A DNA stretch of 64,000 nt from contig CACVBU010000732.1 in the NCBI GenBank assembly GCA_902728285.1, positions 932,720 to 996,719 on the forward strand, in the 5' to 3' direction. A program made the position numbers and the translations under genes. This DNA is from Clytia hemisphaerica. Lineage: Eukaryota; Cnidaria; Hydrozoa; Leptothecata; Clytiidae. Positions 1-64,000 of the stretch are shown piece by piece; the first letter of the stretch is position 1, and each line of letters opens with the position of its first letter. Below the pieces are notes generated by a model. That model was not told the origin of the DNA, searched no databases, and worked only from the letters and a program-made list of their open reading frames with translations.

Positions 1-600
1 CTCGAATTGGCGGACACCATCGGGGAAACGGATTAGTGCATGCCCGCCTTTTTTTTATAAGGATTTGATTAGGAGTGTCCGTTAATTGGAGTTTTTACTG
101 TAGTCAAATTACGTTAAAAATTTTGCTTTGAATAATTATCACGGAAAATAAGTTATTTTTATATTTCCTTAGTGAGATTTCGTAAATTACTTGATATTTT
201 TTTCTCTTTTATTATAGCTGTCACTTTGCTATGCTCATCGTTCACAGTGTATAATATTCACTTCGACAATTTTTTTTCAAGAAGAAACGACGGATCCCCC
301 CACCAAGCTAGAATGAATAAGCTTTAACGCCTTCATGAATAAGATCTTTAGATATTGTCACTAGATCATCATCCTTTATCTTACTTATTGATTTTCTCCT
401 TGTTTTTTTAACTATAATTTTTCTTTTTTTTCGTTAATTTTCTCTTGTTTTTGGGATGATAGATTTTTTTATTTGTGATAAGGCGAGACCAATTTAATTT
501 GTTGTTCTACGGGCCCGACCGACCCTATTTTTGCTAAAATCAAAAAAATAATAATATCGAATTTCCATCACTATATATTTTACACACTAGTTGTTTGTAA
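1..600. other. AT-rich flank without a gene
   Basis: I see no coding exon here. A block at 482-514 (key words GGCGAGACC and TTGTTGTTCTACGG) recurs in inverted orientation at about 6114-6146, beyond the far end of the transposon at 601-5879. The transposon may therefore have inserted into an older palindromic repeat. Confidence 0.5.
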
Positions 601-1075
601 TAGTCAGGGGCTGAACCAGGTCAACCTATACATGGAGTATGAACAACATTTTATTGCTGGAATTGATAGTTGGGACCCTTAGGATCATTTTAAGCCAGAG
701 TGCCATTTTTCTACGGTTGAGCATTTTTCAAAATGGCGGATTTTTCAAAATGGCGGATTTTTGCAAAAATCCAAAAATGTGAAAATTTTAAGTTCTTCAA
801 ACATTGTCATATCATATACCGTTGGAAAGGAAATTTCAAGCTCAACAACTTTTTTGCTTACATCAAAAAGTAAAAATGTACTCAAAGTGAGAAAAATGTC
901 AAAAACGCTGACGTCATCATTTTCATTTTTCAATTTTTTCTTTGAATATAGGCATGTGACACACTGTGGGAAAGGAAATTTCAAGCTTAACAACTTTTTT
1001 GCTTACATCAAAAGCTGAAAATGTACTCAACGTGAGAAAATGCCAAAAACGATGACGTCACTATTTTCATTTTTT
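601..1075 (+). repeat. Left long terminal inverted repeat of the 5.3 kb transposon
   Basis: It pairs with 5398-5879 in inverted orientation. Inside it, a subrepeat recurs: a GGAAAGGAAATTTCAAGCT-type block at about 827 and again at about 970. Each arm carries two copies of the CRE-like octamer TGACGTCA (909-916 and 1053-1060 here). Confidence 0.8.
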
Positions 1076-1195
1076 CAATTTTTTTTCTCTGAACATAGGC
1101 AAAAAATAACGACCTTGAAATGAAATGAGCAAATTATTAGAAACATTTTAAGAAAGTTCAAAAACTTATGAACACTAAAATATTTTTCAAAATGA

Positions 1196-4100
1196 CTAGT
1201 CTTCGTTGTCTTCGTCCTCATCCTCAAATTCATCTTCATTTTCGTCTTCATCATCGCTTTCGTACTGGTTCTCGTTCCATTTGTTGTTGCATTCGTTCGT
1301 GTAACCCTCGTCTCCACATCCACAAAATTCGCTACAACCCATCTTTGCTTTGGCACACGAACATGCGTTAGTTTTACACTGGGAAGCTGAAAAGAGTGGA
1401 AGAGCCTAAATTTGTAATTGTAAAAGTGATATGTAATAGTTATCGGACAGTTGTGAGTACATATGAGAAATATTTTACGAGTTCCGAGAATTTTTCCGTA
1501 CAATATTTAGGCGAGGAAAATATACAGAAAATCCGGAACGAGTGAAATATTTCCATATTGTATGATACTTTACGCTCTTTTCGTCAATTTATAATTTGTA
1601 CGTGTAAAATACAAGATATATTGTACTCTTTTTTAACCTATCAGATCGCAGATATTTTTTGGATAGTTGATAAAAAAGACTATTGTGACTATGATTACTA
1701 TTGAAAAAGAAAAGTTACCTTTACAATTACACCTTGTGCTTTTGAGAACAGCATCGGGAGCATACTTTGTACCAGTTGGAAGCATTAATAGATTAAGGGC
1801 TTTTGCTTGCTCATCTCGTGTCCACCCAAACTGAAGGTAAAAATATGGAATTTATTGAACTATTCTTTGCTGTATCAATCCCTGATTGCAGAGGTAAGTG
1901 AATCAAACCTGTTAAAACTAACATGTTAAATATCAATTAGTTATTACCTTGCATGGATCACCAGCAGGTGGATCCGGTTCCATACACGAATAATGAATAG
2001 CAAGTTGCCAGTGCGCTCGTGATATGTTTGGTATTAAAGCTTCTTCTGTCGGGGGCAATCGATTCAATTTAGGATTGGTTGTACTTTTACAGCTGTCTGC
2101 TTTCTTCTTCCAAAGTTTCTTATTGAAAATCTGTGGAGAGTATGTCTCGCAATACTCGAAGTATAGTCATTAAGCAATTGCAAAATAATTATTTTGAGTT
2201 TTTTAAGGCAAGTGATTACCAAATTAAAATGGTTGTGTCATTTGCTAATTTAACATTTTTGGAAGTTGTGTTATAAAATAAATCACCATTATATTGAGGT
2301 CATCAGTTGAAGCTACCGTCTACAAGGTTTTTAGAAGTTCAGGTTACTATTACGTCTTATATTGTCAAGACTACCAAAACCTAGCATAAACGGTTACCTC
2401 TCTGCCTCCAACATTGTGGTAAGAACTGTCGATGGATCTGAAGGTGTTCGGTCTAACAAGGGCATAAACATAACTTTGGTTTTAGGCTTTAAACTTTCTC
2501 CTTTAGTTCTAATGCCTTGGGTATTATAGCCGTTGAAATCTGGTGAGCTATGCTTAAGCAAAATGGATTTGATAAACTGAAAGTCTTCGTGATTAGCTCT
2601 TTCACGGAGGATAACTTGTTTACAGAATACTATCAATGAAAGCGGTTGGTTTAAGCTGAAGTCTTTTGGCATTGGAGGGTTTTTCACTCCTTTGAAGTAG
2701 GATATTTTCGGTTGTGTCAATTTAACGTTAGAAATATCCTCTTGTTTCAATCTTGGAATATCAGGTCCGTCAGATTTAGCTTCAAGTTTCTTCTGAGTTT
2801 GCTCGGGTGAAACAAGGCATGTCCCAAATATATTTTGCGTGACGCCCACCGCTTCCCATTATTCATTAACTTTCATATATAGTTCAAAAGAATCGTATCA
2901 ACGAGAGGATTTCAAAAAATGCTGGGTCAAAAATTTACATCAAGCCAATCTCAAGATATCAGCTAAAAACTGATTTTGACGTTATAAAATACATCGAAAA
3001 AAAACGTCAAAAAGACAATTTAAATGACGTCATTATTGAAAAAAGGCGATAATTCCGATTAACTTACTACTATCAAAGAAAAGTTTGGACTGGAGATGTA
3101 AATTAACGATTCTAAAATGTTTCATGAAAAAAAATTTGAAAATTCATGATGACGTCAGCATTTTTTGACGTATTTTAATTTTTCCCGACAACAAATGACG
3201 TCATTCAAATTTTCTGAAAATTTTTGAACAAATATTTCAGAATTATTAATTTACAACTCCAGTCAAAATTTGGTGTTCATTGCATTAATAAAATTGAAGT
3301 TATCGCTGTTTTTCAATAATGACGTCATTTGAATTTTACTTATGACGTGTTTTTTCGATGTATTTTATAACGTCAAAATCAATTTTTGACCGATATCTTG
3401 AGATTGCCTTAGTGCAAATTTTTGACCCAGCACTTTTCGAAATCCGCTCGTTGATATGATTCTTTTGAGCTATATATGAACGTTAAGGAATAATTGGAAG
3501 CGGTGCGCGTCACGCAAAATATATTTGGCACATGCCTTGTTTCACCCGAGTGGGTTACGATAGTAGCCATACAGTTGGTTTGTTTGATGCCGTTCTGAGT
3601 ATTAATGCTAGCATTAAAGTTATCTGAGATGGCTTGGATAAGTCCATTGACTGCGCTAAATTGGGACACATTTTTGTTTTGAGCTGCTGCTGAAACTTTC
3701 AACCGTCGAGTTTCCTGATAGGTGGAGCATACACCGTAACAGTGAAAATGATCGATTACTTCTCTGCTTTTAGCAACCAAAGATTAACCTACTTGGAGCA
3801 TGGTAGGCTTTCCGACAATCGTGCTTGATACAATGCTTCCTATCATAGGCTGCAGGCAGTGAATATTTTAACTTATCTGAAATTTCTGAGAGTAGATCAA
3901 GAAGTGTCTTGCTACCGTTAAAAATCTGTTCGTTTATTAGGGTGTATCGGTCGAAAGTTCTTTTCAAAGATTTGGTTTCCTTTACAATTCTTTCCGCGAT
4001 CGATTTCATTTGAACGTGGTAGTCCTGCTCATCATCGTTTTCGAGTTTCAATATTGTTTCTGCTTTTGTCTTTAGCATAACTATCGTTGCAGTTCCTGGC

Positions 4101-5105
4101 GATGACAGCAAAAATACTTCGTCTTTCATCTTCTCTTTCAGTTTCAACATAAATCTACTTCTATTCGATTCGGTACCGCCATTATCAATATAAAGATTAT
4201 GAATCTCAATCGAATTCCAAACCTTTTCAGGGTCACTCTTTAGTGCGGTAATAACATTTTGGAGAGACTTATCTGAGCTTGACTCATTAGCAGACATTCG
4301 CCTCGCAGAATCAATGCTTCTTTCATTTGTGAACGATTTGTAGCAGTTTACATGATATCGTCCATTAGCAGCATGCAAGTCTGATGTAGCTCCTTCCAAA
4401 CGAACTCTTACTGCCTCACTTGTATCGTCTTTCCTCTTATCGCAAATCTGAAAAATTATGAAAGCAAAACTTGCTAAACATCTCTTCCTCTATATTCCCC
4501 CTCCTTATCTCACTCCACCCCCCTCCCCCTCACCTCGCAATCTCTCCATCCATCCTTATCCTCTCTCCTGTCATCTTTTCCTTGTCAATTTAACGTTCTT
4601 TCACTTATTGTCTGAAATTCGAAATTGTATTTCGTATTCGAAAAAAGAAATTAATCAGAAAAGCAGAAATGCACATGTTAGAAATATAACATACCTCTAG
4701 TAAGGTTTCCTTTACTGTCTTCATTCCAGCTCCTCTGTCTGCTGTTCTACAAAGCATACCTTTATTCTTTTTCCATCGTTTTGGGTTCTTTGGATCACGT
4801 TGGACTAAACATGTGCTCTCACAAAATAGGCAATGTTCATTAAAATCGAACGCAGTATCAGATCTCCGGGTCCGTTTTGCTGCAGGTTGATGGCTGTCTG
4901 AAGTTTTACGTTTATGTCTCTGAATATGGTCTGTAGATGTATACTCTAGAAGACATTCTTTGTGAACAAATTTCATTGCTTCTCCACTAAATAAATCGAG
5001 GTTATCTTTACGTTTTCGACTTGCCTTTTTGACTATTGATAGTCGATTTTGAGCTAATTCCAATAATAATGCTCTTTCTTCTTCTGAATTTCTCCTTCTT
5101 TTCCT
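1196..5105 (-). pseudogene. Decayed multi-exon transposon protein with a CXC-like cysteine-rich C-terminus
   Basis: Exons read on the minus strand: about 5105-4695, 4447-3777, 3776-3551, [nested element], 2801-2398, 2130-1948, 1830-1719 and 1386-1196 (stop 1196-1198). Most junctions show GT/AG. The N-terminal part has a lysine/arginine-rich stretch and paired cysteines (HCLFCESTC). The last two exons form a cysteine cluster (RCNC, ACSC, CSEFCGC) like tesmin/TSO1-type CXC repeats, followed by an acidic Asp/Glu tail. Breaks: a one-base frameshift near 3775, a 749 bp fold-back element splitting the frame at 2802-3550, and a phase mismatch between the donor at 2398 and the acceptor at 2130. The mismatch suggests that the central exons are deleted. 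From memory, this domain order occurs in hypothetical transposon proteins of cnidarians and other invertebrates. Its function is not established. Confidence 0.65.
2802..3550. mobile_element. Nested fold-back MITE inside the transposon gene
   Basis: The sequence is a near-complete palindrome of about 749 bp. The ends CTCGGGTGAAACAAGGCATG (2802) and its complement (ending 3550) match exactly, and the arms match for roughly 240 bp each. TG follows on both outer sides, a possible 2 bp duplication. Removing it brings together the VTH and QTQKKLEAK parts of the transposon reading frame, which shows that it inserted into an older coding exon. It has no coding capacity. TGACGTCA occurs four times within it (3025, 3150, 3196, 3320). 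Confidence 0.75.
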
Positions 5106-5397
5106 TCTGTTTCTTCCTCCATTTTGATCCTTCTACTATTCTATTTTCTTTCTTTTTCACTAAAGATAAAAAACGACAATTTGACATTTGAACTCCATGA
5201 AAAACCCTCAACTTCTTTTCAACGTGATAACAAACTCAAATTTAACATTATAAAGGAAAAAAAGACTAAACTACTGGAAAATCTTTACTTACTTTGAGTA
5301 CGTTTCTAGCTCTCACTACAAATAAAAGAGATTTCATTTCAGCTTCCTGTTTCATATGATACACGTCTCGTGTATATGGTTAGAGAAAAACTTAAAA

Positions 5398-5879
5398 CAA
5401 TGAAAATGATGACGTCATCATTTTTCATTTTGAGTCACATTGAGTACATTTTCATCGTTTCTCGTAAGCAGAAAAGTTGTTCGGTCTGAAATTTCCTTTC
5501 CAACGGTGTGTCACATGCCTATGTTCAACGAAAAAATTAAAAAATGAATATGATGACGTCATCGTTTTTGACATTTTTCTCACTTTGAGTACATTTTTAG
5601 TTTTTGATGTAAGCAAAAAAGTTGTCGAGCTTGAAATTTCCTTTCCAACGGTATATAATATGACAATGTTTGAAGAACTTAAAATTTTCACATTTTTGGA
5701 TTTTTGCAAAAATCCGCCATTTTGAAAAATCTGCCATTTTGAAAAATGCTCAACCTTAGAAAAATGGCACTCTGGCTTAAAATGATCCTAAGGGTTCCAA
5801 CTATCAATTCCAGCAATAAAATGTTGTTCATACTCCATGTATAGGTTGTGCCAAATATCCTAACTTCAGCCCCTGACTA
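5398..5879 (-). repeat. Right long terminal inverted repeat of the 5.3 kb transposon
   Basis: Inverted partner of 601-1075, diverged by scattered substitutions. It ends in CAGCCCCTGACTA and carries TGACGTCA at 5410-5417 and 5554-5561. Confidence 0.8.
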
Positions 5880-6290
5880 TAAGAATTAAACTTGAATAAA
5901 GCTGAAAATTAATTCAAGAAATTGAAAAATCATAAAAAGCATTCCATGCACTGAAATTTTATTATGACCTTCATCGAAGATAAAAAAGAAAGTGAATTTT
6001 TGATCCAGATACTTTTTGGAATATTTTCTCGGTACCTTACCAACCCTGATAAATGAAAAATTTATTCTTATTTTGCCGACCGACCAAACCATATTTTTCT
6101 AACGATCTGTCCGTAGAACAACAAATCAAATTGGTCTCGCCTAAGCGCGTCTTTGTTTTTCTCACAATATTTTTTGTTTTCTTGACGTTTTTTTTTACGC
6201 TTAGCAGTGTCATTATTTCCATCGCCACAATCATTTTTTCGCTTTCTCGTAGAATTTATTAATAAAAACGCCGAAAAGTCTTGTTGGAGT
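5880..6290. other. No gene seen; flank of the large transposon
   Basis: AT-rich sequence with poly-T runs. It holds the inverted partner (6114-6146) of the block at 482-514. No protein similarity recognised. Confidence 0.4.
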
Positions 6291-6563
6291 ATTTATTTTT
6301 TGTTTTTTTTTTGTTTTTTTTATTATGAAGATTTACAGTCCAGGCACACGAGGGCCTCTAAACCGATCTATCGTCTACAATTACAAAGATCTTGATTCGT
6401 AGCGCAATGGATGTTCCATCCATGCCTTGGTTAGTTCTTCTTTGAACGCTTTGATGCTAGTAGCGTTAACAGTCTCTTTTGGTAGCTGGTTCCATGCTGT
6501 AACACATTGATAGTAAAACGACTTGGTCTGGACACCTCTAAATCCATCGTCTGCAAAGTTTAG
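6291..6563 (-). pseudogene. 5'-truncated LINE 3' end (reverse transcriptase C-terminus plus poly-A)
   Basis: The minus-strand frame 6563-6381 encodes a segment with SFYYQCVTAWNQLP and ATSIKAFKEEL. This resembles the last residues of CR1/Jockey/L2-type reverse-transcriptase proteins (family pattern: FFSxRVVxxWNxLP...SVxxFKxxL). The stop is followed by about 60 bp of 3' UTR and an A-rich tail, seen as poly-T at 6291-6325 on the plus strand. The upstream frame stops at once, so the copy is severely 5'-truncated, as is typical of LINE insertion. Confidence 0.65.
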
Positions 6564-6831
6564 CTAAAAAATTCATGAGGAAAAAAATATTCGGCGATTG
6601 CTTCAACACCCCCTTCCCTAGCCCGGGGTCCACTTAAAGCTTCTTTATAGACTGGATGGCGCGATTAAGTGGCCCGGTAGTATATGGTAATATATTTTTG
6701 CCTAGGCGGACTGTAAAACAGTCCGCCAGATTTTAGTTGTTTTTGGAAGGTAAAAAGAGTATGAAGCAATGTTTTTATTTGAGAATAAGGGATTGCAAAT
6801 ATGTTATTGATCTTTGTTTCTCATTTTTGAT

Positions 6832-7184
6832 TACTTTAATGGGATAAACTTTCGCGGGGATTAAATTTCGCGGTTGGGCTTATCCGCGAAATTCAAAAAT
6901 TTCGCGGGGACTTAATTTCGCGGATGGCACTATTGGGTGGCAATATTTTCACGATTTTGTGACTTTTACTGTCAAATCATGCATTATGGTCGTTGAAATA
7001 CACATTATTAGCGCTTCTTTGATGCCGGTAAACATACAAATAGTATTTGTTTGACATATTTTGAGTTTTGTTTAGAAATATTTTGCTGATGAGGCCCTTC
7101 CAAATTTCCATTGGGACTTAATTTCGCGGATTTTCGCGAAATCCACTAAATTTAATCCCCGCGAAAGTTTATCTTATTAAAGTA
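6832..7184. mobile_element. Palindromic MITE with CGCGAA-rich ends
   Basis: The inverted ends read CTTTAATGGGATAAACTTTC at the left and the near-complement at the right (about 7143-7183), with TA at each outer edge as expected for a Tc1/mariner-like target. Several TTTCGCGG words lie inside. Related degenerate blocks occur at about 21050-21235 and 52190-52310. Confidence 0.65.
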
Positions 7185-7282
7185 TATCTTTGAACTCCAA
7201 GTAGTTTTATTGTTATTTGGATTTTTAACATTTTCTCTCAAAATGGCGACCTCGCCAAACGCTCCTAGTCTACTTCACTGGA

Positions 7283-7546
7283 AGCGACCGTAGCATGAAG
7301 GTAGAGCATCCAGCTACGGTGCGCAAGGTTGTGGGTTCAATCCCCAGCCGGGTCATACCAAAGATTCCCAAAATGGTACTTGGTGCCTCTCTGCTTGATG
7401 CTCAGCAACTAAAGAGACGGATCAAGGGTAAGTGGAGAAGTCCAGGGAAAGGAGTGGCGCCCTCCCCTACCTTCGGGTAGACAGCTATACGAAAAGGGAG
7501 CCTCCGGGTCGCCCTCGACTGCGGTCGCAAACTTACTTACTTACTT
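7283..7546 (+). mobile_element. tRNA-derived SINE with (ACTT)n tail and 11 bp target duplication
   Basis: The head carries a pol III A-box-like word (TAGCATGAAGG, about 7291) and a B box (GGTTCAATCCC, about 7334), spaced as in a tRNA gene. An unrelated body follows, then a tail of repeated ACTT. The flanking 11 bp ACTTCACTGGA occurs at 7272-7282 and again at 7547-7557, overlapping the tail. The short reading frame across it is not a gene. Confidence 0.8.
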
Positions 7547-7559
7547 ACTTCACTGGACT

Positions 7560-8230
7560 CAGCGTCATAAAAAATTATCAAAAAGCAAAGTTCAGTCAAA
7601 AGTAGACTCTAGTATACCCCTTCACCCACAAAAAAGGTTCGCTAGTCCAAGACCCTTTTCCAGGAAACACGGTGATAACGTCGTCAATGCCTTGTCGATT
7701 TTTCATTCTTTACTACACCTTGGGCACCATCGTATGGGGATTTAGAACGCCATGCTCTATTTTTTTCTTGAAAAGTATTTGAAAGTATACAGTTAGTTCA
7801 TTCTAATTTTCCTTTCCTAAGACCTATACAACATTATGACATCTTAAACCCCCGCGTCGGTCGTATTTTTCATTGAATCTTTGGAAAGAACTCAAAAATG
7901 GTTTAACTTTGCAATAGAAAACTATGGTCAAATCATTGTTTAAAAAAAAAGAAAAATAGAATTTACTTTTCATGAAACTGTTCTTGAAAAATCCATTTAA
8001 CACAGGAGTGGGTCTACAATTTTAAAAATATTATCCATGTAAAGATATTTAAAACTATAAATTAAGTCAAACAAAGTTAGTCGCTGGCTGATTTAATACG
8101 AGAAAAAATTATTTTCACTTTTTTCATTTTTTTCATTTTGTAAAATAACATTGATATTAGCGGCTCTTTTGATTGATCAAACGAAACTTATTGTCAGATT
8201 AAGGACGTGAAACAAAGCAGGTGCAATATT
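7560..8230. other. Non-coding interval upstream of the class A GPCR
   Basis: AT-rich sequence with no supported exon or clear repeat. The last ~100 bases before 8239 are the likely proximal promoter of the downstream receptor gene. Confidence 0.4.
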
Positions 8231-8238
8231 TAAGCTCC

Positions 8239-8246
8239 TATAAAAG
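8239..8246 (+). promoter_or_regulatory. TATA box of the class A GPCR gene
   Basis: TATAAAAG lies 75-82 bp upstream of the ATG at 8321 in otherwise AT-rich DNA, a plausible core promoter for an intronless receptor gene. Transcription start not verified. Confidence 0.5.
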
Positions 8247-8320
8247 CAAACCAAATATGATATAATTTTATCAGTCTTTTTTTATAACTGAAAATTGAAA
8301 CAACAGAACCTGCAAAAACA

Positions 8321-9316
8321 ATGTTGGGGATCAATACAAGTTCAATAGAATATAAAATGGTTGTGACGACTTTAAAAGCATCACAATTTATGATGGAGAA
8401 CATTTTGCCTGTTATTTTTGCTATTGGAAGCTTTTGGAATATTCTAATTATTATATATTTTGTGAAAATCAATGCTAAAAAAATAAAGAAAATGAGCTCT
8501 TATCATTTTCTTATCGTTAATTTGGCTATCGCTGACCTTATGACAAGCGGAGGAGTTGCACTTGTTGCTTATAACTTGAACAACTGGCGATTGGGGAAAT
8601 TTGCCTGCTCATTTCTTTTTGACATGTTCATCAAAGTTTGTCCAACCGTTTCTTGTTTTATTTTGGTGTTTATTTCATACATCAGGTACCGTGTCATCGC
8701 GTACCCCTTTGAAAGGAGAATCAATAAGAAGCAATGCAGCTTAGTATGTTTAGCTATATGGATTGTAGCTATTCTCTTGTATCTATATCTCTTCATCAAT
8801 CGTCGACTCGTAAAGGCTGGTAAAGATTTGCATTGTGTTGTTGAGAATAATATTATTAACAAAAAATTTATGATCAATCTTGCTATCGGTAGTTTATTAG
8901 ATAGCTTCTTACCTTCGTTCTTGATGTACCGTTTCTATCGCATGATTTCAAAGAAATTGGAAGCTGATGAAAATTCAAATACATTACAAATACATTATCA
9001 GAGCCGTCAAAGAAATCGAAGAGCCGTGAGAACTATCAAAGCTTTGATCATGCTGTACGCAATTGCCGTAATCCCTGGTCGAATCACAGATATATTGCTT
9101 ACTGTCCATTTGTATGTAGTTATAAACAAATTTCTGACCGCAGTCCCATTACTGGTGAGCTTTCATCACATTATGTATGTGATTAATTCGTTTTGTATAC
9201 ACCTTAATAACATTTTGAATTTTTTCATTTACGCAAGGATGATTCCTGGCTTCCAGACGTTTCTTCTAAGATTATTTACATGTGGGAGTTGCGGTAGTAG
9301 CAATTCAATACACTAG
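8321..9316 (+). CDS. Divergent rhodopsin-like (class A) G-protein-coupled receptor
   Basis: A single uninterrupted frame of 331 residues with seven hydrophobic segments. Helix 1 (about residues 28-48) has the Asn of the GN position in SFWNIL. Helix 2 carries LAIADLM with the conserved Asp. An Asn-Trp-Arg-Leu loop leads to the Cys at the top of helix 3. Helix 3 ends IRYRVIAYPF, so DRY is replaced by IRY. Helix 4 has the conserved Trp, and ECL2 a Cys (HCVVEN). Helix 5 contains FLPSFLMYRFY, helix 6 a Pro in AVIPGR, and helix 7 LNFFIY in place of NPxxY. The C-terminal tail is short and cysteine-containing. The layout suggests a plasma-membrane receptor, perhaps for a peptide or small ligand; the ligand cannot be named. 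Two later in-frame Met codons could also serve as starts. I chose the first because it follows a TATA box and an A-rich leader. Confidence 0.8.
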   Translation: MLGINTSSIEYKMVVTTLKASQFMMENILPVIFAIGSFWNILIIIYFVKINAKKIKKMSSYHFLIVNLAIADLMTSGGVALVAYNLNNWRLGKFACSFLFDMFIKVCPTVSCFILVFISYIRYRVIAYPFERRINKKQCSLVCLAIWIVAILLYLYLFINRRLVKAGKDLHCVVENNIINKKFMINLAIGSLLDSFLPSFLMYRFYRMISKKLEADENSNTLQIHYQSRQRNRRAVRTIKALIMLYAIAVIPGRITDILLTVHLYVVINKFLTAVPLLVSFHHIMYVINSFCIHLNNILNFFIYARMIPGFQTFLLRLFTCGSCGSSNSIH

Positions 9317-9745
9317 TTTGCAAATTATATTATGAAATTTAATTCAATATCAGGCATTACAATGCCGGACAAAAGGTTGTTGACAAATGAAATTTCAGTG
9401 AAAAATGATGAGAAATAGAGCAAAATGACTCTTCAATGTGTCTGAAAGGGGATGGAAGTTAAGAAAAACACTTTTGAAGTCGTTGCATTGCCTTTGAATT
9501 GCTTTTGAGGGAACCACAAGCAAAACATCAGCGTTTTGATACTGGTGTAAGCCAGTTAATCAAGCCCTTGTGGTTTGCCCTTGCGGTTAGACTGCAGTGG
9601 GTGAACTTGTCTTTGATCGATATTGAAGTATTTTACAAATATTGCAGAAGTCTACAAACCTTTTGTCCAGCATTGTATACAGACAACTCTCTCTATTTCG
9701 AACCTCTATTTATTATTCAAATCTTTCTGTTAATTCGTTTTTGGG
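9317..9745. other. 3' flank of the GPCR; no gene seen
   Basis: No protein similarity recognised. An open frame of about 120 codons from 9499 runs into the low-complexity repeat that follows and has no recognisable domain. Confidence 0.4.
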
Positions 9746-9749
9746 CATT

Positions 9750-9990
9750 TTCATGGCGGTATTGCGGAAATTTGAAATTGTTTCGGTATCGGAAATCCAT
9801 GAATTTTAGCTTCGAAATTTCGGTATTGCAAAGTTTTTGTCCCTTTTTTTCGGAATTTTGGGAAATTTGATGAAAAATTAGTCAAGAGGAAAAATACCCA
9901 AAAAATTGGTATCGGAATTGCAAGTATTTTTTTACGGAATTTCGGAAATTTTGGCAAAATTATTCGGTATTTCGGAAATCGCGAACCCCG
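9750..9990. repeat. Degenerate tandem repeat of ATTTCGGAAATT-type words
   Basis: Short units based on TTTCGGAAATT and GGTATTGC recur irregularly on both strands. The open frames crossing it on both strands are products of this repetition. Confidence 0.5.
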
Positions 9991-9999
9991 TACGCCCCC

Positions 10000-10850
10000 G
10001 CCCCCCTTCATCCGTTTTCCGAAGAAATCGGGTGTTTTAGAGTTAATTCTGAATTCCTGAAGGTCGAGTAAGAGAGAGTTAACTGTACACGCTCAACTGT
10101 GCACGCTATTTATAAATGTAATCAACTATAATTTTATATGAAAGCATTTTTATTTTTCTCTAACGAAATTGTCATGATTATAACAACCAGGGGGTACTAG
10201 GGTTGTGAGCTGACGGGTATGTGCCACCCGATTTTCCACTCTCAGACCCTAACCGGGACTAAAAAGGAGGAATCACAGCTGACACACAACGTTGTTTCAA
10301 CGTTCATCTAACTAACGTTATATGGACGTTGTGAATATTAGAAAAACGTTGAAACGACGTTGTGTGCCAGCTGGGATGAACGAAAATTTTGTGAATTTTA
10401 CAACCCGTACAGGGACTGCCATGCTCTAAAAAGTCACCCTTAACGGCGGCACATACATGTACCCTTCACTTGCCTTGGTACTTCCAGTCTAGACAAACCA
10501 GACAAGATTTCTTATTCCTGAGACAAGTATTAAACCTTTTCCCTTCAAATGACTGAAAAGTCAATAAAGATTTCACAAAGACTCTGTTGTAATCCTTTCT
10601 CTATAGTTTAGGGGGATTTCAATACTACTTTTAATGGAAGAAAAGTTTTTTGGATATCAGATTCGAATTTTTTTTAGAAAGCCACAACTTAAATAAATCT
10701 GACACTAAACTTTGTCTGAGATTACTAAAATCGGAAACATAAAAATAAATTTTTATTAAAAAATTAGAAATATGAATAAAAATCAATCGATTTATACACC
10801 CCTACCTCACGCATCCCCGGTGGAACTTTTTTCCTCAGTGGTTATGTAAA
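10000..10850. other. Non-coding interval with one small inverted repeat
   Basis: No exon recognised. A short palindromic element (10276-10373) has ends CAGCTGACACACAACGTTG and a near-complement, with AACGTT words between them. The rest is AT-rich. Confidence 0.45.
10276..10373. mobile_element. Small fold-back repeat (~98 bp)
   Basis: Inverted ends of about 29 bp, CAGCTG-ACACACAACGTTG... against CAACGTT..TGTGTGCCAGCTG. Probably a minimal MITE. Confidence 0.45.
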
Positions 10851-10990
10851 GATTCTTATTAATTTCGCTTAGCGAAAGTATTACGATAGCCTTCCGTGTA
10901 TGTATGTACGTATGTATGTGGCGAGACATTTTTTTGGGGCGCAAATTATGGCGTGGGCGTTTGGCTGCGGGCGTACTACGGGCAATATTC
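10851..10990. repeat. Dispersed repeat with a GTAT-type microsatellite
   Basis: The block contains TTCGCTTAGCGAAAGTATTACG, interrupted ATGT/ACGT tetranucleotides (about 10898-10920) and a GC-rich downstream part (GGGGCGCAAATTATGGCG). It looks like a transposable-element end of the kind often paired with a microsatellite. No second copy is present in this window. Confidence 0.35.
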
Positions 10991-11443
10991 TAAAGGTGGA
11001 CTCACTCACAAAGATAAAAAGTGATAAAAAACAGGGCTTTTCTTAATAAATAAAATACGCTAGGCTAGTGCAAGAAGTGGGTGTAACCAAGTTTTTGTAA
11101 ACATTCATCGTGAGAACTTTTTAAATGGCTGCTTGATTATTATTGCACATGCTTTTGTGCTTTTGAAACTTGCTGGTCCTTTGTAGAGTGTTTAAAGAGG
11201 TTTAATATTTGTTTACTACTAAGTATTTCATGTTTGTGTAGTTAGTGAATGCACCAACAAATTGATCATGCTCAGTAAGTAGGAGTTAATTTTCCACAAC
11301 AAACAACAACATTATTAACCCTCCCTCTCTTCTCATCTTCTCCAAAACTACAAACAGCACAGGTATGATCTTTTTCCTTTTTTCACCAGATAGTTATGTG
11401 TTAATAGTGAAACCAGTTGTGACAAACAGTCAGTTTTAGCAAG
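10991..11443. other. No gene seen
   Basis: AT-rich sequence without recognisable exons or repeats. Confidence 0.35.
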
Positions 11444-12219
11444 TACCGTGAAGTCGCGTAACTTGCATCAGTGGAGGCTAACTTATTGCATAGTCATCAA
11501 ATGACCAATCAAAGTAGCCTGGATATCCAAGCTCAAAATTTAAGAAAAAACAAAATTTACCTCAACATACAAAGTTCTTAAATTATAGAGCTTGGTCTCC
11601 CTAGAGAATGAAAGTGAAAATCCATGTTTCCTAGCCAACCCAGGGCAGCAAAACAGAAATTAATAAAAAGCAGTCTTACAAGATCTAAAACTATTAAAAA
11701 CATCCAAAGATTACACCAAAGTCCATAAAAAAGTTTGCATGCATTATCATGACCAACCATGTTTTCTTGGAAAATGAACTTGCCTCTGTTTTCTTCTTTT
11801 TCATGTTTTCGTGTAACAGAAAGCCCTATCTTCACTAGCAGCTGGAGGACTATCCTATTTTTGCTTTAGAATTGCTCAACACCGTGTAGATTGGCCCTTA
11901 CGGTTTTAGCGAAGTGAGCGCAAGCAAGCGGACTGCATTCTCTTAAAGAGAATGCAAATCGCTCTAGGGAGACCAGGCTGTAAATCAGAACATAAAATAT
12001 CTAAAACTAGACTGTGAAATAATTTACAGCCTGGATATCCAGGCTACAATCAAAGCAGCAAAATTTCAAAACAATGAACTATGCAACTCCGCTTGCAGCT
12101 CTAGCCTACCATTTTTGTTTTGATTTAACTTTGTATTTTAATGACCAAACCTGTTTGTCATTCATTTGAAGGCTATGCATGTTAGCCTCCACTGATGCAA
12201 GTTACCCGATCACACGGTA
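11444..12219. mobile_element. Nested set of palindromic MITEs
   Basis: The outer ends are TACCGTGAAGTCGCGTAAC at 11444 and its diverged complement ending at 12219; both are followed inward by GCATCAGTGGAGGCTAAC. A second inverted pair (GTAGCCTGGATATCC at 11514 and its complement ending at 12046) lies inside. A third pair (TTGGTCTCCCTAGAG at about 11591 and its complement near 11972-11988) lies inside that. This is best explained by three elements inserted one within another. A diverged, separate copy of the outer end is at 29931-29995. Confidence 0.6.
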
Positions 12220-12980
12220 TTTCTTAGAAATCATGTCAATTGAAATTCAGCAATCATTTTTGTATAATTGAAACGACCCTGCCTAGACATGTCGTACAGT
12301 GTCATTGTACCGTGATTTACGGTGGGTAAGGTGGGGTGTACACATATATACAGTACAGCAGATTTCAAATTAATCTATTTTCACCGCCGTACATTTAGAT
12401 CCAGCCCCACCGTACACCACCGCACAATGTACAGCGGTCCCTTGTTAACGATGACAGTTTTTTATCCGATGAAGTTTGATTGGTGTTCGATGAGTTTGGT
12501 TAGTAAAAGTTCCAGCTTTTCCTTCCCAATGGGATGATAGATATTGGCTCGCTCTTTAAGCTTTAGTGTGGGCGTCTGCTAATAAGCTGTCAAAATGTAA
12601 AAAGAATGGGCAACAAGGTAATAAATCAAGCTTCAATCAAACTTCACCGATCTTGATACACCTCTTGCTAATTAGGATTTTCATTTTGAATCATGGTACC
12701 GATGTTTGTATAAGATTCCCATTTCCACACTAAGATTCTTGTTACTTTTCTGGAATCTTTCCCCTACAGTATTTATTTTTCACGGGATGAACGGCAATAG
12801 ATTGGGGAGGGTTTGTTTAATGGGATGCAGTTTAAAGCAGTTATAAAGGAGTCAAAGTATTATTTCTTTAAAGCTTAAAGTTGGCTAGTTTTTACCCTGC
12901 AATTTTCTAGTCCCAGAAGCTGGAGTTCAACTACTCAACTGCTTTTTGCCTTTAATGTATGTACATGGGGGTGGAGGATA
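12220..12980. other. No gene seen
   Basis: Includes a loosely palindromic GTACA/GGTGGG-rich stretch at about 12285-12435 and AT-rich unique-looking sequence. No exon supported. Confidence 0.35.
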
Positions 12981-12984
12981 TAGT

Positions 12985-13180
12985 GTCTGGAGGTGGGGGT
13001 AGTGAAAAATCTACAAAATTTGCCCTGTCCTAGGGGGGGGGTAAACTTGCTCTCAATGGGATCAACTGATGCTTGTCCAGGGCGGGGGGGGTTAGACCTG
13101 CTGTCCGGGGGATCAAAAGTAACAATGTCCAGGGGGGATTGCCAAAAAATGTTATATCCTTCACCCCCCCCCCCATATTC
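12985..13180. repeat. G-run-rich repeat block
   Basis: Three to four loose repeats of a GTCC/AGGGGGGGG-GATCAA pattern, ending in a long C run near 13165. The G tracts could form quadruplexes. The three overlapping open frames here (both strands) are low complexity and not genes. Confidence 0.5.
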
Positions 13181-13484
13181 AATTTTTTTCTGGAAAAGTC
13201 CAATGATCTTGATGGTGGTGGGCCATCATTCATATTAGAAAGCGAAAATAGTATACAACAGATTTTTCTGACTAGCCATTCTTCTCAATTTTAGATAAAT
13301 TATACTGTTTATAGAAAGAAGTAGATATAAACTTTGCGCAAGTGAAAGAAGTCTTTACCACAAGTTCCTTCAAAGCACAAAATGAGGGTCTTCATTTTCA
13401 AAAAAAATTAAATTATTTTTCTCAAGTATATTGCAGTTCTCTGAATTCTGAATTGAAAGATTTTGTTTACGCTTTATAGAATGG

Positions 13485-13891
13485 CGTAGTAGTATAGTGG
13501 TAATCGTCCTTGCCTTCCATGCGGGAGGTCCGAGTTCGATTCCCACTGTGGTACTACGGTTCACTTGGCAAGTGAACGCACTTTCGCCCGGGTCAACCCA
13601 TACCATGTGAGGAGAATTGGGTACCATTACTCTGATACAAGAGTGTGGGTGATATGCCGGACAATGTGGTGTGTGGTGGCACTCATATCCCGTTCTACGC
13701 TTGCGACGAGCACTGTGCTCTCCCGCGTAGTCCGAGTGTCATCACTATGCATCATGGTATCTGTGTGTCGCGTGCACAGAACCAGCAGTGTCTGGATAGC
13801 GCTAAGAATTCCTACTTGAAAAAGGAGGAATTCCTACGTCGTAAGGCGTAGGACCCATTCCCCAATGGGGAGGGCTCATATCATCATATCA
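13485..13891 (+). mobile_element. tRNA-Gly-derived SINE with perfect 11 bp target duplications
   Basis: The first ~72 bases resemble a glycine tRNA gene: an A box around TAGTATAGTGGTAATC, a CTTCCAT anticodon-loop-like segment (anticodon TCC) and the B box GAGTTCGATTCCC. A ~310 bp body follows, with GC-rich stretches and a segment similar to itself in inverted orientation (TTCACTTGGCAAGTGAACG). The tail is TCATATCATCATATCAT. The element is bracketed by TTATAGAATGG at 13474-13484 and 13892-13902, proving insertion by target-primed retroposition. It is probably transcribed by pol III from its own internal promoter and mobilised by a LINE. Confidence 0.88.
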
Positions 13892-13902
13892 TTATAGAAT
13901 GG

Positions 13903-14095
13903 AATTCTTTAGTCACATTTTTTTAAGGAATCTTCTTTTAATGGATTGAGATCAATTTATATACAATACATTGTGTATATTTTGTGTAACACTTCATTCA
14001 AAATGCTTAATGCTGCAGGAGTCACGTTTCACGCATCTTCGTCGTTGATGTTCAAGTATTATGCGAAATTTTCGACTTTAAGTCGTCTTGTTAAA
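13903..14095. other. No gene seen
   Basis: Short AT-rich interval between the SINE and a dispersed repeat. No coding support. Confidence 0.3.
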
Positions 14096-14300
14096 ATACC
14101 AATGGGGATAAAAATTTCATTGCTTCATGGCTAAAAAAAAAGCAGTGGACCTGGTTTTGGAGTGCAATTTTTACATATTGAATTTCGAAGGGGATGAAAT
14201 AGAAGTCAACTTCTGTGGTGCTAAAATTCTAAGGGTATTTTACCACCGTGGACGATTTTTTTGCCAACTTTTCCAGTGCGGCTGAGGTCCCAGTAGGTGG
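14096..14300. repeat. Dispersed repeat family, copy 1
   Basis: Words such as GGGGATAAAAATT, GGTTTTGGA.TGCAATTT, GAATTTCGAA..GGAT and GCCAA.TTTTCCAGTG occur in the same order at 59775-59980. The two are diverged copies of one repeat. Confidence 0.5.
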
Positions 14301-14544
14301 GTCTGTGACACAAAGGGTGTATTTATTTTTTGTTTTCATTCTACAAAATAATTTCTCAAACCTTGCTATGAATAACATTGTTAGGAGACTGATATGAAAT
14401 TAATAGTTCATTTAAATATTTCAACATAGTTATAATCATAATTTTAATGGAATGAAGGGCTATTTTCCCTAAAATCACCCAAAACGCAATTTAATTCCTC
14501 GTTAATTATTTACTAGACATAGCCACAGATTTCTGTGAAAGCCC

Positions 14545-14812
14545 GAAGGGCTAGATGAGATGTCGTGCTTCAAGCTCTTACAAGCAAAAAAAAGTGAATA
14601 TCGCAAAAGATATTGTTGAAAAATATTTGTCGAAATGTTTTTTGAATCATAACCGCAAAAAAATTGCTGCTATTGTTTTCAAAAAACCACGAAGCTTTTT
14701 TTTTCTTTTTTCAAGAAATTTCAAGCTGAAGTTTTATTATAATATAACCTAAGTAGGATTTCCTACCTAACCTCACAAGTTTCATAGCCAAAGCACGACA
14801 TCTAGCCCTTCT
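14545..14812. mobile_element. MITE, GAAGGGCTAGATG family, copy 1
   Basis: Ends GAAGGGCTAGATG (14545) and CATCTAGCCCTTC (to 14812), with TGTCGTGCTT inside each end. A homologous copy lies at 52399-52587 in opposite orientation and shares the interior words CCTACCTAACCT and AGCAATA. The short open frame at 14555 is inside the element. Confidence 0.65.
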
Positions 14813-15158
14813 TCTACGGACATAGCTAACACAAAATGCCACCGTATTGATATAGTCTGGAATAAACATGAAAGTCTGAGACAGTAGACTGGATACTTTT
14901 TTTCTAAATAAAAAAGAGCTGCAAAGATGAAAACACTAATACACAGGGAAAGAGAAACAATAAACTCACCGGTTTCGTGAGCTGAGGAACCAGTCTCTCC
15001 GTCTCCGAGATACCACGCTGGCGTCGTTGGATTCATCAGGTGGTCTCCACAGCGTCTTCTGTTTCACCCCCTAGCCGCAACAGACTATGGAGGCGGGGGC
15101 ACCTCCCATGAGGTATCCTACCAACGTGGTGACTTCAGTTTGTAACGTACCTCTTGGT

Positions 15159-15850
15159 CTAAATAAACCGACTCGCGTTCTCAACAGTGCCCTCGATCTG
15201 CTCGACCATTTTCTTTCCTTTAGTGCGATTAAAACCAAGATGCTTTAGTAGGCTAATTGTTCTGAGACCAACTAAACTTCTAACTCCAACTTCAAAGGGT
15301 AGACAAGTGACAGTCCAACCTTGGTCATTGCAATCGTTCATCAATTGATCGTAGCGATCCTCTTTTCGTATCCTTGCCACTTCCATACCTGCTTCCCAGC
15401 AAACTGTCAGTTCAAAATACTTGAGCGCTTTCTTATCTTCGTGTCTTTTTGTAGTCTCGACTGGGAGATTGTACTCTTCGCCTGAAAGATTAGCCACTAT
15501 TGTGCATAACCCATCTCAATCAGGATCGTTGATCGTCTTTTCTCGAGACGCTTTGAATAGTTTTCCTTCCCTATGGAAAGGTACATCTTTGACCTTTGGT
15601 TTCTTGCTATCTTTTATCTCCCTAATCTTCACTCTAACAGCATCAGCAATAACTTTCAGAACTGGTTGTGACGCCAGGTGTATCGATTAAAAACCCAGCG
15701 GACAATTTGATAGGATGTGAAACAATGATCCTTTCTCTTCACATGCACGATTGTCTGATGAGGCAATTTTCCATTTGAAGAGATGGGGATGGCATCATCT
15801 CAAAGGTGGACTTGATCAAGAACTGATATCGACTTGCTGGTCATTTCCAT
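15159..15850 (-). pseudogene. Reverse-transcriptase-type retroelement C-terminus, decayed
   Basis: On the minus strand I can follow: FLIKSTFEMMPSPS (about 15830-15785), CEEKGSLFHILSNCP with spaced Cys/His (about 15745-15700), RYTWRHNQ (about 15685), a basic linker, then a 112-residue block with FELTVCWEAG and LPFEVGVRSLVG ending at the stop 15159-15161. This order (CxxC/HILS-C finger, RWRH motif, ELTVPWEE-like nuclease-fold segment, FPVEVGxRGF) is one I associate with reverse-transcriptase proteins common in cnidarian and other invertebrate genomes. Frameshifts near 15665 and 15760, an in-frame stop near 15515 and the missing polymerase core show that it is dead. Confidence 0.65.
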
Positions 15851-16190
15851 AAGTGACTCCACTTCTTGATCTCCCTCTTCACTACTTGATCTTCCCAAGC
15901 CGTACATTGACCTTGCTGTGATCACTGAACTAGCTGGTGATACCTCTTTCTTTCTTCATCCTTCTTTGCGGTTCCGACAATCTCCTTCCTGCTTTCCTTG
16001 TTTCTTCCGGCTCATGCATGAGAAAGGTTTGAAGGTTGCATTTCCAAATCCTTGTCGAGAGGTTTGCACCGAACCAACAATATCCTTGTGCTTTTCAAAG
16101 TCGTACCCTTACAGTGCAGTTCAATATGGCTGAAAAGGTACCCTTTTAGCTTTCAGTGCCTTTTCTCTTGATTTGCCCAACCCTTATAGT
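15851..16190. other. No intact gene; possible further retroelement remnant
   Basis: The minus strand continues the retroelement loosely up to about 15900. At 16102 a block ACCCTTACAGTGCAG..GCTGAAAAGGTACCC occurs that is echoed in direct orientation at about 18930. No other gene seen. Confidence 0.35.
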
Positions 16191-16194
16191 GCCC

Positions 16195-16920
16195 CTGGGG
16201 GGGGGCGATTTCCAAGGTTGGAAAGTCAATATTTTTGGGTTGGAAATTTTGGTTTTATAATTGAAGGTTGGAAATTTGAGCGATTACCTTAAGCTGATTT
16301 GGAAAAAGTAAATTACCCATAGGTTTTTGAAAAATCAAGTGAAAAAAAACCATGTAGAAATGACAATTTTCCAAGGCTGGTTGAAAAACATGACTTTTTG
16401 GGTGGGAATTTTTTTATTTTCCAAACAGTTTGGGAATTGAAAAAAAAGGTCAAAAATCGATGTGAAAATACATATTTTAGTAAATTTGATACCTCAAGTT
16501 GTAGACTTTTTGGGTCGGAAATTTGTGTTTCTCCCAAACAGTTTGGAAATCGTTAAAAATCCATGTGGAAATTACATTTTTCTAAGATTGAGACCCTTTC
16601 TTGGAAAACTAGACTTTTTGGGTTTGAAATTTGTGTTTCTCCAAACAGTTTGGAAAACGTTAAAATCCATGTGGAAATTACATTTTTGTGAAATTGAAAC
16701 TCTTTCGATTGGAAAACTAGACTTTTTGGGTTGGAAATTTGTGTTTCTCCAAACAGTTTGGAAAACGTTAAAAATCCATGTGGAAAAAACATTTTTGTGA
16801 AATTGAAACTCTTTCGATTGGAAAACTAGACTTTTTGGGTTGGAAATTTGTGTTTTTCCAAACAGTTTGGAAAACGTTAAAAATCCATGTGGAAATTACG
16901 TTTTTCTAACCATTTTCTGC
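16195..16920. repeat. Tandem repeat, ~104-111 bp unit
   Basis: The unit contains ACTTTTTGGGTTGGAAATTTG, CTCCAAACAGTTTGGAAA and AATCCATGTGGAAA. Copies of CCATGTGGAAA start at about 16562, 16666, 16777 and 16886, giving spacings near 104-111 bp; a more diverged unit lies to the left. Open frames on both strands are created by the repeat. Confidence 0.75.
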
Positions 16921-17014
16921 GCATGTCCTTGGGAAAACCACAAGCGATTTTTCGCTCAAAACTGTTTTGATATATAGCTAACCTAGATATTAAGCAGATA
17001 TTCAATGGGTAAAA

Positions 17015-17117
17015 GTTGGTTGTATTGAGATTTATTAACCCGAGGTGATGTAATATTCAACGAGGCGAAGCCGAGTTGAATATTCATCACCGAGGGTTAA
17101 TAAATCCAATAACCAAC
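17015..17117. repeat. Perfectly arranged hairpin element (~103 bp)
   Basis: The arms GTTGGTT..TTTATTAACCC and TGATG..ATATTCAAC pair with GTTGAATAT..CATCA and GGGTTAATAAA..AACCAAC around a GAGGCGAAGCCGAG centre. It is a miniature fold-back element. A comparable hairpin with a different sequence is at 46161-46258. Confidence 0.65.
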
Positions 17118-17740
17118 GTAAACCTATTGAATATATGTTTTATTATATGCCCAAAGACGAAAACAAGTTATAAGTTTCTATTTGTAGAGAGATTCACACA
17201 AAACTCTTACACAAATCGAACATTCGAATGTTTTTGTCTTTTTAATTGCTTTTAATTTTAATGATTTAAAGTCATTCAATTGTTCACGAAATTCACAATT
17301 GAACTCTTTTATTGTCTCTCTTTAATAGCAACAAAATAAAAGTGACAAAAAATCAAGTTTCGAAAAAAGGTTTGAAAAAAAAATTCTACTGTGGTATAAT
17401 ACCGTGGTATATCAGGAATTATTCAATGGCTGTTTTTGCCTACGGGTATATAATAATAGGCTATAATGTGAGCAGTCAAGCTGTAAGTTTCCGTCAGGTG
17501 AGGCGTCTCTTCAGAGCGGCCTCGGTCAATCGCAGTGAGTTCGCACAGTGAAGCACATAGGGTACTTGTGTCATAGTTTCAAATAGCGCCCTGCTGAGCT
17601 GTGTGAGTGATCTAAGATCAACCACGTATCTTTGCGAACAAAAACAAGAGATTGACCGGGAGCCATCGAGCCTAGGCTAGCGAGTGACTGTTCACAAAAA
17701 CAAAAACCTTGTTTAAGATCTCTTTTCCACATCTCTGCCA
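17118..17740. other. No gene seen
   Basis: Open frames at 17312 (+) and 17571 (-) are short, without motifs or good splice context. Part of 17590-17720 is GC-richer and may be an old repeat. Confidence 0.35.
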
Positions 17741-17744
17741 TCAC

Positions 17745-18440
17745 TTTTTGGATTTTGGCTTTTTTCAACGTGAATTTTAAAAAATTCCAACCTTGTTAAA
17801 TTTGGATTTTGGCTTTTTCAACCTGGATTTACGAAAATCCCAACCTTGTTAAATTTGGATTTTGGCTTTTTTCAACCTGGCTGGATTTACGAAAATCCCA
17901 ACCTGTTAAATTTGGATTTTGGCTTTTTTCAACGTGAATTTTAAAAAATTCCAACCTTGTTAAATTTGGATTTTGGCTTTTTTCAACCTGGATTTACGAA
18001 AATTCCAACCTTGTTAAATTTGGATTTTGGCTTTTTTCAACCTGAATTTATAAAAATTCCAACCTTGTTAAATTTGGATTTTGGCTTTTTCAACCCCGAT
18101 TTTCGAAAATTCCAACCTTGTTTAAGCTTGGATTTTGGCTTTTTTCAACCTGAATTTATAAAAATTCCAACCTTGTTAAATTTGGATTTTGGCTTTTTCA
18201 ACCCCGATTTTCGAAAATTCCAACCTTGTTTAAGCTTGGATTTTGGCTTTTTTTCCAACTGAATTTTAAAAAATTCCAACCTTGTTAAATTTGGATTTTG
18301 GCTTTTTTCAACCTGGATTTACGAAAATTCCAACCTTGTTAAATTTGGATTTTGGCTTTTTTCAACCTGGATTTACGAAAATTCCAACCTTGTTAAATTT
18401 GGATTTTGGCTTTTTTCAACCTGGATTTACGAAAATTCCA
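17745..18440. repeat. Tandem repeat, 54 bp unit (18 codons)
   Basis: The unit is built on TTGGATTTTGGCTTTTTTCAACCT, GAAAATTCCAACC and TTGTTAAA. About 12 copies run from 17745 to 18440. Because 54 is a multiple of three, the plus-strand frame stays open for ~100 codons twice (17957-18262, 18282-18602), producing an LNLDFGFFQPGFTKIPTL-like repeat. Two later units have a Ser/Asn variant. No evidence that it is translated. Confidence 0.8.
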
Positions 18441-19122
18441 AGCCATGGAAAATGCAAAATTTTCAACCTTGGAAGATGTCCCACATTTTCAGGTATGATT
18501 TTCCATTGGATTTTATCTTTTTTCCAACTAAGAAAACTTGAAATTTCCAACCTTGGAAATCGAAAATTTTTTCCTGTGAGGGTCGCAAAACCACCAAAAT
18601 AGAAAAATCAGTCCCTCGTAGGGTGCCTATTTTTGGAAAATTTGGGGAAAAAGTAGAAAATTTGAGAACATTTTGGAATTTCAGTCCCATTTTCAGGGTC
18701 ACTTTTTTCGAACCTCAGCGGAGCACCCCCGTCGGTCGACAAGGGTAGTACCCCCCCCTCCCCCCGGGTATAGTGCACTATATTTCTCAGCTGTAAATCT
18801 GCGTGACAGAAGAAGGTTGGGAAATTTTCTGTTTCAAAGAAAAACAGAGAAATTTATCCTTGTCAGCTGTAATTATCATTCTTTTTATCAATTATTTTGA
18901 ATTTGTTTTGCAATTTCACAAAAACACACCCTTACACTACAGTGCATTTTGGGATGCTGAAAAACCCCACCCTTAAGCGCAGCACATGATGCAGGCCAGA
19001 TCATACGAGTGCCCCCCCGGGCTTAGGGAGACCCAGCCTTCCTTATCTTCAGGGACATTTTCTATTGAATAATATATTCACCCTCGAAACAGCAACTTCG
19101 TAGATTGTTAAAGGCGCCACAA
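18441..19122. other. Diverged repeat flank, no gene
   Basis: TTTCCAACCTTGGAAA words continue to about 18600. C-runs near 18725 and 19010 and the block ACCCTTACACTACAGTGCA (18932) resemble sequence at 16102 and, inverted, at about 23670. These may be edges of one repeat family. No exon supported. Confidence 0.4.
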
Positions 19123-19149
19123 CTATGAAGTTAGATACCTTACAAAATT

Positions 19150-19338
19150 CGACCCTTCAATTTGATAAATCGACCCTTCAATTTGACAAATCGACCCTTC
19201 AATTTGTCAAATCGAACCTTCAATTTGTCAATTCGACCCTTCAATTTGTCAAATCGAACCTTCAAGTTGTCAATTCGACCCTTCAATTTGACAAATCGAC
19301 CCTTCAATTTGACAAATCGACTCTTCAATTTGACGCTA
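19150..19338. repeat. 21 bp minisatellite, nine copies (left arm)
   Basis: Nine head-to-tail copies of CGACCCTTCAATTTGACAAAT with few substitutions. A degraded inverted counterpart is at about 23388-23515. Confidence 0.85.
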
Positions 19339-19444
19339 GTCCCAGTCCCTCTTTCAAAGAGATTTAGTCTGTAAAATGGGCTAGTTCTCCATGTATCTTG
19401 CCTATTAGATTAAGGAGATAATGCTTTTTATGTATTTTTCTTAT

Positions 19445-19985
19445 TCCCCATAGTCCCTCTTTCCCCATATTCCCTCTCTCCCCATATTCCCTCTTTCCCC
19501 ATGTTCCCTCTCTCCCCATATTCCCTTTCTCCCCATATTCCCTTTCTCCCCATATTCCCGTATTCCCATATTCCCTTTCTCCCCATATTCCCATATTCCC
19601 GTATTCCCTTTCTTCCCATATTCCCTCTCTTCCCATATTCCCTCTATCCCCATATTCCCTTTATTCCCATATTCCCTCTCTACCCATATTCCCTCTCTCC
19701 CCATATTCCCTCTCCCCAAATTCTCATTTTTCCGTATTCCCTTTCTCCCCATATTTCCTGTCTCCCCATATTACCGTATTCTCATATTCCCTTTCTCCCC
19801 ATATTCCCTGTCTCCCCATATTCCCATATTCCCGTATTCCCTTTCTCCCCATATTTCCGTATTCCCATATTCCCTTTCTCCCCATATTCCCATATTCCCG
19901 TATTCCCATATTCCCGTATTCCCTTTCTCCCCATATTCCTATACTCCCTTTCTCCTCATATTCCCATTTTCCCTTTAATCCCTTA
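19445..19985. repeat. CCCATATTCCCTCTCT-type microsatellite (left arm)
   Basis: Variable units of about 6-18 bp based on CCATATTCCC with CTCTCT, CTTTCT or GTATT spacers. The encoded Pro/Ile/Phe/Ser repeats (and Gly/Glu/Tyr repeats on the other strand) are spurious. Confidence 0.85.
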
Positions 19986-19999
19986 TTAAGGGAATAGAC

Positions 20000-22690
20000 A
20001 ATATTACCAGCTGATATTACTCGTGTTATGCATAAGTGTTAAAATTGCTTTCAAAAAATACAGTCTAACACCCCATCTCCCTCGAATCAGAGCTCAAATC
20101 AGCCTTGTTTCGAATAAACGCCCCCTTCGATGGGGCATTTATTGAATTTTTTTTTTCAAAAAGGGGCGCGTTTATTCGAGGGGGCGTTTAACAGAAGGGG
20201 CGAAGACAGTAGATTCTCCATAACTCGAACACCCAATCCAAGAGGAATCGAAAATCGTTATATAGTTATGGAGAGTTCGAGTTGGGTAGAGAATTTGAAA
20301 TTTTCGCAATTTTTTTTCTCTAATTCATGGAATGAGTTGATGGAAATGAAATATTTGATAAAATATCTACTTTTTGTACGATAAGAAGAAGGCCAAAAAC
20401 ATATATTTTATCATCAACAATTTATTAACTGAGGAAAAAATCATCAATTACTGTTTGTTCACTACATGTTGTTTTTTTTATAAGCATAACGCTTATAAGC
20501 ATATGAAGGCTCAGATTTGCTGAATTCCTAAGCATAACATGAGCATATAAGTCAGCCTAAAATTATTTTTCAAGTAGTCATTTTCATCTGTTTAAAAAAG
20601 GTTTGGTAGAGGTCAAGTAAAAAATAAGACATTCCACTGCTCCCAAAATCTGAACAAATTTTTACAAAATTTCTGAAATTTCATTAAAAACTTGGCTCGA
20701 GGTGAATCGTAAGCATGATTCATAAGCATATGATAAGCATAAACTATGCCTGGATGCTTTGGGAACTTAAGCATACACGAGCCTGACCAAGGGGCATACA
20801 CTTGCTTATAAAAAAAAACATGTATTAATATCAATTTTTTGTTTAATGTTATTATTTAATTCCTTCAAGGAACCAGCATTGCTTCCCCGAATCGGGAGAA
20901 TAGGATTAAAATTTTAATCACAATATCAGAAAAATCGAGTTCTAGAGGAAATACTCCAAGAAGGGACCAAGAAAATCATTCGAGTTACGGAAGTTCGAGT
21001 ACGAGTAAGCAAGCCTTAACGTACAAGATGAAAAACTACAACTAAAGATCGCGAAAAAAAGTCCCAATTTTACTGGATAAACTTTCGCGAATAGGAAAAA
21101 TCAAATAATTTCGCGAGATAAACTTTCGCGAATGAATGATTTTAGATTTTTCGCGAGACAAACTTTCCCGAAAGGGTAAAATTCGCGAAATTCGCAAAGG
21201 TTTATCTTGCGAAAGTTAACCCGAATAAAGTACTCTTAAAATCAGAAAGACATTTGCAAACCTTTAATTTTTTTTTTTTTTTACAAAAAATTCAAAATAA
21301 GCCTTAAAAATTACTTAACCCAAGCCTTAAAAAGTACAATATGTAGAGCGAGTTGTACTTTTGTAGACAAAAGAGTTCATAATTTCAACTTTGGTTTTCA
21401 GTTATTTGGTATTTAATTGTTACATTGAAACAAAAATATTATTAAAATTACTTTTTCAAAGTAGTTTTATGCTCATTTTATTTCTAACTTGCAAAAATGG
21501 ATGAAAAATTGAACGAAAATGGAACCTTTTATCGATTTTTAAGCACTGTCGTGACATTGTTCGTAAGAAAAACCATCTTGGAAAATGCTCGCAGTATCAC
21601 TTTTTAATGGATTCAACTTACTTCGAAGATAGTTGTTTCATTGAAAGCCTAAAATGAGCCATAATATGTTTTTATTACCAGGCTTTATATCAAGCATTAA
21701 AAATTACAATGCAATCGTGTCAAGATAAGGCTAAATACAAAAGCTAGAAAAGACTCCATGGTAAAAATAACTACATTGTAGCCAAAACACAAGGTCTAAT
21801 CTCTATTAAAATGTATCGATTGAGAATTTAATTTCAGATTTAGGGGGTTCTAATATGGAAAAAATATTCAATTTTGACTGCATTTAAGTGTCATCATTTA
21901 TGACATAATTGTCAATAATGGCATAGATATGAAAAAAAGTTGGAATATTTTAACTTTATTCTGGTCGACAATCTATTAGCTCTGTATTAAAATCATTTTT
22001 CGGCACTTAAGAAACTTTTTGTGACCACAGAAAAGGCATTAATGCGTACAATGGTTCTTTTTAAGGCCTGTTTACTGGTAATACCTTATTGGTACTAATT
22101 TTAGCGCGTACCAATTTGTGCGCAGAGGCCCAAAAATGCGCAAAATTTGATACCTAAATTATGCACAGTCAGGAAGTGCAAGAAAATTAATACCACATTT
22201 TAAAAGAAAGTGGCATTTATCTTTAAAAAGTTCTTTATTTTTGTTTATATGCATAGAAAAGAGAGGCCTTTGGGCGCGAAAATTAATACCGATAATCCGA
22301 AGACAATTAGACTAGTAACTAGCCGTTGTATTTCGCTGCAGCCCCGCTGGAACACGCACACTACGTTCGCTGAATGCAGAAACCTCTCATTCCCGTGGCG
22401 TTTTTCTTAAAGCCGCGCGCATCACTTTATAAGCACATTTCCCGCGTTTTGTGTCTCAGGAAAACCAGACGCTTGCTAGTCTATAAGACAATTGGCTGCT
22501 GCACGAAAATCTTTTTTTCTTGATGCGCGAAAATTAGTACTATTAAGGTAGAGTAATTTAGGAAATTTTCACCGTGCCAACACATTTGCTCGTATTAAGG
22601 AGAGGTTTGAGTAAAGTTTTCATTCACCGAGTGGAAAAAATTCTAAAAATAGAATTGGTCGCAGAGATCTCGTGGACACTGTTTAATTTC
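20000..22690. other. Interior of the fold-back element: other repeats, no gene
   Basis: Contains an inverted AATAAACGCCCCC pair (20112-20190), AACTCGAA-type MITE ends at about 20220-20280 and 20980-21010, an ACATGT MITE (20464-20823) and a CGCGAAAGTTTATC-type block (about 21050-21235). The remaining ~1.4 kb (21240-22690) is AT-rich with no coding support. Confidence 0.55.
20464..20823. mobile_element. ACATGT MITE family, copy 1
   Basis: Ends ACATGTTGTTTTTTTTATAAGC and TGCTTATAAAAAAAAACATGT. The interior carries GCATA.GAAGGCTCAG and GAGCCTGACCA.GGGGCA. The same order occurs at 32021-32159 and 46144-46699. Confidence 0.7.
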
Positions 22691-22692
22691 CA

Positions 22693-23295
22693 TAATATGG
22701 GAATACGGGAATATGGGGAGACAGGGAATGTGGGGAGAAAGGGAATACGGGAATATGGGAATATGGGGAGACAGGGAATATGGGGAGACAGGGAATACGG
22801 GAATATGAAGAGACAGGGAATATGGGAATATGGGGAATATGGGAGTATTCGGAATATGGGAGTATGGGAATATGGGGAATATGGGAGTATTGAAATATGG
22901 GCAGAGAGGGAATATGGGAAGAGGGAATATGGGAATTTTGGGAGAGGGAATTTGGGGAGAAAGGGAATACGGGAATATGGGAATATGGGTAGAAAGGGAA
23001 TACGGGAATATGGGGAGAGAGGGAATATGGGAAGAGAGGGAATATGGGGAGAAATGGAATATGGGGATAGAGGGAATATGGGAAGAGAGGGAATATGGGG
23101 AGAAAGGGAATATGGGAATACGGGAATATGGGAATATGGGGAGAAAGGGAATATGGGGAGAGAGGGAATATGGGGAGAAGGGAATATGGGGAGAGAGGGA
23201 ATATGGGGAAAGAGGGACTATGGGGAATAAGAAAAATATGGGGAGAGAGGGAATATGGGGAAAGAGGGACTATGGGGAATAAGAAAAATACATAA
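22693..23295. repeat. GGGAATATGGG-type microsatellite (right arm)
   Basis: Reverse complement of the left-arm array. The long frames of 218 and 150 codons here encode only GNMGREGIWGE-like repeats and are not genes. Confidence 0.85.
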
Positions 23296-23537
23296 AAAGC
23301 ATTATCTCCTTAATCTAATATGCAAGATACATGGAGAACTGGCCCATTTTACAGACTAAATCTCTTTGAAAGAGGGACTGGGACTAGCGTCAAATTGAAG
23401 AGCCGACCATCAAATTGAAGGGTCGATTTGTCAAATTGACAAGCCGACTGTCAAATTGACAAGCCGACCATCAAATTGAAGGATCAATTCGTCATCCAAT
23501 TGAAAGGTCGAATTTTGTAAGGTATCTAACTTCATAG

Positions 23538-24399
23538 ATCAGGCTGATCCCGGGGGGGGGGGCACTCCAGGTAAGTGACCTACCGGACGTGCGGCCCTTA
23601 AGGGTAAGTTTTTTGGATTTTGGAAAGTGCACTGTAAGTAAGTAAGGGTTGATTTGTGAGCAAGTGGGAAAAAGTGCACTGTAAGGGTGTAAAATTTGAG
23701 AAAATACCAAATTTTGAGGTAAAATTTGAGAAAATACCAAATTTTGAGGTAAAATTTGAGAAATTTCAAAAAATTTTGCCCTGAAAATGGCAAAAAATTT
23801 CGAAAAATTGACGGTCGTTTTCAAAATCGAGTGCCCCCTAATCACTTTTGGCCTGTGGACTTTTCCCGCCATTTTACCATGCCTTGTGCTTCTCCATTGA
23901 ACTCAAATGTGGAGCAGTATCTTGAAGAATTTCGAATCTCACTAAAAGGCACTAGGGGGATAAACGCGTTTCACTTAACTCTGTAAAGTATGAAGAATAT
24001 ACTCCATAAGGGTAATTTCCTTGATACGCTGGCTATTTGTTTCATGTAATTTTACAAGAAGTCAGTCAGGTAGTTGGTCTAAAGCAGCCTCCATTCTTCA
24101 TTCTTCCTAAATCTTCCCAGTTAAAAGGTATGTATTTTTATTTATTCTCAATGCTCTTGATCATAAGTCTGCTAGTTTTGTATATTCGTTCTATGTACCG
24201 GTAGCTAGTGAACCCCGTCTCCATCATGGATATCAGTTAGGGAAACCATCCAGGATCCTGCCATTCTATCAGCCAGCAAAAACTTAAATGACACTTTTAA
24301 ACTTAAGTTTCTTACCATTTTCCATCGAAAACAATCGAAAACATTACTACTTCCCAAAGCCGGAGACCAAAGCAAATGATCTTTCTTGATGAGGGCGCC
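23538..24399. other. No gene seen
   Basis: A G run near 23555, a three-unit tandem repeat of AAATTTGAG..AAATACCAAATTTTGAGGTA (about 23690-23765) and unremarkable sequence beyond. No exon supported. Confidence 0.4.
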
Positions 24400-24407
24400 C
24401 TTTTAGA

Positions 24408-26879
24408 ACGACCCTGCCGGTGCACCCGACAGTCGGGTGCTGTCGGGTGTTTTGTCGGGTGCTGGAATTTCTAAATTTGCGAAAACACCCGACAAATAGT
24501 GCACCCGACAGTCGGGTGCTAAAAATTCCTAACTTAGTGAGAACACCCGACAATCAACACCCGACACCGCCTGATGGGCATTTGGCGGATTTACGCCCTT
24601 TACTATTTCCCGCCATCTTTTCCGATGCCGTGGGGCGTCAGTCAAATGATATGAACATCATCGGCCCTTATAAAGCACTATTTCTCGTCACCGGCGGAAA
24701 AGGGCCGGCGTGTAAATTGGATCAGCGATGGGTTTAATAGAGATCTTCGAGTCCTAATCGGTGAAGGTGAAAAAAGTTTCGGGGGCAGGAAAGTGACGAA
24801 AATTCTGAGGTAGAGAAAAATAAGCTTCGGCGTAATAATAAGGGCAATTATCACCCAAACTCGAACCCAGTCCCTTAGTTTGCTTTTTTAATTTATCATT
24901 CTGATATAGCGCTCTTTTATCCGTGGAACGATTGTATCGCGTCCATAAGTAAAATTAAAAAGTGCGATATGCAAGTGGCTCTGGGTACGAGTTTGGGCGC
25001 AACTTCGTCCCGTGTAACCTAGGTTTTTTTTACGTTACTAACTACTGATCGATACGATTGAAACGCCATACCTGACATTAACCTTTACCTCTCTCATTTC
25101 AACTTAATCTCGATATCATTCTTTTTATTTAGAGTCGCAAATAAGAGAAAATGAATCAAATAGCGATACAGGTGATCACTTTTAATTTGATATTTACATT
25201 TTAGTCGCAAAAAAATTGCCGTGTCTTTCTTTTGATTCTCTACTTTGATCATATCAATGTTTCGATATTCTTAAATTCCAGCCTGCACTCGATGGTCAAT
25301 CTATTTCTCCGTGTTTAGGTTTGAGGCATGACATCCCACCCACTCGTTTTTTTCTCTTCTTTTCTTCGTTTTTTAGACATTCTGATGATGACAAAACACA
25401 CGGACGTACTGGTTTATCCAGGTAAGACGTTAATTACCTTTAATATCATGATATAAATAGCTCGATCTCATCTGATATTTAGTTTCAAAATGACGTAATG
25501 TCCATGGCGTTCTAAATGGCCTGTGGAGATGCGTAATTCCGGAGAGAGGAATGGTTTTTTTTAAATTAGTTACTCTATGGATACTTTTAAAAATATTTTA
25601 TCAGGCTTATAATCTCAGACATAATGTGCAATGGATATTAAAGCTGTGGATGGACAAGAGATTCAAAATCGTGAAGGGTGGTAGTCTATTAATAAATCTT
25701 TCTACTTTCTATCTCCTTCAGAAAGAAAACAGAGGGAATGCATTGATGATCAAATGGCCTTATATATAATTTATTATTTTACATATTTTTAATTGTATGT
25801 ATTTCAAAGATTGTCTGTAAGATTATGTTCAGACGTTACGGTCTCGTATCATTCCGGTATGGTTTCCGTGAGTGTTTCCACGATAGTGTTCATATTGGTT
25901 TCGGAGTGTTTCGGAGCAAGAAAACGGAGCAGTTCTGTTCCGATGAAAATAGTGGAGCGAAACCGTTCCGATCTGCTTTGCTTTGTAACGTCTTCTCATT
26001 TTCTTTTTTTCAAATTTTGGCGTTATTCACACTTGTTTCAGAACCGTTTCGTTTTGGAACGATACGGAACCGTGACGTCTAGAACATGGTCTATATTATA
26101 AAAAGGTTGTTGTCCAATTTTCTTCTTTTGAGCAACACACACGTTGTCCCCAGCCATCCAAACAGTTTGTATGTACCGTACGTATGTATGCAATGGTTGT
26201 ATAAGAATAGTGGGTGTACGCTAAAAAGATAGAACAAAAAATTCGGCATACAAGTAGCTTTTCGGTACAAAATGAAAACCCAGGTGATATATAGCGTCCA
26301 GTTGACGAAGTTTCTCAATCAGCTCAGATAGATTGAACGTCATTTAAGAGTTTAATGACACACGCGATTTTCAGGTAGGTAGAAGAGGGAAAACCTACCT
26401 AGATAAACTTAATACCCAGAATGGATTTTTGCCTACCTAAGTACTAGTGAAGGTTGCGTTGATTTGGTGACTCATTGATGAAACATCTCTATTTGTCTTC
26501 ATCGTTGTGTCGTTGTTTTACAAGTCGCTCATCACGCATGAATGAATAAGAAGAAAAAAAACGTTAATCCGTGAACTTCTCCCAAGAACATCAAAACCCG
26601 AGAATCAGAAATCACATTTTTTAACTAAAGAGATTGGTTTGACGAAAGAGTAATTTCGTCAAAAACGCCGCGCGCCCACTACGGGCGGGGTGGCGGTAGT
26701 AAAAAGAACCCGTTTTTCCGCCCTTCGGAAATCGCCACCCACCCGTTATATGTCGGGTGCTGTTAAGAGCGTCAAAGATATAGCACCCGACAAAGTGCAC
26801 CCGACTGTCGGGTGTTAAAATTTCTAACTTCAAGCACCCGACAACAGCACCCGACTGTCGGGTGCACCGGCAGGGTCGT
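24408..26879. mobile_element. Non-autonomous DNA transposon with 8 bp TSD and CACCCGAC arrays
   Basis: The termini ACGACCCTGCCGGTGCACCC (24408) and the exact complement (ending 26879) are flanked by CTTTTAGA on both sides (24400-24407 and 26880-26887), a perfect 8 bp target duplication. The first ~160 bp hold nine copies of CACCCGAC or its complement GTCGGGTG, and the last ~130 bp hold seven. Arrays of this kind resemble transposase-binding sites in hAT and P-like elements, and 8 bp duplications fit those groups, but the terminal bases are not the hAT consensus. The ~2.2 kb interior shows no transposase and no other gene, so the element depends on a helper elsewhere. Confidence 0.88.
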
Positions 26880-26887
26880 CTTTTAGA

Positions 26888-28155
26888 TCTATTGTTAACT
26901 CATTTAAAATGGTGGACAGAGTTGCGGAATGACGAAGGTGCCCGCTGGCTTCGAGGGTGGTAACGCCAAAACGCCCAATATGACCAGCCAACAGAAGGCG
27001 AGTTTGTTGCTGCGCGAGTTACGTCATGCACTCCACCGTAGCGAAAGCGCGAATGACATTTCACAATTATAAGAATATCTTATGGGCTTAATTCTTATTT
27101 GACTTTGAGAGCTTCATGGAAGATGAAGAAGTATAAAGATGAAAAATGCGCTGGTTAATTTTTTTAAATAGGTCTGTTCTATCATTGTTGAAAGTTGAAG
27201 AAATTTCTACCGACGCATAATTTTTTTACAGCCAATTAAAGGCACAGTCTGCTTATACTTACTATGTTTGCTATATCTAGGCAACAAACGGTAAAAAAAG
27301 ACACAAACACAATTTTTTTATGAGAGTGGTTATGATTTTTTTGATTGCGGCCGCGTACAGGAACTCGCCAAATGTTCCTAACTGGATATGATGGTCAATC
27401 ATTATGGTATCCCCACGCCCGTTGCCGTTTGGTTCAGTTTTAGAGTTTTCAGAGAGCATGTCATGGGCTCCCCCCGGAAAAATTATACCATTGAAATCCT
27501 GCCCTTAAACTTTGTTTACCCACCTAGAAAGGCTGCTCAAAACCAGAAAAAGTAACAAAATTGGCCATTTTTCAGTCGTCAGTGATTTTTCCCCCTGAGA
27601 CCAGAAAATTAGGCTGCAATAAAAAATATGTGTTGTGTTCGGGTCGGTCGTTCGACTGACTGTTTATTTCCGCTTTGGAAAGTCGGTAAAATCGTCAGGT
27701 TATTTTGGGCGCTGTTCGCAGGTTCGGATCTTTCCCATAATGGCAGGCACGGGCGAACGGAGCATGTCTTTGAATCATTATTTTTTGTTTACTTAAACCC
27801 ACATTGAGTCTCGTTCAAGTTTTTTCATGTACCCTTATTGAAATTTTCATGTCAAAATTCAGCAATACGGTAGGGCCAATACCCTCAGGGCCGAAAATAA
27901 GGGCAGCTTTAAAGGTTAATACATGCGCGTGCACATTTAGTTTGGCAAATTAAAGATGGCGGCATAATGATTGCCGACTTGATTCATTGGGATTTACTAG
28001 ATCTTTAAAAATCCGACAACATTTACTACTGACCGACTGACCGACTGGATTTGAAGATGTTTTAGGACCCGAATGGAACATATTTTTGATTGTCGCCTTA
28101 TCAAAAATTTGCCCCTGCCCTTGAAACTGATACACATTCCACGTGCGTTTGGTTT
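26888..28155. other. No gene seen
   Basis: Intergenic sequence, in places GC-richer (26935-27060, 27620-27750) without recognisable proteins. Short minus-strand frames at 27277-27459 and 27950-28192 have no domain or splice support. Confidence 0.4.
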
Positions 28156-28156
28156 G

Positions 28157-29027
28157 CGACGGGTACAAAATGCATAAAACATAATCAGTCAACTGATGTT
28201 GTTTTTTCTGAAAGCTAGATTTCCTAGTGTGACTAACTGATAATGCATAATGTATAATAGTATTGCGTAATTTACAGAACTATTTTATATTTTCTAAAAC
28301 TCTCCTTTGTAGAGGCTAAAACCGCGAAATCCTCTTTATACTATAGAAGAGTTTCTTAAGTAAACATTCCAATCAGAGGGATTTCCCCAGACATGATATT
28401 TACTTTTTGAATCCGAACGAAAGAGAAAACATTCGAATCATAACAAGAAAGGGTGTTCCTAAGCATAAATAATAAGAAGATGCAACAGATCAGAAAGGTT
28501 TTTCCCCTTCTTCTTTCTCAAAAAAAAGGTAAAAAGGTAAACACATAAACATTCGACTGTAAAAAGATTTGAAGTATATTTTCTTTGATCTAGCCAGCTG
28601 ATCTAGCTGGATATTGGCTTATCTTAGCTTACAAAAGATTTGTAAGAGGGAAAACCGGTTGAAATTTATTAGCAATTGTTCGAAAAGATCTCTGAGAAAA
28701 CCCAGAATAAAGATCTTGCTATAGAAAAGTAAAATACGGAGGAGATATTTTTGTGTTTTTTCTACACTATACTATGTTATGTAAAAAACAACTATGAAAC
28801 TCAAAATGGCAACAAGCATTTTCAGTCGATCATGAATCTTCTTCATCATCCAAAATTCAAATTTACAGCTTTCTAACCTTTATTTTCTGGTAGAAAATGG
28901 TATATTTGTTTTGTTGAAAGTATTATCTTTTAAATTATCCTTGTTATAGCCTCTGAAATTGACATTTTTTCAAATATTATGCATTATGCAATATGCATTA
29001 TGTTTTATGCATTATGTACCGTCGGTT
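28157..29027. mobile_element. Possible ~870 bp inverted-repeat element
   Basis: CGACGGGTACAAAATGCATA at 28157 is matched in inverted form by TATGCATTATGTACCGTCG near 29005-29025. ATGCATAATG words recur just inside both ends. The interior is AT-rich and non-coding. Confidence 0.45.
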
Positions 29028-30240
29028 TGGTTTGGGAAGGCAAAAAACGAACGCGAACTACCCATGTCTAAACTTTTCAATATATCTCCAGAACTAACAG
29101 ATTTTTTGAAATTCTGTAAAAAAGGTCCAAGTTCCTGAATAGTTTTACTATGTTCTGTAAAAAAATGATAACCATCAGTCAAATACTCGTTCATCTATTT
29201 AAGATTGAAGACAAAAATTTGCGAAGAAAAATAAAACTTGAGCACAAAAAATGCTTTTTTAAACACTTTTTTCCACTGAAAAACAAATAACTTTTATAGA
29301 CTTACCTTCCCCAAACAATGAAGAAGCCTCTACTAATTAATGTAAATGAGATAAGATAAGATAAAACTTTAAAGTCAACCAGAATTTACAACCTTTCATC
29401 CAAAGCAAAAGACGTGCTTTTCTGGCCGCCATCTAGTTTTAGAATGAGAATTATTTTTTATTCCAGTTCCCACGGTCTTTTTTTCATCCAATCAGATCGT
29501 GCGATCTCACTTTCGCTTTCTCTAGTCCAATAAGACTGCGGGATTTGAGTCATGTGACATCTCTATTGAAAAACCCGCGCATAATAAAATAGAAATACAG
29601 GGGGTCACACTACTGGCTACAGGAACTGAAAGCAAGCAATTAAGGCCAATATTTTTGGTTTTTCTGAAGGACAAAAGGTATAGGAAGCTTTACCGAAGGA
29701 GGGATAAGGCTGGGACTATCTATTTAAAAGATATGGACAAAAAAGGCACTTTTTTGGGTGATAATTAAGATTTTAGTTAGAAACTTTAATTCTCTTACCC
29801 CCCGTCTCAGGCCCCCCTGATATGAGCAAGGGAACCATGTTGGCCACTCCTACTGAAAATTTCAGATCAAAACAAACAAGGAATTAAATTGGAAAAAGCT
29901 GGTTTTTGATTGTTTCTGATTCTAGAGTGCTACCGTGAGATCCGATAACTTGCATCATTGGAAGCTAACATGCATAGCCCTCAAATGAATGGCCTAGCTG
30001 GTCATTAGAATAGTTAAATCATAACAAACTTGATTTACAAAATTTGTGGGTGGTAATATGTTTATCTCCTAATCATAATTGATATCATGCATAATTATGT
30101 TTAATATCATTAAATTTGAGGTTACAAGTTCAGCAGCCATCGAGAAACGCCTGACAGTTATTCACACTAGCATCCCGCAGAAACTTGTATCAAAGATTGA
30201 TGCTGCAAATTATCAAACTTTATAATTCAAAAAGACATAT
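29028..30240. other. No gene seen; solo MITE end
   Basis: The only recognisable item is 29931-29995, a diverged copy of the end of the MITE at 11444 (TACCGTGAGATCCGATAAC, then AAGCTAACATGCATAGCC). No exon supported. Confidence 0.4.
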
Positions 30241-30514
30241 TCTCGGGTACCTAATAGCCGGGGGGATTGGAATAAGCAGGGGGGGGTTGGAAAAAATCTC
30301 AAAACTTAATAAGCGGGGGGGGGGTTGGAATAGAAATGTCCTGGGTGGAAAATTTTTGAAAAGGAGGTTAATACAGCTGAATTAGGACAAAAGAGGGAAC
30401 TTTCAAAAACATTTCCCTAAAAAATTAACAAGCGGGGGGTTGGAATAAGAATGTCCTGGGTGGAAAATTTTTGAAAAATTAATTAGCAGGGGGACGGCTA
30501 TTAGGTACCCGAGA
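30241..30514. mobile_element. MITE with TCTCGGGTACCTAATAGCC ends (274 bp)
   Basis: The ends TCTCGGGTACCTAATAGCCG and the exact complement frame a G-rich interior with two direct copies of GAATGTCCTGGGTGGAAAAT-type sequence. Confidence 0.7.
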
Positions 30515-31600
30515 GTAGCTACAAAACCTTTTAGAAATCTGTTCTTTGAAGATATATTCTGTTTTGATGAGGAAAGAGTACACACATCAAACTTTCAAAA
30601 CACAAAAATTGAAAGCTGTAATTATGAGGTTCTACTCTCTGCCCTGTGCAAGAAAATATTAAAGCCCCCGTTTTGATTTAAAAGGTCTAGTACAACATGC
30701 TGATAAAAAGAAATATTTTGTCGCTATAAATCAAGGGGTTCAATGTTTTGATTTGAATTATGACATCATTTTGCCATGCTATTCCCAGAAGAATTCTCAT
30801 AGTTTTTATATTTTTATTCATATACAGGGTGGGCAAAAGAATATGGCCAGACAAAAAAAGGTTCACTTTCACTTTCATGAACACTTGTGGAGCTATCTGA
30901 TTATTTAGTTTTAATTGAATGAATCTTTGTTTGTATGGAAAATGTCTTTTTCACACCTCGAAGATGAAGTAAAAACTTCCCCAACTTGACAAGAAATCTG
31001 TGACAAAAATATCTGAAAAAAACCATGATGATAAACTTATCTTTGACCAGAGTATTGTTAGTTAAGAAAGAAAAAACTGCCACTTCAAACACCAGGTTTC
31101 TTCCTCTTTTTAAGGGACTTTCTTGTGAGTTTATAGATTTCTATTAGTAGTGGAGAAACCCTTAAGGATCTGTAGCATCTTTTGTGGGATGCAACTACAT
31201 GTGATTGTATGTTTCAAAAGTAGATAGGATTATGAGACTTTTTAGGGTGGGTGCCCGCAAATTAGGCCTGACAAAAGGTCTTACTGCCAAAAAACGACAC
31301 TGTAAGAATAACTCCCCCAAAAGAGGCAAAAGATTTTAAGATCTTTAATTTTTAAACTAAAATGATATACTTTTATGCTCAGAATTTCATGCTCTATCTG
31401 ATGGTATCAATCATTTTATTGATATTTGAATGAACCATACAGCACCATAACAAAATATTCTCAAAATTCTCAAAGCTTAGATTAACGACTTAAAGTCTTT
31501 CAAAAGTGTTAAAAGTAATTAATTTTTTTACGACATTTAACTATCCTTTTGGGAAGTTTAAGCCGGAAAATTAAGGTTGCAAGATTGATGATGCTAAGCT
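30515..31600. other. No gene; possible left part of a mariner-like relic
   Basis: At 30825 the sequence ATACAGGGTGGGCAAAAGAA resembles a mariner/IS630-type terminal repeat and may mark the left end of the element whose transposase scrap is at 31609. The sequence between them has decayed beyond recognition. Confidence 0.3.
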
Positions 31601-31608
31601 TAAAGAAC

Positions 31609-31715
31609 TTTGACGGGTTCCCTGGAAGATTAATCAGCAAAAATGGAGATTGGGCTTGGCCCCCAAGATCACCAGATCTAACGATCTGCAACTTCTTTCC
31701 TTGGGGCCACCTGAA
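31609..31715 (+). pseudogene. Mariner/IS630-type transposase fragment
   Basis: The frame reads FPGRLISKNGDWAWPPRSPD then LTICNFFPWGHLK. This matches the highly conserved end of the DDE core in Tc1/mariner-related transposases (family pattern: WPPRSPDLTPxDFFLWGxLK), which carries the second Asp. Flanking frame quality is poor and the remaining domain is absent, so it is a relic. Confidence 0.75.
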
Positions 31716-32020
31716 GCATCCAATTGTATTGCTTCTAAGGGTTGTACTTTTCCAAATGAATAAAAACCAGAACATTCACATTCCCAAATCCTGTTGATTT
31801 GGATAAAAGAAATTGATTGATCGCCGAGTTTGCCTTTTCTCTTTACAGGAAACAGTTACTCTCCAAACCCTTATACTTTTTTCGAAACAAACACACGTTG
31901 TTGGGCCCAAGGAAAAAGCTACAGATCCTAAGGGTTTGCTCCTTACTATTATTGTTGTAGCTTTGAAAAATCTGCATAACTACAGTGGCGTGATAAACTT
32001 CTTTTGTTTTGGATCTAATT

Positions 32021-32159
32021 ACATGTTTTTTTGGCATGTAACGTTTATAACCATATGCAGGCTCAGTTTTTTGTACTTAAACCATGGCTCTTTTGTTTAA
32101 ACTAAGCATAATTTGTGCCTGGTATAGGGGTAGACACTTGCTTATTAAAAGTAACATGT
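32021..32159. mobile_element. ACATGT MITE family, copy 2 (short)
   Basis: ACATGTTTTTTTGGCATGTAACG at the left and CACTTGCTTATTAAAAGTAACATGT at the right. The interior ATGCAGGCTCAG and GTGCCTGGTATAGGGGTAGAC match copies 1 and 3. Confidence 0.6.
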
Positions 32160-33339
32160 ATGCAGAAACTTTAGGGGCTTCAATTTCTTGTGCACCTCAC
32201 TCTTACAAAAGGATACCTATTTTCTTATTCAAAATTTCCTAGCAATTCTGCTGATATAGTTGCATCATCATCGATAAAAAGCTTCATTGCAAGAAAACCA
32301 AATCTTAAATGTATTTTTATTGAAATTCTTAAAATTTCCGAAATAAGTTGATATCAAAATGATAAGAAGTTTTTAGGTTACAAACTGGTGTAAGATTTTT
32401 CATTTGGTGATATTGAAATGATACTTTATTATGTTATTACCTTTTTCTTGCAAAATCGTTTCAATTTTTAGTTCAAGTGTTTTTTTTCAAGTGGTTTCCT
32501 TAAAAAGTCTTTGAAATAATTGATGCTTCTTCTAGAAAGGGAAACAAATAGGTTTAGTTTGGTTCGAAATTTTACTGTTTAAAAGATAAGCTGAAGTCTC
32601 ATAGAAAATAAGGCTAACTTCATCTTCAATTTATTGAAACAGAGGTATTTGATTGTTTTCCAGGCTGTATTTTCCATTTGTGTCCTGCCTACTATAAAAT
32701 ATCTAACTTTCCACACACACAAGATTTTTTTGGAGGAAATTGTCACTTTTGAATGTATATCAAAATATTATAATATAGGAGGATATTTTCGTTTAAGGCC
32801 AAAATCCTGTGTAGGTCGAAAACTGAGGAACAGATTATGTGTTTTCTTGAAATATTTTTTGACACATACTGAGTTACTTCTTTCCATCTTAACTCATATT
32901 GAGCTGCTTTCTTCCTTATAGTCATTTTAAATCACTAGTTTTACATTGACAGATTTCTATGTCATCATATTTTTCTTTTCAACTCCAACCTGATTGATTT
33001 TCTGTGAATGTTCATTCTAGATTTTTGTTGTAATTCGTATTGTCTTTTTGTTTTGTGGGTTTTGTCTTTAGTGTATCCATTTTGAGTAGTTGAAGGTTTT
33101 ATACTTCTAGAATAATATTTGAGTAATATCTCAACAACCAGTACGGTTTTAAAATTTTGATCAGGTATGAAAACGAATATCATTATGTAGATCTATTATC
33201 ATTATATTTGGCAAGAAAAGAATTATTTTCAAATTTGCTATCTACAAATCAATTTAAATATATAAGCTTAAGATTACGGATGACATGACCCATCCTTTGA
33301 AAAATACTGCTAGTGAAATGTAATTTCTGTGCAAAATCT
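32160..33339. other. No gene; 3' flank of the severin-like gene
   Basis: AT-rich sequence with short open frames on both strands lacking recognisable domains. Confidence 0.4.
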
Positions 33340-33345
33340 TTTATT
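33340..33345 (-). promoter_or_regulatory. Candidate poly(A) signal of the severin-like gene
   Basis: AATAAA on the minus strand, about 127 bp beyond the stop codon. It is the first canonical hexamer I see in that direction. Confidence 0.45.
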
Positions 33346-33471
33346 TGTGATGATATGGTTGTAATAACACTTAATTTTGACATGAATATAATTTAACATA
33401 AAAGAAACCCTACAAAAGGAAAAAATCCAAGTTGTTACTATTTACAATTTCATAAGAATACGATCTTGTGT

Positions 33472-36400
33472 TCAGGCAAATAAAGCTTGGAACACTTGAT
33501 TCTTGTTGGCTTTCTTTTCGTTCATGACTGTGACGGGACACAATGGGTTCTTTTTGTCTTGCAAGAATTTCGTTGCAAAAACCATGCCATTTTGTCGCTC
33601 AGCTCTAGATGCGCCTGATGATAAATATTTGAATGAACATAATTAGCACTTAAAAAAATTCACCGAATCTCTTTTAAAAGCAACAATGGAAGGTTACCAA
33701 AAGAGTAATTATGTGCATTTTTATATTATTAATTTGTAAGGTGCCAAAAGATTTTTCAATGACTCACTCCGAAATTTTCGAAGAGAACTAAAGGTAAACC
33801 TTTGTTACAATTAATGAAAAAAGATATTTAGGTTTCAACTTTTAAGACCACAACAATTCTTAAGCTGACCCTTTTCTGTGGTCATAATGAGCAGTAAAAA
33901 ACAATAGGACAGGAAAATATTTTCCAAATTTTGAATATAGTTACCAAAAAATGGGATACAACAATCTGCCAGGGCTTGAAATAACGGTCGGACGTCCGAC
34001 CCAAATTGTCGTTCCTTGTCCGACCCAAAAATCATATTTTTCAAGCTAAAGCAACCCTTATTGGAAATTTTGCCCGACCCACTTGAAATCGTTATTTCGA
34101 GCATTGATCTCCTTTAAACTATTGACTTACTATTTCCAACCCAGACATACAAGTGGCTTCCACCATCAACTAAGAAAACATCTTTAGTGTCCAGGCCTGA
34201 TTTGTTCAATGAGCCAGTCGAAATGGTCGAGAATTGCAATTTACCACTGGCATCACTCAATTTATACATTCCTTTTTGTGTTGGTGGTGGTGGTGCACGC
34301 TAAAAAGGTGATGAAACATCTGTTAGGATTCCTGGGATATTCCTCACTCTCAATATTCAAGACTTGCATGAGGCTAAGCTTCTAACGCATGTATAAAGTA
34401 CACGTTTTTTTTAATAAAAAGACTTTATGAAGCATAGCCATTATTGTGATTTGGGCTTGAAAACAATAGATCTATTGTTATAGAACAATTGAAATTTAAG
34501 AGTATGGCCCCAGCGTCAGTTCAAATAAACTCTATGCTAAAGAAAAAACGTGTATCGGAGTGATCTAGTTCTTTAAGTTCAATATGCAAGTATCATTCCG
34601 TAGTTAAGTCAAGTGCACCGTTCATTTTCACTTGTAGAGTTTGCATGGAGGAATACAAATAATAAAATGATAACTTTTCCATAATAAGGCCTTACTAATT
34701 TCCACTTACTCTTTTGACGCTGTTCCGGCTGACACCATCTTTCAACGATTTAAAGATTTCATGATCGCTCGCTGTATCACCCTCTTCTAATACTTCTAAC
34801 TTAGCTTTACCACCTCTTTCAGATTTGATCTTTTGAACATATTGTGTGGCTCTGAATTTCTCGTCCTTGTTTGCGTTAGAGCCATTCAGCTAAAAGAAGG
34901 CGTTGGTATATAGATTAGATTTAGCAGCTGTGTTACATTTTCAAAATGGTAAGTTTGGAACATATAACTATTTTTAAAATCAAATGTTTCATATCGGTTC
35001 AAACAAAAGATATGATACTTTTGATGCAAAAACCGTATAATCGATGAGGATTTCTATATAGTCTAGTTTCCTGGTTCAGTAAATCAAATACTCACATCAT
35101 CAATTACCTTAAAATTGTCAAAAGGTGTTTTGGAAAATCTGGTTGGATTTTTTTAAGATCTACACCCCAGGCTGAAACCAAACCTTCTTTAACATCTACG
35201 GTCAAACATACAGTTGAGTTTTGGTCGAACATAGAATATCTCGAGTATAGTAAATCTAATGGCCAAAGTACATATCCGGAATGTTTACTTACTTGGTAAA
35301 TTTGAAGGCCTAAATCAAAGATGAAGACATCATCGCTGTTGACATTTCCTTTCTTCATCGGGATTTCAAGGACGTCAATTTTCTTACGTTCTCCAACCAC
35401 TTGGAACAATCTTGGTTTATATTCTGTTGGTTTGACGTGACGGAAACCCGTAGCTGCTCCTCCTTTCATCAACGTGATTGTCTCTGTTAAGTTGGTGAAA
35501 AGAATGGGAAGAAATTATGTCAAAATCAATGTGTTTCCAAATGTTTTTCTGATGATCATTTAGATTTTCTTTGAATTCGATTTTCATTTGAAAACTTTAC
35601 TTTTATCAGTGTCAATTTGAAAATTATAATTCATAACAGAGAACTCTTTCAAAAGAATATGCTTTTAACCAACTTATCGAGCATATTTCACAATTAAGCT
35701 GTTCGAGTGCAGGTTTTAAAGGCCAAGATTGTATTTTTGCTTTAACCATCATGACAAACCCAAATACTGGTCAGATACCAAGGTCCGAAAATTTATCTTA
35801 TTCAGGTTTGGCGTAACTTACCGAAATATGTTTTGAAGAGAGAAGATTCATGTCCTTGAACTTCACGATGTTGCACTGGTTTATCATTATGGAAAGTGTC
35901 CAATTCGACAGTTTTGTAGGCTGCTGTTCCGTACTCATCTTGTGTGGAGTATTTGCCAATCCAAAAGTGAAGGTCGTAGTTCAATTCCTAAAAAAGGTAA
36001 AGGCAAGTCATAGTATATAATCATGTTGGTGCAGTCCCTGTAGATCTGTAACAAGGCATTATTCTTATACATGTCACAGGTGTTGCATTTTTCAGTCATG
36101 CCAATTTAGATGTATAAATGCATTCTTGATTTTCTTTTAAAGAATCCTGAAAAATAGGCTACGTTATAATATCACATCGTCGAACAGGAAGGTCTAAACA
36201 CCTTTAAAATGTTCTATAATGTAGACTACATAAAGTGCAGTAAACAAAATGTTTATACTGATGATGATATTGGACTGGTAGAATCGCCTGGTCTGTAGGC
36301 AGTAACTTGTTCATACTTACATCCTCGTCAGCATCTTTGTAAGTGTTCAAAATGATGTACGAATCTCCGCTGTAAAATTTCCCATAATCCTCAGTTGGCC

Positions 36401-37468
36401 ATTTCTCAATCTGTTGGAATGAAATTTAATATTATGATGATTGCCCTCGATAATGTACCTTCGAATAAATCGAAAGCCTCATCCATTCCTTTTCCAGCAC
36501 CTTTTAATTTCTCAAACATTACTTATAGATCTAGAGGTTTCTTCTTGTTCTGATTCTATATGGTCCAACCTACTTATTACATGATATCTTTAAAGGAATC
36601 TCATCGGAGGTATCAATTTTATAGGGTTGTCAAAGGCATCAGACTAGCTTGAACAAAGCTTTTGTTGCTGTCATTTTCACAATATTTTCCCATGCTTACC
36701 TTGAATTTGTTGATCCGCCAAATTTCGACACCAACTTTTTGACCAGATCCATGCCATGCCTTTTCTTGTTCAGCTGACTCTTTCTTTACCTGTATGAATG
36801 TATGAAAAGGTAATTTGATTGATTTTATCTCAGTTTGATTTTAAAACCCTCATCAGTTAATCGCATGGCATAGTCCCTAAAGCATGATCATCTTGGCAAG
36901 ATCTTTTAATATTTTTCTTTTATCCTGCCATGAGGTATTGAGATTAAGATCATAGTTGATTGTAAGTAATATGCACAGCATGTGTAGAGTTGTATATTCG
37001 ATATTTCTTAATCCTAAATACTCTAAGGACCTATCATGCTAGTTCAAAATGTTATATATAACTTTTTGCTATTGCAAAAATGCTAACCAAATGTTTTGAG
37101 AATGTTATTTTTTGATACTTTGTAGATTTAATTTGCAATAATAATAATGATAATAATAATACTAACTTCGCCAATCGATTCCACCTTTCACGCCTTTGAG
37201 TCTCTTTCCTTTCGTATTTTTAATACATTGGAGTCTCGAAACACACGGGAACGAAAATTTATTCGAGTTATGGGATTTTCGAGTTATGGAGTATAGGGGT
37301 TTTCCATAAAACTTGTTCGAGTTAAGGAGACAGTCGAGTTATCGAGGTTAGAGTTAAATAAACTGTAGAGACATTTCATGAAAATGGATTGCTTACCTCT
37401 TTTTCAGTGTCGGAGCCAAACAAGGCCATATTGCTGTCTTTCCAATCATATTGCTTTGCTTTTTGCAT
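33472..37468 (-). CDS. Severin/gelsolin-like actin-binding protein, eight exons
   Basis: Exons: 37468-37397, 36789-36700, 36410-36321, 35987-35822, 35483-35293, 34889-34710, 34299-34131, 33614-33472. All introns are GT/AG and the phases join into 366 codons plus stop. Three gelsolin repeats can be followed. Repeat 1 is about residues 30-140 ([50 protein letters not shown]). Repeat 2 is about 140-260 ([35 protein letters not shown]). Repeat 3 is about 268-366 ([34 protein letters not shown]). Length and domain count match severin/fragmin-type proteins (~360 residues), which cut and cap actin filaments in the cytoplasm under calcium control. The usual Trp after IYQ in repeat 2 is Leu here, at an intron junction. 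The start has an N-terminal leader ([18 protein letters not shown]) of the kind found in invertebrate gelsolin-like proteins. Confidence 0.92.
33967..34105. mobile_element. Small MITE in the last intron of the severin-like gene
   Basis: GGGCTTGAAATAACGG at the left and CGTTATTTCGAGC at the right are inverted partners. GTCCGACCC words repeat inside. Non-coding. Confidence 0.5.
37228..37350. repeat. Partial AACTCGAA-type MITE
   Basis: Repeated TTCGAGTTATGG and CGAGTTAAGGAGAC words related to the element at 37620-37937. It begins just upstream of exon 1 of the severin-like gene in plus coordinates, within its first intron or leader region. Confidence 0.45.
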
Positions 37469-37619
37469 CTTGAATTTATTTTAGTTTTTGTTTCTTACTG
37501 TATTTTATAAAATACTTTTTCACTAGAAAGAAAAAAGTTTACAGTTTCGCGATTTTGCTTTAATTATACTGGTAATGCTACAAAATAATCACCTAACTCA
37601 AGTATTCATTTTGTCATAC

Positions 37620-37937
37620 TACAGTTGAATCTCCATAACTCGAACCAGCACGGAGAGGGCAGATTTGTTTGAGTTATAGGAATTTCGAGTCAAGGAAACA
37701 TGTTCATAAGACATTGTCAACTGAAGGGACAAGTTAACTTGTTTAAAGGTTTTATCTTTACATAAGTGTTCCCGTTTCTTATCTTGCTCCACATCTGTGT
37801 CAATTCAATATTAAAAAGCTTGTATATTAAAATTGATGAGTAAGCAAACGATATCACTCTTATTTAAAAACAAAACCTTTAAGTTAAGGATATTATTCCA
37901 GTTATAGAGGTTATAGAGTTATGGAGACTCTGCTGTA
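37620..37937. mobile_element. AACTCGAA-type MITE upstream of the severin-like gene
   Basis: TACAGTTGAATCTCCATAAC at the left pairs with GTTATGGAGACTCTGCTGTA at the right. The TA ends suit a Tc1/mariner/pogo-type origin. Pieces of the same family appear at 20220, 20980 and 41195. Confidence 0.65.
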
Positions 37938-40900
37938 TAACAAGTTTAAAACATTTCATACTAAAGCGCTTACCAATATTACAAAAGATCTGTGCACATC
38001 TGACAGAATTTATCCCCAAAAAATATAATACTCTCAACTTTTTTTTCTCTTCTTGTCAACCACCCAATTTCTTCCCTTCTTTCTTTCTGAAACAGGACAG
38101 ACTATCCCATCAAGTTATTTGTCACAAACATAATTGCTCGTCCTCATAATATACCTTATATACACGACGCACAACAATTAGTATACAATCATCATCTAGT
38201 TTCCATTGTCGATTAAATTAATGAGCTCATTACTTTAATCTCTATTTTAAGGTAAAAAATTACCTTGCAGTGTTTTTCCTCTTTTCAAGCAGTCTATTAT
38301 ATAATTTGATGATTGAGTAATTTTTCTAATGACTATGAAGCAATCATTTTATGCTCAAAAACAGCTTGACTGGCTTGTTTCATTCTGATTTTCTCCTATA
38401 GTCTTTCGTAAGTTTCCTAATTGTAATATTTCACAAAATTGCGGAAAACGCAGTATAGCACCTTTGTTAAACTAAGCATACGTGATATTATTATGCATGA
38501 TTTTATTCAATACTTGCTGCGGACATTTAGTCATTCAAAAATTAAAGAATTCTTACTTTACTCTCATACTGGAAAAAAAACACCTTGATTGTTTTAAACT
38601 CTTCCAATCGCTTGAGACCATCAAGTATCTATAGAAAGTATTAAGTATCATCGTCTTTCTTTTTTCATATTTTTCCGGTTCTCTATATTGTTATGATTGT
38701 TAAGTTCCTCATACTCGTAAAGGCCTATCTAAACGTTATATCTACAAACCAAAAAATGTTGTTTGCTTGAAACTTTTATGAACATATAGTTGTCATATAG
38801 TCTTTTCAATCGGACTTCAATATTTGCACTCATCAGATTTTGATTGCAAAAGGAATCAAATACATTTCGACGTGTATCTATGCATTTTTTATTAATTGTC
38901 AACGCCTTTTAAATCCTCTTAGTTTTAATATAGACGAAATAATACCGTATTAATCTCGTCTCGTTCTCCTCAATAAAATTTTGACTTTCAATATTATATT
39001 GTGAAGAAGCTTCAAAGTTTGTAGTGAATGTAATCACATACAAAAGGGGCTGGTCAGGGTCTTTTTATATGACCAGACTGATTCAAATCAGCAAGAAAAG
39101 TATACTACAACATATTTCTTACTCAAACATACAAGTAATCATCTCAGTTTAATTAAGTACGATTGACGTTAAACTTCGTCACTAGATCTGACAGGATTTT
39201 GTGCTTCAAAGGCCGTAGTTTGGTTTTGCTCAAAATTTCATACTCAAGATTATATAATTTTTTTTGTCAGATCCAATTTCTTTGATTTTTTACACAATTG
39301 TTTCCCTACTTACAGCTTTGCCTGCAACTCATTATTTTGGCCCTAAAAAGATGGACCTTAACCTCATATCTTTTCCAAATTAAAGTCTCTAAATACATTC
39401 TTCTTTCCAATGAGCAAAAAAAAAGATTCCACTCCGTCATTTTTGAAATTGTACTTTCCCTTTCACTCCTCCTTGATCGTCTTGACAGTTATGTTATGAC
39501 CACTATGACCCATAAAAGATTATTTCCGTTTTAGGACCAAAAGTTGAATTATCTCAATAAAAGTATAATCATTTTTATCTAATTTTCTGTCGAGATGATA
39601 ATAATCCTGATCGTGTGATGACAAGATTATAACAACTATGATTAAATTATTACTTTTAATTTGTTTTAACAACAGATCAGGCAGAGAGAAAGTGTTTTAA
39701 CCAATCTTAACCTTAAAGAATTCATTGGCTCTCACCGAAAAGCCACCTTCTCCATGTTCTTAGCAAGAATTTGTAGATCTTTGATGTATGAAAATGTGTC
39801 CATAGATCATAAAATCATCTTACCTTACAGTGAACTACTTCTCCCCTTTGCAGGAGATTTACCCTAAAAAAGGGTGAGAGTAGCTTTTGAGAAGGTATTT
39901 TTCCCATCGGGAAAAACTACTGATTACCTGGCCATTTTTGAGACAGGGGTGTCTAGGAAAAATAAAGATCTCTAGGATTCTGCTGGGAGGGTACTACGTG
40001 TTACATTTGTAGTTGAAATCAAGAAAAAGCTCGATATCATTTTTAGCCCCTCTTTATATAACTCGTAACACGAAACTCTGGGGCTCTCTAAGGCTCTTAA
40101 AGTAATTTAAACAGTCATAAAGGTTAACTGGTTTTTAATGACTATCTGATTTGGTAATGATTTATAAGAAATTGATTTTTCTTATCTTTATAATGATTTG
40201 TTTATATTATTAATAATAATTTTATGTGATTTGAAATCAAGATTTTCATTTACACTGTCTATAAAACTATAATTATAATCAAGCTTTATTCTTCTTTTAA
40301 CCAGCGTCAATTGTCTCTGAGAGTGCCTACAATATTTTTTTTGTTTCCATATCATTTCCTCACATCAGTTATAGCGTGTTCGAAATTTGATCGCCAATTT
40401 AAAAATTTTTCTTACTACACATATTTTTTAGCTTTTTTATCTTCAAATTATTATTTCTCTTGGTGATTGATTGTACAATAGAGGGAAATACCCAGCCATC
40501 GACTGGTTTTTTTTTAGCTAACAAACTTCTGAACCACAAGTGATTATTAGGTGCTAGTCTATATTATGCGAGCTTTAAACATTTTAGCTCCTATCCCTTC
40601 TGGGTAACCAGAAGGATCTCGGTAGAACCTCCATGTATAAAATTTTTTTACGGGGCTTCTTAGATAAAGTCCCAGTTTCTCTTTAAAATTGAACAAAAAA
40701 CTTTTAAAAATTACACGTTTTCTCTAAGCATAAACAGGATCAAAAAATATTGCCTAAAGGCATAAGTTGAGCCTAAGTTTAATGTGGCCTAAGAAAATGT
40801 CGGCCAAAGAAAATGTCGATCACGAACTAAGTTCAGTTTTCATTGATGTCTATTTAAAAACTAGTGAGGAGGCTTAGAATAATAATACTACAAATGACTC

Positions 40901-41269
40901 CTTGGTTCTGAAATTTTGCACACTAACATTATATCAAACTTTTAGCAGGGAAAGGCTAAATTTACAGGGTCTTGGCTACACATGGCAACCGAACTAATGG
41001 TTTTTTTTAGTATGAAACAAATGAATCACAAGTAGTCATTTCTTGCCCGTCAACAAGAAGACATAGTTATACTTGAACGTTAAATCTGTCAATAAGTAAT
41101 TTGACTAGTACCCATTGTTAGGAATATTTGATGGGATTCTTAAATGAAATCCAAGTTTTACTGGGAAGTGAATCTGACGTTATGCAATCAGAATGTTATA
41201 GAGGTTCGAGTTAAAGAGACTCCATCGTACTTTTTTTAGACTTAAATTACCATTTATGTGTAGAAGAGG
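37938..41269. other. Intergenic, between divergent severin-like and UBLCP1 genes
   Basis: About 3.3 kb of AT-rich DNA without a supported exon. A 78-codon frame at 39298 has no motif. A fragment of the AACTCGAA repeat is at about 41195-41235, just before UBLCP1. The interval must contain both 5' regions because the genes point away from each other. Confidence 0.4.
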
Positions 41270-44200
41270 ATGTCATCGGAGACACGGAACCTGACCATTA
41301 AATGGAGTGGTAAAGAATACAAATTGGAAGATGTCTCCTTACAATTCACTGTTCTTGAACTGAAGAATCTCATATTTGAGAAGACGAATGTTCGACCAGA
41401 AAGACAGAAATTGTTAACTCTCAAACTCAAAGGTAGACTTTCAGTGAAGATTCTTAACATAGATGTTTTTTTTCGTAAGAGCATCCAAAATTTTTGAAGC
41501 CCAAAAATGTTCATAATATGTTCTTATTTCATGCTCACCATTTTGTGAGTAATTTTGCCCATTTTGCTAAGAAATCGGGGGGTCAGAGTCCACAAAGCCT
41601 TCTTAACTTGTTCTTAATATTTTGGCCATCGAATCCTTTTGTTCTTATATAGTTGTTCCTTTAAAAAACGTTATAGTCTGTTCATACTTTATGAGACAAC
41701 TTTTGTAGCCGGATCAAACTTAGAGTACAGTAGTACAGTAGAGTACAGGATTTTTTTCGCGAAGGACTTTAAAAATTGATATATTCGTGATTTTGTGCTT
41801 TTTTGCCGTTGGATGATGCATATACAATATAAGCGCTTCTTTCATCCAACAATTAAAAACTTATTATTCTTTGGTTGAATATTTCTCAGGCAAGCCAGCA
41901 ACAGACTACATTAAGTTGAGCGCGTTGACCATCAAAGAAGGTATGAAGATCATGATGATGGGCTCGCAAGAAGAAAAACTGGTCAGTTCAGTTTTGATTC
42001 GTTTAAAGGTTTTGTTTTGATTAAAAGGTCACGCACATCTTTAACGAGCAACTAATTTCACAAATATCACTCATTAAGAGAGAAGAGAAGAGAAGTGAAC
42101 CCTCCGAATCATCCGGAATGGGCCCTATCCCTGGATAGATACATACCCTAGGATAAGGGAAATTATTATATACCTGTAAGCAAAAACAGCCATTGAATAC
42201 TTCCTGATATACCATGTAAGTAATTATTAAGAAAATCATTAAAAAAGAAAAACATTCGAACGTTCGATTATGGGTGTGTTTTATGTGAAACATTTTTACC
42301 TATTGAATGTCTGCTTATTATCACGCTTACCAGACACTGCTAACCCTACGCTTGCGACACGACGACAGTTATTGGTGTATAGACGACGATACTCGAACTA
42401 CACGGGAGGACATACATCTAGACGACTAATTTAGACGATAGACAATTTATAAGCAAAAAATAAGGGAAGGATAAACTTGATATTACCCCGTATTAATAGA
42501 CGATATCGGCTTAACGTGAAAACTCAGATTTGACCTCCGAAAATTCCCCACAATGCTTTGCGCGGAAAAAAGTTCACCGTGAAATTTTTTCCGTACAAAG
42601 TTTTGGGGAATTCTCGGGGGTCAAATCTGAGTTTTCATGTGAAGCCGATATCGTCTATTATCATATCATCATATAACACCAATAGAACTGTTTTACACTG
42701 CTATACGACTCGACAGTCTAATGATTGACAAGATCTGACTTTGCTCTTACCCTATTCATCTTCAGGCAGAAGTAATTGCACCACCAAAAGAGATCACAGA
42801 GAATACCGTTGTAGACGATTTCGATATTGGCGAAGAAGAAATTGCCATAGAACACAGGTATCAAAAATGTGTAATGTATAAGTGGGACAATGCTCACTGG
42901 GTCAGGCTCTCTTTTCCTTCATCCTACTGCTTTTATCGTTGATAAATTGAACACTCCAAGGCAACCGTCAACCTTTTATAAGTATGTTCCTTTCGGTAAA
43001 TATTTGCCATTTCTTATATTTTTATTTTATTTCTTTATTCCTTTAGGGAGGAATACTTAGCGAAGATCCAGAAGCGAGTTGATAATTACAAAATCGAAGA
43101 ATTGAATGCCCCACGTGAAGGGAAAAAGTTATTGGTCCTGGATATCGATTACACATTATTTGGTATTTAAATTGTTGCTCAAAGTCATCTTTATATTGAG
43201 ATATCAATATCATACCGAACCCATATCAATAATTAGCGCCCTGACTTTTTTAAGAACGACATAGAATTTTTTTATATGAAAATTACATAAATCGAGATGA
43301 GCCTCATGGTTAATTTGAAAAGAAAAAACCTGAAACTGCAAAATTGTATTTGAAGGAAAAACTCAAACAAAAATTTTGAGGCTACAATTCTTTTAATTTT
43401 GCAAATTTAAGCCTTGACCGTTGATATGATAGATGTATAATTGTTGCTCTCTCTCCTTTTTCGTTCCCAGACCACCGTTCATCCGCAGAGAGAGGAGTGG
43501 AACTAATGCGACCTTTTCTTCACGAATTCCTAACAGCCTCTTACGAACACTACGACATCGTCATCTGGTGTAAGTGAATTAATTATTACATTTTGTTTAA
43601 ACTTTGAGCTCCTCTAGGATTTATAGCATTTCATCATTTCATTCGTACTCGCCCTTGGGAAATGGCGCTCAAAATATGTGACAGATAGGGTCATGGCACT
43701 AGGGTTTAGAAGGGTACTATCATCACGTAAACAATATAAGTAAACCCGTTGGCTTTACCAAACCAAAAATCGAATGGAATAGGAAGGTTCGTTTCTTCTA
43801 CCACCACTGATTAAGTCTCCAAAGTATAGCAGAAGCGTGAAAAATAAAATATCGTTTGAAAATAATACACGATTTACTAGCCTAGCATGCTAGACAGCTA
43901 AATCAGACATTATGGAATCCGGATAAATTTATACAAACTGATTTTATGTCGTAAAACCAACATGCATGCAACAACCGTATTAGACTGATTTTAAACGATT
44001 AGCACTTCACAACTAAGAATAATGCCAACAAAAACTTTAACCCTATTCAACCTAGGCTTTTAGGGGCGGTTCAGAACTAGGGGGGGGCTTTTCCTGTACC
44101 ACCCCTTAACTTTTGATCTAGTGAGTCTTTTTGGATGAAATTTGGCACACAAGATCCTTTTCACGTAAGGTAACTTTTGCCAAAATTTTTTTTGATGACG

Positions 44201-47200
44201 TCACTAATCATGCCCAAAGTGAGCAAAAACCGAAAATTTCCTTTGTTCTTATAAATAGCTATTGTATTCTAACAAAAGCTTTAGAAAAAAGTTGCCTGAG
44301 TTTAAAATGCTTATTTTATCCTAAATATTCAATAAATTACGGTTTAAACGATATATTTGACATTAAAAATCAATTTGTATTGGAAAAGTGTCAATTTTTT
44401 TGACATCTTACTGTCAGAAATGTCATCATGCTCAAGGTGTGAAAATTTTTAGGTGTCAAATTTTTTTTTTTTTTGAAGCTAAATAAAAGTTAGGAATTTA
44501 CAGAAAATTTCACGGCAAAATCTCTATTATTTCAGGAGGTATTACCAATAGTTTGACCTCCGAACAGAAAGAGCCCCCCCCCCTAGTCCGAATAGGGTTA
44601 AAGCTTACAAACTGTAGTTTATACAAACTGATATTATCCCGTATTATCGTATAACCAGGGATATGATAAAGCGTAGCGTACTCTTATAGTCTAAGTATAA
44701 TCTCATCAGACAAATATCTGGAAAGCTTGATAACAATTTTCAATATTGATCTCAGAATAAAATAAATCATATTCTCACCTTTAGCTCTTTACAACCCAAA
44801 CATCTTTCCCCTCTAACAGTAGTGTTGTTGAAAAAAAACTGGTGGAATATTTATTTTATCGCTACTTTCTTCTAGCTGTGAAATGAAAATACTCTTTTCT
44901 TCGTCCTATTATTCTTCTATCTTTAACGACCTTCTTATATCAAAGGAGTGTGATTATTTATGAATGAAGAGAGCTTGACTGAAATGATTTTTGTTGTAAG
45001 AATTCAATTTATTAGAAAAATGCACCAATAAGATCAAGTAAATATTTTCATAGTAAAGTTATTTTGCCAAAAACACGATAAAAATATGATATGATTCATA
45101 TGACACAAATTTTTCGATTTTGGATTCTTATAAAACATTCATTGCTAATGAAACCTTTCACCCTATCGCGCTGTTTTTGCTTGGATTACGAAGTTAAATT
45201 ATTAATGGTGCAAATTATTTTCCCACATTTCGACATAGAGACTTTCTTCTGTTTTCCTGTATACTTTTTGACCTGTCATCGAAAAGGTCAAGGAACCATC
45301 CATGGGCCTTCACTTTGGTTCTTATAAAAAATAGTGTAGGAGAAATGAACCTGATTACCCCCACCTCTAAACACTGAACCTCTGTCGCAGAAGAGCCTTA
45401 TAACTCAGATCCTTGATAAAGAAGAAATAAAGAACAATTTGAGGCTGGTGATCTGGTGTTGGAAGTATGAAAAATCGGGGAAACTTTGACTCGTTTTTTT
45501 TAATAACTCGAGTTTTAATAGCCGAATGAAGATGGAAATTTGTGTATATAGTGCAATTGATGTACGAAATAGACTAAAATCTAAAATTTCCGAAAACTAT
45601 AATCAGGTTTCTTGAAACAGAGCACTTTCGTTTTCTCAGATCCCTCAAAATCCCTAGAAATCCCCTCTCAGATCCCGCAAATCGGAATTCACATAATTCC
45701 GACTGTAGTGGTGCTACAGACCTAAAATTTTGACTGTAGGACCAGATCATAAATACAACAAGGATAAAAAAAAAGTTTTTGTTGATTTGATAAGTATTTC
45801 AACAAAAATTAAAATTAATCGATATTTTGAATCCGATAGCAGATCGCTGTGGCTCACATTTCACAAATTACTAAGAAAAAATTACTAAGAAAGTACTGAT
45901 TTAACAGATTTTTACCCATTTTTAGTATGGAGTAAAAAGACAAAGCGTATTTAGAACATCGTCAGCCTGAAAACTTGCAATAAAATAAGAATAGCCTAGC
46001 CTCGGTCAAAATTTACTGGCTCTTATAACAAAAGCATATAGTTCGCCTGTCTTCCTGAAACTAATGTCAACATTTTCAGTTAAGTTTTTCTCAAAATGTG
46101 CCCGATTCTGATAAAAGCGTGAACAAGTAACTTTTATCTACCCACATGTTTTTTCTTTTTAATACAATAATGACCGGTTAGTGAGGGCTGTACTGAGAAA
46201 TATTGCCCGAGGGCAATATTTTCAGTACAGCCCGAAAATAACCGGTCATTATTGTATTTGTTAACCGTTTCCTTCAACTTGGATTGAATTTTAGCGCTTT
46301 ATCCAAGAAAAATAGCGAAATAAAGCAGAAAAAACAAGCGAAAAGAGATAAAAAATTGCTATAATTTCTGACGTCTGAAATAAAAAATGAGAGAAATGAT
46401 GTCAACGCATTGTTCATTTTCCTTTGAAAAAGTGACGTCACAATGAATTTTCCTAACGACGGGCAACTCTGGACAATGTAGGCCCGTCGTCATGCGAAAA
46501 GAACCAATTGCATTGCGCAAAAAGCCATGTAGCCCGCTTCGAAAAAGTAACCGGTTAACAAATAAGCATAACGTTTATTAGCATATACAGGCTCAGTTTT
46601 GGGTACCTAAACAATGGCTATTGTTTGAGAACAATAGAATGCTAAGCATGAAACGAGCCTAGAAAAGGGACAGACACTTGCTTATATAAAAAAACATGTA
46701 GCAGGGATCTGACTTTACACTTTACAGTTTATCAAATTTAAAAGACTCGTACGATTTTTTTTGCAGTATTTTTATTTCAAGATATATAATATTTTATTTA
46801 AAAAAACCGACCATGCAGCAAATTTTTATGATTCAGCTGAAAATATCTTAATCCATCATTTTTAGACCTAAATTGACTCGACTGAAATTATTTTTAAAAA
46901 TTTTTTTTAGACCTAAATTTATTGACTCAATTTAAAATATTTTTTTGTAAAAAACGCTATTTTAGATCTGAATTAAATTGATTTTTTTAGACCTGAACTA
47001 AAAAATTGACTCAACTGAAAATATTTTTATTAACTTTTAAGACCTAAATTTATTAACTATCAACTAAAATATTATTATAAACACATTATTATTAGGCCTA
47101 AACTTAAGAATTGACTCAACTGGAAATATTTTAAATCTACATTTTTTATATATAATGGTATTTTTAAGTCCCCAACATTTTACTCTATCTATCATTTTTT

Positions 47201-50200
47201 CCTCACAATTAATGACTCCAAACCTTAGAAAAACAACGTTTTCATCAAACTCAGTTCGTTTTATCCATAATTTATAAGATTCACCCTAGTTCAGATATAA
47301 ATCACTTTCTTTGAGAGTATTTTTTGATGTTCACACACCCTTTTTGTGTGTTGGCGGGTTATCTGTATCTTGAATTTTATGTAAATATAGCGCTGCATGG
47401 TCGGCATAGAAAGAAAAAATAATTCAACACAAAATGGTAAAAAAAAGAATTAAAAAAAGAATTAGAATACAATAAAATGGAATTTAAAAAGGAAATTTAA
47501 AGATCAAAGTCAGCCCAAACTTCTGCATTTGAGCGCTCAGTGATTTGAGCGTTTTCATCCACGTTAACTGCAACGCCTTCACCTGACAATTGTGGTAGGA
47601 TGCGGATGGATGAGTTGCTTGAGGTATTGGATGATTTGAATCCTGCTGCGCGAGTCGAGGATAGTTTTGGGCTATCAAATTTCGCTCGAACGCCCTATAC
47701 GAAGTAAATAGGTAATACATCAGAATGCAACCTACCCAAGAAGGAGATCTAGGCCTATGCTCTGACATCAGGTATGAGTTGTGTTGCAGTCTACGTACTG
47801 GAATTCTTTGTCTTATATACCATTATACCAAGCTATTGAGATTGATTGGTATTAACGAAAACCATATTAGGAATATAAAGATTTCTCTTTTTCGTCTTCA
47901 ATACTTGTAAAATCTACTCGTGCTCATTAACCTATGGCCAAAAAAGGTTTTGAACAAAAGACGAAAAAAAAAACACTCACATTTTGCTCAGCCTTTGCGG
48001 CTTGCTCTCTTCGCTCACGAGCCAATTGTAATTTCCGATCAGTGGCTCCCTTTCGAGCAATCTTCCCTCGAACTTCTTCCAACCTTTTTTCTTGTTTTTG
48101 TGCGCGCTCGCTCTGGCCATCCATTCGGGCTTGTTTCAACATTTTGTCGTCAAACTTAACTATCTCCCGGTTTTCTTTTACACGTTTTTGTACAACACGG
48201 ATTTTCTCTAAGCGTTCTTCGTCGAGCAATTTCCTGTTGACTTCAGCCTGTTTTTGTTTTAATTCCAAGCAGGCCTTATTTTGACGTTTTTGTCGTTTCC
48301 CGTGGCTTGTCAAAACAGGTCGTGGTGTGCTGGATCTATCGCAAGGTGCCCCAAACTTAAGTTTAGTATCCAGCTCCCATGCAAATCCTGATGGCCCCTT
48401 CTCTAAGTTGGGCATTTGAGAATACAGGAAGTTTTCCCGCTTTTTCCGTTTAAGTTCCAAGTCAACCTTCGGTATCTTGCACACGTCTGAGAACGCCTGT
48501 TCAATGTCATCATCAACCTCACTTGCTTGTGAAGTGGGCTCTTTTACCGTCAAGTATTCAGCCAGCGATGGTAATGGCCTTGGTGTGATTGCCGGTTTTC
48601 CTGATTGAACAACTGAGGCTTTAGATTTCGCCTTATATGGTTGGTCAGGCGCACGGGCTAACCAGGCTGGTAGGGCAGATAGGTTGCAAACTACAGGTCC
48701 GTCGACATCCACTTCTGTGGGGAATTTATTCAATTGGCTTGTGGAACCGATACCAGTTGAACAAGTAGCTGAAGGTGTTTCCTTCCTCGCGGAATCGTCT
48801 AAATCTGATGACGTCAGGTTATCCAATTCATGTGAGATTTCAGAATCGGTAGACTCACATCGTTGGAGATATGCGTATTCTTTATCTTCGTCCACGTCGA
48901 TGACGTCACTTAAACTACCTTCGCTACTGCTAATGCTGACGTCATCATAATCAATAGTTTGTTTACCAGTAATGCCGAGAGATATCTTACCTGAAAAAAA
49001 AAGTCAGTCCATTGATATCTATTGAAACTATAAGCAAATATTAATTATAAAAAGTCTTTCTGAAACAAGAGCGTATTACTTGTGCATAGAATACCCTGTA
49101 CTAATACACAATGACAAGCAAATCAAACACAAAATGTTACGTAAAGAATTCTGAAACTCCCCTCTTTTCATCTGATATAGTGACTCTTTCTAGTTTGGAA
49201 AATACTAAGTGTTTTGACTCAAACTCCGCAATAAAGGTTGAGAAAAAATACATACTCAACCTGTCCAATCTCCTTTTTTCGGGTTTTGGAAACGAACTAT
49301 CACTATCCCCCCTTCTTAAGAAGGGGACTGAAACTGTTGAATTTGACTTACTTCTAATTAATTCTACATCTTGTTCGAAGCGATCAAGAATTTCTTCTTG
49401 GCTACATTTCTCTATATCATCACCACCATTGCACCAAGCGAACCTTTGGTACCATTGTTTGCTTGTGTTTTTAATATTGTTCTTTGTTGTGGCCAATTTT
49501 TCCGCCATCTTGCGCAATTTGCGTTGTCTTAAACGATCCCATAAGCGTTGCAAAATGTTCCGCTTGCGTGCTGGAACGTATTGAACTATAAAATTAAACA
49601 AAATTGTTTTTAGAATTGGAATACGCAGTGATGTTGGCTACGGTGTGGCCGTATCATATGATGAATTAAGATTAGTATTTTCGAAGGAAAGATTAAGCTA
49701 TGGAGGCCAAGATTATGCCTGTGTAGAAGCTGCCGGACCTATATTGATGGTGTTAGATTTTTATAATCACCATACAAATCGTAGAGTAGCGTGGACTCAT
49801 TAGACTTTATTCGTCAACATGAAATAAACTGTAAACTTGCATTACACTAAGAACACATAAGAAAACCTGAGCCTAAAAATTGAGAATGCGTATTCCAGGC
49901 TGAGGTACAATACCGAGTCTGAGTCAAGATTACTGAGGCTGAGTCAGAATTACTGGTACTTATAACGTTATGTAACATTATAATAGTAGTGATCGGTCGA
50001 ATTTTCAAAACATTTTCTGTTTTTTTACCGGAAATAGAGCTATGTATGTACACATTTTTTGATAAGGACAAACTATGTAAGAACACGAGGCTTCGATGGC
50101 AAAAATATTAGGCACATTCTATAAACATTATAAGGCTTTGTGGACTCTAAAACACCCGATTTCTTAGGAAGATAGACAAAAATACTTAAAAATGGTCAAA

Positions 50201-53200
50201 ATAAGAACATGTTGAAAATACTTTTAGGCCTAAAACTCATAAAGCGAAGAACATCCGAAGACCTCAAAAAGTTTTGATGCTTTTATGCACAAAAAAAAAC
50301 GTGTGCAGTAAAATCTTGGTGGTTTAAAGCTTAGGATCGTTCGCTTCAAGTCTACATCCCTTCCCTTAGATTGGAATAACATACCTTTATGATACTTTGC
50401 AGTATTATGTTCCAAGTAAGCTTGACGCGTGATATCGAAGTCTTTGCCACATCTTCCTAATAGGGCACCAGTATCTATGAACTCTTTTTGAGTAGCAATT
50501 TTGAAATGCTTCGATCGTAGATCCTCGTTGTACATGCAAAGTGAGCTTGTTGTGCCCTCGCGCTGATTTTCAGCGATGGCTGCTACCAACCTTCTGTGAG
50601 CCATAGTTTAACACGTCTATTCGTTAACTGTCTATTTATCCAAATAAAATTTTCCAAACTAACATTCTTTGTTTAAGAATTTTTCGAATGCGAATTAAAA
50701 ATTTTTGACGTCAATTATTAATTATTGGACCTTTCTGACTTGCTTTAAGCCGAAATTTTTATTTGACGTCAGCTTTATTTTAGTATTTCTTGTTTTTATT
50801 TCACCAAGGCAATGGTTATTTCTTAGTACCAATAGTGGTCGTTTTTCTTTTGCACAATATTTGCACCAGTATTGATAGGTGGTTTGCAGTAACTTAAGCT
50901 GGGAGCAAACCATCAAACATCGTTCTTCAAACATTTGAACTTTCTTGTTGAATGGTTTGCGCGGCATTTCCAACATTGTCTCAAAAATTTATTTTGTTGC
51001 ATTACAACGGCTTCTTTCTTTTGTTTACTTTTCAACTCAGGCGTTCGAAATCATGTCTTCCTTCTAGGGAAACCCCGAGTTGAATGTTTGAAAAGATTAT
51101 GAACTTGTTCAAACATTGTTTCAAACATATTTTTTGATCTTTTTGTTGAAAAGATACGATTTTTGACTTCGCAAACCGTCAAACATCAATTTCAAACATG
51201 AAACGTCACGATGTTTGAAGAACAATGTTTGACGGTTTGCTCCCAGCTTTAGCCTATTTTTGATTCCCAATCAATTCGAAACGAGACACTTCGGTCCGTA
51301 CTGGACCAATTTCCGAATTCAAAATAGTCTATTACCTTATATCATCCTTGTGTATTCCTGCGGGAAAGAGAGTCTCGGCTCATGCGCTCCCATAAAAAAC
51401 GCTTTTCGACATCTTTCACGGGGAATAATCAAGCGAAACAGACATATGCCCGCATAATGTACTGCCGAACGATAACGAGCGGTAACCGTGAATTACAAGC
51501 TTGAATATAATTTAAAAGGAAGGGAAAATCTGACCTAAAGTCGCTATTTCGATACATGGCTCTTGAAGGAAAAGACTGTTTTAAAATAATAGTTACGATT
51601 TTAAAATCTCGAAAATATAAATAAAGATAAAGAATTTTCTATTGCACCAAAAATCTTGCATTTATACTTTTCTGAATTACTTTCGACGGCTGTAGATTGA
51701 TTGAGAATGAATATGAAATAGAATGTAAGAGCAATGCATCAGACACACCAAGGGCCGTCATCATTGCTTTTCTTCAAATTTAAGTATAAATATAAACCAT
51801 TTAGAGTGTCACAAAAAAAGTGGACAGGCGGACTTTTTTATAAAAACTAAAATCCTCAAAACTCATTATCTATATTGGCTTAGAATTATTGAAATAGGAT
51901 TACAATTGTGTGTGCTATCAATATATATTCAGTTCCCAAGATGATTGAATAGGTTTTGGAGATTGAAATATTAAGTAAACAGTTATAAAATTTCGCATTA
52001 ATCATAAGGATTTTACTTTACATAAAAATTTGCCTCTTTTTTCGGACACACTGTACATCGTTATACTTTAAAGCTTCCAAATCAAAATCAAAATTAAAAT
52101 TGTGTTACATTTTTATGCCTAAAAGCGTCATTGAATTCGTAGAATACCAGTTTTTGGTGAACATTTTTATTTTGATCATCTAGTTCGCGAAAGTTTATGC
52201 TCGTGAAAAATAATTTTTCCTCGAATTCGCGAAGGTAAATATCGTAAATTTCGCGAATTTTCAACCTCGCGAAAGTTTCTGCTCGCGAAAGTTTGTACGC
52301 CTAAAGTATCTGCTATCTTTCAACGAAGTTTTACTAATCTGGTATCCTGTCAGTGTGCTGAGTATGGCTCAATCGGGTGCAAATCATAGATTTATAAAGC
52401 CCGAAGGACTAGATGTCGTGCTTTGGCTGAAAAGTGTGCCGAGGTTAGGTAGGAAATCCTAAATAGGTCACGTGAAATTACAATAGAATTTCAGCGCTTG
52501 ACCAAAAAGCTTCGCGGGTTTTCAAAAACAATAGCAGCAATATTTTTTGCGATTTTCACTATTTTTGCTTGCACGACATCTAGCCCTGTATCTGTGGTAC
52601 AAATACTGTTTTCGTTAGAAATATCACTGACCCCTATCGAAAAGTGTATCAGATTGGAATAACCTTTTGGTCTAAAATATTTAACACGCTGGACTGAGGA
52701 ACTATGTCCATGGTTCTGTATTTGATATTTGAGTCTTCTTTATTTTTTATAGCGGCGACAGGTATGAAATGGATCAAGGCTAAAATGGAAGTAAGTATTT
52801 GAAACATATCCTTTCTGGTATTAGAAATTGTTAAGATTAGCTTAAACATCAGTTTTACCAATTTTGATTAGCCAAATCAAAATAAATTTCACAAGAGAGT
52901 CTATGCACTTTGGTAGCACATAATTATGATTTCCAAAATATTCATTGAAACATTTACTATCCAGCCCCTATAACTCATTTTCCTGATTTTCCTGATTTTC
53001 TGTACAACAGGAATTAGGTGTGACGAAGAATCCAGCGTACAAGCTCATGTTCATGATTGATAGTGGTGCTATGATCACATTGCATACCGATCGATATGGA
53101 ATTATGGAGGTAAAAACTCTGTACAATCGATTGTTCGTCCGTCTTCAAACTTTTATTAAAGTACTTAATATGGAGAAAGAGTTCATTTTCTTAACCTTTT

Positions 53201-56200
53201 TTATATAATTCTTTATGTAATACCCTCAAAGAAACAACTGCGATAATGCTTACTTAACTTTGACGGGTTCCAAACAGCGTTGCTTCATAAATTACCTTTG
53301 TTTGACTGATTCAGTTTTTCCGCTGAGTTTAGACTAAAAGGTAGAAACACGGTTTTACTTTTTTGCAAACTTTTTTGTGAGTCGACGAAGTTTTTCATAT
53401 CAGATGACGTCAAAAATGCACATTGCGCATGCCTATCATCTGAAAAATTAATCCTGTGCTGAAAATTTAAGCTCAACGGAACACCGACTTAACAAAGAAT
53501 ACATCTAGCGCTATTGATGCGAATATAGCCTCTATTTTTGGACCTACCCCGGTGGAGGTCCTATAAATTAACCTCTGTCCGTTCGTCCGTCCGTCCGTCC
53601 GTTCGTTACCAACTTTTTTCGAGATTGGCTCTTTCATTCTTTATGATTTTTTGCACAAAGATGCATAACTATAAACCCTCGAATGTGACGGAGCCTGATT
53701 TTCGAAAAATAATGTTTTTGGATAAATTTGGGCCAAAAAACGGCTAAAAAACGGGTTTTTTGGACTTTATGAAAAATTGAATCATTAATTTTTTCTGATT
53801 TTTTGCATGAAAGTAGGTGAAAGATGGCTCAAGCAGATTTTTGTAAAAAAAGAATTTTTCAGCTCAAAAAACGCATTTTATCTATAAGAATCACTATTAA
53901 TAAGCATACATCAATGTTCTTAGCCAAATTACTCAATTTTTTGATGAGATAGATGTTTTTTTGCTATCGAAGTCTTGAATAAGAAAGAATATTTCAAGAG
54001 CATGAAATTCTGGTTTCTAGACGTTTTTTATAAGAAACAAACGACTAATTTTAATAGATCGTCACTATTTGTGTTCTGAATGATCGTTTAATGAATGATC
54101 GTTTAATGGTCATGCTCACGGAGATATCAATTATATATGTTAAATGCATAACCAGGTAGGTCCATAAAAGTATCACTTGTTTAACCTCCAATAAAAAATG
54201 AGAGATATAAATTCGCCCCGGGTTTCCATTTAGGTCAGTAGTATCAACGACCTTTGTAAACGAATTTGAGATAATCATATCCTAGAACACCCCCCTCCTT
54301 ATTACCTCTACATGCAAATCTTTACAAAGTATCTTTGATGCGGGCAGAGTTATACGATGATCTTTTTTTCCAAAACAACCTAGAAATAGCTAAACTACCT
54401 AATAAACTATAAAACTAAACTATAGCTAAACCAGGGAAGAACTGGTCGCTTTTCAGCAATTTTTAATTTGAAATAATAATTCATTTGCAAACACTCGGTC
54501 TTTCCCTAGTTAGTAAGTTCTAATGATTTAATTCTGGGAATTTTCTACTTCTTTTTGTAGACGAAACCGTTGGGTGTTATTTGGGGCAAATATCCACAAT
54601 ACCATAAAAACAATACAATCATGTTTGACGATTTGAGAAGAAATTTCTTGATGAATCCTACTTGTGGGCTAAAGGTGAATAATTTTTTTTTATCACATTT
54701 GTTATACGGTTCAGGCTTCCCTTTACTATCTGAAGGTCGATAATTCATATTATTTGTCGACTAACGTACTCATTTTTTCACAATTTTTTAATAAAAGAAG
54801 GCTGATATATTGTGCAACAAAATGAGAAGAGCAACCTGAATCATCAGATAGTATTGACTTAAAGCAAATTTTATCTTTAGGTGAATAAAGTAATCATATT
54901 TTAGGAAAATTGCCCTTATCAGGGAAAAAAATGTCGGGGGAAAGTGATAAAAATTTTGAGGGGGTGACGAAATTTTCCCCCGACGAATTTTTACACCGAT
55001 ATTTCATCACCCGACCAAAACTTACCCAATTTTTTAAACCCTAACCAAAACGAGAATCACCTTTTTATTAACCGAAATTAGTGCTTTAAACGTCGAATTA
55101 CAAGATCTTTTTTCGAGCTAGTGAAGGAAACCATTTCATTTGGACAATTTAGTTGGGTGAAAGTGACTAAATTGTCAATTTCGTCGGGGAAAAGTGACGA
55201 AAATGCCTCTAGGTGACGAAATTTTTCCCCGACTAAATAAAACTCCGACATTCTTTCCCCGATAAGATGAATTAAGAACTAGGGTGAGTCACCCGGGGAG
55301 TCACCCGGGGAGTCACCTCTCATAAAAAACTCGGTTCTATAGTTGAAGATAAAAGGGATCCATGATTCCTTTTTCTAGATCAATCCGTTATTTTTGAAAT
55401 AGAGACTCGCTTTCAAATCTGCCAATTGCTGCTAAGGCCTGTTGTTAATTTTAAGTAATCTAGAAAATTGTCCTTCTCCACCCCTACAGATCCGACCTTT
55501 CAAGAATGCACACCAGAATCGCGACAAGGACCGAGAGTTGGTCAAATTGACCGACTATTTGTTGAAAATTGCGGAGTTGGATTCCTTTGAATCACTTGAT
55601 CATTATAAGTGGGAAAAGTAAGTGTTCCCTTTTGTTTACGAGGGTTATAACATAACTCAGGTACAATGAAGTTCAAAATAAGACCTGGAGCTGTCTATTG
55701 AGTAGACTATTTTTTTTTCAAATATTATGACTTTGATTGTACTTGGTAAATGTTGAATGAGATTTGGGTACATACTGATCAGATCTTTAATTAAACCCTA
55801 TTACATCGGCTGTAAGTGTATATGCTGTTTTTGAATAGGTTTGTTGAAAGATAAGACCGCCCATAAAATCTAATCATGACTCGTCACCAAGTATCGCCTT
55901 GATATTTTGTGATCCATTGCTTTTTTATCTGGAAAAATCTTTTCTCCATTTTACTTCTCTTGTCGTTTTTTAATCAGTTGGGTGAAGTTGATCGAAAACA
56001 AACCTTTTAATTAACACAACCTTGAATTTTTTTATCACGAAAAGTTGATCTACATAAAACAACCTTCAAACATTTGCTTAAGTCATCTTTCTAAATATAT
56101 TACCCTCGGAAAAGTTTTCCCCCTTTCAAAAAACTTGAATAAAAGTAAAAGTCTTTTAAGAATCCGTTAAAATGGGAAGAATGATTTTTCCGAGTTTCTT

Positions 56201-59167
56201 GGTTTTGATGGCCATAATGGCGGTGGTTGCATTTTGTGGTGCACATAGTTTCGGAGGAGACTCCTCTGAATACCACTTTTTGCTAAAAAAATACACTTCT
56301 GTATCATTCCATTCTCAATGCCTCAATGCGACCAATCGAACACCTCTGAACGAGCTGGCATCGATATTGAAATCAAAAGAAGGAGCTCCTTATGTTTGGG
56401 ACGGCCTTTTAGAAACCAATCAAATCGAGTATATGGATATTTGCAATGATACTGATCTACTGCTTGGAGTCTTGGTAGATATGCTGCTTGACCAGAAATA
56501 CTTTTTCCAGCCTAAAGAAAACATTACTACATGGAGATATCAGAATATTTTATACCTTTTGGCTGTAGTTCCTGATTCAATGTCTCGAATTATTGAGGGT
56601 GTTTTGAGTTTTTCAGAAACTTTTAGAGTGTGTGGCCCACGACATTGTGACCAGAGGCTTAATCTGAAATCTATTGACGACCAAGCTTTACAATTGAGAT
56701 CACTTTTAGAACGTTTCGAATGGGATGACGTCACTCTCATCACAATATCCGACAATTTTGAAGATTATTGGATCAATTACTTTAACAAAACTTCCAGAAT
56801 CCTTAAAGAATCGGAAACTTTTTGTCTCAAAGCTAAACTTTTTGATACCGGAGACACTTATGAGGAATTTGAGAAAATGATACTCGAGATCAAATACTTC
56901 CTCATTAACACACGCAATTATACTAAAGTTATTGTGTGGGGCGGTCGACAAACGCATGTCCAAAATTTCTTCAGTGCGCTACGTGATTTTTTTCTTCTCA
57001 ACTTCTCAAAGACTCCAATGATATTTCCATATGGCGATTTTCATCATTCGACTGAGAAAACGCCGTCTGATTTCCAAGCCCTCCCTTGGTTGGCCAACTA
57101 TCAAGAAAGGAGAAGTGTCTATACTGTCGGTGATTTGGAAATCAACGCCATCAAAGAAGCCGCGTATAAAAATAGACGTCGTTATGATGAAAGGATATCT
57201 TTACATAAAACTTTGGAGCAGATTTTTCCATACATGGGACATTCTTATGTGCTGCCTTACTATCAGGACATATCCAACATTGACGATCCTTTTGATGATT
57301 ATCCAATTCTGATGAATTGGTCAAAGACGTTTCTTCAAGAAGTGAAATTTCGCGAGCAACAATGCAATAGATTCCGCTGTGAACCAGGTTTTCAACAAGT
57401 GTATGGTTCCATTGAGAATCCATTCTTTGATGAGATGTATGGCTTCAAATGTGTACTTTGCCCTGTTAACCATATCAACCCATTTTATGGTGATGGAAGG
57501 TGTATGAAATGCAACGTTGAACCTTTCGTAATCGATAACGGTGACAGAACTGTTTGTGTCGACCCTTATTCTAATGCGGATATACATTTTACCATGATGC
57601 AAACATATTTGGTTTTAGGCACAGGGTTGGGCTGTATTTTATTGACTCTAACCAACTTCATTGTTTTTATTGCCAAACGTAACACGCCCCTTGTTCGATC
57701 CTCTGATGAGATTTTATCCATACTGCATCTAGCGAATATATTGCTGACAATCGCTTCTTTGCTTTATCTCAATCTTGTCCAGAAAGTCACCATTGCTAAA
57801 TGCATCGCAGCAAATATGATCATCAGCGTCTTCTATGTTATCAATGTGGCTTTTGTTTACACTAAATCGCAAAAACTTTTGACTGCTTTCCGTTCTCATG
57901 TTCATCTATCGCGTAAAGAGATTCGCCTGACTTCAGCCGCTCAAGTTTTTACCGTTGCCGTCTTTTTGTTGATTTCAAATGCAATCACCATTATCATCTT
58001 CACTCAAGAATCGCCAAATATAATCAATTATATTGACGATGACCAGATGTTGCGAGTCCATTATTGCAATACTGGATATCACGTTAATGTCTTGATTGCC
58101 TTCATCACATTCTTACAATTGTTATGCTTGATACAAGCCTACCGTGGACGCAATTTACCAGGCCCGATGAATAACGCCATGTCTCTTGTCTATGCAGTTC
58201 TGATCGCCACCATAAATTTCCTGATTTCCTTTCCTATTACTGCGTTCCTGGATCAAGTGGACAAAGAATTTGCACGATTGATTGTCCTGATGACCAATTG
58301 TATTTTCATAGTGTTGCTTTTGTATGGACAAAAATGTTACCTCATCATGTTCAAACCGCGCAAAAACACCAGGCATTATTTCGCACAAAAGAGAATGGAA
58401 GCAATGTCTCTGTCTACCACCAATCTTCCATCATTCTAAAGTACAAGATAAACTTCCAGTCATGTTTTTGGGCTAGCGAGAAAATAACTTTGCGGTATGT
58501 TGAAGCTTGCAAAAATGAATTTAAGTTTTGTAAAAGTTGGTAGAGCTAGGTATAGTTTGCATAAATTTTTATTAATTACTTGTTGTTTCATTATTTGTGT
58601 GATTTTTATGTAATTTATTTTTTTGTATTGTATTTAGTTTTTTTTGAACCTGAAAGAACTTTAAGCTCTATGATTAGTGACACTCCTATTCGTGTATGGT
58701 CAGTGTCCTTTAGTCTTTCATTCGTGTTACGATTTTGGAAATGAAATGTTTTTTATAATTTTTGATTTAATCGCACAGACATGTTTCAATGACGAAATCC
58801 TAATTTTGAGCTTTCTTACAATGGGTTGACAATGGACTTTCTATTGAAAGAATAGAAAGTTTTACAATAAGCAATGGCGTGTAGCAGATGCATCCCTCTG
58901 GCAGCTGATTTTCCAGGGGCATTCCATTTTAAACCAAACAATCGGCAGTTTTTTATCATTAAAGAAAAAAAGGCTATTAAAAATTTCTTGTTTTTTTACA
59001 GAAACTTTCATTACTAAAAATGTTTTTGAAATTAAAAAAGTTAAAATGCGAATTTGAGAAATTTTTTCTTCTTCACTTTGCCTCTTTTTTTAGCATGTGC
59101 AATATCATTTTCTGAAAATTCTAATGTTTCGACTTTATCTTTTTTTAGGTATTTGAGCCGGAGATAA
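41270..59167 (+). CDS. UBLCP1: Ubiquitin-like domain-containing CTD phosphatase 1, ten exons
   Basis: Exons: 41270-41432, 41890-41981, 42766-42857, 43047-43162, 43471-43569, 52753-52790, 53011-53109, 54561-54674, 55490-55617, 59149-59167 (stop TAA). Introns are GT/AG and phases agree, giving 319 residues; vertebrate UBLCP1 has about 318. Residues 1-80 are the ubiquitin-like domain, which binds the proteasome subunit RPN1/PSMD2 in known members. The HAD-type FCP/SCP phosphatase domain follows, with the catalytic DxDxT motif as [10 protein letters not shown] at the exon 4/5 join and further family blocks [35 protein letters not shown] and [15 protein letters not shown]. The C-terminus is HYKWEKYLSRR. 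Known members dephosphorylate the nuclear 26S proteasome and lower its activity. Introns 5 (9.2 kb) and 9 (3.5 kb) contain other genes. The ATG is the first in the domain frame and matches the family start. Confidence 0.95.
42494..42660. mobile_element. Palindromic MITE in UBLCP1 intron 2 (167 bp)
   Basis: Arms TAATAGACGATATCGGCTT and ..AACTCAGATTTGACC pair with GGTCAAATCTGAGTT and AAGCCGATATCGTCTATTA. Its transcript within the intron would fold into a long hairpin. Confidence 0.7.
43570..44040. other. UBLCP1 intron 5, first part: no separate gene
   Basis: No exon seen. A word TATACAAACTGATTTTATG at about 43930 has a partner at about 44620, on either side of the TTAA element; the two may be parts of one interrupted repeat. 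Confidence 0.35.
44041..44597. mobile_element. TTAA-flanked, piggyBac-like MITE in UBLCP1 intron 5
   Basis: Ends CCCTATTC and GAATAGGG are directly flanked by TTAA on both sides (44037-44040, 44598-44601). Just inside are inverted CTAGGGGGGG stretches. TTAA duplication with CCC-starting ends is the hallmark of piggyBac-type transposition. It has no transposase, and the 90-codon frame inside has no motif. Confidence 0.7.
44602..46143. other. UBLCP1 intron 5, AT-rich, no gene seen
   Basis: Open frames are short and featureless. Confidence 0.35.
46144..46699. mobile_element. ACATGT MITE family, copy 3, carrying an inserted hairpin element
   Basis: The outer ends ACATGTTTTTTC and TATAAAAAAACATGT and the right-hand interior (AAGCATAACG, CATATACAGGCTCAG, ACACTTGCTTAT) match copies 1 and 2. 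About 400 bp (about 46161-46560) absent from the other copies interrupts it near the left end. The insert comprises a strong hairpin and a second TTGTTAACCG/CGGTTAACAA pair. Confidence 0.65.
46161..46258. repeat. Strong 98 bp hairpin (AATACAATAATGACCGGTTA)
   Basis: AATACAATAATGACCGGTTA pairs with TAACCGGTCATTATTGTATT, and GGGCTGTACTG..AATATTGCCC with GGGCAATATT..CAGTACAGCCC, leaving a GA centre. Almost every base is paired. Confidence 0.75.
46850..47120. repeat. Degenerate AT-rich tandem repeat, ~50 bp unit
   Basis: The pattern TTTAGACCTAAATT..ATTGACTCAACTGAAAATATTTTT recurs about six times with indels. Non-coding. Confidence 0.6.
47497..50604 (-). CDS. Coiled-coil protein of unknown function, nested antisense in UBLCP1 intron 5
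   Basis: Exons: 50604-50385, 49585-49256, 48990-47981, 47694-47497. All introns are GT/AG, and phases 1, 1 and 0 join cleanly into 585 codons plus stop. Exon 1 (residues 1-73) starts [17 protein letters not shown] and has a [20 protein letters not shown] segment. Exon 2 begins with a basic helix ([20 protein letters not shown]). Exon 3 opens acidic and serine-rich, has proline-containing linkers ([13 protein letters not shown]), then about 100 residues of Lys/Glu/Arg-rich predicted coiled coil (about 420-520). Exon 4 ends [10 protein letters not shown]. No signal peptide or membrane segment; probably cytoplasmic, cytoskeletal or ciliary, but this is only composition-based. I do not recognise the family. 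Exon 4's correct frame is the one joined to exon 3, not the longer overlapping frame. Confidence 0.8.
50706..50771 (-). promoter_or_regulatory. Two CRE-like sites upstream of the nested coiled-coil gene
   Basis: TGACGTCA at 50706-50713 and 50764-50771, about 100 and 160 bp upstream of the ATG at 50604 on the minus strand. This octamer is the consensus site for CREB/ATF bZIP factors. Position and spacing suit a proximal promoter; binding is untested. Confidence 0.45.
50895..51251. mobile_element. MITE with TAAGCTGGGAGCAAACC ends
   Basis: Inverted ends TAAGCTGGGAGCAAACC (50895) and its complement (to 51251), continuing as TCAAACAT.GTTCTTCAAACAT. An 84-codon minus-strand frame (50976-50722) starts inside it and is judged spurious. 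Confidence 0.65.
51252..52398. other. UBLCP1 intron 5, late part: relics, no gene
   Basis: A possible mariner-type MITE at 51806-52056 has loosely inverted GTGTC.C.AAAAAAGTGG and CTCTTTTTTCGGACACAC ends. A cluster of TTCGCGAAAGTTT words at 52190-52310 is related to the element at 6832. No exon supported. Confidence 0.4.
52399..52587. mobile_element. MITE, GAAGGGCTAGATG family, copy 2
   Basis: Ends GCCCGAAGGACTAGATGTCG and GCACGACATCTAGCCC. The interior matches the element at 14545-14812 in the reverse orientation. It ends about 165 bp before UBLCP1 exon 6. Confidence 0.65.
53110..54560. other. UBLCP1 intron 7: dispersed repeat with GTCC microsatellite
   Basis: A repeat of the type GACCTACCCCGGTGGAGGTCC followed by (GTCC)n-like TCCGTTCGTCCGTCC lies at 53541-53620. 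The rest of the intron is AT-rich and has no supported gene. Confidence 0.4.
54915..55266. mobile_element. MITE in UBLCP1 intron 8 with CTTATC.GGGAAA ends
   Basis: CTTATCAGGGAAAAAAATGTCGG at the left is the near-complement of CCGACATTCTTTCCCCGATAAG at the right. GTGACGAAATTTTCCCCCGAC-type words repeat inside in both orientations. Confidence 0.6.
56172..58439 (+). CDS. Class C (metabotropic-type) GPCR, intronless, nested in UBLCP1 intron 9
   Basis: 755 residues in one exon. A signal peptide spans about 1-25 (hydrophobic [17 protein letters not shown]). An extracellular ligand-binding-like region runs about 30-390 with several N-glycosylation sequons. A cysteine-rich linker (about 395-462) includes [21 protein letters not shown] and TVCVDPY, the NCD3G pattern. 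Seven membrane segments lie at about 472-725. Class C landmarks are [20 protein letters not shown] after helix 1, [15 protein letters not shown] after helix 5 and [13 protein letters not shown] at the end of helix 7. Likely a plasma-membrane receptor for an amino-acid-like or other small ligand; the ligand is unknown. The extracellular domain is shorter than in mGluRs (~500 residues). It lies on the same strand as UBLCP1, between exons 9 and 10, so its transcription must be compatible with read-through of the host. Confidence 0.88.
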   Translation: MGRMIFPSFLVLMAIMAVVAFCGAHSFGGDSSEYHFLLKKYTSVSFHSQCLNATNRTPLNELASILKSKEGAPYVWDGLLETNQIEYMDICNDTDLLLGVLVDMLLDQKYFFQPKENITTWRYQNILYLLAVVPDSMSRIIEGVLSFSETFRVCGPRHCDQRLNLKSIDDQALQLRSLLERFEWDDVTLITISDNFEDYWINYFNKTSRILKESETFCLKAKLFDTGDTYEEFEKMILEIKYFLINTRNYTKVIVWGGRQTHVQNFFSALRDFFLLNFSKTPMIFPYGDFHHSTEKTPSDFQALPWLANYQERRSVYTVGDLEINAIKEAAYKNRRRYDERISLHKTLEQIFPYMGHSYVLPYYQDISNIDDPFDDYPILMNWSKTFLQEVKFREQQCNRFRCEPGFQQVYGSIENPFFDEMYGFKCVLCPVNHINPFYGDGRCMKCNVEPFVIDNGDRTVCVDPYSNADIHFTMMQTYLVLGTGLGCILLTLTNFIVFIAKRNTPLVRSSDEILSILHLANILLTIASLLYLNLVQKVTIAKCIAANMIISVFYVINVAFVYTKSQKLLTAFRSHVHLSRKEIRLTSAAQVFTVAVFLLISNAITIIIFTQESPNIINYIDDDQMLRVHYCNTGYHVNVLIAFITFLQLLCLIQAYRGRNLPGPMNNAMSLVYAVLIATINFLISFPITAFLDQVDKEFARLIVLMTNCIFIVLLLYGQKCYLIMFKPRKNTRHYFAQKRMEAMSLSTTNLPSF

Positions 59168-60160
59168 TAGGAAACACCTTAGCAACTGAGACATGGGATG
59201 CGTATACGTATTTCCGAATTCCGAGTTGATGCTACGTTGACGTAACGTTGATAAATGATTTTTCGAAGGGGCATTTAAATTTTTGTAGTCCCTAAACTGT
59301 AACATCAGACCCCTGTTTACTCCGCCAAAGCCGACAGTGGATTGTGTGAACGACTGTTGCTGGTGACTTTGTGACTGTTGCTTCATATATGAATTTGAGG
59401 GAAAATCCAGCTTAATGCAGGGCTAATGCGAGATAAAAACAACGACCCTTCTTCCACAAAATCTTTTGTAAATCACAGTACTGAAAGAATAAGAGAAACT
59501 AATTTTCAGTTGCTGGATGTGAGCTGTTTTATCGATGGCTGCTTTAAGCTTCGAATTATAAATGGTGTGAAATGAGGGTTAAAGGTTGTGTAATGTTTCA
59601 GTGTAATGGCTGTGGAAAAATTTTATTTAGAAACTTGAAAGGAATAACACAACCCTTGACTTGAAATAGGCTGGGATGTTTTTTACCTACTTCATAAGTT
59701 TAGTTGCCACAATGATAACTACACCCCTGTCTCACAGTTCCGGGGTGAAACTTTTTTCTACAGCGAATTTTGATTGAAATTTCAACGGGGATAAAAATTA
59801 TATTGTTCCAAGGTTAAAAAATCCAGTGGGATGGTTTTGGAAGGCAATTTCTAAACAACGAATTTCGAATGGGATAAAATCAAAATCAATTTCTCAGTGG
59901 GGCTGAAATTCTGGGGTATTTTTCTCACCGGTGACGAAATTTTTGCCAAATTTTCCAGTGGGGCTTGGGCCCCGACGCAGGGATGTACACTTACTTGTAA
60001 ATGACATTATTTAGTTTCAGCAAGTCATCTTACTTGAGATTTTAATGATTGATAAAAATTCATACTTTGAAAACTAGTGAAGATACTGAACAATAATCGC
60101 TTAAGAACCCTCTTATCTTGCTCTGATCGATACCTAACGGTGGAACCCCAAGCTTGATTT
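59168..60160. other. 3' flank of UBLCP1; dispersed repeat copy 2
   Basis: No exon beyond the UBLCP1 stop. 59775-59980 is the second copy of the repeat at 14096-14300 (GGGGATAAAAATT, GGTTTTGGAAGGCAATTT, GCCAAATTTTCCAGTGG). No canonical AATAAA is evident close to the stop codon. Confidence 0.45.
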
Positions 60161-60164
60161 AGTT

Positions 60165-60845
60165 ACTTGGGGCAGAGGAATGTAAAGAGATGGAAAACAG
60201 CTTTTCTGATTACTCAAAGTTCAACGATCACTTCTATTGAAAATTCTATTGTAAAAACGTTGATTAGGTCATTAAATGAAAGTCCAGAAAAGACGGCTCG
60301 CCATACAAATCGGACGGTTTCTACATGATTTGACGATAAAAATGAAAATTAGTTTTTCCTTTTTTGCCGATTACTAGTTCAATTTTTAAGAATAAGGAGC
60401 AATATTTTTACTAATGTATAACAAAAGAAATTCCTAACGCAATGATATTAAATTGGTTCTTGTAAAACTGTCAGAAGTCGAGTAAAATCAAGATAAAGTT
60501 ATAATCTTCTCGAGCTCTAGCCTTCCATATTATGGTGCGGTCATGATGCGGTTATATCAGTAGAATCGCTAGGAAATTCTGAGCAAGAAGATATAGGTAT
60601 CTTTTCGTATAGGAGAGGTGTACCTAAAATATAAGCCCTAAAAGTTTGCGCATAATAAGGCTTGAAACAAAAGAATTTTGTCACAACACGCTAATTATGC
60701 AGATTTTTTCTAGCGACAACAAAAGAAACCTATTTACTCGACATAAACTCCCTTAAGGACAAGAGACCTGGTATATGACGAGCCGTTTTTCCATTGTTTT
60801 CAAGAAGCTGTTTTTCCATCTCTTTACATTCCTCTGCTTGGGGGA
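60165..60845. mobile_element. ~0.68 kb inverted-repeat element
   Basis: GGGGCAGAGGAATGTAAAGAG at the left pairs with CTCTTTACATTCCTCTGCTTGGGG at the right. A second inverted match, ACGGCTCGCCATA (about 60293) with TATGACGAGCCGT (about 60773), lies further in. Non-coding. Confidence 0.65.
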
Positions 60846-62070
60846 AATAAACTTAAATTTGAGGATGGCACTACTAGATAGTAGATTTAATATTTTTCAC
60901 TGTTTTGTTCCTTTTTACCTTATTTAATTGTACTATGTCAGTTATTGAAATAGCCTTTTTGACGATTAATGGAAATAAACATATCTAAAAGTAGTAGTAG
61001 TCATTATATTAAGGATTATTCAGCTCTATCAATTATTTTTTTCATAAGAAGTGTCAGTAAATTATCTTAAATTTTTCTGATGTCCGCTAGTTGAAAATAA
61101 TTGCTATGAAGTGGAAGTTATTTTCGAGGCCGATTTACATCCCTCAATGAATCAGAGGGGTTTGATAGCCTTGTGAACTGTCATTAGTTCGGTTCCCTCC
61201 GCTCCAAAAATTTCTAGACAAAAGCTAAGATTCATAGTACAAGTCCCCATTACCTAACCAGGGTAAAAAAAATTTTAATTTTTATTTAGTCGGGTATTTT
61301 TTTCGTCGCGGCGACGAAACATTTTTCCCCCGATAAGGTATATTCCTCTCTCTGTTGTTCTTCGTTCCCCACTAGACTTTGCCCGGGTTTTCGCTTTTCC
61401 CGATTATCGCCCGGAAAGTGCCTTACCCGAAACAGTCGGGTCTGATTTGACGACAGTACTATAAACATAACATTATTGGTCGTACGAGGTCTGCTATTAT
61501 AGTATTACAAGTCGTAAATAATTATAATGTAAGCTTGTGCGAACCGACTTTACGTACCAACAAGTGCCATTTATTTTCAAGTCAGCACAGCACACATTCT
61601 AGAAGTTGCTTTTTGACTGCACCTGTTTGCCCTCATCCTTCACAATGTCCGAAGTTGATACCAAGAAAAGGCATCGTGGTATTCCAGAAGCAACATTTTT
61701 GGTAATTTTCTGTTTTTATCCTTCCCGGGGCCGGGTGGTGCGGGTTGTTTGAATCAAAGTGGTGCATTTTTCTGCAATTTGTATTATACTTCTGGTCTAT
61801 TTCTCAAGGATTATTGTAAATTAGGATACCTGTGGCAGTCTCTCCTACTTAGGAGAGTATCTTAAATTCAGCGAAGTCAAGTTTGAAGAGGACCCTCCCG
61901 GCGCTCCGGAAACATCCGGAGCTACTAAAAGTGCCGTTTTTTTCGTGCTCCGAAACACTGGAAGATTCCGGAGCACGATTTTAGCAACTCCAGAAGATTT
62001 TTCATATTTTAATTTTTTTTTCAAAACCTATCCTATCTTGTAGAGCTTTGAAAAAAAGAAAATGAGCGGT
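60846..62070. other. No gene seen
   Basis: 61285-61445 contains GTCGGGTAT and ACAGTCGGGTC ends with ACCCGAAA and CCCGATAAGG words, possibly a small repeat related in style to the CACCCGAC element. An inverted CCGGAGCAC/GTGCTCCG pair is at about 61925-61975. No exon supported. Confidence 0.35.
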
Positions 62071-62074
62071 CATA

Positions 62075-63095
62075 GGCCTCCAGTAGGGTGGTCAGAGGAA
62101 ATTTCAAACTTACTTGCAGAATACCAAACCAAGTTTAATGGAAAGCCATAACCATCAGAAGAAAAATGAGGGGTCATTTACCTTCCAATTCTTTAAAGTT
62201 CCAAAGATATTACATTTTGAAGTTCAATTTTTCAAGCACTTTCGTGCACGCATCGCCAGCCATTTTGTACCTTTATTACGGCACCAAAAGCGAAAGTGTT
62301 TTATGAAAAATTCCGTGCGAGAGGTTTGGTGCGAGTTTTATTTTCCGTAGATGTAGCTGAAACGGGGGTAATTACACCATAATCTTTCCCTTATCGCTTA
62401 CCACCGGAAACAGCTTGATTCTTACTTTTTTCACATTTGGAAAGAAAAAACATTGTTCTTTCTAAAAAATTCACGTTCGATAAAAAAATTTGATTTTTTC
62501 AATGAAAAAAACGCATTTTAAGTACATAATTTGACTTCCTGAAAAATATACGTTGCTCCAACCAACGAACGTGGTACGTCTTAAAAGCTAAACTATTGCG
62601 GGGAACGATGCAAAAAATTCCAGGTCGATAGCTGTTTCGGGTGGCTAGCGCTTTGGATTTTAGAACCCCCGGATAAAAAATTTTGCCGTGCCGCGAACAA
62701 GAAGTTTGAAAAAACTCACCCGCGAGTACTCATTTTCAAATTTTGAAGGAACACGAAGACATGATGTGCTGATTTTTTCTGCAAAAGAAAGCTGAATAAA
62801 TTCTCTACCTTTTGGAAAAAATACTTATGTTAAAAGAGGTTTCCTTCCTTGAGATATGTAACCTTGAATATTTTTTTTCGAAAATCTATGTTTTGTTACT
62901 GCCGCACGCGTAAGGCCCGACCTCCCTACCTCCAGATAGGGTGGTCAGGCCAAAATTTTCCCCTCAAATTTTGAAAACTAAACTAATTTTATTTGAAAGT
63001 CCTTATACCTTTGTGAGAAAAATGAGGGGTCATTTGTTAAAATTGGTTAAGTAGTTCCAAAGTTATTCCATTTTCAAACCACAAAAAAAACACCT
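62075..63095. repeat. Pair of diverged direct repeats (~170 bp each)
   Basis: 62075-62235 and 62921-63095 share, in order, TAGGGTGGTCAG, AAATGAGGGGTCATTT, AGTTCCAAAG.TATT and CATTTT. They are direct copies about 850 bp apart. The intervening DNA is non-coding. Confidence 0.5.
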
Positions 63096-64000
63096 TTTCA
63101 AAGAATAGCCTCCTTACACCACGCCAGCAAGAAATAATTTTCGGAAGCACCAAAATCGCGTCAAAAATGGCGAATGAAATCTAGTCTTCTGTGTGGCGGG
63201 GCGTGAGGAGTTTTGCTGGCGTGGTCTGAAAATCGGCCCGATGACTGTTAAGCTTTCGCCTATCGCTAATGAGCTGGAAATGATAGCTAAAAACAAATTT
63301 TACCAATGAAAAGCTGAAACCCTTAGCTTTCCAACGATATATTGTAGTCCTGACAAAAATTTCAGGAAAGTGCCAAAAAATCGAAATTTCTTCTTTTTTC
63401 TCGATTTAAAGACGGCCCGTAGATTATCAAAAAGGCTACCACGTGACAAACTAAAGTACTATCTTTCCCGCGTTTTATAAAAAAAACCGCGAGTCTATAA
63501 CTAATCCAGCTCAATAGCGATAGCCATTTGAAAAATGGTGGTCAAGGTAGACTGTGGTGCCACGAATTCTGAGTCGCCATTTTTTCACCTTGATGTTTAA
63601 TAAAGGGTATATCTTTTTATTGAAGGTAGGTGATGGGATGGGGTTTTTTTCTTTGTTTTCTCTGATAAATTCTGAGTATTAAAAAAAAAAAGAATGAACA
63701 ATTTTGGAGTTGTTAAGGATAAGTTATGATGGATGGAATGTTGTAATTTTGATTTTCGACTTTTTCCACACAAAAAATCCCGAAATTCGAAAAATGTGTC
63801 AAAAAAGAAAAAAAAGAAATTTTCCAGTCATGCTTCTTTAATTTTGCATATCTCTTTTTCTAGTGTAGCTAGAGACCTGAAATTTGGAGGGAGAATTCTT
63901 TGATGGTGTTAGAATATTATTATAAAAAAGAAGACATTGCATTGTTTTATTTTTGTTTTTGAAGAAAATTAGCTTGGAAAAGGTTGAAATGAGTCAAAAA
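63096..64000. other. No gene seen
   Basis: AT-rich sequence to the window edge. A GC-richer patch at 63110-63250 contains CACCACGCCAGCAAG (63118) and an inverted match CTTGCTGGCGTGG-like word at about 63213, so a small fold-back repeat is possible. Confidence 0.35.

Follow-up and report, generated by a model that had tools for sequence, protein, structure and literature searches.

Does the housekeeping gene UBLCP1 of the hydrozoan Clytia hemisphaerica run intact through two genes that lie within its introns, one on either strand, or does it end before it reaches the second of them? In the window, as the whole stretch of 64,000 nucleotides analysed is called here, a class C GPCR lies between exons 9 and 10 of UBLCP1 and an antisense gene lies between exons 5 and 6. 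The explanation that we hold to be probable is that an intact UBLCP1 hosts two independent intronic genes and that both introns would be spliced out. All three genes are called complete in the sense that their coding models, read from the sequence, are complete. The value of the UBLCP1 locus would then lie mostly in being a clear-cut case of nested animal genes. It also carries a warning for annotation: a last exon of 19 bases on the far side of a nested gene can easily escape notice, and UBLCP1 would then be truncated or fused with the receptor.

Structure and identity of the UBLCP1 gene

The model of UBLCP1, rebuilt from the raw sequence, has ten coding exons on the plus strand and spans 17,898 bases (41270-59167). 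All nine introns have GT-AG ends and the exons join in phase to give 319 codons and a stop, as the preliminary description had claimed for ten exons over 17.9 kb. The features of the host gene are as follows.

41270-59167, plus strand: UBLCP1 host gene, 319 amino acids (splice sites, phase, 3shq, PF00240, PF03031)
41270-41432, plus strand: UBLCP1 coding exon 1 (exon model)
41890-41981, plus strand: UBLCP1 exon 2 (exon model)
42766-42857, plus strand: UBLCP1 exon 3 (exon model)
43047-43162, plus strand: UBLCP1 exon 4, with the catalytic DIDYT motif (exon model)
43471-43569, plus strand: UBLCP1 exon 5 (exon model)
43570-52752, plus strand: UBLCP1 intron 5, 9,183 bases, contains the antisense gene
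52753-52790, plus strand: UBLCP1 exon 6 (exon model)
53011-53109, plus strand: UBLCP1 exon 7 (exon model)
54561-54674, plus strand: UBLCP1 exon 8 (exon model)
55490-55617, plus strand: UBLCP1 exon 9 (exon model)
55618-59148, plus strand: UBLCP1 intron 9, 3,531 bases, contains the GPCR
59149-59167, plus strand: UBLCP1 exon 10, 19 bases, C-terminal YLSRR (acceptor scan)

The best solved relative of the encoded protein is 3shq (named UBLCP1, 320 amino acids), which we take to be the Drosophila protein and which matches residues 9-316 of the 319 in the query with an E value of 2.3e-117. The N-terminus is also matched, at E values of about 1e-18, by the UBL-domain structures 2m17, 2lgd and 2kx3, which carry the name UBLCP1, and by 1v5t (a Rik clone); a plant UBL protein is a weak match. 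Against Pfam, the N-terminal ubiquitin-like domain (PF00240) scores 38.2 bits with a cut-off of 25.4, and the FCP/SCP-type phosphatase domain (NIF, PF03031) scores 80.8 bits with a cut-off of 21.8. Both domains are present in a single protein that can be aligned end to end with 3shq. The DIDYT of the translation fits the phosphatase motif DxDx[T/V], as that rule is given in PMC7281111, and human UBLCP1 has 318 amino acids, going by the construct numbering in PMC5451543. The codon usage of the proposed frame is the best of the three frames of the same strand. Judged by its protein, the host gene appears to be complete.

Two inverted repeats capable of forming hairpins, perhaps small non-coding transposons, lie in intron 2 (42494-42660, 60-base arms, 92%) and in intron 5 (50893-51252, 42-base arms, 93%). 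Elsewhere in the window, inverted arms of 467 bases, 92% complementary and 4.3 kb apart (622-5848), have a transposon-like arrangement, and the minus-strand frames between them match no Pfam family over cut-off. Another pair of arms at 19317-23406 (172 bases, 98% complementary) is a possible young mobile element and adjoins inverted minisatellite arrays with units rich in CCCATATT. Scans of the 64-kb window with Rfam and for tRNA genes gave no match.

The last exon and the C-terminal tail

The integrity of the host gene depends on an exon of 19 bases that lies beyond the receptor. Between 55660 and 63969 there are 409 AG sites at which splicing from exon 9 leads to a closed reading. The peptide begins with K, R, N or H, followed by Y and then by L, I, V, M, F or H, at six of these 409 acceptors. 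The pyrimidine content of the tract in front of 59149 is 85%, compared with 35-60% for the other five Y-bearing acceptors. Conversely, a pyrimidine content of 80% or more occurs at nine of the 409 sites, and the eight other than 59149 have no K-Y-L-like continuation; acceptor 59094 (90% pyrimidines) gives NMCNIIF and acceptor 55978 (80%) another peptide, neither resembling the tail of 3shq. The 19-base exon 10 is therefore credible, because at 59149 alone a strong pyrimidine tract of 80% or more precedes a K-Y-L continuation, yielding K-YLSRR, and a last exon that arose by chance is judged unlikely on the same count of one in 409. The scan thus supports the earlier assignment of YLSRR to an exon at 59149-59167. 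The description of this tail as conserved stands in part only. In the alignment with 3shq, the pattern W-E-x-Y is common to both proteins, so that the tyrosine is shared; the residue after it is not, and the closing SRR lies outside the alignment. The tail of human UBLCP1 has a similar Y-L-S start.

Further downstream on the plus strand, 61643-61702 is likely to be a first exon, reading MSEVDTKKRHRGIPEATFL and followed by a GT donor. This stretch resembles prefoldin subunit 3 (VBP1), and a PDB search with its 20 amino acids gave no match. If real, this exon would bound the 3' end of UBLCP1.

The genes within introns 5 and 9

The two genes inside UBLCP1 differ in strand and in structure.

56172-58439, plus strand (host strand): class C GPCR, single exon, 755 amino acids (PF00003, calcium-sensing receptor match)
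47497-50604, minus strand: antisense gene, four exons, 553 amino acids (GT-AG introns, phase)
50385-50604, minus strand: antisense gene exon 1 (gene model)
49352-49585, minus strand: antisense gene exon 2 (gene model)
47981-48990, minus strand: antisense gene exon 3 (gene model)
47497-47694, minus strand: antisense gene exon 4 (gene model)

The receptor occupies a stop-free frame of 759 amino acids (56160-58439), in which the ATG at 56172 gives a protein of 755. Its seven-transmembrane domain matches 7tm_3 (PF00003) with an E value of 1.3e-21 and 77.8 bits against a cut-off of 33.5, and among solved structures the protein is most similar to the calcium-sensing receptor, aligned over residues 423-736 (E 1.8e-14). 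The ectodomain scores 14.0 bits for the Venus-flytrap family ANF_receptor (PF01094), below the cut-off of 25.4, and the fold predicted from the single sequence, with a mean pLDDT of 39.6, is too poor for judging the fold. The codon usage score is 0.014 in the proposed frame against -0.087 and -0.121 in the other two frames of the same strand. The entire coding region lies inside intron 9 and has no introns, as expected of a retrogene, and the single 755-codon frame with PF00003 over its cut-off bears out the earlier account of an intronless class C receptor in this intron. A search for a target-site duplication around the gene returned two exact shared words of 10 bases as the longest, which is the commonest value in 100 shuffles; an old insertion would have lost such a repeat. 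At 8288-9316 on the plus strand, the window contains another GPCR with a single exon, this one of the rhodopsin class (7tm_1, E 5.8e-25).

The coding region of the antisense gene lies entirely inside intron 5. Its three GT-AG introns all keep the phase and leave an intact frame of 553 amino acids, so that the four-exon gene wholly within this intron, as first described, is upheld as a gene model. Since it has introns of its own, it is not a fresh retrocopy. No Pfam family scores over its cut-off with this protein, and in the PDB it weakly resembles stathmin-4 (E 0.015), a result taken as an effect of composition. The codon usage score is 0.232 in the proposed frame and 0.184 in the best of the five other frames.

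The longest frames in the two introns are far beyond what composition would give. Stop-free frames of 759 and 358 amino acids exceed the 158 reached at most when introns 5 and 9 were base-shuffled 200 times, and a chance origin of these frames is rejected on that ground. In each of the three genes the proposed frame scores highest for codon usage, the lead over the other frames being small in the receptor and in the antisense gene. These small margins, together with the lack of a Pfam family for the antisense protein and the sub-threshold match of the receptor ectodomain, are what would be seen if one of the nested genes did not work, either because the receptor is an incipient pseudogene of recent age or because the antisense model is a frame that has decayed or arose by chance. 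Such a failure appears improbable, as the frames of 755 and 553 codons are intact and the three GT-AG introns of the antisense gene keep phase. Another way to account for the arrangement is an assembly error, by which a wrong join put the receptor or the antisense gene inside UBLCP1. The window contains no N, and the nine introns of the host and all of its exon phases are consistent around both nested genes, which makes a wrong join very improbable. At the sequence level, then, the double nest of UBLCP1, receptor and antisense gene is confirmed, and the identities of host and receptor are supported together with the nesting of all three.

The 3' end of UBLCP1 and its possible regulation

If UBLCP1 is an intact host, its pre-mRNA would span the full 17.9 kb and run through both nested genes. 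Introns 5 and 9 would then be spliced out, and removal of the 3.5-kb intron 9 would join exon 9 to the 19-base exon 10 across the splice sites observed. The receptor may have landed in intron 9 as a copy from a large dispersed class C set by duplication, perhaps by retroposition; it is probably transcribed from a promoter of its own and active in few cell types. The antisense gene, as modelled from the sequence, would be a separate gene of the opposite strand, presumably also with its own promoter. Conflict between the host and the nested genes is probably slight, as they would be used in different cells, which is usual for nested pairs in published surveys. Against this explanation can be set the codon usage, which favours the antisense frame only slightly, the lack of a family match for the antisense protein, the absence of an insertion scar around the receptor and the alignment of the YLSRR tail at its tyrosine only.

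Intron 9 itself offers signs of another 3' end. Reading on from exon 9, an in-frame TAA (55619-55621) follows directly after the lysine, and a candidate polyadenylation signal lies between exon 9 and the receptor.

56138-56143, plus strand: AATAAA, the sole sense copy in intron 9, downstream of exon 9 and ahead of the GPCR

UBLCP1 might on these grounds end within intron 9, with cleavage near 56138, which would put the receptor downstream of UBLCP1 as a neighbour and reduce the 19-base exon to a chance match. The AATAAA is only 34 bases upstream of the receptor start, and from 56172 to 60845 there is no sense AATAAA at all, where 4.1 are expected and 1% of 200 shuffles are as low; the bounds of this gap were set after the sites had been viewed, and it is discounted as evidence for that reason. 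Over the UBLCP1 gene, a depletion of sense poly(A) signals was rejected (21 AATAAA against 22.4 expected). The stop, for its part, is a by-product of the donor: exon 9 ends in a good splice site, AAAA/GTAAGT, which at that phase creates the TAA by itself. The single AATAAA is fewer than the 2.9 expected in the intron by composition and is within chance. In addition, the acceptor at 59149, with its 85% pyrimidines, restores the tyrosine shared with 3shq. An end of UBLCP1 in intron 9 as its regular 3' end is thus quite unlikely.

A different proposal is that both 3' ends are used, transcription of the receptor shifting UBLCP1 to the end in intron 9 and to a protein without YLSRR. Nesting on the strand of the host is costly in known cases. 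Human tandem nested genes can cause exonization, intron retention and upstream cryptic polyadenylation, according to PMC3192792, and in the mouse H13/Mcts2 pair the host is driven to intronic polyadenylation when the nested gene is transcribed, as described in PMC13309782. Host and receptor are on the same strand at the UBLCP1 locus, and exon 9 is separated from the receptor start by 554 bases, a distance to be read beside the 52% of nested-gene effects that PMC3192792 places within 0.5 kb. The TAA at 55619-55621 and the AATAAA at 56138 would serve such an end, and the mechanism has been shown at H13/Mcts2 (PMC13309782). On the other side, exonization rather than intron retention is the main effect of nested genes in PMC3192792, which implicates seven of 31 re-evaluated human protein-coding tandem pairs as possible cases, and the AATAAA count is within chance. 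A short UBLCP1 isoform is possible given the 554-base gap, the stop and the AATAAA. We consider it unlikely that the switch operates, and doubtful to the same degree that the receptor acts through it as a switch of its host, in which case cells expressing the receptor would make tail-less UBLCP1 and dephosphorylation of the proteasome would be coupled to the cell's sensory state. Transcriptional interference at UBLCP1 is a fair question, with precedents in PMC3192792 and PMC13309782. If the switch were true, the UBLCP1 locus would add another natural example in which transcription of a nested gene selects where the host mRNA ends.

Evolution and comparison with other nested genes

An intact UBLCP1 with two independent genes in its introns is less exceptional than the preliminary description implied. 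Nested genes make up about 4-12% in animal genomes in the surveys reported in PMC8467205 and PMC10282587, and at least 151 class C 7TM matches were counted in the C. hemisphaerica genome (a 417 Mb assembly in 951 contigs). This count is a lower bound, 150 of 336 candidates having been scored, and allelic or repeated copies are left in it. Among the matches listed, 117 of 150 fall within open frames 700 or more amino acids long; the 150 are spread over 104 contigs and 26 of them are within 10 kb of another. The receptor of the window itself is absent from those listed, so the list is incomplete. With many dispersed and apparently single-exon class C genes, some are expected inside introns, and a landing of this kind is likely and unremarkable. 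The large class C set, apparently of single-exon genes, is perhaps more interesting than the nest. For comparison, 33 receptors of the class C family are given for Amphimedon in PMC4302439.

The published frequencies place each nested gene separately. In seven vertebrates, nested genes are 4.3-8.7% of protein genes, and the shares in human (4.4%) and mouse (4.3%) are about half of that in Drosophila (PMC8467205). According to the same survey, internal genes are usually used in fewer cells than their hosts, and 220 of 296 simple nested pairs in human are of opposite strands, which puts the antisense gene with the majority and the same-strand receptor with the less frequent arrangement. In a glass sponge, the share of nested genes is 12.4% compared with a typical 5-10%, and several genomes have almost none, which the authors blame on annotation (PMC10282587). 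In the literature, among the 15 listed of 11,521 papers, the only one to mention UBLCP1 together with nesting and introns is by its title a study of cholangiocarcinoma, and of two papers that combine nested genes with class C receptors neither, as listed, deals with such a nest. On the best reading, the UBLCP1 locus is an ordinary double nest, a further example of well-known gene nesting.

Known systems resemble parts of this arrangement. The glass sponge Aphrocallistes vastus, as described in PMC10282587, also has many nested genes, including the single-exon glassin inside another gene; its genome is a compact one of 80 Mb, unlike the 417 Mb of the assembly considered here. In the H13/Mcts2 pair, as at UBLCP1, the nested gene lies in a broadly used host and an intronic polyadenylation site, here the candidate AATAAA, lies upstream of it. 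H13/Mcts2 differs in being imprinted and in having its effect shown by experiment (PMC13309782), whereas the UBLCP1 locus is known from signs in the sequence alone; the latter also has a second gene, antisense in another intron. The antisense gene has a parallel in 2mit within timeless2 of Drosophila, where a broadly acting host carries a protein gene on the opposite strand of one of its introns (PMC3786989). Both host and nested gene are different ones there, and the account of timeless2 in that source describes one nested gene, compared with the two found in UBLCP1.
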